Below are positions 1 to 64,000 of a DNA stretch of 64,000 nt, piece by piece (the first letter of the stretch is position 1; each line of letters opens with the position of its first letter). Both the position numbers and the translations under genes were made by a program. The stretch is from Henckelia pumila (Eukaryota > Streptophyta > Magnoliopsida > Lamiales > Gesneriaceae), in NCBI RefSeq assembly GCF_033568475.1, contig NC_133121.1, positions 192,644,664-192,708,663 on the forward strand, read 5' to 3'. Under the pieces are notes generated by a model that made no database searches, was not told the DNA's origin, and was given only the letters and a program-made list of their open reading frames with translations.

Positions 1-1656
1 AAACTCTTACCAATAGAACTAAAATATATTTTTCTTGGTGAAAATCAAACATATCCTATTGTAATATCTTCTACCCTTTTACCAAAACAAGAAGAAGATT
101 TAATAACACTACTTAAAAAACACAAAAATGCAATTGGATGGACTTTGCAAGATATAAAAGGTATAAATCCTTTAATCTGCACACATAGAATTCACTTGGA
201 AGAAAATGCTAAAACATATCAACAACCACAAAGAAGATTAAATCCACACATGAAAGAAGTTGTTAAAAATGAAGTTTTAAAACTATTAGATGCCGGAATT
301 ATTTATCCAATCTCGGATAGTAAATGGGTAGGTCCAACAAAGTAGTACCAAAAAAATCAGGCATCACTGTTATAAAAAATGAAAAGGGAGAATTATTACA
401 AGCTAGGATTCCATCTAGTTGGCGTATGTGCATTGATTATAGAAAATTAAATAATGTAACTAGAAAAAATCACTTTCCGTTACCATTTTTAGATCAAATT
501 TTAGAGAAAGTGGCAGGTAATCCTTATTATTATTTTCTTGATGGGTATTCGGGGTATTATCAAATACCAATATCATTAGAAGATCAAGAAAAAACTACTT
601 TCACTTGTCCGTTCGGAACTTTTGCTTTTAAAAGAATGTCATTTGGTTTATGTAATGCCCCGGCTACTTTTCAAAGATGCATGCTAAGTATTTTTAGTGA
701 CATGATTGAAGAATTTGTGGAAGTTTTTATGGATGATATAACTGTTTTTGGAAACTCATTTGAAAACTGTCTTAAAAATTTGGAAGAAGTTTTCAAAAGA
801 TGTGAAGAAAAAAATCTTGTTTTAAATTGGGAAAAATGTCACTACATGGTTAAATCCGAATTTTGTTAGGGCATGTCATATCTAAAAAAGGAATTGAAGT
901 TGATAAAGCTAAGGTTGATGTTATTGCTAATTTACCATCACCAAACACGATCAAAGAAATTCGATCATTTTTGGGTCATGCGGGATTTTATAGAAGATTT
1001 ATAAAAAAATTTAGCATAATATCGAAACCAATTTCAAATCTTTTAACAAAAGATGCACAATTTGAATGAACTCAAGAATGTGAAACTGCTTTTAAAAAGA
1101 TAATTAATCTTTTAACTACATCACTATTTTACAACGTCCTGATTGGTCTTTACCATTAGAATTAATGTGTGATGCAAGTGATTATGTTGTAGGAGCCGTG
1201 TTAGGACAAAGAAAAGAAGGTAAACCTTATGTGATCTATTATGCAAGTAGAACCTTAAATAGTGCTCAAATCAATTATTCAACAACTGAAAAAGAATTAC
1301 TTTCAGTAGTGTTTGCATTAGATAAATTTCGATCCTATTTAATTGGTTCTACTACTATTGTTTATACTGATCATTCTGCCATAAAATATTTATCAAATAA
1401 ACAAGATGCTAAGCCGAGATTAATAAGATGGATTTTGTTGTTACAAGAATTTGATCTTGTAATAAAAGATAAAAAAGGAAAAGAAAATGTAGTAGCCGAT
1501 CATTTATCAAGAATAATTTCTGAATCATCTCAAAATGAAATACCAATAAATGAAAATTTTCCGGATGATCAACTATTTTATGCTACTACTATGCCTTGGT
1601 TTGCTAATATTGTAAATTTTCTTGTGACAAATAAAATGCCTTCTCAAAATTCTTGA
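1..1656 (+). pseudogene. Athila-type reverse transcriptase and RNase H region of pol (broken)
   Basis: Open from base 1 to a stop at 343-345, this is the N-terminal RT region (LEENAKTYQQPQRRLNPHMK). A frame change near 330-345 leads into the main RT block at 324-869, which has the fingers and palm motifs (CIDYRKLNNVT, YYYFLDGYSGYYQI, TFTCPFGTFAFKRMSFGLCN) and the catalytic FMDD. Another frame change near 863 leads to LGHVISKKGIEVD and the RNase H connection. An in-frame TGA at 1068 stands where Trp is expected (FEW). A further indel lies between 1070 and 1165. RNase H then runs from 1165 to 1656 ([33 protein letters not shown]). The catalytic motifs survive but the reading frame does not, so this copy cannot make a full polyprotein. 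Confidence 0.85.
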
Positions 1657-2858
1657 AAGAGGTCAAAAAATTTTATTGGGATGATCCTTATTTGTTTAAG
1701 TATTGTCCTGATCAAATTTTTCGACGATGCATACCCGATAATGAGGTAATTAGTGTCATTAAATTTTGTCATTCTGAGGCATGTGGAGGTCATTTTTCGT
1801 CAAAGAAAACAGCTGCAAAAATCTTTCAATGTGGATTTTATTGGCCTTCTTTATTCAAAGATACACATTCATTTTGCAAATCTTGTGAAAATTGTCAGAA
1901 AATGGGTTCAATTTCAAAACGAAACATGATGCATTTAAATCCAATCATGATTATTGAAATATTTGACAGTTGGGGAATAGATTTTATGGGTCCATTTCCA
2001 TTATCTTTTGGATTCACTTATATTTTAGTGGCTGTCGATTATGTTTCAAAATGGATTGAAGCAATTGCATGTAGAACTAATGATCATAAAGTTGTGATAA
2101 AATTTTTGAAAGAAAATATTTTTAGTCGATTTGGAATACCTAGAGCTATAATCAGTGATGGGGGAAGTCATTTTATAAATAAATCATTTTCTTCGTTGTT
2201 AAGAAAATATGGTATTACACATAAAGTTTCTACTCCATATCACCCTCAAACGAATGGTCAGGTTGAACTTGCAAATAAAGAAATAAAACAAATTTTGGAA
2301 AAAACAGTCAATCCAAATCGAAAAGATTGGTCTTTAAGATTAAGTGATGCATTATGGGCATATAGAACTGCATTTAAAACACCATTGGGGATGTCACCAT
2401 ATAGATTAGTTTTTGGAAAGCATTGTCATCTACCTGTTGAAATTGAACATAAAGCTTATTGGGCAATTAAAGCGTTTAATACTAATTTAGATGATGCATC
2501 TAAATTAAGAAAATTGCAATTAAATGAACTAGAAGAATTAAGAAATGATGCATATGAAAATGCAAAGATTTATAAAGATAAAACAAAAGCATTTCATGAT
2601 AAAAATATTATGAGGAAATCTTTTGAAATCGGACAAAAAGTTTTACTTTATAATTCTCGCTTGCATTTGTTTCCAGGAAAACTTAGATCGCGATGGTCTG
2701 GACCATTTATTGTTAAATTTGTCTATCCTCATGGTGTTGTTGATGTTGAAAATCCTAAAAATAATAATGTATTTAAAGTTAATGGGCAAAGACTTAAACC
2801 GTTTATAGAAAATGAAGTTCTTAATGAAGAGTTTATGCCTTTATATGATCCAACTTAA
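1653..2858 (+). CDS. Ty3/Gypsy integrase domain (open frame)
   Basis: This 401-codon frame is the integrase part of pol. The N-terminal zinc-binding HHCC module is seen as H40, H47, C75 and C78. The catalytic core carries D110 (WGIDFMGPF), D169 (IISDGGSHF) and E205 ([10 protein letters not shown]), so the DDE triad is intact. The C-terminal region has the GPF-type segment ([18 protein letters not shown]) typical of Athila and Tat integrases. No chromodomain is visible. In a functional element this would be cleaved from a gag-pol polyprotein, so the ATG at 1653 is probably not a real start; translation would enter from RNase H, from which it is separated by a frame break. Confidence 0.85.
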
Positions 2859-2867
2859 TTGTTACTT

Positions 2868-2890
2868 ATATTTTTATTTTATTTTTGCAG
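2868..2890 (+). promoter_or_regulatory. candidate 3' splice acceptor before the cargo ORFs
   Basis: A T-rich tract runs directly into TTTTTGCAG at 2882-2890, ten bases after the integrase stop. It matches a plant polypyrimidine tract plus AG acceptor. Envelope-like ORFs of plant retroelements in this position are thought to be reached by splicing of the genomic RNA. By analogy this site could place the 3021 ORF near the 5' end of a spliced transcript. No donor can be checked because the 5' end is outside the window. Confidence 0.4.
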
Positions 2891-2973
2891 AATTGAGTTC
2901 ACTTCCCGCTTAAGTGGCGGATAACGGTACTCTGTGACTACTTTCAGTCGGTTTTATTTCAATTTCCCAAAAT

Positions 2974-3014
<41 letters not shown>

Positions 3015-3020
3015 TATATT

Positions 3021-3572
3021 ATGGATGAAGCTATCAAAAAACTTGGTAAATATTTTCCATCTGTTTCTAAAAAAGTTCTGAGAATGATTTATGAAGGCAG
3101 ACGTGAAAGATTGAGAATGCTTATGCAAAAAGGAATCCCGGAGGATATTCGTCTTATAATTGAAGCCAAGGTTCGATTAGGTGGTGAAGTTCCAAAATTC
3201 TTACTTGTTCGAAATATGTCTGGACTAGGAAAAAGTACCTATGCGAAGAAAAGAAGGGCTAAAAGGCTAGATGTTTGTCATAATTGTGCCAGATGGACTT
3301 GTAATAGACAATGCAGATCTTTGGGATATGTTTCCACAAATAGAGAAGATAAAATTGATTTCATTAAGAATGGGCTGAGTAAAGAGTCATTAGATGGTAT
3401 CTCATTGACTCTTGAGACGCATTCTAGTGGAGATGTTCAAGGTCAACTTCTCCATTTATGGAAACTATTCCAAGCGCAGCATCATGGTAATGGTCTTGGG
3501 AATCTGACTAAAAAAGACCCTATTTGCCAATTTATAAGAAAATTGGATGGTAAGCCAACCCTCGACTCATAA
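3021..3572 (+). CDS. small basic Cys-rich ORF resembling carla-like virus nucleic-acid-binding protein
   Basis: This 183-residue intact ORF lies 162 bases after the integrase and 187 bases before the LOG-like ORF. It has a helical basic N-terminal half, then GLGKSTYAKKRRAKRL (69-83), then four cysteines in the spacing C86-x2-C89-x4-C94-x3-C98, followed by a segment beginning KIDFIKNGLS. A glycine-containing S-x-Y-A-basic-basic-R-R/K-A motif next to a CxxC zinc-finger-like cluster is the hallmark of the Cys-rich nucleic-acid-binding proteins of carlaviruses and relatives, some of which suppress RNA silencing or act in the nucleus. That resemblance is my motif reading, not a search result. The basic run KKRRAKR could serve as a nuclear signal. 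About 85 residues after the finger have no match I recognise. The alternative is a retroelement-specific zinc-finger protein that converged on this pattern. It is uninterrupted, although RT-RNase H upstream is broken. Confidence 0.55.
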   Translation: MDEAIKKLGKYFPSVSKKVLRMIYEGRRERLRMLMQKGIPEDIRLIIEAKVRLGGEVPKFLLVRNMSGLGKSTYAKKRRAKRLDVCHNCARWTCNRQCRSLGYVSTNREDKIDFIKNGLSKESLDGISLTLETHSSGDVQGQLLHLWKLFQAQHHGNGLGNLTKKDPICQFIRKLDGKPTLDS

Positions 3573-3759
3573 ATATTGAAGGAACACTGTGAGCCACAAT
3601 CACATCACTGTTTATACGCATGCATGTTATTATTATATATTATTGTTTTTTTACTATTTTCATCATTGTTCACATCTGTATTCCTATTTCTGTCTTATTC
3701 CTTGTTTTCCTTATAAAATCACTCAACTCTCTCTATATTTTTGAAAAGAAAAAAAAAAC
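3573..3759 (+). other. spacer between Cys-rich ORF and LOG-like ORF
   Basis: This is a 187-base AT-rich non-coding spacer. It ends in a purine-rich leader (GAAAAGAAAAAAAAAAC) directly before the LOG-like ATG. I see no intron signals or promoter box. Its shortness suggests that both ORFs share one transcript or one upstream promoter. Confidence 0.4.
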
Positions 3760-4398
3760 ATGACAGGATCTTCTTCACAAAAATTGAAAAATATTTGTGT
3801 CTTTTGTGGTTCTAATACTGGAAAGAATGAAATATTTGTTTATGCAGCAATTAATCTTGGAAAAAAGTTAGCAGAGAGAAAAATTCACTTGGTTTACGGA
3901 GGAGGCAATATTGGGTTAATATTATCTATTTCAACAGCAGCTCATCTTGGAGGTAGTCAGGTTTTGGGTATTATTCCTACAGCTTTAGCTGAAGGAAATA
4001 TTACAGGTGTTACGGTTGGGGAAGAGTTGAAAGTTTCATCAATGTACGATAGAATAACTAAAATGATAGAAAATTCTGATTCTTTTATTGCCTTACCTGG
4101 TGGTTTTGGTACTTTAGAAGAAATTTTTCATGTTGTTTCTTGGGCACAACTTAATATCCATAATAAACCTGTTGGCTTGTTGAATATCAATAACTATTAT
4201 GATGGTTTATTGAATTTTCTTGATGTAGCCGTGGAACAAAATTTTATTTCAGAAAATTCACGAAGGATGCTCATCTCTGCTTCGAATGAAGACCAATTAA
4301 TTGATGATCTCCAAGCTTTTGTTCATCAACCTGATTCGGCTATAACAAAGATCAATTGGTCTCAACCAACCAGTAAGAAAAGAAAGCTGGATCATTGA
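3760..4398 (+). CDS. LOG-like: LOG-type cytokinin riboside 5'-monophosphate phosphoribohydrolase, intronless, inside a retrotransposon
   Basis: This 212-residue protein has the full length and fold pattern of plant LONELY GUY enzymes, which release active cytokinin bases from cytokinin nucleotides in the cytosol or nucleus. Visible motifs are NICVFCGSNTG (11-21), LVYGGGNIGL (44-53), Arg98 in the MYDR segment, and the signature LPGGFGTLEE (112-121) with Glu121. Differences from the usual plant motif are Asn-Ile for Ser-Val after GGG, loss of the Met-Gly after GL, and Ile at position 99 where Lys is usual. The C-terminus TSKKRKLDH looks like a nuclear localisation signal. Plant LOG genes normally have several introns and this copy has none, which fits capture from a spliced mRNA. 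It lies between integrase and the polypurine tract. The ATG has an A-rich leader. Family membership is secure; activity is not. Confidence 0.85.
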   Translation: MTGSSSQKLKNICVFCGSNTGKNEIFVYAAINLGKKLAERKIHLVYGGGNIGLILSISTAAHLGGSQVLGIIPTALAEGNITGVTVGEELKVSSMYDRITKMIENSDSFIALPGGFGTLEEIFHVVSWAQLNIHNKPVGLLNINNYYDGLLNFLDVAVEQNFISENSRRMLISASNEDQLIDDLQAFVHQPDSAITKINWSQPTSKKRKLDH

Positions 4399-4508
4399 TT
4401 CAACATGTCACGAAATGGTTTGTGTTTGTTCCTCATCTTTAATAAATTCCAGGTGATATCTCTTTCATCATGTACTCTTTATTTTTCTTTAAAAAAATGT
4501 CATATTCA

Positions 4509-4522
4509 GGTTTGGGGGAGGG
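4509..4522 (+). promoter_or_regulatory. polypurine tract of the Athila-type element
   Basis: GGTTTGGGGGAGGG is a typical plus-strand primer tract for plant Ty3/Gypsy elements. It lies 110 bases after the LOG-like stop codon. Its position shows that both extra ORFs are internal to the retroelement rather than flanking host DNA. Confidence 0.7.
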
Positions 4523-6401
4523 TTTATTTAAAAAAAATTATTTCTATAATAATATATATTTTTCCTTTTTCAATGGCAGAGTAAGGAGTCAAAAACTCCT
4601 GACATGCATTAGTTTTTATTTATCATATTATCACAATAGATTAGATTTTAATATTCCGTATATATTTAAATTGCAAACTACTAAGAAAATGAAGTCTTTT
4701 TGTATAGATTTTTATTTATTCTTCTTTTTATCAATTTAATAGAAAATATGTAATTGATGGGATATAAGTTATAAATAATATATAATTGTGTGTTTTCAAA
4801 TAACATATTTTCTAAAACTTTTATGAGTATATAATTAAAGTGATATTGATTGAATGAATAATAACATGTATAATTGAGGGAATTAATTTGTAAAAGTGCA
4901 ATATTTACTCACATAAATTTTGTGAGTGAGAGGTGAGAACTGAGAAAACAACTTATAAGCTTTTATTGATTATTAAGAAATGGTTGATTACTAGATTAAA
5001 CCCAAAAAAAAAAAATATTGTGCATATGAAAATTGGCTGCAAAGATTGTTTGAAGTTTGATTGTAAAGATGTAGAGTATTAATATCTCTACTATAATTAT
5101 CAATGTAATAGATTTACCTCATAAAAAATAAACAAATAAATAAACTTTGAAAAAAAATATATGTTACATTTTCAAAGTTTATTGGAGGTATTTGGTTATG
5201 TAAAAATAATTTTGCAGCCAAGCAAAAAAAAAAGAGAAAAATAGAAAAAAAAAAAAAGAAAAAAAAATAAAAATAAAAACAAAAACAAAATAAAAACAAA
5301 ATGGGTTTATTCTTTGTAAATTATCCTATCTTATTTTCAATATTAGGTTATTTGATTGTCTGCTTTACATATTAACCATTTTCAATGAGTGTATAATTTT
5401 ATTCCAACTCCATGAGTGAAAACTAGTTATATATATATATATAAAAAAAAAAAAAATATCATAACCCGAGAGAATATGGAGTTGAGACTTTTACATTAAT
5501 ATTCCTGAAGATATACATGTTATGAAAAAGATTTCTATTATCATTTTGATTATATTATTCTCAAAGTTTTTAGAAAATATTTATATAAAAAATTATATAT
5601 ATTTAATATTTTGATATTGTGTGAAATATATATGTATACCCCATCCAATTATATATTAATATATTAGTTGATATCAAGATTTATAAATAACATATGATCT
5701 TCTTACAAGTATGTTTTAAAATTTCAAAGTTTGCAAATTTGAATATATATATTAAGGAATAAAAATCTAACTTGTGATTTTATGAAATTTTATTACTAAG
5801 GGACTAGTAATTAGCCGGTTTGGGGGTGTGATGAAACTTAAAATTTGTAATTATTTATATGTTAAAAAGTGTATTTTAAAATTTAAGTTAAATTAAAATT
5901 ATGAAGTTGTATTATTTTAGTGTTATGTGTTTATATTTAAATGTTTTACTAAAATGTTGTATTTTACGGTTTGCGCAGGTTTGGTAAAAATAAAATTACT
6001 CAAGCTACAGAGGTCATAATGGAGTAATCTCAAAACCTGTAGAATCACAAAAGAGGCATCTTCAACTTTGTAGAAGACAAAAAATTCCAAAAACTTCATT
6101 AAGATGATCAAAATAATCAAACATCAAAATGGAGACAGATTTACTTTTACTATGACCAGCTTGGAGTACAAATATCATAAGTATTTTATATTTTATCCAA
6201 AAGGGGTGAATGAGTTGTCAAAACACATATACAGACAAAGGGCTATGTGTTATATGTTTTGTGCAGAAGCAAAATCGGAAGTCTAAGGCATCAAACATGC
6301 CAATTAAAGTTGGGTCAATGTATTGACATTTAAGGAGACAAGCACCCACCAACTTTACTATTCCATATTTAATGAGTCTTGGACCCTTGCTCTCATTTGG
6401 C

Positions 6402-6412
6402 CTATAAATAGA
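6402..6412 (+). promoter_or_regulatory. TATA box in the Athila-type LTR
   Basis: CTATAAATAGA is a near-perfect plant TATA box. It is followed about 30 bases downstream by a sequence suitable for transcription start. Together with the LTR position this marks the U3/R boundary near 6435-6445. Confidence 0.6.
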
Positions 6413-6841
6413 TGTGTTGTATAAGCTTTGTAGTGTACAAGAGTGTAGAGAATTCCTCATTTGTAAAATAAATATTGTGTGTGTGAGAATAAAAGTTTGA
6501 GTGTGCAAGTTTCTCAAGTTCAAGTATGAAATTTCTTTTATCTTTATTCTTGAGTTTCATGTTCATGGAAAGCTAAATATTTTTATGTCAAGGTGAAAAG
6601 GTTTCATTGTTGGTCAAGTAAGATTGTTTATATTTTGTATATTCTTTTATTTTATATTTTTATTTTTACTAATTGATCTTTATTTGTAGGTATAATTTTG
6701 GATGATTTGTTGCTATCTATTTACATCAAATGCTTGGTACCTTGAATGTGGTTACCTTGATTTGTTGTCAAATATGATACAATAAATACTACAATAATTA
6801 TATACTATAAATATATGTATCTATTTATAATAAATTCATAT

Positions 6842-7090
6842 ATATTATTTAGACAATAGCGTGACTCTGTCGGTTGTTCTAAATAATATATTGTGATTTG
6901 AACTAACTTTTACTTTTCGCAACTAACTTTTACTTTTCGCAACTAACTTTTACTTTCTCGCATCTAACATTTACTTTTCCGCATCTAACATAAAAAATGT
7001 CATATATTTTATTTAGACAATAGCGTGGCTCTGTCGGTTGTTCTAAATGAAATATTGTGATTTGATCTAACATTTAATTTTATGTCAATT
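6842..7090 (+). repeat. direct repeats inside the LTR
   Basis: The segment GACAATAGCGTGACTCTGTC and its flanks occur twice (about 6842-6905 and 7004-7068) with few changes. Between them is a short three-to-four-copy array of AACTAACTTTTACTTTTCGC-like units (about 6901-6990). This looks like slippage or unequal exchange within U5. Confidence 0.75.
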
Positions 7091-7454
7091 TATATTTATG
7101 CATTTATATATATATATATTATGGGTACCATGTATTAAATATCGGTTAATATGATATTAATATAGTGGGAACTATATTATATGATATATTTGTATAAATA
7201 TTTAATTATTCTCTTATGTTTATTTTTATTTTAGTTTCTTTTATTTACTTTTGTTAAGAAATCTTAAATAAACCAACAATGAACCTTTGAAGCCTTGACA
7301 ATTTTATAATTTGTGTATTTGAAGTTTTATAATAATATTTTCATCTATAATATATTATTGCTAAAATTAAACTTACAACATTCTCTCCGTGGATCGATCT
7401 CGTACTCACGAGTATATTACTTGCAGACAACCTACACTTGGGTGAATTACAATT

Positions 7455-8180
7455 TAAGTTGTAGCAATACCTCGGTGATTGATTCTAATACTGAGACGGC
7501 TGATTCTGAAACTATCTCGGCTGTTGAGATACAAACTGAGCTCCACGTTGTTTCATCAAATATTCTTCGGCTCCTTTGGCTTGATTCAGAGCATCAGCAA
7601 AATTATCGAGCCTACCAGTATTTACCAAGGTAAAGATATCGGGATTCAAGCCATTTATGAACTAATCGGCTTTTGCTTTCTCGTTATCGGCTATATGTGG
7701 CGCAAATCTCAACAGACTATCGAACTTGGACACATACTCTTCAATATTCAAATTTCCTTGCCTCAAAGTAGCAAAATCGGCCTCTTTATCTTTTCTGTAA
7801 GAGATTGGAAAGAAGTGTTTATAAAACTCAGTCTTGAACAAACTCCAGGAAATAACCTTACCTCGATTTTCTAGGGCTTTCTTCATCGAAATTCACCAAC
7901 TTTTTGCAATGCCCTGAAGCTGATGAACAACTAACCGGATTCGGTGGTCGTTGGTGTAGTCCGGAGAATCAAATAACTGTTCAATGTCCTCCAAACAACT
8001 CTCATAATCAACTGCATTCTCGGTGCCCTTCAGAGTCGGTGGTTTGAAAGACTGAAACCTCTTCAACAAGGTTTCCATTGGTGTCGCAGTGACATCCATC
8101 ACATCAGCCTCAGTACTACCCTGATCATTCGAAGGATTTACTGCTGGTCGTTCCCTGTTCAAAACTCGCCGAGGTGCCAT
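7455..8180 (-). pseudogene. Ty3/Gypsy gag remnant (retrotrans_gag), truncated by the Athila insertion
   Basis: Starting at the ATG at 8180 there is a gag N-terminus (MAPRRVLNRERPAVN..., FKPPTLKGTENAVDYESCLE) and then the gag core at 7662-7886 (WSLFKTEFYKHFFPISYRKD, LRQGNLNIEEYVSKFDSLLR). A frame break lies near 7886-7893. A TAG near 7660 falls between KAD and FINGLNPDIF, where Gln is expected, and two more TAG stops follow in a Gln-rich tail. The coding sequence stops abruptly near 7455, where the LTR of the plus-strand element begins. It is the 5' part of a minus-strand element whose primer site and LTR lie to the right. Confidence 0.8.
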
Positions 8181-8494
8181 AACTGATATTCAAGAGATTA
8201 GGACACATATACCTCAATTTCAACAATTCGGTGCCCTTTAATCTCTTTTCTCATATTCATTCAATCTCAGAAGCATTCGAATTTAAAACATGAAACAATT
8301 ACAATTCGTATTTCAAGTAATTCATGCTTTTCAATTTAAATCACAAAATCATGTAATTCAAATAACTCTCAATTAATAAAGCAAGCTCACGTAGAATTCA
8401 AATAACCAAATAAAGAATTCAATCACAAGCGAGAAATTAAATCAAGCGGACTCGATCTACCCCGCTCGCTTCTAAATCAGTCCAAGAACTTATC

Positions 8495-8506
8495 GCTCTA
8501 ATACCA
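8495..8506 (-). promoter_or_regulatory. primer binding site (tRNA-iMet type) of the minus-strand Ty3/Gypsy element
   Basis: Read on the minus strand this is TGGTATTAGAGC, one change from the usual TGGTATCAGAGC complementary to initiator tRNA-Met. It lies a few bases inside the LTR edge at 8512 and upstream of gag, as expected. Confidence 0.7.
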
Positions 8507-8511
8507 CTTAA

Positions 8512-11500
8512 TGTGAGGACCTCGGTTCTAATCATCTAATCAAGAATAAATCATTCAATCATCGAAAGAGAGTCAAGACAAAAAGTAAAGAAATTTTTTT
8601 AAAAAAATGCATGCACGGACCCCGTGCACACATCCGTGCTCGGGTCCGTGCATTAACCTGTAGCCAAAGGATCGAAGACTATAGGGTACACGGACTCCGT
8701 GCATAGGTCTGTGAGACCTCGGTTCTAAACATCTAATCTCGGATAATACTAATAATAAAGCATACAATAATCCAAGGTCCAAACATAAATAATTAAAAAA
8801 AATTAAAAGGGCCCCGCGCTCGCGCTCGCGCTAGCTAAGCATCTCGTGCGCGCGCAGGCTTATCAAACAGAACCCGAGCCATCAACTCGCGCCCGCGCGA
8901 GGTAAAAACGCGCGCGCGCGCGTTTGAGGAAACCAGCAACCAATGGAAAGGCTCGTGCGCGCCTAGGCCACCTGGGCAAAAAATGCCCAGAATAATTCAA
9001 AGGCTTCCGAACTCGATTTTCAACATGCCATCCAATCAAGAACTACTCAAGGTATATTAAAATACATGCAATACATAATTCAATGATAAAAGCATGCTTT
9101 CGATACAATACCAAAATCCAACATAATTCTCGACTCCATTCTTCGATAATACAATTTAGACATGTAATTGACAAGTTATTCAAACTTTCAAACATTATGA
9201 GTTCGACACGCTAAACGACTCTAAACCGAAGTCCCCACTTCTATCGTCTCAATCCCGATCTAGCCACGCGATCTCTGACTCGGTCCTACCCCACCTGTTG
9301 CCAAGCACACATACAAAGACAAGAAAACATCCAGATAATCTGGTGAGAATAATATTCCCAGTAAAAGAGACTAACATGCAATCTCACATAAACATATCAC
9401 AACATGATATGCATCAACTTTCACATAATATATCAATTCCAGATATACATAAGAAAGTCATTCAAATGCGGAATTAAAATGATATGCATGACTTTAAAAA
9501 TTCGGGATTATCAAGTCTGGATAATCAAAAGGTACTCCGGTTATTCTATTCCTCTAACTGGGATCCCGAGGATAAGATATCACACAAATCACACCGACTC
9601 TCCCCTCGAGGTGGATAGTGCATATTTCAATCCTCTAGACTCTGCAGCAACTATAGAGAGTTAAGTCGGTCATTGCAGTAAATCGTCTGTCAATGCACCC
9701 TGCTATAATTCTCAGAACGTCTAAATCAAAATGAAATAAATCATTTGGCTCAATATGAATGCAATGCAAATCATAACTCATTCAATAAATTCAAGTAATT
9801 CAATTATCATGCAAGTATGTGATTTTTTCGGAACACTCGAATCAAGTCGAAATTGATTTACTCGTTCCATTCCAGTCTAAGTCGTCTTATACCTCTTTCA
9901 AACGTCGATGCTCCAACCTGAAAACAACAACAATATACTCATTCAAGATTCAATCAAACTTCCAAGTCAAATATAAGAGAATCGATACTATACCGGCTAC
10001 AATCTCTAAAACGATACAACTCCTGCAACCTCGCAACTCAACGGCCTTCAAACGAATCTGCAAAAAGAAGTAATAAAGGCTCGAGATCAATATCGACAAT
10101 CCAACTCGACTGAAAATGACTCAATTCAATTCAAACCAAACTATAGCCCAAAAACTCAAACCGGCGGCATAACGGCTATATTCTGATCAAACCAAAAATG
10201 CAGACAGCAGTACAATATTGATATCATCTCATATCAATGCTAAGACAACAACAACAAGCAATTCCAACAAATCTCAAAGCCTCATTTTCGAAAATAGGCT
10301 TCCAAAAATCATAACAATTCCGAACGACGCTTCATTTCAAAACCGACAGAGAATAAACGATCTGAACTCTGTCAAGAACATAACCAAAACTCAATCGATT
10401 CTAACAACATCTGAAAAATAAAAAGTGTCCGATCGAAGAAAAACTTACTATAGAACGAAGCTCTCGCAGCCGTGATCGCTAATCTGCCTTCAGAAATAAA
10501 TTCCAACGGACGGATCGAGCTCGGGAAGAAATCTGGAAGCTTGGAACTCAAATGGGTCGGCTTCAATGGAGGGAGGAGGCGTTGGAGAAGGAGAAGTGAG
10601 GTTGAAGAAGTCAAAGAGCTTATAAATATCTAACAAATCCAATATTTGTATTTTAGTCCCTAAAAAATCCGAAATTTGCAAAAAGGACCCTGATCAAAAT
10701 TAAGTCGGCTCTTGAACTCTGTAATCTCCAATTATCTCATATAAGGTCAATTAATATAATTTCGGGGCATTACAGGTCCGTGCACCAAAAATGCACTAAA
10801 ACTCAAACTCTCTGTTTTCTGCACGGACCCTGTGCACCGTGCTCGGGTCCGTGCACAGCAAATCAAAATTCCCAACTTACTGTCTCGACCAAATGTTCAC
10901 ACGGACCCATGCATGGATGCATGTCCGGGGTCCGTGCATGAACAAAATCAAAATCATAACAAAAGCGAGGATACACGGACCCAGGCACGGATGTAGGCAC
11001 GGGGTCCGTGCCCTGCTAAATCTCAGAAAAATAAACTAAGGCAGCAAAAATGAAAACTCCAACAACAACTCAAATCTCAATTTCAACATGCATTAATACA
11101 TTCGGCTCGCAAAATACAATACAAGATATATCTAAAGTTGTTCAAAAGGTAGAACATGCATCGGTTCCAACTAGTTCAACAACATAATAAATATCAAGTT
11201 CGAAAATACATATTCAACTTCTAAACCAAGTCCCCACTTTTATCAATCACAACCCGATCTAGTCATGCTGCCTTTGACTCGATCTTGCCCCACCCGCTGC
11301 TAAGTACACATACAAAAACAAGACAACAGCCGGATAACTCCGATGAGAATAATATTCCCAGTAAAAGAAACAAACATGCAATATAAAATAATATATCAAA
11401 ATCATTATATAACTTCAACATATTCCAAATATGAAATAGAATGAAATGCATGTCTTTAAAATCGGGATTATCTAATCGGATAATCAAAGGTAAACTCGAT

Positions 11501-12714
11501 TCTTCGGTTGGGATCCCGAGGTCAAGATATCACAACAACTCACCGACACTCTCGATCGAGGTGAATGATGCATATCTCAATCCTCTGTATTCGGGCTATT
11601 GGAAGAGCTCAACAACCAACGCCAATCAAATATAGTCCCCAAAACGTCTAATTCAAAATGAAATCAAATCATTTGGCTCAATATGAATGCAAGTGCAATC
11701 GTAATACATTCAAGCATATAATTCAAGTAATTCAAATAAACATGCGAGTATGTGATTTCAGGGAACTCGAAAATCATATCATATTCAAGTATTCGTCCGT
11801 ATTCGATTCAATGTCGACTTATACCTTTCTCGATTCGAAGCTCCAACTCAGGATAAACTACAAAGGCAGAAGATACAATCACAATCTAATCAAACCTCAA
11901 TTCAAATCGACAAGCTAAACTAGTTACCAATTCACGATCAACTCGTAGACAATTCAAATTCTGTCAACCCGAGCCCAACAGCCTTCAAACCAATCAGTAA
12001 TGAAGTAATATAGGATCAACGTCAACATTCAAACTCAGCGAAATATGGCTCAAACAATTCAAACCAATCGATATCCAAAACTCAAACCGGCGGCATAACG
12101 GCTTATAAACGGACAACCGAAAACCATAAACTCAGCACAACAATCAAAACAACTCATATCAACTTCAATCTCATCAAATCAACTCAAAAATCAACACTAT
12201 TCCAAACCCCTATTTTCGAATTATGCTTCAAAATTCATAATAAATCCGAACTTCGTTCTTTTTTCGATCTGACTTCGAATAAATGATCTATGCTAGCTCA
12301 AGCACGCTATATCCAATCAAAATCGTAATCCATCGACATCCGAAAAATGAAGTATAACTGATCGGAGAAAAACTTACGATAGAACGAAGCCTTCAAAGCC
12401 GTGATCGCGAATATACCTTCAGATCGAAATTCTATCGGACGGATCGTACAAAACCGGAAGATGAAAAGCTTGGAGAGGCGTTAATGGAGGGAAACGGTCA
12501 AGGAGGAAGAAGAAAGATGAAGATAAGCCACCTACATGCCTCATCCATCTAAATAAATATCAAAGACCAAGTCAAATTGAAGAAATTGCACTTTAGTCCC
12601 TGAATTTTTTGAAAATTGCAAAAAGTCCATGATCAAATATCAATTCAACACTCGAATTTTCTAATCTCATAATATCAATAATAAACTCAATTAAGATAAT
12701 TTCGGGGTGTTATA
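8512..12714 (-). repeat. 5' LTR of the minus-strand Ty3/Gypsy element, split by a nested solo LTR
   Basis: The outer LTR consists of 8512-8709 and 10775-12714, separated by a solo LTR of a related family. Its edge next to the primer site reads TGTGAGGACCTCGGTTCTAA on the plus strand; its far edge (12695-12714) reads ...AAGATAATTTCGGGGTGTTATA, which on the minus strand is close to the TGTAACACCCCGAAATT start common in Tekay/Del-type LTRs. The CACGGACC-rich block breaks off at 8709 and resumes at 10775, which proves the two parts belong together. ORFs such as 8573-8782 and 10839-11039 arise from this block and are not genes. Confidence 0.75.
8710..10774 (-). repeat. nested solo LTR with target duplication
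   Basis: It begins TGTGAGACCTCGGTTCTAAA and ends TTTCGGGGCATTACA on the plus strand, parallel to the outer LTR that surrounds it. It is flanked by AGGTC at 8705-8709 and AGGTC at 10774-10778 (a 4- to 5-bp duplication depending on which base ends the LTR). There is no coding sequence inside, so it is a solo LTR left after recombination. It aligns with the outer LTR over several blocks (for example around 9230-9330 and 11225-11325) but differs in the GC-rich block at 8814-8990. Confidence 0.8.
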
Positions 12715-13404
12715 ATATGCTATGGTACGCATATCTATGTGGGTCCTCAGCGAATTAGCCCATTAGGAATCCATACTTGGATCAACCTAACTAGTCGATC
12801 ACTGAAAGTTTTTCATTTGGGTTGTGCATAAACAAGTGCGTGTGAAAGATGCATTTGTGTGCATGCTTGGTATGCTTGTGATGCAGTGTGTGATTTCGTC
12901 CTTCCTACAACATGATCTAGTTTGTATCTTCTTTGAACTGGTCTTCCATAGGGTCTGTGGTTGTGTTTTTCAGTCATTGAGATGTATTTGACTTGACTGG
13001 TTTCGCAGTCTTGTCTTGCACAAGAGCTCTATGGCACATATCAAATTTCGATTTGTCATATTGCAGGTTGGGATTACTTTGTTCATGTATTAAACTGGAT
13101 TTAACAAAGTGAATATATTTTTCTTTGCACAAATTCAGTCTAGTTCGAGTATCAATCTCAGAACTGCTCTTGTATTCTTTAAAACCTTGGTTTGCATCTG
13201 TCCTTATTAATTACAAAACTTTCTTTGATCAACGAGATATTTATTTCTTATCATTGGTAGTTTTGTATTTAATGAAAAAAATTATAAAGAAATTGTACGT
13301 TCGTACAAGCCAATATGTACATTATAAGGTGTACTTCTAGTATTTTTCAAACATATATACAGGCAATGCAAAAAATTTACCCCTACATTCATACTTTTAT
13401 AATA

Positions 13405-13472
<68 letters not shown>

Positions 13473-14171
13473 GATCATTCAAAGTGCATCTACATGACTA
13501 CATTCATTACCCACATGCACCGCACATGCTTTCTTGTAGTTTGTTTAAAAGAATGAAATAATAATTGAGGCAACTCAAAATGCATGCGAACCCAAACGTG
13601 GTAGTACCAAGTTGATGGAATGTGATTTCTGCATGTATAAAGAGATACCCCAGATCACCACCCGAAGTTTAGCATGCATTTGGATGGAAATATTTTAAAT
13701 AAAACGATATGAAGTTCACTGTTTAAGTTCATAATACTTGTTCTAGCACTTGTCAGAAGCAAAGATTTGATATCCGCCCTTTTGCATATTTAATTAACTT
13801 GTTTTTTAACTAACACAATGAAATTCAAATTCCTACGACAGGAATCATTTGAAGTCCTTGAATCAATTCCTTTCTTCTCAAATCTATGTCCTTCCACCCG
13901 CTCTGTACAAATGAAACAAGTTTAACATCATTTCCGGCAAGGATCAATAATCCCTGGTTAAAACAATTTAAGAAAAAGAAAACTCAGTTATTCAAGTTTT
14001 CTGGCTCCCCAATCACATTTAGAGCTCACAAGAATACATCATAGCTATTTAATCAGTATGTCCTGGCCTCTTTTGCTTCCTAAAATCGTATTGGAACGGA
14101 TTATGATTTTGCGGTGATTGTTTCATGGTCATGGCCAACTTAAATTGGGTAAGATAGAGCTTTTACCGGTG
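12715..14171. other. intergenic DNA without a recognised gene
   Basis: I see no credible coding region or RNA gene here. The stretch holds an (AT)n microsatellite at 13407-13463 and otherwise ordinary AT-rich sequence. It separates the old LTR from the 3' end of the FAD oxidoreductase gene and may contain that gene's 3' UTR and polyadenylation signals near 14160. Confidence 0.5.
13407..13463. repeat. (AT)n microsatellite
   Basis: An uninterrupted AT dinucleotide run of about 57 bases, followed by a short ACAC stretch. ORFs read through it are artefacts. Confidence 0.95.
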
Positions 14172-17100
14172 TCATTTTCGTCTATCGTGTTCACTAGAAT
14201 CACTCCATTTGTAGTCCAAACCAGATCCATACTTCCATGCCTCAAGCCTCTGCTTCCATTCATATTTTGTCTTAGCTGGAAATGAGTCCAAAAAGGGCCT
14301 GAAACCAGTTATATTTATATCAGTCGCATCATTTAAGAACCGTTTTTCTTCATGGCTCAACAAGTCAAAGGCAGAACATGATTACCTTAGCAAAGGGTCA
14401 ATGAAGGAGGAAAGAAATGTATAAAGTCCCAACATCACAAAATGTCCGGACCAGTCGAACAGCACCAAAATACCAACCTTCATACCAGAAAAGAGTTGTT
14501 TGAAATTTTCAAGACTGTATCAGGTTTACAAGAAGCCATTATTTTTCCTCTACCTTCTTGAATATAGACGGTATGATAAGAGGTCTAGTTAACATTACTA
14601 GGCCTAACGTCTTAACGAGAGGACCAAATTGTATAACATCCTGCATAAACAAGCATGAAGGCAAAATGTGGAGAAAATAAGCTAAGGAAAATGGAGTAAG
14701 AAGACTAGCATTCAAGTAACATAAGAGAGGAAAGATTGTTCAATAACCTGAAGAAACGGGCGAAGCACTGGATCCCCTAGTTTCTGAAGGAAAAAAAAAA
14801 GAGTTTGGAAGAACAAATAACAGATAAGAAAATGATTTTTGAGCAAGAGTAAAAAGTTGATTAAACATAGGTACCTGCATGCTCTGAAAATTGGCAAATA
14901 AAAGTTCGTTTATGAAATCAGGTGAGACATTGGACTGCTTTTTGGCGGACATGGCTCTTTGAAACAACCAGGATGCGCTTAAATTAGGCTGCATATATGC
15001 TAAATTTAATCAACACAAGAGTGGTATATATACTGTAGGATTGTAGGAAGAAACAAAACCTGACCATGTAAGGATTCAGCAGAGATAAACTTTGAGCATC
15101 CAGAAAATCATTGCTAACTGCTTCATATATGCCTTCAATTTCATTAAAGGAAAAATGTTAGGTACAATTTTTTTCCTTCATTCAAAGTTCTATTTATGAA
15201 GATATGTATAGAACGACAATTCAAATTTTGGACCCAAAAAAATGATGCATGCCGAATGTTTTCTGCATGTATCATAAAACATTTTATACCATCTGTTAAT
15301 CTTCCAAGATGTCTGGTCAAGCTCCCAAAACCACCAAACGATACTGGAGATTGTACACCACTAGCATCCCCAAACTGTAGATATCACACACGGTCGCATT
15401 CATTGAAAATAAATTGGGGATACTATATTGAGGCTTTGGAATGATGTTAGGCACAAAACCTGTAAAACACGATCAAAAGCTGCTCGTAATGGACTGTAGT
15501 AGAGTCGGTCCAAGGCCATTTGCAGAAAAAATAAAAAATAAACAAAAGTCAGAGCAAGTAAGCTAACGATCCGACCGACTATAAGTTACCCATCAGATCT
15601 GCAATAGGTCAGTTGAGATACCAGAACTACTACAGACACAAGTACATTAGTTTAGTTTACAGATGTTAACAATGTTTACCTGTTGCGGTACGTAGGAAAT
15701 ATGCCATATATAACTCTCAAAACCTCCAGATCCTCCAGAGACACTCCCTGTAAGATTTGAATAAACATCGTAAACCATAAAATAAAGCGATACTATTTAC
15801 TGTTGAGATATGCGATTATAATAGACTAAATCAGATCTTGTTTATTTATGGTTGATAAGATATTTTATCTTTAGTAGGATTGTAAATTATTTAGGTTGAT
15901 TCAGTTACCCAAAATATTGGGATTATGATTTGTAATCTGTAAATTATTTAAAGGGTAGAGACCCAATAAACGAGATACGATAGAAAAAGTTCTTCACTCG
16001 TTTTTTTCATGGTATCAAAGCCGAAGGATTTCTTCGTGTAAAAAAAAAAATCAAAAAATGGCCAACTCCGACAGCACCGTTTCTGTTGATCAATCAAAGG
16101 TCACACGTGAAGTACCTCTGCTCGCAACTCCGATTGCATTCGGTGCTGATTCCTCCTCTCTGTCGATCACAAGCCATAAACTAAATGGCAAGAATTTTCT
16201 CCAATGGGTACAATCGGTCAAAATTGTGATTTGTGCCCGAGGAAAGTTGGGTTATCTCACTGGAGACTTGTCTACTCCAAAATCCACAGATTCTTCATAT
16301 CAACAATGGGTGGTGGACAATTCTTTGGTTCTCGCATGGCTTATAAACTCCATGGAGCCTCAAATAAGTCGTCGTTATCTCTGGTTTAAGACGGATAAGG
16401 ATGTGTGGGAAGCCGCGCGACGTATGTATTCCGATCTTGGCAACGCTTCCCAGATTTTTTAGATTCGATCCAAGCTCAAAGAGATGAAGCAAGGATCGAA
16501 AACTGTAACTCAATATTTTTCCGATCTACAAGAGTTGTGGCAAGAACTCGACTTATTCCTTGATGAAGAGGTGACTTGCACTACTTGCATGACAAACAGG
16601 GTATAGATGGATCAGTGGAGAGGTGCAAGGCTCGTTTGGTTGCCAAAGGTTTTACGCAAACTTTTGGAATTGATTATAACGAGACATTTGCCCCCGTTGC
16701 AAAACTAAACACGGTTCGGATTCTCATTTCATTAGCAGTCAATCTAGATTGGCCTCTACATCAATTTGATATCAAAAATGCCTTTTTAAATGGGGAGCTA
16801 GAAGAGGAAGTTTACATGTGCCAACCTCCTGGATTTGAATTAGAAGGTGAAACTGTTTGTAAACTTAATAAATCTCTTTACGGCCTAAAAAAATCTCCAC
16901 GAGCTTGGTTTGATAGGTTTTCAAAGGCCATCAAGAGATTTGGCTACAAACAGGGACAAACAGATCACACGATGTTTGTTAGACACTCTGAAAGGGGTAA
17001 AATCACCATTATCATTGTCTATGTTGATGGCATCATCATCACTGGAGATGATATGGAAGAAATGAAGAGGATTAAGCTGATGATGGCTAAAGAATATGAA

Positions 17101-20100
17101 GTCAAAGACCTTGGAGCATTAAAATACTTCTTGGGAATGGAGATAGCGAGAAGCAAAAAAGGCATATCAATTTCTCAAAGGAAATACACTTTAGATCTCT
17201 TGGAGGAAACGGGGATGCTTGGATGCAAACCGTGCAAGACTCCAATTGAGCTTGGTAACAAAGAAAAGATGTTGGAGGGAGAGCCTGTTGACAAGGGAAA
17301 ATATCAACGCCTTGTGGGAAAGTTAATCTATCTTTCCCATACAAGGCCAGATATCGCATTTGCAGTCAGTCTAGTTAGTTAGTATATGCATTCTCCTTGT
17401 CAAGGCCATTTCAATGCAGTCTATCGAATCTTAAGGTACTTGAAGCAAACACCAGGGAAAGGTTTGTTTTTTGCCAAAACCAATGATAGGAGTATAAAAG
17501 GATTCTCCTTTGCAGACTGGGCTGGTTCCATTGATGATCGAAAGTCAACTTCAGGATATTGCACGTTGTTGTGGGGAAATTTGGTGACATGGCGTAGCAA
17601 GGAACAGTCTGTTGTAGCTAGGAGCAGTGCAGAAGCAGAGTACAGGGCCATGACTGATGGAGTATGTGAACTTATTTGGATTAAGAGGGTGATGGAGGAA
17701 TTGAAGATGGGATTTGAAAATCCTATGAAATTCTTTTGTGATAACAAGTCTACCATCAGCATTACTCGCAATCCAATCCACCATGACAGAACAAAACATG
17801 TTGAAGTAGATCGACATTTTATTAAAGAAAAATTGGAGACAGGCATAATTGATATTGAATATGTTCCTACTTCCCAACAATTGGCTGATCTACTCACTAA
17901 GGGTTAACAGAAAACTCACTTGAGTCTCTTGTCCACAAGCTTGGACTCATCAACATCTACACCAAGCTTGAGGGGTAGTGTTGAGATATGCGATTATAAT
18001 AGACTAAATCAGATCTTGTTTATTTATGGTTGATAAGATATTTTATCTTTGGTAGGATTGTATATTATTTAGGTTGATTCAGTTACCCAAAATAGTGGGA
18101 TTATGATTTGTAATCTGTAAATTATTTAAAGGGTAGAGACCCAATAAACGAGATACGATAGAAAAAGTTCTTCACTCGTTTTTTTCATTTACTTTGGTCA
18201 GAGGACGTGATCATCCCCTCTGGTTGTGTCCATCATGCACAATTTTTAGCTATCCGATCAGGTAGGCGATAGCTTAAAAACCAAAACCAACATTGGAAAA
18301 ATGACAAATATATCACTATCAGAGAGCAAGCAATAGTTGCATGAAAATAGGAAACCTCCGCAGCCCCCATCCTAGAATGCTACCTGATATTTGGGCATCA
18401 ATTCCCAATAATCTTCAAGTAACTCTTCCAACTTGGGGCACCCTGGTTCGGGAAAAAGGTATGTGAACATGTATGTTGTTCGCTCAAGTGGGCCTGATCC
18501 AGCTGGAAATGCCTGAAAAATAATCAAACTACATCATCACAAGAAACGAACTTTTGGTGCAGTAAACGAGGAGCAATGGGACTCGTAATACCTCCCAGAA
18601 GTAATGTACTTCTGACTGACCAACTGTGTTCACCGAAGCACTACTAAATATCACATCACTTGTACAATTCTCTTTAAAACCACGACAACAAGAGCCGACA
18701 ACAAGGCACACACCGTCTGGTTGCCTTCCATTCCTTATCTGTCAAAGCTTAAAAGCACAAGAAGCAGTTGTCATAAAACTTTTTTAAGGACAAATTATTG
18801 TATAAGCAATAGTTTTGTAATTAAGAGTAAGAATTAAGCAATGATGTCAATAGTTTTAAGTTGGATACTCAACTTGCTTGACTACTGGAGAAAAGTTTCC
18901 CATAGCATCAATAATGAGGCGTGATGACAAAAACTTTCCATCTGATAGTTTCAATACCTAATAAGGAAAGAAGAGAATAATGCAAATGAGAGTCCCTTAA
19001 GCATTGCACAAGCCTATATTCGTTATCGTTATTCTTTACACTGTTCATTCACCAAAGGTCATTTTTCTTTCTTGAAACATACTATAAAATCTGATCTCTT
19101 GATATATGTGCATTGCAAAGCTACAGAGATAATCATTTACCCTGAGCCATAGGACTAACACATTTTTTGTGATTCTTAATTTCTTATACCAAGTTTCAGC
19201 TTCTAAATTTTCGACTAGATGTAATACCCATATCACATCAGATCGTAAGAGCAGTGCAAATGGATTTATATAAAGATACAACGAGTTTTTTAGCAACTTT
19301 GCTCGACCATTTTCGTAAGGCAAAAATAGACCCTAAAGAGTTACAAAGGAAGCCTATTATGTGTATGATCCCACTTGTGAAGACTCGTTTAATGAAGCAT
19401 GGTTGTGGTATTCATTCATCTCAACAAATTGTGCCATATAGTTTAAACTCAAAAAAATAATCACTTTTAGGTTGCTTATTGCTTGTCATGGTAGGTATTC
19501 TTACAGCTGCATCCTCATAAACGAATATGTTTGACACGCCGCAACCCTCCAAGATGGCACCACCAAGGAAGGTGAAACGCTTTCTCATGATTTCTATAAG
19601 CCTTGCAGGCCTGCAATGAGCAGAACAGAGCAAAAAAAACACAAATTAGATATTTACTAAAAAAATTTCATTCATAATAGTAACAAAGAGCATGAAAAGC
19701 ACAATGTGAACAAAGGCTCAGACAACCATGGGTTGAACAAATCTCTCGGGTTCACATGTTGTATGAATACAATCTCATGCAGGAATTATGATGCTTCCGA
19801 ACGTAATGTAACCAGTCAGTCATATATACCAAATACCATAGAACCACCACATACAATAGGAACATAATAAAACACTTACGAAACACCAAGATTAAGGATG
19901 TCATTAACCCAAATCTCACCCTTTCGTTCAAATCCACATCTGTTCTGCATGAACATTGAGATAAATTATTAAGAAGCACCATTTTGGTGTATGAATGCAA
20001 TCCAAATACAAAACATCTCAACACCAGTTTTCATCTCTGAAACCTCTCGCTAACATTTGGGAACATACAGGATTGAAAGTGGCAGAGGTAACACGATCAA

Positions 20101-20742
20101 TGTCATCTTCCGTTAGAATACCAACTTCAACGAGCTCCAAAAGCTCTTTCCTAGATATATTCCACTCTTGTTCCCTCTAACCAAGAAAAACAATCAAAGG
20201 TTATGTCTCAAACAAAATAACTTTTCCAGAAAAATTTACTGTTTCCCGAAGTTCTCAAAATGCTACAATACCCCCTGCAGAGCAGCCTTTTCTACAATTC
20301 CCACTCGAAGACCTCTGGAACTCAATGCAGTAGCAACGAAAATTCCCAAAGTTCCACCGCAAACTACGACGTCAAACATATCAGTACATTTTTCAGTTAT
20401 TTCAGAATCACGAAAGAAAGTGGGAACATTGGCAACCACTTGTGGTGGTTCCTGGACAACTGCACAAGAATTTGCACTGTCAATCTTCCCTATTCTACTC
20501 TGTATGAACATGCTACAGATTCTAATTCGATTATATCGCCTAATGAAAAACATAACTACCTGGTGAAGCAGAGCAAATGCTGGACCATAAATTGTCCATT
20601 CTTTTCAAAGCATTATATGAGTAAGCACCACCAGCACCTCCGACTTCCCCATTTACTGGTATACTTTCCATTATCCTCTGCAATCAAAGATTAAATAAAT
20701 TAAGACCCGGGCAGGAAGCTAAAAGAACATAATATATATATT

Positions 20743-20773
<31 letters not shown>

Positions 20774-21446
20774 ATATCTGTGGGTGTGTGTTTCTGTACA
20801 CATGGTTCTAATGGTCTTGAAATATCTATCTGGGTTGGAATACAATATACATGTAGGTGGGAATGGTGGGAAGAAAGGCGAGAACATAACACGTTACCTG
20901 CCTCTGTTCCAAAGTTCCAAGAAAGAACAAGCTACATATCAAAATGGAATGGGAACCCGCAATTACACCCCCAAAATGTACTTGATAATCCTTTAACCTC
21001 TATCATAAGTGGAATTGGACGTTGAAGATCTGATAATTATTGATTTTACCATCACACAATATTACAAATGGCAAATTTAGTTATGCAGTATTAAGATCAT
21101 CCTTAAAATAGATCTCTTCTTCCATCAAAAGGGAGTCTTAATTAGTTGATGTTCTAAGCAAGCATAGGACCCAAAAGCGTGAAATCATAACATCAAACAG
21201 ACAATAAGCTCCAAGAATGCGGGGCTTCCCATCATTGCCAAATCGAAAAGCAATGAAAATAGTATCAATGGAACACAAAAAGAACACATTTTTCTCCAGC
21301 AAGAAATGAATAAAAATGATGAATTCAAGAGAAGTGTACTTGGGTTCTGGAGGGAGAAGAGGCTTGCGCTTGCAGGCAAAGTTTTCTTCTGGGTAGAAGC
21401 TGTGGGCGAGCGGCAAATGAGTAGCGTTGGAAGATGGAGACTCCAT
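14172..21446 (-). CDS. FAD/NAD(P)-binding oxidoreductase, lycopene cyclase-family-like, multi-exon
   Basis: Exons reconstructed by hand from GT-AG sites and continuous phase, minus strand: 21446-21340 (tentative), 20675-20560, 20489-20272, 20176-20069, 19944-19880, 19610-19505, 18957-18874, 18738-18592, 18512-18384, 15747-15680, 15493-15460, 15374-15290, 15132-15065, 14988-14875, 14783-14748, 14640-14554, 14477-14386, 14298-14172. Together these give about 596 residues. The dinucleotide fold is FDVVVCGGTLGIFVATAL in the third exon; later blocks include SSRLIIDAMGNFSPVVKQ, SPVSFGGFGSLTRHLGRL and a C-terminus LEAWKYGSGLDYKW. This is the conserved green-plant FAD protein that I recall being annotated as a lycopene beta/epsilon cyclase-type protein (Arabidopsis At2g32640-like); the true substrate is unknown to me. 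The N-terminus probably contains a plastid transit peptide. The 2636-base intron between exons 18384 and 15747 holds a Copia insertion, but no exon shows a stop or frameshift, so the gene may still be functional. Confidence 0.8.
15801..16009 (+). repeat. 5' LTR of intronic Copia
   Basis: It starts TGTTGAGATATGCGATTATA and ends CTCGTTTTTTTCA. It differs from the 3' LTR by three substitutions in my alignment. Confidence 0.93.
16010..16021 (+). promoter_or_regulatory. primer binding site of intronic Copia
   Basis: TGGTATCAAAGC directly follows the LTR. It resembles the initiator-Met tRNA complement with one change (A for G). Confidence 0.8.
16058..16606 (+). pseudogene. Copia gag fragment with premature stop
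   Basis: The ORF begins MANSDSTVSVDQSK and contains the Copia gag motif LNGKNFLQWVQSVKIVICAR, YLTGDL and YQQWVVDNSLVLAWLINSME. A TAG at 16460-16462 interrupts it after ASQIF. The same frame then continues with IRSKLKEMKQGSKTV, YFSDLQELWQELD up to a second stop near 16604. The rest of gag, protease and integrase is missing. Confidence 0.85.
16576..17907 (+). pseudogene. Copia reverse transcriptase-RNase H, inactivated
   Basis: After the deletion junction the RVT_2 domain is recognisable: ERCKARLVAKGFTQ, DYNETFAPVAKL, LHQFDIKNAFLNGELEEEVY and LNKSLYGLKKSPRAWFDRF. The catalytic YVDD motif reads YVDG (IIVYVDGIIITGDD), so one active-site Asp is lost. A TAG stop at 17380-17382 falls where Copia proteins usually have Gln before the FMHSP-type motif. 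RNase H follows at 17386-17907 (SSAEAEYRAMTDGVCELIW, DRHFIKEKL, ADLLTKG). The element cannot retrotranspose on its own. Confidence 0.9.
17979..18187 (+). repeat. 3' LTR of intronic Copia
   Basis: It is preceded by the polypurine-like tract AAGCTTGAGGGGTAG at 17964-17978. It ends CTCGTTTTTTTCA at 18187 and is followed by the TTTAC target duplicate. Confidence 0.93.
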
Positions 21447-21465
21447 ACTTGTTCAGCTCCATTTC

Positions 21466-21483
21466 CTTTTTTTTTTTTTTTTT
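21466..21483. repeat. poly(T) tract
   Basis: A short homopolymer near the presumed 5' end of the FAD oxidoreductase gene. It is the reason several overlapping ORFs here begin with poly-lysine and should be ignored. Confidence 0.8.
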
Positions 21484-21788
21484 CTGCCAATCTGCCTGCA
21501 AATTATTTATAGTGTAGAAGCAGACACGTAAATCATAAGGATGCGCTTCAAATCTTGTGAGCCGCAAATGTCTTTAGGTAGAATCCATAGATTTTTATCA
21601 CCATATTTTTTAAAAAATGTATATATATTACAATTTAGTTTTATCAGCTCCTCGTTTACGTTACCAAATTTCATTCTCATTCTTTCTTCTTCTCTTTTTT
21701 TTTGTTTTTGTTTTTTAAATTTACTTCAATCTTTTTTCTGACAAACGCTAATGTGACGTCAGATGAAGTGTTGTGGATATAATACTAT

Positions 21789-22476
21789 GAGCATATACAA
21801 GCATGTGAGGAAGTTGGTGTGATCAAGTTGACAACTTGATCGCATGATGATGTCAGCGTTATAACAGCATTGTGTGTTTCTACAATGGTGTGGTGATGTT
21901 GTAATGGTGATGTTGAAATATTAATTTTTTAATATATTAAATAATGTTTTTAAAACATAATGAAATACACAAATTTATAACAAATCAAAAATAAACTTAA
22001 TTAAATTTAAAATTACATTAAAAATGCACATAAATATAAAAAATAAAAAAATATTTTTTAAAACATAAAAAATAATTTTAAAAGCATACATAATATTCCA
22101 AAATAAAAAAACAAACATGAAAAAAATACACATGAATTAAACTTGACAAAAGTAAATTAAAAAAAAATATAGTCGTTGACCTTTTTAAATATTTTTATTA
22201 ATTATTCTTAAATTTTTTGATTTTTTTTACAATTTATTTCATTTATTTTTAAAAAATAATGGTGGGCCCGCGTGAAAAAAATTTAAAAAAAAAGAAGACA
22301 AACAATAGTGGTGGGTCCCGCGTAAAAAAAATTAAAAAAATAAAATGGAAGGGCTTGACCGCGCGGAGCCCCCCACATGACCGCATGCGGAAACTTCTGC
22401 GTCCAAGGGGCGAGGAAAAAAAGGGGCGATCAAGTTGGATTTGACCGCCCAACTTGATCGCCTCTTGGGGATGCTC
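21789..22476. mobile_element. MITE-like non-autonomous DNA element (candidate)
   Basis: The left edge GAGCATATACAAGCATGTGA and the reverse complement of the right edge GAGCATCCCCAAGAGGCGAT share GAGCAT, AAG and then GATCAAGTTG, giving imperfect terminal inverted repeats. The flanks are TAT and TAA, possibly a degenerate 3-bp duplication. The inside is very AT-rich (21900-22260) with a GC-rich right part. No coding sequence is present. It lies just upstream of the FAD oxidoreductase gene. Confidence 0.45.
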
Positions 22477-22907
22477 TAATGTGTGCAGTATTATATCACT
22501 GTTTATGATGAAAATTATAATTAATATTATGAAAGAAGAAAGATTGGAATTATTATTAAAATTTGATAATATATATTATAAAATATCTATAAATTAATCT
22601 TCGATAAATTAGTAACATCTTTAAAAATATCATTTATGGTATCGATGTGAGCAAATGTGTTAAATTAATAATTTAGATAAACGAATGAAATAATAAATTT
22701 TCGGTGGAGCCCTTCTAATGAATGAAGGTACACATATTGGCCAAGATCAGTATGGACGGTACATAGAAGTTGCGTATATTGGCCAAGACTAGTATGAAAG
22801 ATACATATAGTAAATCGGTCCCATTTTTATATGATTAAATTGATTAAGCATGGATTAAGGACTTAATTTGGATTTAAATTTATTATTTCTGGTTAAGGAG
22901 GGATCGG

Positions 22908-23178
22908 AAGGTCCGAACCCAAGTTCGGAGGGTCCTAACACTTCGGAAGCACGGTTCAAGGTTTGGAGGCTACGGACCGTTCGAAACGTCCGAAGTGCGA
23001 TCGGAGCTTCCGATCGTAGTTAGGCCATGCGCATTATCGACGTGTTAAGGAGTTCGGACACGCAGGAGATCGGAGCTTTCGAAGAGGAGTTAAGAGCTTG
23101 CGATCGTTGCATTTCTGCAACGTGGCTGGCATGCGAGTTCGGAGCTTCCGAAGGGGAGTTCGGAGCTTCCGAACTCTG
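22908..23178. repeat. GTTCGGAGCTTCCGAAC-type palindromic repeat cluster in the LTR
   Basis: Short inverted motifs such as TCGGAGCTTCCGA occur many times in varied order, with flanking TTCGGA and TCCGAA half sites. They sit just upstream of the TATA box at 23179, so they could be the LTR's enhancer-like region (inference). Confidence 0.6.
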
Positions 23179-23188
23179 TATATAAATA
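23179..23188 (+). promoter_or_regulatory. TATA box in solo LTR
   Basis: TATATAAATA lies immediately downstream of the palindromic repeat cluster. Its orientation fits a plus-strand LTR ending at 24223. Confidence 0.5.
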
Positions 23189-24223
23189 TGGCATCCGAGG
23201 CTCACTTTTAGCTTGCCAATTCACAACTTTTTCCTCTCGTTTGTGGTTCGTTTAGGGGTTCCAACCATATTTGGTAAGGGGTGGGGCCTTGGCGAGGCGT
23301 CGAGTAGTCGTAGCGAAATTGTGCTCAAGTTATGGGGCATTCGACATCAAAAGACTGACAACGGACGAAGGTATACCCTAGACCCTATAAATAGTTTGGG
23401 AGTATCTATTAGCTTAGTTAAGATTTTTAGATATTGTTTAGTGATATAGTAATCTTGTGATTATAGGCTTGGATTGTAGAGCTGGTGTAGCTTGCCTAGT
23501 ATTATTAAGCTACGAAAATACTGTTCAAGATACCCTGATTGAGTATGCATGTATTATGTGTTGCAGTATTTATATGACATGATTTTATCTGCATATATTA
23601 TTTCACATTATTATGCTTCATGCATGATCATCTTGAGTTTATATCCTTGTAATATCATATAGTAGGGTTTCCACTCTATCCTGTTAGTGGATGGTTGGAC
23701 ACGTAGATTCGTGATCAGGTCATATATATCCACTGTCGGGTATGTGAGCCACCTCCTGGTGCGACGACGCAGAGTACTACATACCTCGGGCCCGAGTCTG
23801 TTCTTGAACCAGAGATTCATGACGTTGAGTCTTGGTAACCCGTACACTTGCATTCATGCACATATAATATTGTATACTCATACTCTCGTATTAAGCGTAG
23901 TTCGCTCACGTCCTTTATTTCTGTTATTATTGGACACCCTATTCGACAGGGCAGGTCTCAGGCTGGATAGCGCAGGAGATGCTGGGAGATCTTAGGTGTC
24001 GATGTTGTTAGCGTGGGAAGTTTATCTTTGCAGTGTTGTTTATCGTTCCGAGGATGTTGGTACTGAGAATCATGTATTTGATTTGGTTGTAATAATTAAG
24101 TTTGTAGATTTCTTCTCTTGGGATTTTATAACTTTATAAGTTTTCGCATTTTAACTCTGATTATGTTTTTATTATTTCATGCTTAATTTTGATTAGTAGG
24201 TGATCATAGTGTGGGTCACTACA

Positions 24224-25871
24224 ATACATCTATAGGTTTGTTGTACAACGACTGTCATCACTGGAACCCCATGTGTTCATAATATATGAATACCACAATT
24301 GCATATATTTCATCACCACAAGATGAAGAAGTTGATATTTATTTTTATGTTTTTATGCATGATGTTTATAGTTATGTTTTACACGTACAAAGCATGATGA
24401 ATTTTATTATGTATTTATTTTGTATATAAATAATATTTGTTGAGTCTTTTGACTCACTATGCTTGAATGATGTAGATAATGATGAAATTAATGATGTTAT
24501 TGAGGAGTATGTAGGTGGGCAGAAAGCGGAGTAGACGATCAGGCGAGGATAAGACGCACGAACGCGTCGTCAGTAGAACTTTTTATGTTGTGCATCTTTT
24601 AAGTTTGTTTGAAGAGAAAACAAATTTTTACTTTTAATATTTTTTCATGGTGGCAAAACTTTGATGAGAAATATTTTATTAAAGTTGTTTAGGTGCACAG
24701 TTATTCTTTTAATGAAAGTTTTTGTTTTCCGCATTTTTCTTTAAGGTTTAAAGAATGTATGTTTAGTAGCATCCTCAAGTTTTTGGGTCGTTACAGATTC
24801 AAAAGAGCACGAATTTAAAAATAGATCTGTTCTATTCAAGGTACCCTTTGTTTTTGTCTTGTCCGTGTCATCGTCCTTTCTGATAACAGAACACGTATAG
24901 TGCGCTTGGATTTTTTATTTTTAAAAAATCGCCTGTTGTGACGAGGGTTTAGGCAGACCATTTTCGGAGTTCTGATGGGATCCGGTTCATTAGTGCTGAT
25001 ATGATCGCACCCGTGCACTTGGATTTTTGCTCGTCAGTTGGGTACGTCAAAATCTATCAAATATCCAGTTGTTATTCTGAGGTAAACTAATTTTCATAGA
25101 GAATGTTGGTTTTGAACTTAAGACAATGAGTTTTATTTTTGTGGCTTAAAAGATTTCAGTCGAGTTATTATTTCAGTTCAATTGATTAGTCCAGTTAGGT
25201 AAACCAGTTTATCTCATTTACTAATTCATTCAGTTTGGTTGGCTTGGTTCAGATCGATTAGATTAGATTTTGCCTTAAGATTTTTTAATACACCAAAACT
25301 TAATTGATCCACCATCGAGCTAAGGTTAGGTGCGGAGCCAGTGACTGTTTGGAGGTTTTGTTATGTTTCTGTTGCTCTAGTTGGTTTGTTCTAGTACAAT
25401 TGATTCGATTTGGTTATATAAACTGTTCTATTTACGTTTTAATGCCACTTGTATTATGTAGATTTGGGTTTTTACTTTGGTTTAAGATTTCATAATTTTA
25501 TCTATGACTGGTTCTACCATTTTAGGTTAATTGATGCTTAAGTTAGTAGGTGATCTAGGTCGGGTCAGTACATCCTATTCCACGCGATAGGTTTTAGGTT
25601 GGACGAACCAAGTGGGAGTGGATGCTGAGCCAATATATAGATGAGAGCTTGGGTAGGAATTGGTCTTTGTTTTATGTTTTTGTGTTGAGTGGCTACACGG
25701 ACGTTTCGATTTGATTGGGTAACATTCGGTTATTACTGTTTCTTCTTTCGATCTGGTTGTGTCACTATTTAATAATTTCTAGTTTTCACTGGTATTCTGA
25801 TTATGCTTTAAGTAAGTTTAATTACATGTCTTAAGTTCTGCTTAGTAAGTGATCTGTGTTGGGTCCCTACA
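24224..25871 (+). repeat. decayed LTR fragments
   Basis: Three more LTR-like right ends occur: GGGTCGTTACA at 24785-24795, GTCGGGTCAGTACA ending at 25572 and TTGGGTCCCTACA ending at 25871. All resemble the TGATC...GGGTC...TACA end of the LTR at 24223. The segment around 24440-24560 (TTGAGTCTTTTGACTCACTA) is typical Ty3/Gypsy LTR sequence. No coding region is credible in this stretch. Confidence 0.5.
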
Positions 25872-25922
25872 TGTTTTCTTTATATGGTAATTTATATGGT
25901 TAATCATATATATATATATATA

Positions 25923-25951
25923 CTAGAGATGTGCACGTGCGTTGCACGTGG
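25923..25951 (-). mobile_element. Helitron 3' terminus
   Basis: Read on the minus strand, a 7-bp stem with 3-base loop (CACGTGCAACGCACGTG) is followed a few bases later by CACATCTCTAG and then host T. This is the Helitron 3' signature: a GC-rich hairpin shortly before CTRR at an A/T target. The matching 5' TC end should lie at higher coordinates but was not identified. Confidence 0.6.
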
Positions 25952-26189
25952 CAAATTATGAACGAAAAATTTTATAGACGAAATATCTATAATATCGAGT
26001 AACATCTGAAGAAAACGAATAATATTAGAAAAAGTGATATTACATGTACGTTAATATTTGTATATAAATTTTTACATCACAAAAAATTCAACACAAAATT
26101 TTCATTTGCCTAATCTTATATAAATTGAATACAAAATCCAAAATGTGTGATATAATAATAAAATCTAACAATATAATAGATGTGTAATT

Positions 26190-27545
26190 AATGGATGTAC
26201 ACGATATCCACTTTCTTTATTGTATCTTCAATTTCTTTCTTGTATACTTCCATGGCTTCTGCAGCTTCATTGTTCCAAACTTTCTTCTCATCCTCACTCA
26301 TATCCTACACTCAACCAAAATTCAAGATTCATACATACACATGCATACACACGATAGATACTTGACACGAAAAATTCCAATATATTATTAGAGTACCTTC
26401 TTCCATTTGATTGAGATGAGAGCGCTGAGGTTGGACTTGTTGATTCCACGTCGCTCTTCGGCCAATCGCTTCAATTTCTTGAAAATGAATGTAATTTAAT
26501 GATCAAGGTCTTGTTTTTGTATCTCCTTCGAAAACTTGAATATGAATCCAACTGAACTGAAGAGTAGGAATGAAAATGCTGGCTTTTTTGGTTTGTTAGG
26601 ATCAACATTCTTTTCACCCTTTTCTTTCTGACATTTGACCTTTGATTTTTGTGTATAATCGAGAAACGAACTGGGTTTACTCTATGGAAATCCGAAGTTA
26701 ACAATATGAAATGTTTGAAATTTATAGACAACCTTAATCATTCTCTGTTTTTTCTCTTTCTTTTTGAGCTGTTGCGTCGCTTTTTGCTTTTGAAGCTTCA
26801 ATAGTTCGTCCTCTTCTTTTCTAAATTTTTTTGATTCTTCTTCTTTCTTATGCTTGTACAGTTCCATGTCTGTGTATACTGTTCTTTGTTTTTGAATGTA
26901 ATCTGAAAAGTAAAATGATAATCAAAAATCAAAATCTCAGAAAGAATTTGATTTTTAGGAATAATGGGGGTTTATCCACAAATGTTACTTGTTCATATCA
27001 CATATGGTCTCCTTTGTTTCTCCTTCATGTTCTTCCAATACTCTCCAGTGATTCTCGCAACCTTAAAAGAAGACAAGCGTTGTGAAAATCAAGCAATCTA
27101 AGATATGACTACACACAAAGAGGAATGCAATTTTTCCTTGTCATTCTTACATCCAAAACATTTTTGCTCTCTTTTAACAAAGCTTCGCGACGCTCGTTCG
27201 CAAAGATGAAATATGCTGACAACGGTTTATTTGGTTTCAAAGGATCCCTCTTCTTCCTGCCCAAACAAAAAAAATCTCAAATATCAGGAAAATAACACCA
27301 CATTAAAACCAAGAAAAAAAAAACAAGAATATAAGAGAACCTTGAGGATTTACTTTGATTTCTACTTGTTTTCTTCCTCTGTTTCCTGTTTAAACTCGAG
27401 ATATTGTTCAAGCAACTCCATAGCTGCCTTCTGTTTTTGTTCTTCCTCCAAGGCTTCATTGCCTCATGTTGGCGCTTCTTGTTTCCCACGATTTTCAAAT
27501 AAATTTCCTTCTCAGCTTGGTAAGTGTCTTCATAAGAATTTAATG
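26190..27545 (-). pseudogene. decayed 3xHMG-box (HMGB6/13-like) gene fragment, possibly Helitron-captured
   Basis: Reading the minus strand from right to left in coordinates gives blocks typical of plant 3xHMG-box proteins. They are YEDTYQAEKEIYLKIV then a frameshifted Glu/Lys-rich linker (27545-27360); an exon RDPLKPNKPLSAYFIFANER (27256-27151, with AG and GT borders); an exon ARITGEYWKNMKEKQRRPY (27061-26990); the coiled linker MELYKHKKEEESKKFRKEED (about 26900-26735); a broken third HMG box near 26680-26520; and RGINKSNLSALISIKWK with MSEDEKKVWNNEAAEAMEVY (26460-26190). Introns are retained but frames are broken and the 5' part is missing. It runs in the same orientation as the Helitron end at 25923, about 270 bases away. 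Confidence 0.7.
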
Positions 27546-27556
27546 GGATATCACCA

Positions 27557-28802
27557 CGGACGGAACTAAAAATTTGAGTCGAGAGGGGCTAAGTTTTATA
27601 TTAAAAAATTATCGATTAAAAACTAAGGGCCTATCCTATATATATTGTATTATTAGTCTCTTAAGTTTTATTCTCATTTCTTGAATGCCACTAACACTAT
27701 TAATAACCAAATTTTTTTTTTGATTATTTATGCTCTAAAAATAGTATTATATTGTATTTTAATATTTAGATTTCTTTAGCAAACATTTATTTAAAGGTAT
27801 GATGAAATAAATTTACTATTATTTATTTTTTAACATATGTTGAAAAGTTAACTTATATATAATATTTTCATAAATTTGGTGTAATTTTTAAAATTTATTT
27901 ATGCTAATATCACAAGATTAGCCTCTTCTAAATTATCCATTAATTCATAAATATTTTTTTGTAGGTTAGCAAACATTATTTCATAATCCATATTGATATA
28001 TAATATATATAAGTTATAACTTATATATATGACCCAATAAGCAAATGGGCTAGCCTGGGCTAGAGCCAAGGCTAGCCCACTACTATGGTCCGTCTCTGGT
28101 AGGGATGACGATTTTCTCCGAACCCAATGGAGAATCCGATACCCGACCCGAATGGAGGAGGGTATGGAGGTGTTTTTTGGACCCGATTAAATAAATGGGT
28201 AAATGGGTATGAGGATCTCGTATAAGGATATGGAGGCGGATGTAGTGATATCCTACCCATACCCGACCCTATACCCGACTAAATATAATATAAATATAAA
28301 TTTATATATATTTACATATTAATTTATATTAAAGAAATGCTGATTTAATTTTTTTGTTGAATTATGTTAGTTGGATTTAACAATGAAAATTATTAATATA
28401 AATCTAACGCTATTATGTAAGATAATAATGTTGAGATAAATTATTTACAATATTTTGTTATTTCTTATAATTTTTAGGTTATTAGGTTATTGATTTCTTT
28501 TATCTTTTATTTTTTTTTTCTTATTTTTCTCTTATAAATTTGATATAAAATCTGATAAATAAGCATATTTTTATCAAAATAATTCAAATTTGAACAAATG
28601 TATTTGTATGAGGTAGATAGATAAATGGGGGATGGGTAGGGTATGAATATTCGATAATCCGACGGGTATGGGGATGTGGATGAAATTGAATACCCGACGG
28701 GTATGGATATGGGTATGGGTATGGGGATGATTTAATAAATGGGTATGGGGATGGATACGTGATATCCTATCCATACCCGACCCATTGTCATTCCTAGTGT
28801 CT
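27557..28802. mobile_element. TIR-type DNA element with 11-bp target duplication, itself interrupted
   Basis: The sequence GGATATCACCA occurs at 27546-27556 and again at 28803-28813, directly bordering this block. The left edge reads CGGACGGAACTAAAAATTT and the right part ends ...ATGGTCCGTCTCT, giving a short GGACGGA-type inverted terminus. A duplication of 9-11 bp fits Mutator-like elements, but the class is uncertain. It inserted next to or into the HMG-box fragment and was later hit by a hAT-like element at 28100-28796. Confidence 0.6.
28100..28796. mobile_element. hAT-like non-autonomous element with 8-bp target duplication
   Basis: The left terminus TAGGGATGACGAT and the reverse complement of the right terminus TAGGAATGACAAT match at 11 of 13 bases. 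The flanks GTCTCTGG (28092-28099) and GTGTCTGG (28797-28804) match at 7 of 8, the size expected for hAT. Both ends have CCCGA/GGGTATGGGGATG-type subterminal repeats; the middle is AT-rich and non-coding. Confidence 0.75.
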
Positions 28803-29107
28803 GGATATCACCATTCAAGCAATCAACTATGCACACATGAAGACGGTCAGATTATGATAAAGTATCGTGGAATACAATTAACTATGCACACCATTCAATA
28901 AATTAATCAATATGGTCAAACCATGGGCAAACCATATGATAAAATAATTTAATTTAATTAATAGGATGGATAATTGATATAGAATATAGATAATGATGGT
29001 CAAACCATGTATAAACGAGAAGGGCGATAACGTAAAAACACAATTAAACTGATTTATAGGGATATAGATATAGATATATATGAGTTTCGATGTCACGCAC
29101 CTTAGTG

Positions 29108-29184
29108 TACAGGATTTTCGTAAGTGACCACAAACTAGGGTGCGTGAAATGTTAGTGGCCACTCACGAAAATCCTGCACACCAG
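29108..29184. repeat. long inverted repeat (hairpin)
   Basis: GTGTACAGGATTTTCGTAAG at the left pairs with CTCACGAAAATCCTGCACAC at the right with few mismatches, and the inner GTGACCAC pairs with GTGGCCAC. The arms are about 27 bases with a loop near 25. It could be a short foldback element or a small RNA source; nothing else supports either. It lies 300 bases upstream of the ANTH gene. Confidence 0.6.
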
Positions 29185-29486
29185 AATATATGCTATTAAA
29201 CTAATATATATACACACACATGTATCATGTATGCAAATAATTTTCATTTTTAAGATTTAATAAAATATAACCATTTATAAGGTCATAAATGTAAAACTCA
29301 AAAGGGAATAAAGGTGGTGAAAACTTGTGAGGCCAGGAGAGACTCAAGGAGATCTCTTTGTTTCCCGATTCCAAATAGAATCCCCATTCACAAATTACTC
29401 TGGTCGCAAGGATCTCCCTTCCCCTTGTTCCCCAAACATTGAAGAAAAAACCATCATCATTTTTCAATAATCTTCCATGTCCAAAA

Positions 29487-31265
29487 ATGCCAAGCAAGCT
29501 TAAAAAAGCAATCGGTGCAGTAAAAGATCAAACCAGCATCGGTCTTGCTAAGGTGGTCTCGAGCAATACTTGTTCCAATCTCGAAGTTTCGGTCCTCAAA
29601 GCCACGACACATGATGATGTCCCCATTGATGACAAATATGTATCTGAAGTCCTGCAGATAGTCTCCTCCAACAAAGTCCACGCCGCTGCCTGCGCTCGAG
29701 CCATCGGCAAACGAATAGGCCGAACCCGCAATTGGGTCGTGGCGTTAAAGTCGTTGATGCTCGTTCTTCGGATTTTCCAAGATGGTGATCCATATTTCCC
29801 TAGAGAAGTCCTCCATGCAATGAAGAGAGGAGCCAAGATTCTCAATCTTTCCGGCTTCCGGGACGACTCCAATTCCAGCCCATGGGATTTCACCGCGTTT
29901 GTGCGTACCTTCGCTCTTTACCTCGACGAACGTTTGGAGTGCTTTCTCACGGGGAAGCTTCAGCGAAGATATACTAACAAGGAGCTGGAGAGTTGGAGCT
30001 ACCACAGGTCAAGAAGTCGGAAACCAAACGAACCGGTTCACGACTTGAAGCCCGCGATGTTGCTCGATAAAATCTCGTATTGGCAACGGTTGCTGGATCG
30101 TGCTATTGGCACTAGGCCTACCGGAGCTGCGAAAACAAATCGCTTGGTGCTTATTTCTCTGTATGCTGTGGTTCAAGAAAGTTTTGAGCTGTACAAAGAC
30201 ATTTCTGATGGGCTGTCCCTTCTTTTGGACAGTTTTTTCCATTTACAATATCAGAATTGTGTCTCTGCCTTTCAGACATGTATCAAGGCTTCCAAACAAT
30301 ACCAAGAACTAACTTCTTTCTATGACTTATGCAAAAGCATGGGCGTAGGGAGAACCTCCGAGTATCCGAGCGTGCAGACGATATCGGAGGAACTCATCGA
30401 AACGCTGCAAGAATTCTTGAAAGATCAGTCTTCTTTTTCATCTGCTGTCAAGCCCACAAACAAGCTTATGCTTCTCCCTGCTCCCTCGACTCCTACCGTC
30501 GCCTCCAGATCAGCCCGACACCACAGCTACGGAGGCCGGTCCGAATTCTCGGTGGCAACAAGTTCATTCTCCGAGAGATCAACTTGTGAATTTGGCTCAC
30601 AATGTACCTCTCTAGAAGACCTCATAAGCGCCACGGAGAATGGGATAAGCCCTGCTATCTCCATTGATCTGGAGGCTTACTCGGATCAATTCGACAAACC
30701 TTCGCAGAGGGACGATGCTTTTAGGATAAGCGACTCCTGTTCCACACGATCATTGCCCGTCTCAAATTCAATGGCGGATCTTGTGTCGCTGAGCGACTGG
30801 TCGGAGCAGGACGAAAGGGAGCAAGATCTGATCAACGAACCCAAATCTTTCGATGCACCCATTTCCAAAAACTGGGAGCTTGTGCTCGCCGAAACAATGT
30901 CATCAACATCAGCGAATTCCAAGACCCCAAATGCTGACAAATTCAATGCATTTGTAGTACAAAAAAGAGATGCAGATATTTCGAAAAAAGAAACAGAGCA
31001 TGTATTATTCGACAGTACAGAAAACAATCACTACAATCCATTTCTACTGGATCTTGACCTATCTACAGCTCAAGAAAGTACTCCTACGTTTTCTGCACAG
31101 AATTCGAATCAAGAATCACCGGTTTTGCACAACGAGAACGATCCCTTCAATGCACTTTCCGGCGAAAATGCGTTCAGTACCTCCACAAATCAGTATAATC
31201 TACAGCACGAACAACAGTTGTGGTTGCAAAACCAGAACAAGATTATAGCTAAACATATGGTTTAA
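29487..31265 (+). CDS. AP180/CALM-type ANTH-domain clathrin assembly protein
   Basis: This 592-residue intronless gene encodes an adaptor that binds phosphoinositides and recruits clathrin at the plasma membrane or trans-Golgi during endocytosis. I chose the second Met (MPSKLKKAIGAVKDQTSIG), where plant homologues begin, rather than the upstream in-frame Met at 29439. The ANTH domain fills the first half (KAIGAVKDQTSIGLAKV for lipid binding, then NWVVALKSLMLVLRIFQDGD and SPWDFTAFVRTFALYLDERL, and the second part YWQRLLDRAIGTRPTG with FLKDQSSF). The C-terminal half is Ser-rich and disordered, with NPF (YNPFLLDL) and DPF (NDPFNALS) motifs for adaptor binding. It most resembles the putative clathrin assembly protein At1g05020 of Arabidopsis. 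It has no internal stops and a distinctly higher GC content than its surroundings, as expected for a conserved host gene. Confidence 0.95.
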   Translation: MPSKLKKAIGAVKDQTSIGLAKVVSSNTCSNLEVSVLKATTHDDVPIDDKYVSEVLQIVSSNKVHAAACARAIGKRIGRTRNWVVALKSLMLVLRIFQDGDPYFPREVLHAMKRGAKILNLSGFRDDSNSSPWDFTAFVRTFALYLDERLECFLTGKLQRRYTNKELESWSYHRSRSRKPNEPVHDLKPAMLLDKISYWQRLLDRAIGTRPTGAAKTNRLVLISLYAVVQESFELYKDISDGLSLLLDSFFHLQYQNCVSAFQTCIKASKQYQELTSFYDLCKSMGVGRTSEYPSVQTISEELIETLQEFLKDQSSFSSAVKPTNKLMLLPAPSTPTVASRSARHHSYGGRSEFSVATSSFSERSTCEFGSQCTSLEDLISATENGISPAISIDLEAYSDQFDKPSQRDDAFRISDSCSTRSLPVSNSMADLVSLSDWSEQDEREQDLINEPKSFDAPISKNWELVLAETMSSTSANSKTPNADKFNAFVVQKRDADISKKETEHVLFDSTENNHYNPFLLDLDLSTAQESTPTFSAQNSNQESPVLHNENDPFNALSGENAFSTSTNQYNLQHEQQLWLQNQNKIIAKHMV

Positions 31266-31900
31266 ATTGTGAAATTTGTATTACATTTACCCTTTATTTT
31301 ATTCCTCCTCGGTTTTATTCTTTATTTGACATGAACAATTATTGGCCCCCCCTTTTTTAGCACAATTACTGCTTCTCACTATTCTAACCTTACTTCTTGT
31401 GGTACACGTGGAAAAAAAATATGGAATAATATTGTTATTTGAAACAAAATAATTTAAAATGATTGACCCGATAAAGACCTCATCCCACATGAGTCAGAGG
31501 TCAATTGGCTCATGCAGGGGTTAAATCGAAGAATGTGCACGAACGATAAGACCTAAGGGAGATAGCAACATGACCAACTTCCAAAGCATACCACACAATA
31601 TTTCAGAAGGGAATATATGAACCCGCAACGCTGAAAAATTTATTCCCACCCACAACAAAATTATTAAACCCAACGAAATGACGATGGCAATGATATTGTA
31701 AATTTTGACAATTCATGTTTATTAATCAGATGTAAAATTTTACTTTTACTTGTTTACATTTTTTTAAAGATTTGGATTGTTAAATTTTTATCATATCATT
31801 TAGGGTTTTTATTAAATTTACGGTAAAAAAACAATTTGATTTCAAAAATAACGTGAAATAAGAAAAATTACACGAATACCGTAAAACTCTGTCAGTGATA
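31266..31900. other. 3' flank of the ANTH gene, no gene seen
   Basis: AT-rich sequence with no credible ORF. The first 150 bases probably hold the 3' UTR and polyadenylation region of the ANTH gene. Nothing else is recognisable up to the hairpin cluster at 31901. Confidence 0.5.
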
Positions 31901-32156
31901 GCGGACGCTTGAATATATTTATTCGAGCGTCCGCTTTATGTGAGGAGGAGTAGCCACATGGCAGCGGACGCTGCCATGTGGGCAGCGTCCGCTGCTAGTG
32001 GCAGCGGACGCTGCTCACGTGGCGTGCTTCCCCCGATTTTAGCCGCCGTCCCCACCAGTCTTGGCAGCACATATAATGGAGGGTTGTGGCCCAATTTTAG
32101 CCGCCGTCCCCCACCAATCTTGGCAGCACGCATAATGGAGGGTTGTGGGCCAAATT
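31901..32156. repeat. cluster of GC-rich hairpins and a 58-bp tandem duplication
   Basis: The motif AGCGGACGCT and its inverse recur. Hairpin one is GCGGACGCT...AGCGTCCGC (31901-31934). Hairpin two is a perfect palindrome CACATGGCAGCG-GA-CGCTGCCATGTG (31955-31980). Further GCAGCG/CGCTGC pairs follow to 32014. Next a unit starting AGCCGCCGTC at 32041 repeats at 32099 with a 58-base period, ending GGAGGGTTGTGGGCC. It lies upstream of the plant-mobile-domain gene and could be part of the same mobile element or its promoter. Confidence 0.75.
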
Positions 32157-32219
32157 TTATGTACAATAATGTTGTTAAATAGATGTATTCGTTCTTCACA
32201 ATTCATATTTTTTTCTTTT

Positions 32220-32535
32220 CCAACAATTCACGGGCATTCAGGGGTGGTTTTGCTTTCTTCTGTCCTCGTCTGGAAATTCAATTTATTGAAGCAGTGGTGG
32301 TTTTGCTTTCTTGGTTATTCGTCTTCAAATTCAATTCAGAAGTAAGTGTTACGTTTCAAAATTAATTTTCTTATTTTGAGAATTAATTTTCTTATTTTGA
32401 GTTGAGAAAATTCATTGAAGCATTATGTTATTTGCAAATTCAATTCAGAAGTAAGTGTTATATTTCAAAATTAATTTTCGTATTTTGAGTTGAGAAAATT
32501 CATTGAAGCATTAGGTTATTTTTCATTTGAAATCG
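32220..32535. repeat. two local tandem duplications upstream of the PMD gene
   Basis: GGTGGTTTTGCTTTCTT occurs at about 32243 and 32297. The segment TTCAATTCAGAAGTAAGTGT through TTGAGAAAATTCATTGAAGC occurs at about 32331 and 32440. The rest of 32536-32969 is AT-rich with no gene seen. Confidence 0.7.
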
Positions 32536-32969
32536 GCCATAAGATTTGGTTTTAGTTGATTGAATGAATTAAAAAAAGAAAAAAAAAAGTCGTTCAATTA
32601 TGGGATCGTGATGAATAATATTTGCTATAAATTAATTTCTTTAACTGTGTTTTGAAATTATAATGATAAAGACAAATAATATAATAGCAACTCCACACAA
32701 GATTTCCATCCGTGGTTTTGCATGCAAGACTTTTACTTGTTTTTTTTTAATTTTTAATTTTTTTATTTTGTTTTTAATTGTTATAAAATAATAATTAATT
32801 GATAAATATTTTAATTCGTGTAGATAATTATGTATATTTATTTATTTAATTTGAATAATTAAATATTTAAATACGCAATTTAGTTATAATTAGATGTATA
32901 TCTACAGAAACAGTTGATGACATAGTTCGAGCCAAACGATCAGATAATTTGATTTGAAATTTATTTAAT

Positions 32970-35069
32970 GTGAATGGCTTGCACAGTCGTGTGATTGCAT
33001 ATTTAAATTACATGGGGATTTATGGTGTTTTGCTATGTGGGTCTCGAATTTATGATAATCATTTGATTACTGCTCTGGTTGAACGATGGCGACGTGAAAC
33101 ACACACGTTCCATTTTAGATGTGGTGAAGCAACCATCACTTTACAGGATATTTCCATTATTTGGGGTCTGCCTATTGATGGTGAGCCTGTAACTGGTATA
33201 GATATTTCACACAATGTTGAAGAGTGGCAACATATATGTTTGGATTTGTTGGGATTTACGCCACTGACATCGTATTTCAAAGGTGGTCACTTATCGATGA
33301 CCGCTTTATATGAGCATTGCACGGCTGCACTTGTCGATGATAATAGTCCAGAGATAGATGTCGTAAAATATACTCGTTGTATAGCATTAATGATTATCGA
33401 AGGAATCATGCTTCCAGATTATCAAGGAGGATCTGTTAGACTGATTTTTTTGCAACTACTCTAGGATATTGATCGCATCAGATCTTACAGTTGGGGAAGT
33501 GCAGTTTTGGCGTTTCTATATCGTGAGTTATGCAATGCCACATGTATAGGAAAAGCTATAATATCTGGGCCTCTATTTATCCTACAGGTATAAAATTTTT
33601 TGTTAATCTATTATCACATTATAATAATTTTCTAATTTTATTTATTATTAATGACAGATATGGGCATGGAGCCGGATTAAATATGTTAACCCTGATCTGA
33701 AAGGCTTATCTCTTACCGTGCCTCAAAATGCAGGCGATGAGAATATTCCATTTGCTCCTTATGGTGCACGGTAATATTTAAAAATTATTATCATTGTATA
33801 AATTACAACTTCATTTTCTCATAATTTTAAAATTTTTTTTTTATTACAGGTGGTTAAATGTGTACAGTTACACTCATTCACCAACACACTCTGTTAGAAT
33901 TATAAGAGATTGTTTTGATCGTATGACTAATGACGAGGTGTGTTATTGGTCTATTGAAACTTTACAACAATTAAATAAATTTATATTTATTAATTAAAAT
34001 TGATATTTTTATTATGCATTTTAACTGGATAGTTTATAAAAAAAAAGATCCAGACGTTAAAGTGATCATTGATGCATACGATAATAGAATATGGCGATGT
34101 GTTTGTCCTCTAATTTGTTTTGAAATTGTGGAGATGCATCGTCCAAACCGGGTGCTGAGGCAATTCAAAATACGCCAGTCTATTCCAAGGCCTTCATTTG
34201 ACAACGATGACCTACACAACATCAGTAGAATCGGTCATCGCAACACAAATTGGAGGGAACATCATAAAAATGCTATTATTAATTGGAATAGAAAATTGAA
34301 TCATGTTGCCCGAGGCGATCGACATGGAAGAAGATCTAAGCAGACTGATGATGATTATTTTCCATGGTTTGAGCGCATTACTGTACTCATTATATCGCCT
34401 ACAGTAACTGGACTTGGTTTCCGGCCATATCCCCACGATTTATATGTTGGCGAACAAAATAATATTCCACAAAATTTTAGTGCGCCATCTCCTGATTCGC
34501 ATCAGTCATCATTGGGGTTTGTTCCTCCTCGGCCATCTGGTGGATTTGAAAATGCCGGACCATCTAGTGGGTTGTACGCAGCTGGACCATCTGGTGCGTT
34601 GTATGCAGCTGAACCATCTGGTGGGTTGTACGCAGCTGGACCATCTGGTGGGTTGTACACTCCGGGGCCATCAGGTGGATTTGAAAATACTGGACCATCT
34701 GGTGGATTGTATACTGCAGGACCATCTGGTGGATTGCACAATACCGGACCATGCGGTAGGATGTACAGGGCAGGACCATCTGGTTCATATGTTGATGCTG
34801 GTTATCAGACTCCATTTTGGGAAAATATTCAAAGTTTTACAGATCTTTTTAATGCTAACTGGCAGCAACCTGTTCAACGTAATACTCTGGCTCCCGAGAG
34901 AAACGTTGTTTCACCTGTAATATTTCCTGGTTATTCAGATGAGCAACAAGAGAGGAGTGAAGAAATTGTCGATGTTCCCGTAGTGCGTAGAGGACAACGA
35001 AGATGTAGACCACCTGCTTGTGGAACCGGTGGTCATTTATATAACTGTAATTGCCATGAAAAATCCTGA
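32970..35069 (+). pseudogene. plant mobile domain (MAIN-like / PP7 long-form-like) gene, degenerate
   Basis: Exons by GT-AG reading: 32970-33587, 33658-33770, 33850-33937 and about 34019-35069. Exon one has the aminotransferase-like plant mobile domain (TALVERWRRETHTFHFRCGE, ITLQDISIIWGLPIDGEPVTG, SVRLIFLQLL). A TAG at 33462-33464 interrupts it, and the same frame continues with DIDRIRSYSWGSAVLAFLYR. Exon four continues with IWRCVCPLICFEIVEMHRPN and VLRQFKIRQSIPRP, but its expected acceptor reads GCAT rather than GCAG. The C-terminus has a run of A/TGPSGGLY repeats and ends in a Cys-containing tail. Such genes are host genes in the MAIN family or cargo of Mutator-like and gypsy elements. The stop and the weak acceptor suggest an inactive copy. 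Confidence 0.75.
34525..34795 (+). repeat. coding minisatellite (GPSGG-type octa/nonapeptide repeats)
   Basis: About ten units of roughly 27-30 bases, around GGACCATCTGGTGGGTTGTA, encode xGPSGGLYAA-like peptides in the tail of the PMD protein. Because both strands and other frames stay open across it, it also produces misleading ORFs (34414-34920 plus, 34502-34741 minus). Confidence 0.9.
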
Positions 35070-35239
35070 TATATATTGTTGTTTTGTTATTTGATAAAAT
35101 TTTTAATTTTTAGTTTAGAGTTAATATCTTTATGTTGGACATTTAAATAAATGTTATATGTTATTCCATGCAATTGTTTAATATTAATTATTGCAAAATA
35201 TATAAACGCATTCAAACCAACAATATTAAATATATTTCT
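35070..35239. other. 3' flank of PMD gene
   Basis: AT-rich sequence with no recognisable gene or element. Confidence 0.4.
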
Positions 35240-35454
35240 TACTCAAATGGGGACCCCGAACCCGCCCCAATAGCCCCGAAAATATATTAAATAAATAAAT
35301 AATAATAATAAGCTGAGATTATAATGTTATATGTATGTCACTGGATTTATATAAAGAAAATGAGTTGGAAAAACGAAAATTTCAAGTTGGAATCTGCAAT
35401 AGGGGACGGGGACGGGGATGTGGATTTGATCCCCGCGGGTTCGGGGACGGGGAT

Positions 35455-38296
35455 TGAAACGACTCGATCCTACTACTACTAATTTTTTTTTATTTTACAA
35501 ATAAATAACTAAATATTTAATATAATATATATATATATATATAATTACAACGTATATATATAAGAAATAATTACTTTTAAAATAATTATAAACATAAACA
35601 ATTTTCCATAAAAATGTTCCCACAAAAAATCCATAATAAGAATTTGCATGCAAACAAAATAAGTATAACTCATGCAATAAAATCATTATCAACCTCTCAA
35701 TAAAAATTCTCACCTAAACTCCATAAACCTATAATTAAATCATAAAACATGTGCGGAAAACATAATAATATTTAATTCATTGAAAACTTGACTAGAGCGA
35801 TGGTCACGGGCTAGCCGACCGCCGGGAGCTCATACGTCTTCACCACCAGTCGGAGCAACATTCTCTAGATCTATTTCTTGCTCACCTGCACCATTTAAGT
35901 TTATTGAGCCTAGAGGCTCAGCACGTTCTATCTCATAGTAACAACATGAATAAAAATGATGCACCACATAATACATGCAAGATACATAATAAATAATATA
36001 TATATCCATGCATGTCCTTATAATACATGTATCATAATCATCACGTAACATAGCATACATAATCATACGTAATCATCATGCATCATAATAAGGGCCTATC
36101 ATCATTTAAAAATTTGAAGGTTATATCCATGCTGTGTGACGTGTCATGTCGATTGATCAATCTAAAACCAACGTACGTGGCGGTGGGATCTCCACCTCTT
36201 GGCCCTTTCATCAGGCAAACATAATCATAATCGTATGGAAAGGCAATCGGGGCCCAGTATCCCGACCCACAGTCCCGTGTCATATGGAAAGGTCTCCGGG
36301 CCTAGGCATCCCATCTCCAATCCCGTAGGTTGTCACACATCCACTTCAACTCCCTTAAAATATTTTTCATTGCCCAGCATCAAACATATACATATAGTAT
36401 CATGCATATACATAAAATTTTTCATGATCTTATTTTCATAAAATATTGTCCGTAAATATATATTTAATTATTTAATAATAAATGTAAAAACAATACTTTT
36501 TATTACTTAAAATACTCATGCAATAATTAAATATATATTTACGGACTATGCATAATTTTCATGGATTGGTTCAGGCTGCTGACTCCTTAGATTTAAGCCC
36601 ATTAACTTTTAGACTGGCCCAAAAATTCACAGACTGACCCAAAAATTCCTATGGGTCCACGAGCCCATAAAAATCATTGGGCTAACTTAAATAAAATATT
36701 TGAGGCCCAAATAAAATTATTTGGAGTCCTAAATAATTTTATAACTAATTAATTTAGCCAAAAAACACAATAAATCATTAAATACTTAAAAATAAAAATA
36801 CCCGAGCCCGGACCACCTAACCCAGACCTGGACCAACCTGACATGACCCATGACCCTACTGAGCCAACCCAGGACCCAGACCCAACCCGGATCTGCCCTA
36901 AAACATAGAACCCGATCCCCCTTTCTTCCCAAGCTGCTGCCGCGTGCATCACCTAATTCCGACATTCGGCCGGCCAACTCCGGCAACCAATGACCGGAGT
37001 ACCACCACCCAAGTCTAGCCCACTCCCAGATGTTTCTAACAAGCCAAAAATCAGACCAAACCATCGAATATGGAGTGAGAACAAAGCTCTGGAATCTTGC
37101 CCATCTGCAGCTCACGCGCAGACTCGAGCAGTTGCGGAGTTTTCCATCGTGCGGCTTGCTCAGACCACCAATGACCATGAAACCACTTCCTAGACCTAGC
37201 TAACATCCATACGGGTCTAACCCAAAAAAACATGCACAAATCCATGGTCTGAGGAAGGAGAACGAACCCCCTTTATTCATAACCCTGAACCTGTGCGAAC
37301 CATGCACCAAAAACCAACAGCTTCATGTCTGGCCATTCCAGCCCCAAACCGACTACACCACTAAACCCTAAGGACCCTAAGACACGTCCCTAACCCCATG
37401 CCAACATCCTGATCCGAACCATATCAGAAAAGCAAAGAAAAATGTGAGAAAATATGGGAAAAGAACATATACGGTTCAACATGGTTGCATATTCTTTATA
37501 AAAATCTAACACACATGCAATATCAATGGTTTTCATGCAAGAATCAGAATATAAAACTTAAATGGTGGCCAAAAAGAGAATTCAAACGTGCCTTGGTTGA
37601 TTTTCAAAGTAGAAACATGAATAGGGCGCGTACGGCGATCACCGGGACGAACGATGTTCAAAATTTCGATTAAATTTTCAAAGTGCTTGTGTGTGATGTG
37701 AGTTTTCTGGTGAAAACGATGGAGAAGAAGGAGATGGTGGCTAGAGTGATTAAACGTGAATGAGATGAATAAATAAGTCTAGATATAAAAATTTTGAGAT
37801 TATCTTAATTATCTAGACTTATTGGGTAGATAATATATCACAATAATATAAAAATAAAACTCTTAAAATTAACTAATTTCATATAATTTTCGTAATATAA
37901 TTTTAAAGGATTTTTAAAACTCCTTAAAAGCCTTTAAAATTACTTAATTTAGTGAAAATTGGCTCCATAAATATATATATATACATAAACTATTATTTTC
38001 TGAAAGTAATACCTTAAAAATAATAGTTTAAGGCTCATAAAATCCTCATAAAATATTTTGAGTGAAAATCTATCATCTCGTTCATCCACGGTCCCGTCTA
38101 CGCGATAAAAAACTAATATTTCTAACAATTCCATAAATGGCATAATTGCGGGTTAAATGCTAAAAATAATATTTAAATCATGTACATAGAATCACATAAT
38201 TCACATAAAGTCATTTAACCCATTTATTAAAATTTTTACTTTAATTATTTCCTAGTTATGCATGCGAAATCACCTAAGAAAATTCTGGGTGTTACA
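35455..38296 (-). repeat. 3' LTR of the Ty3/Gypsy chromovirus
   Basis: The plus-strand edges are TGAAACGACTCGATCCTACT and CTGGGTGTTACA, so on the minus strand it starts TGTAACACCC, a standard Tekay-type start. The length is 2842 bp. Paired short ORFs here and in the other LTR are repeat copies, not genes. Confidence 0.9.
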
Positions 38297-38312
38297 ACTC
38301 TCCCCCCATTAA
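38297..38312 (-). promoter_or_regulatory. polypurine tract of the chromovirus
   Basis: On the minus strand the sequence AATGGGGGGAGAGT directly precedes the LTR start TGTAACACCC. It is the expected plus-strand primer. Confidence 0.85.
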
Positions 38313-38325
38313 ATTGAATTTCGTC

Positions 38326-41300
38326 CTCGAAATTAGATTACTTACCGAATAACTCCGGATAACGAGTCCTCATGTCGGACTTGGTTTTTCAAGTAGCTTC
38401 CTCCTCAGAATGATTCAGCCACTGGACTTTGACCATCGGAATAGACCGCGTCCTAAGCCTCCTTTCCTCACGAGGCAAGATCCGAACGGGTCTCTTCTCA
38501 AATGCTAGCTCTGGTGACAACTGTAGAGACTCAAAATCCAAAACATGCGACGGATTAGAGACATACCTCCGAAGCATAGATACATGGAACACGTTGTGAA
38601 CTTTCGCAAGGCTCGGTGGTAGTGCCAAACGATAAGCCAACGTCCCAATCCTCTCCAAAATCTCGAACGGACCGATATACCTCGGGTTGAGCTTGCCTCT
38701 CCTACCAAACCGCATCACGCCTTTCATAGGCGAGACCTTCAAGAATACATGATCTCCCATGGCAAACTCGAGGTCTCGTCGTCGTCGATCAGCATAATTC
38801 TTCTGATGACACTTTGCGGTCCTCATCCGCTCTCGGATCTGAGCTACAATATCCTCCGTTTGCTGCACAATCTTGGGTCCTAGCAAGACCCTCTCTCCAA
38901 CCTCGTCCCAATGCACAGGAGATCTACACCGTCTCCCGTAAAGAGCCTTGTATGGAGCCATACCTATAGACGCCTGAAAACTGTTGTTATAAGTAAACTC
39001 CACTAAAGGCAATCTCGACTCCCACGAGCCCTGGAAATCAATCACACATGCCCTCAACAAATCCTCAAGTGTCTGAATTACTCTCTCCGACTGACCATCT
39101 GTCTGAGGATGAAAAGTAGTGCTGAACAATAACTTAGTCCCCAAAGATGTATGCAGACTCTTCCAAAATGCAGAAGTGAACCTTGGATCTCGGTCCGACA
39201 CGATGGACACTGGAATACCGTGAAGTCTGACTATCTCCTTAATGTAAAGTTCTGCAAACTGAGTCATAGTAAAAGTAGTCCTCACCGGCAGAAAATGTGC
39301 AGATTTGGTGAGTCGATCGACAATCACCCAAATAGATGTTGATCCTCTAGTACTCCTCGGTAGCCCAACTACAAAATCCATATAGATGTTCTCCCATTTC
39401 CACTCCGGAATGGGAAGTGGTCGTAACAATCCCGCTGGTCGCTGATGCTCTGCCTTGACTTGCTGACAAGTCAAGCATTCGGAAACAAACTGACCAATAT
39501 CTCCCTTCATACCCGGCCACCAATACAAGGTCCTCAAATCTCGGTACATCTTCGTACCCCCTGGATGGATGGAATACGGAGATGCATGTGCCTCTGACAT
39601 GATATCTTCTCTCAACTGATCAGTACTCGGTACCCACATACGTCCTCTGTATCGAACAATGTCATCATCCACTGTATAAAGAAGACTACCCTTCAACTAA
39701 TCCTTGTGCCTCATGCGCTGCAACTGCTCATCAGTGGTCTGTCCCTCTTGAATCCGATCCTGTAGAGTCGGTTGTACTACAAGGGTGGATAATCTCGGTG
39801 CGTGCCCACTGGAGTAGATCTCTAGGTCAAACCTCTGAATCTCATCCTGTAGAGGTTGCTGAACTGAAACACAAGACAACACTGAATTCTTCCGACTCAA
39901 AGCATCGGCTACTACATTAGCTTTACCAGGGTGGTAGCTAATGTCACAGTCGTAATCCTTAACTAACTCCAACCATCGACGTTGTCTCATATTCAACTCC
40001 TTCTGGGTGAAGAAGTACTTGAGACTCTTGTGATCAGTGAAAATCTGGCACTTCTCACCGTACAAGTAATGTCTCCATATCTTGAGCACAAACACAACAG
40101 CTGCAAGCTCTAAGTCATGCGTCGGATAGTTCTTCTCATGAGTCTTCAACTGTCTCGATGCATAAGCAATAACCTTACCATTCTGCATAAGAACAGCGCC
40201 TAAGCCCATCTTAGACGCATCTGTATACACCACAAACTCCTCAAGATCCATTGGCACTGCCAACACTGGTGCAGAAGTAAGTGCCTCCTTAAGCTGATCA
40301 AAGCTCCTCTGACACTCTTTGCTCCAAACATACTTGGCATTCTTCTTGGTCAATGATACTGCTATAGAAGAAAAACCCTTGATGAACTTCCGATAATAAC
40401 CGGCTAAACCCAAGAAGCTGCGTATCTCTGAGGCATTATTCGGAATTCCCCAATTCTGGACAGCCTCGACTTTTGATGGATCCACTGCTATGCCCTCCTT
40501 AGAAACAATGTGGCCCAAGAATGCCACCTGCTCGAGCCAAAACTCGCACTTGCTGAATTTCGCAAACAACTTCTGCTCTCTCAAAGTCTGCAAAGCTGTC
40601 TACAAATGATGTCTATGCTCCTCCAAGCTCCTCGAATATATCAGAATATCGTCAATGAAGACAATGACGAACTGATCAAGATATGGCCTAAAGACACGGT
40701 TCAGGAGATCCATGAAAACCGCCGGAGCATTAGTCAGGCCAAATGGCATCACCATAAACTCGTAATGCCCATAATGTGTCCGAAAAGCAGTCTTGGACAC
40801 ATCCTCCTCTTTGACTCGAAGCTGATGATAACCCGATCGCAGATCGATCTTAAAAAACACCGAAGCTCCCTGCAACTGATCAAATAAATCTTCTATCCTT
40901 GGCAGTGGATACTTATTCTTCACGGTGACTCTATTCAGCTCTCGATAGTCAATACATAACCTCATGCTACCGTCCTTCTTCTTCACAAATAAGACCGGCG
41001 CACCCCAAGGTGACATACTAGGGCGGATAAAGCCCTTCTCCAAAAGCTCTTGTATCTGATCCCACAACTCTTTTATCTCAGTGGGAGAAAGACGATACGG
41101 TGCCTTAGAGATAGGCACAGTACCCGGTGTCAGCTCAATACTGAACTTCACCTCTCTGACTGGTGGAATTCCTACTACATCATCCGGAAAGACATCCGAA
41201 AACTCACAAACGATCTCAACATCTGCAATAGATTTAGAAGACGGCTCATCCGCTGCAACTACTAAACTTGCAAGGAAGCCCTGACAACCCTTGCGCAATA

Positions 41301-41708
41301 ACTTCTTTGCACGCACATAAGATATGACATGCGAAACACCACTGCTTTGAGCTGCAAGGAATATGAAAGAATCTCCGCCTGACGGATTCACTGAAACTGA
41401 TCGCCTCCGAAAATCTATCAAAGCTCCATTAACTGATAACCAATCCATGCCAAGAATGAGATCAAATCCTGACATCGGTAGAACCACTAGATCGGCTCTA
41501 ATCATATTCCCCTGAAGCTCCAACTCAACACCATTAAGTACATTAGAGGTAGTAAGAATCTCTCCAGATGGCAAGGTAATATCATAGCCCGTAACAGCAT
41601 CCTCAGATATGATGCCTACCCGCCTAACAAATTCTTGAGAGATAAACGAATGCGTAGCTCCTGAGTCTAGCAACGCATATGTAGCATTACCTCTAACGAG
41701 GATCTTCC
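38326..41708 (-). pseudogene. pol of the chromovirus: protease, RT, RNase H, integrase, chromodomain (three stops)
   Basis: Reading down the minus strand: protease [12 protein letters not shown] near 41660; RT with [20 protein letters not shown] and catalytic [10 protein letters not shown] near 40640; a TAG at 40602-40600 between EEHRHHL and TALQTLREQ; RNase H ([36 protein letters not shown]); a TAG at 39699-39697 between RMRHKD and LKGSLLYTVDD; integrase with a zinc module (ECLTCQQVKAEHQRPAG), MDFVVGLP, SIVSDRDPRFTSAFW and TDGQSERVIQTLEDLL; then a chromodomain-like end (RPVRILPREERRLRTRSIPM, VKVQWLNHSEEEAT). A TGA at 38391-38389 stands where Trp is expected, and the frame continues KTKSDMRTRYPELF to a TAA near 38344. 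All three stops are explained by C-to-T type changes (CAG to TAG twice, TGG to TGA). Confidence 0.92.
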
Positions 41709-41935
41709 CTGCACTTAGAAAATGTCCCAACGCACATACAACTTAAAAATAATTTAATTGAACCCATAATTCACAACAATTCCCTTAAGTATACTATTAC
41801 CCAAATTCCTAGTCATTTCCTTTATACTACACATGCAAGAGCAATTCACTCAAAATATCACATAAATACGAACTTTCCACGCTATCGAAATAATCATGCA
41901 AACTATCGAATCTTAAATACAAAAGTTAGGATTAC
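41709..41935 (-). other. candidate spliceosomal intron at the gag-pol junction of the chromovirus
   Basis: The gag frame ends a few codons after SLITG. On the minus strand the sequence at 41940-41932 is CACGGGTAA, giving a GT donor at 41935-41934. An AG acceptor (AAGTGCAG) ends at 41709, and the pol frame resumes GGAAGATCCTCG at 41708. Removing these 227 bases joins SLITG to [16 protein letters not shown] in frame, the continuous sequence expected in related elements. The interior is AT-rich. It is either a true intron regulating gag:pol ratio or an insertion that happens to have splice-like borders. Confidence 0.6.
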
Positions 41936-42995
41936 CCGTGATCAAAGACGTGTCTAGGTCAGCCTCCTCTGCCTGCATGACATATACACGCCCCGGGATG
42001 TTCCTCGCATTAGGGCAGTTCATCGCAACGTGCCCTGGTAGCTTACACTTGTAACAGACACCTGAACCAGCCATGCACTGCCCCGAATGAGGCTTCTGAC
42101 AAGTCTTGCATAAGGGAATACCTCCAGGATTTGGGGCGGCTGCCCCTTTCTGCTGTGGCCTCTGTGGGCCCTGCTGCCTTTGCTGTGGTCTGGGAGGATT
42201 CGGGCTCTTAACCGGCCCAGTAAACTGCTTCTTCGCCGGCTGCAAAGACTGACCACGGAAAGGCTGCTGAAACTGCCTCTTCTGCTGGTAAGCTGCTTGC
42301 ATCTCCTTTCTCCCTTGCTCGGACCTCAAAGCTCTCTTCACTGCTGCACTATAATTCGCCACATCAGCCATGAAAACGTCTAGCTTGATATCCGGTCTAA
42401 GCCCATCAGTAAAGTGCCTCAGCCTTTCCTGCTCGTCATTCGCAATCAGGGGCACGAAATGACATCCTCTCTCGAACTGCTTCACATATTCCGCAACAGA
42501 CTTGTCTCCCTGACGGAGACTCATAAACTCCCTGATCAATCTGCCTCGTTCCTCTGCAGTGTAGTACTTCTCAAAGAACATAGTCCTGAAATTTTCCCAA
42601 GTCAGGGTCGTCAAGTTCACTCCGATTACAGCTCCTTCCCACCAAAGAGCTGCATCCTCCTTAAGCATGTATATAGCACATCGAACCCTGTCAGCATCAG
42701 TGACTCTCATATAGGCAAATATGGTCTCTAAAGATCGGATCCACTCCTCAGAAACAAGTGGATTGGTAGTTCCCTTGAACTCCTTGGGCTCCTGCTTCTT
42801 GAATCTCTCCGCTACATCCTCCTCATGAGACTTCCTCGGCTGAGCAGCCTGGTTCTCGAGCAGTCTCGTAATCCCGGCCCACATGTTCACACTGGCCTGC
42901 TCGAACGGAGTAAGTGGAGGTGGCGGAGGTGGATTCTGGTTCGTCTCATCGCCATTATTGGGGTTGATTTCCAGGGGATTCCTTCGGGGACCCAT
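41913..42995 (-). CDS. gag of the chromovirus
   Basis: This 360-residue intact gag starts MGPRRNPLEINPNNGDETNQ. The retrotrans_gag core includes FKGTTNPLVSEEWIRSLETI, DAALWWEGA, FEKYYTAEERGRLIREFMSL and SVAEYVKQFERGCHFVPLIA. A Pro/Gln-rich basic stretch leads to a CCHC zinc knuckle (CYKCKLPGHVAMNC) near the end, which binds the RNA genome. The final codons after SLITG read into the candidate intron. The gag domain itself shows no damage. Confidence 0.92.
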   Translation of the reverse strand: MGPRRNPLEINPNNGDETNQNPPPPPPLTPFEQASVNMWAGITRLLENQAAQPRKSHEEDVAERFKKQEPKEFKGTTNPLVSEEWIRSLETIFAYMRVTDADRVRCAIYMLKEDAALWWEGAVIGVNLTTLTWENFRTMFFEKYYTAEERGRLIREFMSLRQGDKSVAEYVKQFERGCHFVPLIANDEQERLRHFTDGLRPDIKLDVFMADVANYSAAVKRALRSEQGRKEMQAAYQQKRQFQQPFRGQSLQPAKKQFTGPVKSPNPPRPQQRQQGPQRPQQKGAAAPNPGGIPLCKTCQKPHSGQCMAGSGVCYKCKLPGHVAMNCPNARNIPGRVYVMQAEEADLDTSLITGNPNFCI

Positions 42996-43186
42996 ACTGC
43001 AATTTCCATAAATCTCTCACGTGATCGCAATGCATAACTAAGTACACTTAAAATTTTTCATACTTTAAACCAATATATCAAAAATCCTAAGCCCCATAAA
43101 TAAAAATAATTAAAACATTAAAACTTACAGACTGGTAGTGCGACTTCTGAGCTCCACGCAGTAGGCTAGTACCCTCCAAGGACCGC

Positions 43187-43198
43187 TCTCTGATACCA
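43187..43198 (-). promoter_or_regulatory. primer binding site of the chromovirus
   Basis: On the minus strand it reads TGGTATCAGAGA, matching initiator tRNA-Met complement at 11 bases. It lies two bases inside the 5' LTR edge at 43201. Confidence 0.9.
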
Positions 43199-43200
43199 AA

Positions 43201-46021
43201 TGAAACGACTCGATCCTACTACTACTAATTTTTTTTATTTTACAAATAAATAACTAAATATTTAATATAATATATATATATATATAATTAAAACGTATAT
43301 ATATATATATAATAAATAATTACTTTTTAAAATAATTATAAACATAAATAATTTTCCATAAAAATGTTCCCACAAAAAATCCATAATAAGAATTTGCATG
43401 CAAACAAAATAAGTATAACTCATGCAATAAAATCATTATCAACCTCTCAATAAAAATTCTCACCTAAACTCCATAAACCCATAATTAAATCATAAAACAT
43501 GTGCGGAAAATATAATATTCAATTCATTGAAAACTTGACTAGAGCGATGGTCACGGGCTAGCCGGCCGCCGAGAGCTCATACGTCTTCACCACCAGTCGG
43601 AGCAACATTCTCTAGATCTATTTCTTGCTCACCTGCACCATTTAAGTCTAGTGAGCCTAGAGGATCAGCACGTTCTATCTCATAGTAATAACATGAATAA
43701 AAATGATGCACCACATAATACATGCAAGATACATAATAAATAATATATATATCCATAAATGTCCTTATAATACATGTATCATAATCATCACGTAACATAG
43801 CATACATAATCATACGTAATCATCATGCATCATAATAAGGGCCTATCATCATTTAAAAATCTGAAGGTTATATCCATGCTGTGTGACGTGTCATGTCGAT
43901 TGATCAATCTAAAACCAACGTACGTGGCGGTGGGATCTCCACCTCTTGGCCCTTTCATCAGGAAAACATAATCATAATCGTATGGAAAGGCAATCGGGCC
44001 CCAGTATCCCGACCCACAGTCCCGTGTCATATGGAAAGGTCTCCGGGCCTAGGCATCCCATCTCCAATCCCGTAGGTTGTCACACACCCACTTCAACTCC
44101 CTTAAAATATTTTTCATTGCCCAGCATCACACATATACATATAGTATCATGCACATACATAAAATTTTTCATGATCTTATTTTCATAAAATATTGCCCGT
44201 AAATATATATTTAATTATTTAATAATAAATGTAAAAACAATACTTTTTCTTACTTAAAATATTCATGCAATAATTAAATATATATTTACGGACCATGCAT
44301 AATTTTCATGGATTGGTTCAGGCTGTTGACTCCTTAGACTTAAGCTCATTAACTTTTAGACTAGCCCAAAAATTCACAGACTGACCCAAAAATTTCTAGG
44401 GGCCCACGAGCCCATAAAAATCATTGGAATAACTTAAATAAAATATTTGAGGCCCAAATAAAATTATTTGGTAATTTAGCCAAAAAACACAATAAATCAT
44501 TAAATACTTAAAAATAAAAAAATACCCGAGCCCGGACCACCTAACCCAGACCCGGACCAACCTGACATGACCCATGACCCTACTAACCTGACCCAAGACC
44601 CAGACCCGACCCGGATCTGCCCTAAAACCTAGAACCCGATCCCCCCTTTCTTCCCAAGCTGCTGCCGCGTGCAACACCTAATTCCGGCATTTGGCCGGCC
44701 AACTCCGGCCACCAATGACCGGAGTACCACCGCCCAAGTCTAGCCCACTCCCAGATGTTTCTAACAAGCCAAAAACCAGACCAAACCATCAACTATGGAG
44801 TGAGACCGAAGCTCTGGAATCTTGCCCATCTGCAGCTCACGCGCAGACGCAAGCACTTGCGGCGTTTTCCATCGTGCGGCTTGCTCAGACCACCAATGAC
44901 CATGAAACCACTTCTTAGACCTAGCTAACATCCATACGGTTCTAACCCAACAAATCACGCACAAATACATGGTCTGAGGAAGGAGAACAAACCCCCTTTC
45001 CTCATAACCCTGAACCTGCGCGAACCATGCACCAAAAACCAACAGCTTCATGTCTGACCATTCAAGCCCCAAACCGACTACACCACTCAACCCTAAGGAC
45101 CCTAAGACACGTCCCTAACTCCCTTCCAACAGCCTGATCCGAACCATATCAGAAAAGCAAAGAAAAATGTGAGAAAATATGGGAAAAGAACATATACGGT
45201 TCAACATGGTTGCATATTCTTTATAAAAATCTAACACATGCAATATCAATGGTTTTCATGCAAGAATCAGAATGTAAAACTTAAATGGTGGCCAAAAAGA
45301 GAATTCAAATGTGCATTGGTTGATTTTCAAAGTAGAAACGTTAATAGGGCGCGTACGACGATCACCGGGGCGAACGATCTTCAAAACTTCGATTAAATCT
45401 TCAAAGTGCTTGTGTGTGATGTGAGTTTTCTGGTGAAAACGATGGAGAAGAAGGAGATGGTGGCTAGGGAAATTAAACGTGAATGAGATGAATAAATAAG
45501 TCTAGATATAAAATTTTTGAGATTATCTTAATTATCTAGACTTATTGGGTCGATAATATATCACAATAATATAAAAATAAAACTCTTAAAATTAACTAAT
45601 TTCAGATAATTTTCGTAATATAATTTTAAAGGATTTTTAAAACTCCTTAAAAGCCTTTAAAATTACTTAATTTAGTGAAAATTGGCTCCATAAATATATA
45701 TATATACACATAAACTATTATTTTCAGAAAGTCATACCTTAAAAATAATATTTTAAGGCTTATAAAATCCTCATAAAATATTTTGAGTGAAAATCTATCA
45801 TCTCGTTCATCCACGGTCCCGTTTACGCGATAAAAAACTAATATTTCTAACAATTCCATAAATGGCATAATTGCGGGTTAAATGCTAAAAATAATATTTA
45901 AATCATGCACATAGAATCACATAATTCACATAAAGTCATTTAACCCATTTATTAAAATTTTTACTTTAATTATTTCCTAGTTATGCATGCGAAATCACCT
46001 AAGAAAATTCTGGATGTTACA
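43201..46021 (-). repeat. 5' LTR of the chromovirus
   Basis: The 2821-bp copy has the same termini as the 3' LTR (TGAAACGACTCG... and ...GGATGTTACA on the plus strand). It carries the promoter for the element, though I could not place a convincing TATA box. Confidence 0.9.
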
Positions 46022-46318
46022 GGGATTCCCCGGTTAAGCAGGACCGGGGATGGGGACAAGTGTATAATTCGGGGGCGGGGATGGGGACGGCAAACCCGTC
46101 CCCGCCCCGCCCCATTACCATCCCTAGCTATGAGCTGCAGTTCTTTTAGCAAATTTTATTATTAATTTATAACTCGGGAAACATTTACGTTTATTAAAAA
46201 CAACTTTTATATATTAAGAGATTTGATCATATGAGCAACTATTTATGTGCAACAAACTATCAACAAGCCTATTTGGCTGCCACATCACCTTTACTTTTTA
46301 AAATAAATATTTAATTAA

Positions 46319-46489
46319 GGGTGATGCTACATGTGCACTGAGGGTTACACGTTGGGTTACACGTAGCACTTGAAATTACATAAATGAATTTTGGAAAGAG
46401 TTTTTTCAAATAAAGTGGAAGGATACTTTTGTAATTTTATGTATAGTGTTGTGTAGTGTGTAACCCTCCATGTAGACATAACATTTCCC
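46319..46489. mobile_element. 171-bp MITE with perfect 9-bp target duplication
   Basis: TTTAATTAA flanks both sides (46310-46318 and 46490-46498). The left edge GGGTGATGCTACATGTGCAC pairs with the reverse complement of the right edge GGGAAATGTTATGTCTACAT, and both then read GAGGGTTACAC. A 9-bp duplication points to a Mutator-like MITE. Confidence 0.8.
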
Positions 46490-46490
46490 T

Positions 46491-47575
46491 TTAATTAAAG
46501 TTTCCTTCCTCCAGCCCTTTTCTCTCTATTTTTTTAACACTACCTCGATATCGTCTCTTCCAATTTTCCAAATTTTGGAACCCTTCGTCGCTCACCAACA
46601 TCGATTTCTCCTCAAATTTGAAGTTTTTGACGCCACCAACAGTTGCCACTCTATTGACTATAACTACACTGATTTTTCCCAGAATTTGTGTGTTAAATAC
46701 TTGAATGATATTAATTTTTACATTCGAAAATGTACTTAAATTTATCGTGATAAATAAAATAGAACCAACCCCGTACAAGCTTTTAATGCGTCGTACACCA
46801 CCGAAAACTGAAACCAATACTCGCAACCATTAGTTCCTTTCCCTGGCTGCCATAAAACTTGGTAGAAAAACCAGCCCATATGAGCAAGAAAATGAATCTG
46901 CCATTTCCGCTCAAAGCCATGGAAAAGCCTCCGCCGCCGCCGCCCCTGGGCTTTGGCCAACAGAACCCTCTCCTTCTGCTCTAACTCCAACGAAAGCACG
47001 TACCAGATTACGAACCATGATAGGGACAACATCAACAGTAGCCCAGATTCATTTTTCAGCGCCACCGCCTCTTTGAACTTGGAAATTTCCATCACTAATG
47101 ACCGGCAAAATCCAGACGACAATGATGCATCAGCAGCCACGACGGTGATTCAAGGCTTGAAGTCAAACAGGAAAACCTGTGAAACTTAAAGTGCTTTGTT
47201 TCTTGTTGAAACAATCTAATTTTAATTTTTTTAAATGGTATCTAAAAACCCACATCAAGAAAACGAAAACCTATAATTTGAGAAGGGGTTGATGTAGGTT
47301 GGCTACGATGGCGACGGGAGAGAAACATATCATTTTCGCGGCTGGAAAAGGCAAGGGCGCAGCGGGTGGCGGCATGAGAGGAACTTTGAAAGAGACGATG
47401 GCGAGGCGAAGCTTCAGAAATGGGGAGAAACTGACTGGGAGAAATAATAATATACATACAAAAAATAATTTTAAATTTATCATAAATATTAAACATATAT
47501 TAAAAAAATAAAACTATTTTTAATTTTAATTTAAAAAAAAATTGATAAAGTATGTACAAAAAATTGGTAGAAGAC
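46491..47575. other. island between two MITEs; one possible ORF of unknown function
   Basis: The best frame is 46742-47140 on the minus strand (132 residues, MAADASLSSGFCRSLVMEIS...). It has one hydrophobic segment (LLLMLSLSWFVIWYVLSL), a Glu/Lys-rich stretch and a run of basic residues. I do not recognise it. A plus-strand ORF at 46953-47189 overlaps it and cannot also be real. GC content is slightly higher than in the flanking transposons, so this may be a decayed host exon. No splice or promoter signals decide the matter. Confidence 0.25.
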
Positions 47576-47747
47576 GGGTGGTTCGATCCTACAGTGGGAT
47601 ATTACCCCCACTGTAGGTGTGTGGCCAATGATTGGCCACACATCCAAAATCATGTGGATCCCACATCAATCATGTGGGACCCACATGGTTTTGGGCCAAT
47701 GAAAGGCCACCAGCTGCAGATACCCCCTCTGTAGCTTCGAACCACCC
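47576..47747. mobile_element. 172-bp MITE with perfect 9-bp target duplication
   Basis: GTAGAAGAC flanks both sides (47567-47575 and 47748-47756). The termini GGGTGGTTCGATCCTACAGT and (reverse complement of the right end) GGGTGGTTCGAAGCTACAGA form inverted repeats of about 20 bases with few mismatches. Inner palindromes such as TGTGGCCAATGATTGGCCACA make the whole element a foldback. The 9-bp duplication indicates a Mutator-like MITE of a different family from 46319-46489. Confidence 0.85.
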
Positions 47748-47756
47748 GTAGAAGAC

Positions 47757-48391
47757 ATTGTGAGAATTTACTAAAATATAATATTATTTTAACACATCGA
47801 AATGGGATTGAAAGCCACAAAGAAATAAAACAAACTTACATTACCAAGAGACAATTTTGACTAGTTAGCGTCTTAGATAACCAAAACCAAAATTTGGTGA
47901 TCAACTTTGAATAACATGATTTTGACAATTTTCCCAATAAAAATGTTACCTTGTGTGTTTTTATCGTTATTTTACGTTTTCTAATTAAATGATTAGTCTT
48001 AATAATAAGAATATATAGGCTTGGACAAAACTCCCTTTTTGAACTAGCTTTTGGAGTGACTTAGATCTAAGTCCATTTCTTAACAGACGATCTTGCTATA
48101 TCTTCCACACAATATATGAGCTAGGAAAATATGTAAGAACATAACTGCATTACAATAACAATTCATCATTACAATCAATCCATTTATATGCTTTACCCGC
48201 TATTGATTCCAAACCACAGTATATTGTAAAAATAAAAATAAAATGATACATAATTGATTCTCGTAGGTGCCTAGAACTAGCTAGAAAAGCATTAGTTATT
48301 ATAACTAGTTCAATAAGAAAATGATCATGCTACAAACTAGTGTTTGTGTTTAGTAATTTGTTGACCCAATCGAAAAGTACTTTGAAATTAA
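47757..48391. other. 3' flank of RALF-like gene 1, no gene seen
   Basis: AT-rich sequence without a credible ORF. The part next to 48391 probably contains the 3' UTR of the RALF-like gene. Confidence 0.4.
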
Positions 48392-48622
48392 TTAACCATG
48401 AGTACCCTCTGGTGGTGTGCTCAACAATCTTTTTCCCGACCGGCATTGTTCACTCGGATTACAACCCCGGTGGTATTCGTTTACTGGGTTAGGAGGTGTC
48501 TTAAGTTGCGGAATTCTATTGGCGTTCAAATCTCCATACTTAATATTCTTGCATTCTCCGAGTTCGAAAGACACCAACAACAACGCGACGCAGACTAAAG
48601 CCAATATCCTCAGGTTTGCCAT
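48392..48622 (-). CDS. RALF-like secreted peptide, two-cysteine type (copy 1)
   Basis: This 76-residue precursor has a signal peptide (MANLRILALVCVALLLVSFE, cleavage near residues 20-24) and then a short mature region with KYGDLNANRIP (29-38), the counterpart of the YISY...RIP part of RALF peptides, and NEYHRGC...QCR with Cys54 and Cys60. RALFs are apoplastic signals perceived by FERONIA-family receptor kinases and alter pH and growth. The first cysteine pair of canonical RALFs is missing: Gln39 stands where Cys usually follows RIP. There is no RRIL-type protease site, placing it with short two-Cys RALF-like proteins. A TATA box lies about 90-100 bases upstream. Its closest neighbour is the paralogue at 58680-58913. 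Confidence 0.75.
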   Translation of the reverse strand: MANLRILALVCVALLLVSFELGECKNIKYGDLNANRIPQLKTPPNPVNEYHRGCNPSEQCRSGKRLLSTPPEGTHG

Positions 48623-48710
48623 GTTTTCCTCTTCAAACTTTGTTATAATTAAGGAAACTAAGGCTTTTGTTTTGTTCTTGTTTTGTGCATATTTGGTTGT
48701 TTAGTATGCT

Positions 48711-48720
48711 TATTTATAAG
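48711..48720 (-). promoter_or_regulatory. TATA box of RALF-like gene 1
   Basis: The minus strand reads CTTATAAATA. The distance of about 90 bases to the ATG leaves room for a short 5' UTR. The second RALF-like gene has the same box at a similar distance. Confidence 0.55.
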
Positions 48721-49279
48721 TGGAATGGTAAGTTTGTTTGCGGGTGAAATTAACTTTGATTCATGTACCTTAGGTTACTAGTGGAATAGAATGGGTAGTT
48801 TTGGATTAGCGTTCAATGTCTTTTCAAGGAAAAGTGAGGCTTATGTTGAATAATGTGTGTCATTAGTTACCAAATAACAACAAAATATTTGGAAATGCTC
48901 GAAACAATTTGAATGCATATGTATTGAAATAGTGGTGTTCCTCATTTATCTCACTCATACAAAAGAACAGCACATGTATTCACAGACGAGTAATATATAC
49001 AATATATCATTATTTTTTATAAGGAATCCATATATATATGTATCTCAAATGGTTGGTGTACGAACATGAGTTTATCTAGAAAGTCTGAGTCCGAGAGTCT
49101 TGAAAGTTTTGTCGCATGCGCAATGGAGAAGCAAGGATTATATTAATAATTTACTCCGACAAGGATTTTAAATACTCAAATCCATTAATATTTTAAATCG
49201 AGTAGGGCTGGTCCTGAGAAAAACGAGGCTCAAGACGATAAAAAAATATGGGCTCTATCTCATTAACTTGAAAACTAAT

Positions 49280-49939
49280 TGTTAAGGTGTCAATCTAATT
49301 CGATTTAATCGACTAAGCCAAATTCGAAGAACAGCCCAGAGAATTCCCAGACACAAATCACAGAGATTTCTCAATCAAGAAGATTAACAAATTCAATACA
49401 GAAAACTTAAAGCATAAGAACCAAGAACACCATTTACGTGGTTCAGCTATAATCAGCCTACATCCACGGGAGATCGCCACTTCTTATTAATGAACAATCC
49501 AAGATTTGATACACTTCACCAATCGAATAACAAAGAAAATAATATTGATACAGATTTACAAAATTACAGATTGAACTTTCAATTCCTCAATCACAGCTGC
49601 AATCTTGCTTTTTTCTTTCCTTCGATTCCCAGTGAGTGTTACCCTTGTTGATCTTCAAGTTTCTGGAGAATTGATTCTTTATCGTCTCTCAATCGCATTC
49701 CCTGATCTCAGCTTGTATATGTTGTATCCCTCAAAGAAGAAAACTGAATCCGTTATAAGGCATACTCCCAACTCCACAACAGCTAGCACATTGATGGGCT
49801 TCCCTTTAATAACAAACCATGTTTAGGCCCAAAGAATTAAATCATGGCCAGTGACTTAATTCTTGCATTAGGCCCAACAATATTATTTCCCTCCCGAGGC
49901 CCATACATGATCAGCTGGTTTGAAAGACACACCTCTACA
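49280..49939 (-). repeat. 3' LTR of the decayed Copia element
   Basis: On the plus strand it begins TGTTAAGGTGTCAATCTAAT and ends CACACCTCTACA. The adjacent tract 49940-49953 is purine-rich on the minus strand (TCAAGGTGGAGATT), the usual Copia polypurine tract. Small ORFs inside are not genes. Confidence 0.75.
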
Positions 49940-49993
49940 AATCTCCACCTTGACTGATAACCATGGTTGATATCCATTCCTCCTCCTTACTGA

Positions 49994-52900
49994 TTACTTC
50001 AATTCCACTGCTCCAATCAAGTCTAAGCAAAGCTTGAACTTTAAATGAGGCAATGTCTTCGTTAGAGCATCTGCAGGATTATCATTTGTACTGATCTTTT
50101 CAATTTTGATTTCACCTTTCCCAATTATGTCTCTTACAAAATGGTGCTTTAAGTCTATGTGTTTGGTTCTTTCATGGAAAGTCTGATGCTTTGAAAGATA
50201 AATGGCACTTTGACTGTCACAATGAATCACTACTTGTTCTTGTTTCAACCCAAGTTCAGTGATCAACCCTCTTAGCCAAATCGCTTCCTTTATAGCTTCT
50301 GTCAAGGCTATATATTCTGTCTCAGTTGTTGAAAGGCAACAACAGATTGAAGAGTATCTTTCCAACTTATAGCAGTCCCAAACATTGTAAACACATAACC
50401 AGTTAAAGACTTCCTTGGGTCAATATTTCCAGCATAGTCTGAATCCACAAATCCTTCCACTGGTTTCTGTCCATCTTCTTGTTTTTGATACAACAGTCCA
50501 ATACTTTCTGAACCCTTTAAGTACCTTAATATATATCCACTTAAGAGCTTCCCAATGTTGTAACCCCGGGTTTTCCATGAACCTGGAAACCACACTTATA
50601 GCATGAGCCAAGTCCGGCCTACTACACACCATAGCATACATTATGCTGCCCACTCCACTTGCATAAGGAATGTATTCCATTTCCTTCTTCTGATCATCAT
50701 CTGTAGGAGATTGATCTGATGACAGCTTCATGTGCTGTCCAAGTGGTGTGGTAACTGATTTGCATTCTTTCATATTGAATCTCAAGAGTACCTTAGCAAG
50801 ATAATCTCCTTGGCTTAGAAACAGATTTCATTTTTTTTCTGTTTCTCTGGATTTTCATTCCCAATATCTTCTTGGCCTCTCCAAGATCCTTCATGTCAAA
50901 TTCAGAGTTCAATTCTTTCTTTAGCTTCTGAATTCCAGCCTTGCTTCTACTTGCTATAAGAATGTCGTCTACATATAATAAGAGATATGTTTTTGAGTGA
51001 TCCAGCTCTTCCTTAAAGTAGACACATGTGTCATAGCAGCTTCTATGAAATTCTATTTTCTTCATGAACTCATCGAATTTCATATACCACTGCCTTGGAC
51101 TTTGTTTCAAACCATAGAGAGACCGTTTAAGCAAACAAGCTTTGATTTTATCACCTGGAATTAGATAGCCCTCAGGGGGTTCCATGTAAATGGTCTCCTC
51201 TAAATCACCATGAAGGAAAGCTGTTTTTACATCCAGTTGTTCCAGCTATAGATCCATCTGGGTGACTATTTCAAGTATCATTCTTATGGAACAGTGCTTC
51301 ACTATAGGGGAGTAGATCTCATTGAAGTCTATCCCTTCAATTTGAGAGTAACCTTTTGCGACTAATCTTGCTTTGAACTTGACTATATCTGCTGTTGTAG
51401 AGTCTTCTTTGATCTTATAAATCCACTTACAACCTAGGATTCTTTGATGTTTGGGTTTATCAACCAAATTCCCAAGTTTTGTTATACAGCAGTGAGTCGA
51501 GTTCTTCCTTCATTGCCAACTTCCACTGATCCTTGTGTTTGCTTTGCATTGCATATTTATATGATGATGGTTCATCATACTCCACTTGTTCTGCTGTGCT
51601 TAAAGCATAAGAAACCAAATTTGCATCTGAGTATCTGATAGGGAGCTTAATTTCTCTTCTTGGCCTATCCCTTGCTAATCTGTAAGATTAAAGGTTGGTT
51701 TCTGTTTGTGGTGTGATAGATTCAGTAGACTCTTCTTGATCTGATAGATGTTGAGTTTCACCTTTTTCCTTCTCCTGCAGCTCCACCTCGACTTGAGTAT
51801 CATTTAGACTTTCACTTGATGTTTTAATCTCTGCCTTCCTCAAGCAATATCCCATTCTTGTTTCATCAAAAGTCACATCTCTTGAATTGAAACACCTTGG
51901 CCCATTTGGCTCCAAGTTCCAGAGTTTGTAACCTTTAACTCCATCCAGATATCCTATGAAGATACACTTTAGAGCCCTGGGTTCCAGCTTGTCTTGTTTG
52001 ATGTGTGCATAAGCAAGGCAACCAAATATCCTCAAGTTTGTATAATCAGCTGCTGTGCCTTTCCAAAGTTCAAGAGGTGTTTTGAAATTTAGGCTACTTG
52101 AGGGACTTCTATTTATCAAATAAGTGGCAGTGGCCAAAGCTTCACCCCAGAAAGTCTTAGGAAGACTTGCATTCAATATTAAGCATCTTACTCTTTCCAG
52201 AAGTGTGCGATTCTTCCTTTCTGCCACTCCGTTTTGTTGAGGTGTGTATGGTACTGTATAGTGTCTTGTGATCCCTCTTTGAGTGAACAGATCTTTGAAT
52301 TCCTTGGATAAGAACTCCAAGCCATTATCTGTCCTTAAGAACTTGACCTTATGTCCTGACTTGTTTTCTGCCATTTCAATCCATACCCTGAATTTTCCAG
52401 AAGCTTCATCCTTTGTTTTAAGAAGGTAAGTCCAAACCATTCTTGAATAATCATCAATGATTGACATAAAGTATCGGCTACCTCCATGAGTATGAGTTTT
52501 GGAGGGACCACAAAGATCAGAATGTATATATTCTAAAGGGCTTGTAGCAGTGTGCTTTCCTTGGCCAAACTTAACTCTCTTAGTTTTCCCTAGAATGCAG
52601 TAATCACAGAGGTCTAGCCCTTGTAGCTTATCTCCATAGAGAAGTTCTCTCTTAGAAAGTTCCATCATACCTTTTTCACTCAAGTGACCAAGTCTCATAT
52701 GCCATAGGCTAGACTTGTCTTGAGCTTCATGAATAAGAGCTGAACCTCCTATTACTGTCTTAGCTTGAAGAACATACAAAGAATTCACCCTCTTGCCTTT
52801 CATGACCACCAACGAACCTTTAGACACTTTAATCATTCCAGCTTCAGATTTGAAAGAGTATCCGTTTGATTCCAGTGTGCCTAAAGAGATTAGATTTCTC

Positions 52901-53420
52901 TTTAGTTCTGGTACAAACCTTACATCCTTGAGGATTCTGTTTGTTTCATCATGCATTTGCAACCTGATAGTTCCAATTCCCTTTACTTTGCGGGACTTGT
53001 CATTCCCTAATAATACCATACCTTGATCTGTTTCTGTTAATTGTTCAAACCAAGACTTTACTGGGCATATATGATAGGTACAACCCGAGTCTAGTATCCA
53101 AGCATTTTTCATCTCATTTTCTGCCACTATTAGAGCTTCTGCTGTGTCATATTCATCAGATACTAGAGCCACTTCTCCATTATCATTTTTTCTTTCAAAC
53201 CCTTTTTTCTTTCTTTCTGGGCAGTCTCTTTTAAAGTGTCCTTCTTTATGGCAAGTGAAGCATTTATATCTTGTTTTGCTCTTTGATCTTGGCCTGGTCT
53301 TGACAGACCTTTGAACCCTTTTTTCTGCTCTGCTCTGACAAGTGAAAATATACTCCTTGCGGAATACGGGCTCTTCGTCGGCCCAACTCGGCTGATCAGG
53401 CCCAATCTGACTTTTATCAC
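49994..53420 (-). pseudogene. Copia gag(end)-protease-integrase-RT-RNase H, broken
   Basis: From right to left: a frameshifted gag end with a zinc knuckle (CFTCHKEGHFKRDC near 53215-53260); protease WILDSGCTYHICP; integrase with HMRLGHLSEKGMMELSK, HSDLCGPSKTHTHGGSRYF, FLRTDNGLEFLSKEFKDL and NGVAERKNRTLLERVR (51688-53172, one open frame of 494 codons); RT in two pieces (51246-51467 ARLVAKGYSQIEGIDF; 50793-51185 with catalytic LLYVDDILIAS); then RNase H over three overlapping frames (50420-50785, 50308-50595, 49994-50365 with [20 protein letters not shown]). At least four frameshifts or stops disrupt it, so it is defective, although protease-integrase stayed open. Confidence 0.88.
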
Positions 53421-53460
53421 GTGGCTTGGATTTTCCTTCTCTTTTCTTTGGAACCTTGTA

Positions 53461-54137
53461 GTTCAGAGTTCAGACACAAGCACACACAATTTAAAATTAA
53501 AAAAAAAAAAAAAACAATCCCAAGGTAATACATCAGATTGAAAATATATATTTTTTGTGTGATAAAAGATTATATTTTGGCTCTATTTAAATTTTTTTCC
53601 AACTCAGTGGATCCATAAAAGTACGTGATGTAGATTGCCAATAAGTATTATGTTTGCTCGATGATAAATTTCTTTTTTTGAGTAAATAATTTTTTGAATT
53701 GCATAGGAGGAGCTTGAATTTGAGTTATATGATGTATAGGCATCGCAAATTCACAGACCAAAAGATCGGTTGTAAAGAATGAGAATATGAGACTTTATGA
53801 TAAGTACTTACTAACTATGCTCATGCACATAAAAATTAAAATCACGTGAGATTTATATGATCCAAAGATTATGATACACCTGAAGTAAGACTCCAAATAC
53901 AAAAAAAAATCTCTACATCTATGATGTTAAGTTTGAATGACCTCTAGATTTGTGAAGATGAATTATTACATTTTAGAAGTCTTGTTTGCATAACTAATGA
54001 ATAATGATAGCTAGGTAGAATCGATTTGGACTTGGTTCTCACTCAGGTAATAACTCAACACCACTGAAGTACTCCATATGTCACATGCAACAACTTGCAT
54101 CAAACATGCCACTATAATTTTATAATCAATTTAATTT

Positions 54138-54197
<60 letters not shown>

Positions 54198-55775
54198 AGA
54201 ATTTCTTTTGTGAAACATTGTTTTAGCGGTCCTCCATGTTAATTGTCCATTTAATAAGGGTCCTTAATTAGTTTTTTTGCTTTCTGGAAACTCCAATTCT
54301 ATATATACACCGCCACGGCCATCGCCGGGAGCAGGAGGAGGAGTAGGAGGAGGAGGAGGAAACTTGTCATTATATTGAGGCAATTCAAAACAGGAAACTT
54401 GTCATAGTTGAATATAATGGTTATGAGATGTTTATATGAATTATAAAACCATTTAAATTTATAATGCGAAAGTGATCTGTCTGAGTTGACATTTCCAGGC
54501 ATTTCTTGAGGATTTATATGATTGATATATGCTTGGTTGAAGTACGTAGATATCAGTTATTTTCACGAAGTCTGACAAAGGCATCTGATGAGTCTATGTA
54601 TGATTTATGTGCTCTTTGTTGATTTATGTGATATTATATGCTGACTCGCATATTATCAGTGGTAATTAATGTGAAAACAATCACCATAAAGAACATTAAT
54701 ATGGGGTGATTCATTCTCTCCATTGACGTGTGTCTCAAAGCTGTCTCTTTGAAATGGTTTTGCTGTGTCATTTATCTATAATTTCATTATAGATAACTTC
54801 ATCATCCTTTATTCTTTCAACCTTCAATTATTATAGTAAACATTCAAATACTTATTGATTCCATGTGTTCGTCTCACTTTTTCGTCATTCCTTGCAATAT
54901 ACTCTGGATAAGCTTAATTGTTTTCCTATACGCTCTAGTTATTTCTCCTTTCTGTGCATCATTAAGCCTTGTTTTGTTTTATTATCCATTTAAATTATTA
55001 ACAACGACTAAAGTAAGAGCAGAGGAAATTGTAAATCCTAACATCATGTGATCGCCTCTACCCTTTGCACTCACATTAAACACATATTTTAATATTTTAT
55101 ATTTGGAAGATGAAGATGTTGATTTCAATATTTAATCGGTTTCATTTTGTTTTACACCTTTGCTTCGTGTAGATGTAAATGCCAAAGGCGGAGTAAAATT
55201 CTGGTACTCTATATATAACATAACAAGCTTCAGCAAGAATTGGTAAGTCCTTGCCATTCAATTTATGACAAAAAAAACACTAATTTAGCCCTTGAAATTC
55301 ATGTTATGAAAAGAAAACACTTGTGATGTTGTTGCTTATATTTTATTTTGTAATGTCATTGAATGTCCAACATTGTACTGCTTATCGGGGTCTTGCCATA
55401 ACGCTGTTGGTATTGCTTCTTTCGTCAAGAGACTTGATGTTCTCCGTCTGTGTTGTCCGTGTAGTAAGGGTTGTTCGTGGGGTCGTGGAGTATGTGAGTT
55501 TCTTTCATGGGGAGTGTTGACCCGATCGATAGAAAATCCCAACGAAACAACCCCACAACTGAATTTTGACGTTGTGCTGGAGTCTGAGAGCTTTTATCCC
55601 GGTTGAGGATTGATCCCAATACAATGAATTGATGTCTTAGTTAACTTTATATATGTTAGTGAAAGGTACATCTTAATAACTTTATTTATGTTAGTGATAT
55701 GTCTGGATTGTTCGTGTAGATATTGACATCGTATCGGGTTAAGGTATGTTTTTCATTTTAGATATTATTCAAACA
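53461..55775. other. intergenic DNA, no gene seen
   Basis: AT-rich sequence with scattered short ORFs of no recognisable content. It contains the (TTTC)n microsatellite at 54137-54198 and a GGAGGAGGA-rich stretch near 54325-54360. The part after about 55300 may already belong to the CACTA-type element to the right. Confidence 0.4.
54137..54198. repeat. (TTTC)n microsatellite
   Basis: About fifteen perfect tetranucleotide units. Confidence 0.95.
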
Positions 55776-57250
55776 TGGCCGCACATCCTGACGACGAGCA
55801 TGAAGATGCACGGGAGTTTATATGGTTGAAGTATGACAAGTGAGTTGTAAATTATTTTAGGATAAATTAAGCATTGCATATAAAATTGAATCAAGTTTAT
55901 GTGGTAATTACAATAATATTGTTAAGATTTGTGTTGTAGAATCACAAGGTTTCCTCTTTCATAACATCTTTATTCTAGACTCAAACATGTGAAGAAGGAG
56001 TATCTTGAAAACATGTCACCCCCGACCAATGACGATGGTACTGGGATGAGTTTGTGCTATGAACCATAATTAGTCTTTGAACTTTTAATGCCTTGTTATA
56101 CATTTAAGCATCATCGTATAAATGTTTTCTTATCAAATGTGCAGAAGAAATACAGATGGGAAGAAAAGGATGACCTGAGATCAGGAAGGTCTGGTACACC
56201 AACACGAAAGAGTTGTACCGTCAGACTATCCACAAATGGCGCACAAAGAGGAGGCATCCTGAGACCGTTAGTGAAGAAAAATGGCCAAAGTGGACGACTG
56301 TTTGGGATTCTCAACCTTGGAATGACACGGCAGCAACATACAAGAATAACAAGAACTCTGAGCCATCAAGATCAGGGACAGGCATGACGAAGCATATTGT
56401 TGGATCCAAGTCTTATGTGATGCATGTTCTCGCCATGGTAATTTATAACTTTTCTCTATTGGTTTATTATGCAAGTTTTATTTCTGAAATTTAACAACAG
56501 ATTTTTATCCTTATTAATACGTACAATTATTATTGATATGTTCCATGTTGTGTCGTAATATTATAACGTAATGTCTCATAATAGATCTTTAATGTCTCGA
56601 CCATATATAAATAGGAAAGTGATATTTATATAATAGGATTCATATATATATTTATTTATAAAATATAAACTAATTTTTCCAAATAATATAACTCATCCGA
56701 AGAAACCAAAAGAGATTCTTCAATCACATGATGTATCGAGGTTGGAAACATCAGCATCAATACTGGTAATGTTTTATAAAATTTATTCATTTTTGGTTTT
56801 ATCATAGTTAACACGTACACATGCATTTGAATTTGGCCGATAATTGTAATTTTATATGGTCATGTATTCTTATAGCGTAAGCAAACGAAGAAGGAGTCGA
56901 CTGTATGGGAGATATATTTGCACACGCATATGGCACATTCGTGGATGAGCACTCCAGATTGATTCATGCAAGTGTAGAAAATTTATAATTTGCAAACATT
57001 ATTGAAAAGGTACATATATAAAGTTTAACCACAGTAACAAATCATAATTATTTCGTACAGGAACAAATGGAAGCGTATTCTCAAGAGGCTATGACTCCAT
57101 TGGAGGATGGGACCATCCCTGATGAACCTACATCCCATGAAATTAATGAACAGGTCATGACCATCATCGGTGGTCCGAGAAGGGGAAGGTAGCATCTAAG
57201 ATGTATCCCGAGGCCATGGCTCCACGTCTGAGAGGATCTGTCGGCGCAGG
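55776..57250 (+). pseudogene. CACTA (En/Spm)-associated plant transposase fragment (Transposase_24-like)
   Basis: Short exon-like blocks in changing frames resemble the plant transposase family found in CACTA elements: MAAHPDDEHEDAREFIW (55776), LKHVKKEYLENMSPP (55980), then at 56140-56440 ELYRQTIHKWRTKRRHPE, WPKWTTVWDSQPWND, NNKNSEPSRSGTGMTKHIVG and SKSYVMHVLAM, then at 56905-56985 GDIFAHAYGTFVDEHSRLIH. The block with SEPxxxGTGxxKHxxGSKSY is the family hallmark. Frames are interrupted and TPase proper is not visible. It lies beside CACTA-type subterminal repeats and a terminus at 57565. Confidence 0.6.
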
Positions 57251-57309
57251 GGCATTCTTTACAAGCTTTACGTGAGGAGGCACGGGATGAGGCAGAAGAA
57301 GCTACTCAA

Positions 57310-57565
57310 AAAGATAGCCATGATTTTACCAAAATAAAACCGCGGCTAAAATTTTTATCCATGGTTTTGTTCAAATCGGTGGCTAAAATAGCAATAGGCA
57401 CAGTTTTGCCAAAACCGTGGCTATTTTAATCACCGTTTTTAAAAAACCGTGGCTAAATTAACCACGGTTTTACATAAAACCATCTCTAGAGTTAGCCACG
57501 GTTTTATGCGCATTTAACCACGGATTCAAAAACCATGGCAAAAACCGAAAATTTCTTTATACTGG
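57310..57565. mobile_element. CACTA-element subterminal repeats and terminus
   Basis: The motif ACCGTGGCTAAA and its inverse TTAGCCACGGTTTT occur about ten times in both orientations between 57320 and 57540, as in CACTA subterminal regions. On the minus strand the block begins CAGTATAAAGAAATTTTCGG, one base from a CACTA terminus. The opposite terminus was not found. Confidence 0.65.
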
Positions 57566-58309
57566 ATATGCACTTGGGTTTGCTCGAGACTTGTTGCAGT
57601 ACGTTCTTGTCGTTATGTATACCCGATGTATTTTCATTTTACATTTTCACCCATTAAATTGATTTAGTGATTTAAAAAAAATGAAATGAATTTAACTTGT
57701 TGCTACTAATTAATATAATGATCAAATGTTTGAAATTATATATAACAGCATTCAATTTTTATATATTGACACGAAAATTACTACTTTTGAAAAGTCCCAA
57801 CTAGAAAATGAATTTTTTTTTTGAATATGCTTGTTTTAGTTACACATTTTAAACAAATATTACTCTCAAACAAACATTTTTATGTTATTAAGTATTAGAG
57901 AAAATCAATCAATTTCAATGCATTGATTTATCAGTGCAAGATGTTTTAATCGTAATTTTTTTCCCAACTCATGTAATATTTTGTGGTGCAAGGGAAATCC
58001 GTTAAAATAAATAATTCATTCACATGGATTCGAACACTAAGTCTCTTATAAGACGGTCTCACGGTTTTTTTTTTTTTTTTTTTTCTTTCAGACGTATCAA
58101 CTTTGTTCATATTTTTAATAAAGTGATACTTTTGGCATCGAAAATAATACTTTTTTATGTGTGACAAAAAAAAGAGATACATTTCACAAAAAAATGACAA
58201 TAAGACCGTGTCACGAGAGTTTTGTGATAACTACGAACAACAATATTACTTATTACTAATTCAATAAGAACATGATTACAATATATATAAGTGAACATAA
58301 TTTTTCCCC
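57566..58309. other. intergenic DNA, no gene seen
   Basis: AT-rich sequence with a poly(T) tract at about 58067-58084. No credible coding region. Confidence 0.4.
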
Positions 58310-58565
58310 AGTTAACTTGTCAAATTTTAGTTTTGGTCCATTAAGTTTTTAAAGTTTAGTTTTGGTCCACTAATTTCTAATATCCGCTTATTTTGGTCCA
58401 GCTGCTGACGTGACATCAGACAAGTCGACAATATTTCACTGTGTTTTCAGCACTTTCTTGTGTCACGTCATCAGTTGGATAAAAATAACCGAAAATTAAA
58501 AGTTAGCGTATAAAATCAAACTTTGAAAACTCAGTCAACCACAAAACCCAAAATTAGACAAAGTT
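58310..58565. repeat. foldback/MITE-like repeat with TTTTGGTCC motifs
   Basis: The left edge AGTTAACTTGTCAAATTTTA and the reverse complement of the right edge AGTTAACTTTGTCTAATTTT-like sequence (about 58520-58565) match with gaps. The unit TTAGTTTTGGTCCA repeats at 58329 and 58356. It is a common style of short plant repeat; a target duplication was not seen. Confidence 0.4.
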
Positions 58566-58679
58566 AGTGGACAACAAAAAAAATAAATTTTGTCTTAGTT
58601 CATTAATAACATGATCAAATTACAAATAGGCTTGTGCTAAGTTATTAGACACCCCCATGGACAACAAGTTTATATTTCT

Positions 58680-58913
58680 TTAGAAGGAGCCTAGATCTGG
58701 CTGCCTACTCAACAACTGTTTTCTTCCAGGACGGCATTCTTCACTGGGATTGCAACCTCGTTGGTATTCATTTTCAGGGTTCGGAGGCGTTTTCTGCGGT
58801 GGAATCCTATTGGCACCCAAGCTAGGATACCGGATCACTTTGCATTCTCCGAATTCCATAGACACCAGCAACAATGCGACACAAACGGCAGCCAGAATCC
58901 TTAGGTTTGCCAT
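58680..58913 (-). CDS. RALF-like secreted peptide, two-cysteine type (copy 2)
   Basis: This 77-residue precursor is closely similar to copy 1. It has a signal peptide (MANLRILAAVCVALLLVSME), then VIRYPSLGANRIPPQ and ENEYQRGCNPSEEC with Cys54 and Cys60. Pro39 replaces the Cys that normally follows RIP, so the first disulfide is again absent. The C-terminal tails of the two copies diverge sharply after GRK/GKR, while the signal peptide and the core PPNPxNEYxRGCNPSExCR are kept, which suggests selection on the core. A TATA box lies about 105-115 bases upstream. The two copies are about 10 kb apart in the same orientation, a dispersed tandem duplication separated by transposons. Confidence 0.75.
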   Translation of the reverse strand: MANLRILAAVCVALLLVSMEFGECKVIRYPSLGANRIPPQKTPPNPENEYQRGCNPSEECRPGRKQLLSRQPDLGSF

Positions 58914-59017
58914 ATTTTCTCCCTCAACTTATATTGGATGAGGGTTTTATTTTTTATTTATTAAAAAAGGAAATTTTTGTTGCTGTTTTGTGTATTTTTT
59001 GTTTTTTTTACTAGGCC

Positions 59018-59027
59018 TATTTATAAG
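59018..59027 (-). promoter_or_regulatory. TATA box of RALF-like gene 2
   Basis: The minus strand reads CTTATAAATA, identical to the box of copy 1. Confidence 0.55.
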
Positions 59028-59293
59028 TTGAATGATCAGTTTTATTTGCGAACCAAGTTAACCAGAAGTTATTTACCTCTGAATTAATATTAATGGACTA
59101 AAATGAAAAGTTTAGGATTATCATTGAATTATGGAGCGTGAGCATCTGCTTAATATATGGGAAAATATATAAATTTTTTGGTTCACCAAATTTGTTCAAC
59201 TTTTTTGTTTTAGTCTGTTAACTCATCAAATATTGGTATTGTGCACAAACTTTTTATTTTCATTTATTTTGCCTCAATTGCAAATATGGTATT

Positions 59294-60075
59294 TGAAAGG
59301 AATATTTTATTCCTTAAAATCATCCTATTTTGAAAAAGAGTTTATTAAATATCTTTTGTCTTTCTTGGACATGAAGTAATTTTTATTTATGTGATTTATT
59401 TCCTATTTGCGATATTGATAAACTGATTAGAATATTTAACATATCATATCTAATATTTATCTTTCTTTATTTGTGTAGATTTGATATGATCAAATCAAAG
59501 GAATTCTACGCCTACAAGGAAATATATTGAAGAAGGATTCTTGGTCTATTTATTTGAGATAGGCGTTCACAAGAAAGGAGAGATAGAGAGAGACCGTGAG
59601 ATTTTCCAAGAACTTCATACACGTACATTGACAGAAGGATTGAAGATCTTTGAAAGCTCAAATCGGTCAAGGTTACTTGATGCTTGAAGAACACTTGAAG
59701 ATCATTGATTGAAGAGTGTTTTGACTATACAAGTTTTTGGCATCAAGATTTTTAACTCCTTACTCTATTTTATTTATTCTATTTTGAATAGAATTTTTAG
59801 GAGTTATTTTTATGGTTTATTTTCTCAATTGTTTTGAGAAATTGAATTTTACAATAATCACTAGTGTTAGGGTTTGTAAAACTCTTTGATTTGTTTTCTA
59901 GTGAAGTTTTGCCTTGAGGCGCTGCAAGAGTATTTTATACTCTTGCTTAAATCATATTGAGTCTATTTATTTGGTTGCTTGTTTATTTTATTTGCGCTTT
60001 AATTTTATTTCGCTGCAAGTTACTCAAGGTATTATTGTAGGTGTGGTCAACATCTTGTGACAACACCTCAAACAG
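59294..60075 (+). repeat. 5' LTR and leader of the SIRE-like element
   Basis: The first 195 bases match 63805-64000 nearly base for base. The right edge is uncertain because the internal deletion removed the primer site; the sequence reaches RNase H near 60080. Confidence 0.75.
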
Positions 60076-60078
60076 TTT

Positions 60079-60516
60079 ATGTGCAACCCCTATTCCCTTA
60101 CAAGTACTTCGGGAGGATGTTTCTACTTGGGAAATAACTTAGTATCTTGGTATAGTAAGAAACAAAATTGTGTCTCACTGTCTACTGCCGAGTCTGAGTA
60201 TGTTGCTGTTGGTAGTTGCTTTTCACAACTCCTTTGGATGAGAGAATTTCTAAATGATTATGATGTTAAGAGTGATACTTCTATTGTGTACTGTGATAAT
60301 TCAAGTGCCATTGATATATCCAAAAATCCAGTACAATACTCTCGAACCAAACACATTGAGATTAGACATCACTTCATTCGAGATTTGGTCGAGAAAAGTA
60401 TGATCTTAATTGAGTTTGTTGGAACTAATAACCAATTAGCTGAAATATTCACAAAAGGTTTGGATTTCGAGAGATTTTTCAGTCTAAGGAAGTCTCTCAG
60501 TATGTGTGCATTATAG
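60079..60516 (+). pseudogene. Copia RNase H, C-terminal part
   Basis: It starts within the STSG motif (LTSTSGGCFYLGNNLVSWYS) and shows the SLSTAESEYVAVGSCFSQLL, VYCDNSSAIDISKNP, SRTKHIEIRHHFIRDLVE and LAEIFTKGLD motifs, ending at 60516. It is open but lacks the RT that should precede it. The ATG at 60079 is probably not a natural start. Confidence 0.88.
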
Positions 60517-61550
60517 AAAGAACCGAGATGTTGAGTGTTGCCAACACCCTGTGACAACACCTTTTCATGCATGTGCATTTTTAGGATCTTAGGCATACTA
60601 TATTCATGCATTCATTCTGTTTTGTGATGTGGTTGATACTTTGTAACCATTGACTAGTTTTCACTCAGGATTCTCATCAAAATTTTTTACAGCTTAATGT
60701 AGATTAATCAAAGAAGAGTTCTGACTTTGTCACGAAGTAGTGGAGGGACGTTCGTATATTTCATGATCTTGTCCCAAGTGAAAAGTGACTTTGTAAATTC
60801 AGAATAACAAAAGAAAAAAAATGATGAAGCTTGAATTGAATCAATCATCAAATTTGATTGATAATCAGAAGCAAATGGAAAAAGCTACCTAAAGGGGTCC
60901 ATTTGAAGATCGTTCCTTTAGTGTGCAGGCTACCACTTCTGCAAAAATAATGAATTGGATATAATAATTTTTCTGAATCCTGAAGTGTTGCTGGGAGATG
61001 TTGCCAACATCGTGGATAACACTTCACTTGTCAACATTTATTTGTGCATAAAATTGAATTTTATTTTTTATGTCACACTCTGTTTTTAGACATAATTAGG
61101 GCATGCATATTTGTGAATATACGAAGCCAAAAGGTTAAAAATTCTGATCGAACAAAATTTTTGATTTTTGCTCTATCCTCTGAATTTTGAATTTGAATGT
61201 GATTGAATTTTGTTTCAGTGGTGTTATATTCTGATGAGGAGTTAAATTTGGAAATATTTGGTGAAATATTTGGTCCGAAATTATCGGAGAAAATCGAAGA
61301 TATTTATTGCCAAATTAAATCGGATTTGTTACCGTTCTCCTCATAGTTACCGTTGGAGATTTTGTTACCGTTGGGGCCTACTCAAAATTCGAGTTAGAAT
61401 AAAAAAAGATTTGGTGCCTTATATGTTTGTGTGCTTATCTGTTTAAGGAAATTTATTATCTCCTTGCTTTGTTTCGCACCATTGTATCATTTGTACTCCC
61501 TATTTTTCCATTGCCTAAAATTTCTTCTCTGTTCACTCTTTCACATTCTA
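60517..61550. other. spacer between RNase H and the 3' ORF
   Basis: Non-coding sequence holding two copies of the GTTGCCAACA...GACAACACC-like motif (60535-60561, 60997-61023). It probably serves as leader for expression of the 3' ORF. Confidence 0.4.
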
Positions 61551-63492
61551 ATGGCAGGAAAATGTTTTGATTCACATGATATTCGTTCTGAAATGGGATA
61601 TACGGAAGATGCTGCGGAAGGTGTCATGGCACCTACATCACCACACCCTGTGGTTGAGCAAGCAATCATTCCTGTTGCCGAGGAACCTGTGCCTCTGGAC
61701 TCCATCGCTCCAGGAGAGCCTGGCAATGCCATCGATGTAGAAAATTTACCAGACATGAGCGTGGTGAATAAGGTGTTTCCCACGAAACCCTTAACTCGCT
61801 GATCCAAGAGACAAGCTGGTTACAACCCAGATTACACTGCCTCCAAAAGATTTCGTGGAAAAGGACAACCATCAAGACCATCTCTGGTGGACACTGAATT
61901 CACCTCTGGGGATGAGAGCTCTGATGAAGACTTCAAGATTGTACGCCAAAAAAGGGGAAATTCAAGTACCCAGGAACCATCTGGAGAAGCTATTCCGGTT
62001 CCTTTTGCCGCTGAAAGTAAATCATCAAGTGATTCCTCTGAGAGTGAGTCCACTGAATCAGGAACTCCACTTGTTGCTGCTACTGTTGTTGAGACAGATG
62101 CACCTGCATCTGTACCTACTGTTGTGGGCACATCTACGGTTCCTCCTGTTCTGCCCGATGAAGAAAAAATGTCAGTAGCCCAGTTCATGGCTAAAATGAA
62201 GAAGTCTAAAGGCAAGAAGCCTACATCCACTGGTACTGCTCCTGTCCCAGAATCTGAAGATGAACCAGATGAGGAGATGCTCGCAGAATTTGCTGACAAC
62301 CACCCTTAACCTTCTGATAGTTCCAGCTCTGATTCGAGTGAAGATTCAGATGCTGAGAAGGAGTTGGAAGAAAAGTCCAATTCTGATGACTCTGAACAAG
62401 AAGAAGAAGGTGCTGAGGAATGTGTTGCCGACACCCTGGACAACACCTTAGGCGAAGAATACCAGGTAAACTCGTCCTATTCATCTGCTTTTTACTCCAA
62501 GGAGATTGCTGATTTCTGGGAGAACTATGCTGATCGAGAGTTTCTGGAGGAGCATAACATTGATGTTGAGAGCTATGGAGCTCAGAACATGGTGAGATTT
62601 TTTGAGGTAAGGAACATACTGTCTACTGTTACTACTGCTGGTCCTTATTGCAGAGAACTGGTGCATGAGTTCTACTGCAATCTCACTGAAGCTGTGAAGG
62701 ATCCTAGATACATGAAGTATAGGAAAGTCTATGTGCGTGGGAAGATCTTCTCTTTCAGCCCTGCCATTATAAATGGATTTCTTCAAACTCCTGCCTCTGA
62801 TGATGCTGCTCTGCCTACCACTGATGAGATGACATCTGTCATCACTGGAGAAATTGTCAGCAGCCAAGTTCACTTTTTTTTACTCTGTCCTCCATAAAAC
62901 TGCTGTGAAGACTTGGAATCCATCCGGAAATTCTAGTGTGGTTACCAAGCATCAAGCCCCTGTCTTGTATGCTATTGGCACTGGAATTGCATTCAACTAC
63001 GGCTGACTCGTGTTTGACACAGTAATGGCTTTTGCAGATGGTGCTCAACCTACATTGAAGCTGCCTTATCCATCACTCATCTATTCTATGCTGCTATCTC
63101 AAGAGATTGAGAAGGATGATGATGAAGCACTTATTGCTCCAGGAGAGTTGCTAAAGATCGCACCTGCTTTGCTTAAAGAAAATCAAAAGACAGACCTTCC
63201 TTGGTATGAGTCTGCTGATGCCGCAGGTGTTGTGGCAGGTGCTGCCAACACCTCCTCTGCCACTGCTGTTTTTGTACCCCTCTCTACTGCTCATGATGTT
63301 GATCCTGCATTCATACAAGCTCAATTGGTGCATGCTGAGTAGAAGATTGCACAAACAAAGGCTGACCTAGCCTATTATGAAGGGTTAAAGGATCACTATG
63401 AATCACTACTAAGCGGAGCTGGCCCTTCTGAACAAGAAGGGGGAGAAGAAAGTGAAGCAGAAGAAGCTGAATATGAGAGAAATCAATTTTAA
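61551..63492 (+). pseudogene. 3' ORF of SIRE-like element with putative plant transposon protein domain
   Basis: From the ATG at 61551 (MAGKCFDSHDIRSEMGYTED) one frame runs to about 62873, broken by TGA at 61800 and TAA at 62307. A one-base change in a T run near 62873 shifts the frame, which continues with TGA at 63004 and TAG at 63340 to a TAA at 63490-63492. The N-terminal half is acidic and Ser/Glu-rich (DSSESESTESG, SSEDSDAEKELEEKSNSDDS). The C-terminal half has FYSKEIADFWENYADREFLE, ELVHEFYCNLTEAV, YVRGKIFSFSPAIINGFLQT and LPYPSLIYSMLLSQ, matching my recollection of the putative plant transposon protein domain (PF20167). Each of the four stops is one C-to-T change from a sense codon (CGA, CAA, CGA, CAG). 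The function is unknown. Confidence 0.7.
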
Positions 63493-63790
63493 TCTTCGTT
63501 TTTAGTTTTTTTTTGTTGGTTTTGCTAGTTTAGATTTTTGTTTATTATTTGTTTAGTTTTTTCCAGATCATAATCAAAACTTTCTTTTATGTGGTTTTAA
63601 CTCTGATATGATTTCTTGATTTGTTTCTCTTATGGTTTCTGATTTGAGGTGTCATAAGCTAGATGTTGCCAACATCTTGCGACAACACCTTTGGATATAC
63701 TTAGGGGGAGAATCTATTCAGGGGGAGTTTTGATTAAGGGGGAGTTTAGTTGATATGTTTGTGAATTAAATATGTTTTGTCCAGAAAGGT

Positions 63791-63804
63791 AAAAAGGGGG
63801 AGAT
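63791..63804 (+). promoter_or_regulatory. polypurine tract of the SIRE-like element
   Basis: AAAAAGGGGGAGAT is immediately followed by the LTR start TGAAAGG. Several nearby GGGGGAG runs (63702-63745) are typical of this lineage. Confidence 0.85.
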
Positions 63805-64000
63805 TGAAAGGAATATTTTATTTCTTAAAATCATCCTATTTTGAAAAAGAGTTTATTAAATATCTTTTGCCTTTCTTGGACATGAAGTAATCTTTATTTA
63901 TGTGATTTATTTCCTATTTGCGATATTGATAAGCTGATTAGAATATTTAACATATCATATCTAATATTTTTCTTTCTTTATTTGTGTAGATTTGATATGA
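63805..64000 (+). repeat. 3' LTR of the SIRE-like element (cut by window end)
   Basis: It matches 59294-59489 with only a few substitutions over 196 bases, so the insertion is fairly young. Confidence 0.9.

Follow-up and report, generated by a model that had tools for sequence, protein, structure and literature searches.

For most of the extra ORFs in plant retroelements no role is known. Steinbauerova et al. 2011 reportedly described two Athila-like elements with similarity to LOGL4. Gypsy consensus sequences from Citrus sinensis and C. clementina contain a LOG-type YgdH domain, as do those from Populus trichocarpa once a filter is switched off; according to the accessible part of the paper, this agrees with Steinbauerova et al. 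2011 (PMC9289625). The proposal in an initial annotation of the locus studied here, that its LOG cargo is of a new kind, is thus not supported, a LOG-type domain in gypsy elements being already in print. These elements are like ours in carrying a LOG-type extra ORF within a plant Ty3/gypsy element, and the Populus proteins belong to the same clade as the LOG described below; however, their description in the accessible part of PMC9289625 includes no nucleic-acid-binding protein (NABP), pocket change, tail or LOG-less derivative. The same source reports orchid gypsy elements that likewise gained a host-type enzyme domain, the AlkB m6A demethylase, but the enzyme differs and the case concerns one Phalaenopsis family of elements. 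According to its available text, PMC6317226 set a minimum of 250 codons for the extra ORFs it counted, which excludes both ORFs reported here, and the words LOG and cytokinin are absent from the available part of PMC7264820. A search of the open-licence literature, which is weak evidence of novelty, returned no NABP-LOG pair, clade-wide pocket change, tails or LOG-less derivative, no paper joining Athila with LOGL4 or Carla C4 with a retrotransposon, and none on a retrotransposon ORF with LxLxL and TOPLESS.

The window analysed here is a stretch of 64,000 nucleotides from Henckelia pumila. As the initial annotation had stated, two intact ORFs follow the open integrase ORF of a retrotransposon (Table 1) and occupy its envelope slot: an ORF related to a plant-virus NABP and a full-length intronless LOG-type ORF (retro-LOG). 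The element is a member of an Athila-like Ty3/gypsy family that is present in many copies and carries the two genes as an accessory cassette. Searches of the genome of origin covered 885 Mb in 133 contigs. In the LOG search 150 of 463 candidates were scored; all were 94-100% identical and 138 of the 150 were stop-free, intactness being biased upward by the ranking on LOG. All eight loci returned by this search carried integrase, NABP and LOG in the same order. A sample of 47 copies, made up of the window and 46 fetched ones, had NABP directly before LOG in every case, with 187-200 bases between them, and integrase in 45. A scripted test scored NABP as intact in 36/47, LOG in 44/47 and integrase in 29/45, in a sample that leans to well-kept copies, absent ones ranking lowest. 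The search for further copies with the integrase-NABP-LOG order, suggested at the outset, thus found them, and a single chimeric insertion is ruled out by copy number and constant gene order.

Table 1. Features of the element in the window (L013 and L065 are loci described in the text)
Feature	Position	Strand	Details or evidence
pol part of element	1..2858	+	RT 324-869, RNase H 1165-1656, integrase 1653-2858
Candidate splice acceptor, pyrimidine-rich run with TTTTGCAG at its end	2877..2890	+	TTTTGCAG in 44/47 copies
Conserved 28-nt non-coding leader, between candidate acceptor and NABP	2912..2939	+	exact in 45/65 loci, L065 included, several loci overlapping one place
NABP-like ORF, 183 aa, conserved Cys 86, 89, 94, 98	3021..3572	+	open frame, Pfam, alignment
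TATAAAAT upstream of LOG	3712..3719	+	found in 47/47 copies
retro-LOG ORF, 212 aa, intronless, tail KKRKLDH	3760..4398	+	Pfam, TIGR00730, PDB match, fold model
Internal polypurine-tract-like run	4509..4522	+	sequence; similar run in L065
Polypurine tract adjoining 3' LTR	5817..5828	+	LTR comparison
3' LTR, TGATGAAACTT...GTAGCA	5829..7466	+	match to LTR of L013

The family shows the Ty3/gypsy features, namely LTRs, a primer-binding site (PBS), target duplications and the order gag-protease-RT-RNase H-integrase; gag and protease matched Pfam in one element, in separate pieces (L020/L013). The LTR pairs of six elements were 93.4, 94.1, 98.5, 98.8, 99.7 and 99.7% identical over 1.4-1.8 kb (gaps counted), and this high identity indicates recent insertions. 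Target duplications of 5 bp were plain in four of the six. The primer-site candidate TGGCGCCGTTGCCGGGG, which we take to be typical of Athila, directly follows the 5' LTR in five of them, the stretch of the sixth stopping short. The name Athila is itself our assumption, based on the initial annotation, the PBS and the long 3' region. A polypurine tract does lie after both ORFs, as that annotation held, but it is internal and was ruled out as the tract of the 3' LTR, which begins further downstream and has its own tract immediately before it. The element thus shows two polypurine tracts, and the internal one, with its counterpart in L065, is like a central PPT. The TATAAAAT upstream of LOG could, conjecturally, be a promoter of the LOG ORF's own. 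The window copy itself is damaged: RT and RNase H are broken into several frames, and its LOG has four private changes relative to the other copies (Y28, L55, S108, N152), one of which falls on the GLMG glycine. Rfam gave no match in the window at the gathering score.

The NABP-like ORF scored 26.7 bits against Carla_C4 (cut-off 20.9) and 26.1 against Viral_NABP (cut-off 23), covering 29 of 91 and 86 of 227 profile positions, respectively, so that it and retro-LOG both exceed the Pfam cut-offs of the families first proposed for them. In an alignment of 48 members (the window and 47 others), 45 matched Viral_NABP and 44 Carla_C4 (E 0.01); the four cysteines occur in at least 90% of members, and C98 in all 48. 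The likeness to carlavirus-type NABPs lies in the basic/cysteine region, but the ORF differs from these proteins in being located in a retrotransposon and in matching the profiles in part. A database search with NABP gave 227 matches among 297 candidates at E ≤0.01, and the plants named among the 120 matches listed were Populus, Xanthoceras, Acer, Orobanche and Rhamnella; in the Rhamnella protein P0095 the integrase end runs on into NABP. Protein and DNA scans of viral contigs found no relatives. The AF2 model of NABP was poor (pTM 0.32), and a match to SurE in the PDB (E 0.033) was taken as chance. The source records of P0012 (NABP) and P0197 (LOG) are equally long (4511, jgi), a hint that both genes lie on a single contig in another species; equal record lengths can be chance, occurring also elsewhere (P0009/P0200, 1386, ena), and the pair was not counted.

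A scan of prokaryote genome contigs returned one locus, L065 (DAIEQH010000041.1). Its record is labelled as a Candidatus Nomurabacteria MAG, yet its content is a plant-type retroelement, and the contig is probably contamination. Identity is 76% in integrase and 66% in NABP, and tblastn found no LOG on the contig, which extends 983 bases past NABP. NABP therefore occurs without LOG in the integrase-NABP arrangement of this plant-like contig. Comparison of five copies from the genome of origin with L065 gave a pairwise omega of 0.14-0.15 for integrase (dS 1.30-1.37) and 0.32-0.36 for NABP (dS 0.67-0.72).

L065 also has non-coding features in common with the window. It has TGCAG at the place matching the candidate splice acceptor, and its bases 1675-1702 are identical to the 28-nt stretch of the window, though the integrases are only 76% identical; this stretch is perhaps the leader of a spliced RNA. 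Where the window and L065 share an amino acid, the same codon is used in 77/115 cases in NABP and in 173/293 in integrase, and for NABP residues 161-180 in 16 of 17. At the NABP 3' end (window 3500-3605; L065 2276-2407) a small hairpin is predicted in both, followed by the shared motif TGTGAGCCACAATCACA. Since codons are kept at 161-180 and the hairpin recurs, an RNA signal may overlap the end of NABP.

The second ORF is a LOG family member by its profile (PF03641, 125.5 bits against a cut-off of 27; NCBIfam TIGR00730 also passed), its PGGxGTxxE motif and its fold, as had been proposed; against the NCBIfam equivalog NF058542 it scored 111.4, under the cut-off of 300. Among known structures it matched Arabidopsis At2g37210 (PDB 2a33, E 2.6e-60), named AtLOG3 in the available text of PMC4979012. 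The AF2 model (pLDDT 87.0, pTM 0.84) aligned to 2a33 with a TM score of 0.94 when normalised to the target and 0.78 when normalised to the query length. Weaker structural matches include the nucleosidase PpnN, and among viral models two passed E 0.001, the better being a Synechococcus phage LOG protein. Elsewhere in the genome of origin, eight places are 68-94% identical to an AtLOG3 piece, after which identity falls to 45% and below. The two that were fetched have their homology distributed over several exons and retain the Lys and Glu of the pocket. An ordinary host LOG gene is ruled out as the identity of retro-LOG, because both these host loci are exon-split and hosts have a different pocket.

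A database search with retro-LOG gave 7,562 matches at E 1e-10 among 7,998 scored candidates. Named entries among the 120 matches listed include, counted by eye, 20 from Reevesia, 8 from Diplodiscus, 6 from Populus, 5 from Xanthoceras and 3 from Paulownia, with one each from Primulina, Parasponia and Melia. The orders represented are Malvales, Malpighiales, Sapindales, Rosales and Lamiales. The many LOG versions per species, known here from proteins, would fit mobile copies. A 122-row tree placed 114 rows, the window among them, in one clade (support 100/99), which four Xanthoceras-type proteins adjoin; a second, smaller tree that took in 18 more host LOGs, including one from the gymnosperm Cryptomeria, again separated 21 retro-LOG rows (96/92) from 20 host rows (99/94). 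Hosts in these trees are LOG1/3-like proteins and AtLOG8, and because the outgroup is a single bacterial row and the branches are long, the attachment of the retro-LOG clade is unsure. The 359-aa Xanthoceras protein P0122 holds two LOG-type halves in one chain, which may be fused copies or a gene-model artefact; the fused Xanthoceras proteins P0122, P0123 and P0141 were excluded from every tally and tree.

Retro-LOG shares with the host LOGs AtLOG3 and AtLOG8 the fold, the PGGxGTxxE motif and the catalytic Arg and Glu; unlike them it is intronless, has lost the pocket Lys and Glu, and bears a basic tail, with LxLxL in most relatives. Numbered after CgLOG, as given in the available text of PMC4979012, all 120 listed host LOGs, which are the closest relatives of AtLOG3 rather than a sample of all LOG clades, have Arg99, Lys100, Glu122 and Glu125, as do AtLOG8 and two bacterial LOGs. 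Among the 113 core retro-LOGs (without the window), Arg99 is kept in 108 and Glu122 in 111, whereas Lys100 is replaced by Met, Ile or Leu in all 113, and Glu125 by Gln or His in 109 and by Gly, Arg or Lys in four. At other positions, 37 retain His97 and 112 retain Trp129. The window protein keeps Arg98 and Glu121, and Ile99 and His124 replace the Lys and Glu of its pocket; all 47 sampled copies of its genome show Arg, Ile, Glu and His at the four places.

LxLxL lies within the last 16 residues in 100/113 core retro-LOGs and a basic cluster in 105/113; in the 120 hosts the counts are 0 and 1. We take the LxLxL to be an EAR-type corepressor motif and the basic cluster to be, presumably, a nuclear signal. 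The copies of the genome of origin end in KKRKLDH (46/47) or KKRKLEH (one), and the C-terminal LxLxL of EAR type is absent from this family. The four Xanthoceras-type proteins have a host-type pocket and the basic cluster (4/4) with no LxLxL (0/4). The simplest order of change would be the basic tail first, with the pocket change and LxLxL later.

Natural loss of LOG was seen when copies were ranked by integrase. The best 103 copies of 48,885 candidates were scored, and 33 of them had an open frame of at least 1,700 aa (counted by eye). A LOG match at the expected offset, judged by comparing integrase places with LOG places from the LOG searches of the genome of origin, was present in 79. The other 24 had none, and 11 of these lie in open frames of at least 1,700 aa (by eye). 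The sequence 3' of integrase was fetched for six of the 24, and all six lacked LOG or held remnants only: in five the NABP stop is joined through a short filler to the final letters of LOG, and in L067 a different deletion has left remnants of LOG and a NABP-LOG reading frame that is longer. The NABP frames of the five measure 183-184 aa, one of them lacking an ATG where it usually lies, and NABP omega between these five and two LOG-bearing copies was 0.44-0.58. A non-coding motif common to L065 and the LOG-bearing copies is missing from the LOG-less ones. Because of this missing motif and the remnants, loss is more likely than never having had LOG. One obligate cargo system of NABP and LOG, as had been envisaged, is not supported, for LOG-less copies keep NABP and L065 has NABP without LOG; in the genome of origin, NABP without LOG was looked for through the integrase ranking only. 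Since copies with LOG deleted rank with the best integrase matches, the element does not need LOG in cis, though relatives that bear LOG may help it in trans.

Selection was judged from plain tallies of non-synonymous/synonymous variants against expectation, in which numbers are small. Singletons showed a neutral mix in integrase (346/81, expected 335.6/80.1) and NABP (212/62, expected 218.3/59.2); the skew in LOG (26/21, expected 36.8/9.6) may be explained by the LOG-ranked choice of copies. Variants in at least three copies numbered 6/9 in integrase (expected 11.0/3.1) and 2/7 in LOG (expected 6.4/1.8), and gave a weak signal in NABP (7/4 plus one stop, expected 8.9/2.3), where, each base change being counted alone, a two-change codon can be booked as a stop present in no copy. 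In variants of exactly two copies, constraint was absent from all three genes (integrase 21/1, NABP 18/3, LOG 7/1). Among the 27 copies also present in the integrase ranking, shared variants were 2/6 in LOG (expected 5.2/2.2), 5/7 in integrase (8.6/2.7) and 6/2 in NABP (6.1/1.5), and LOG singletons 14/8 (16.9/4.4). The comparison across copies proposed at the start thus bore out constraint in part: shared LOG and integrase variants are mostly synonymous, but two-copy variants are unconstrained and the NABP signal is weak, its shared variants within the genome of origin showing little constraint. Taken over many copies, there are signs of purifying selection on the NABP-LOG cassette in the envelope slot.

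The reading we favour, with a probability of roughly 0.55, is that of an Athila-like family bearing an NABP and a remodelled, once-captured LOG of altered specificity that helps in trans. NABP would probably be made from spliced RNA, with the acceptor at 2890, and would bind element RNA or small RNA. The LOG lineage would go back to one capture of an intronless cDNA, followed by remodelling that kept the catalytic Arg and Glu, changed the adenine/prenyl pocket and added a basic tail, with LxLxL in most relatives. Its product would most likely bind or hydrolyse nucleotides with altered specificity, perhaps in the nucleus, and would serve the element in trans, not in cis. Anatomy, copy number, residue changes and the loss of LOG were observed directly, and gene order, LTR pairs, NABP omega, shared-variant counts, the single clade, the pocket and tail counts, the exon-split host LOGs with their host pocket and the LOG fold all support this reading, in which capture, splicing, nuclear site, substrate and benefit are inferred. 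The amplifying LOG-less copies, the unconstrained two-copy variants, the weak constraint on NABP and the lack of LxLxL in the family itself speak against it.

That the enzyme would activate cytokinins, as first suggested, is doubtful, because two adenine/prenyl-pocket residues are lost across the core clade. A model in which a working retro-LOG raises cytokinin in dividing cells and NABP blunts silencing can draw on the conserved fold and catalytic Arg/Glu, the LOG profile score above cut-off and the Viral_NABP match; yet Lys100 and Glu125 are each lost in 113/113 core relatives against 0/120 hosts, which makes it distinctly improbable. In the available text of PMC4979012 both residues are named as prenyl-site residues of CgLOG, and alanine changes of its AMP-binding residues, Lys100 among those named, abolish activity almost completely. 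It is somewhat easier to credit, though still unlikely, that LOG rides along passively, as a host gene once captured, of no use to the element and lost at times: the 24 of 103 copies lacking a match, the outcome in all six that were fetched and the 11 in long open frames are what it would lead one to expect, but one clade extends over several plant orders with catalytic residues mostly kept, and shared LOG variants are mostly synonymous. Were retro-LOG instead no longer an enzyme and rather a binding protein or scaffold with a corepressor-recruiting tail, the enrichment of LxLxL and the basic tail over hosts would be accounted for; the catalytic Arg and Glu would then be kept without need, and the window family lacks the LxLxL part, so that we give this reading very little weight. 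What retro-LOG may possibly have been given is a new, perhaps nuclear, role. A bolder version, which we consider speculative and rather unlikely, is that a single old LOG capture founded a clade of retrotransposon-borne nuclear proteins in several flowering-plant orders which, beside a virus-type NABP, act on host nuclear signalling or silencing through the rebuilt pocket and the basic and LxLxL tail, for example by recruiting TOPLESS or consuming a signalling nucleotide.

The ancestry of retro-LOG leads back to a known host enzyme, the residues that changed are identified, and natural copies of the family show its loss, so that function, trans-action and dependence are testable. The Populus LOGL10 and Primulina LOG3-like database entries fall inside the retro-LOG clade, and plant proteins annotated as LOG-like may be retroelement proteins of another specificity.

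Elsewhere in the window, a copia-type RT lies at 16576-17382 and an ORF with a plant mobile domain at 34014-35069; the ORF of 608 aa at 29439-31265 contains an ANTH domain and is probably a host gene. On the minus strand, weak matches to gypsy RT, RNase H and integrase were found at 38389-41730 and a copia-type integrase at 51688-53172.
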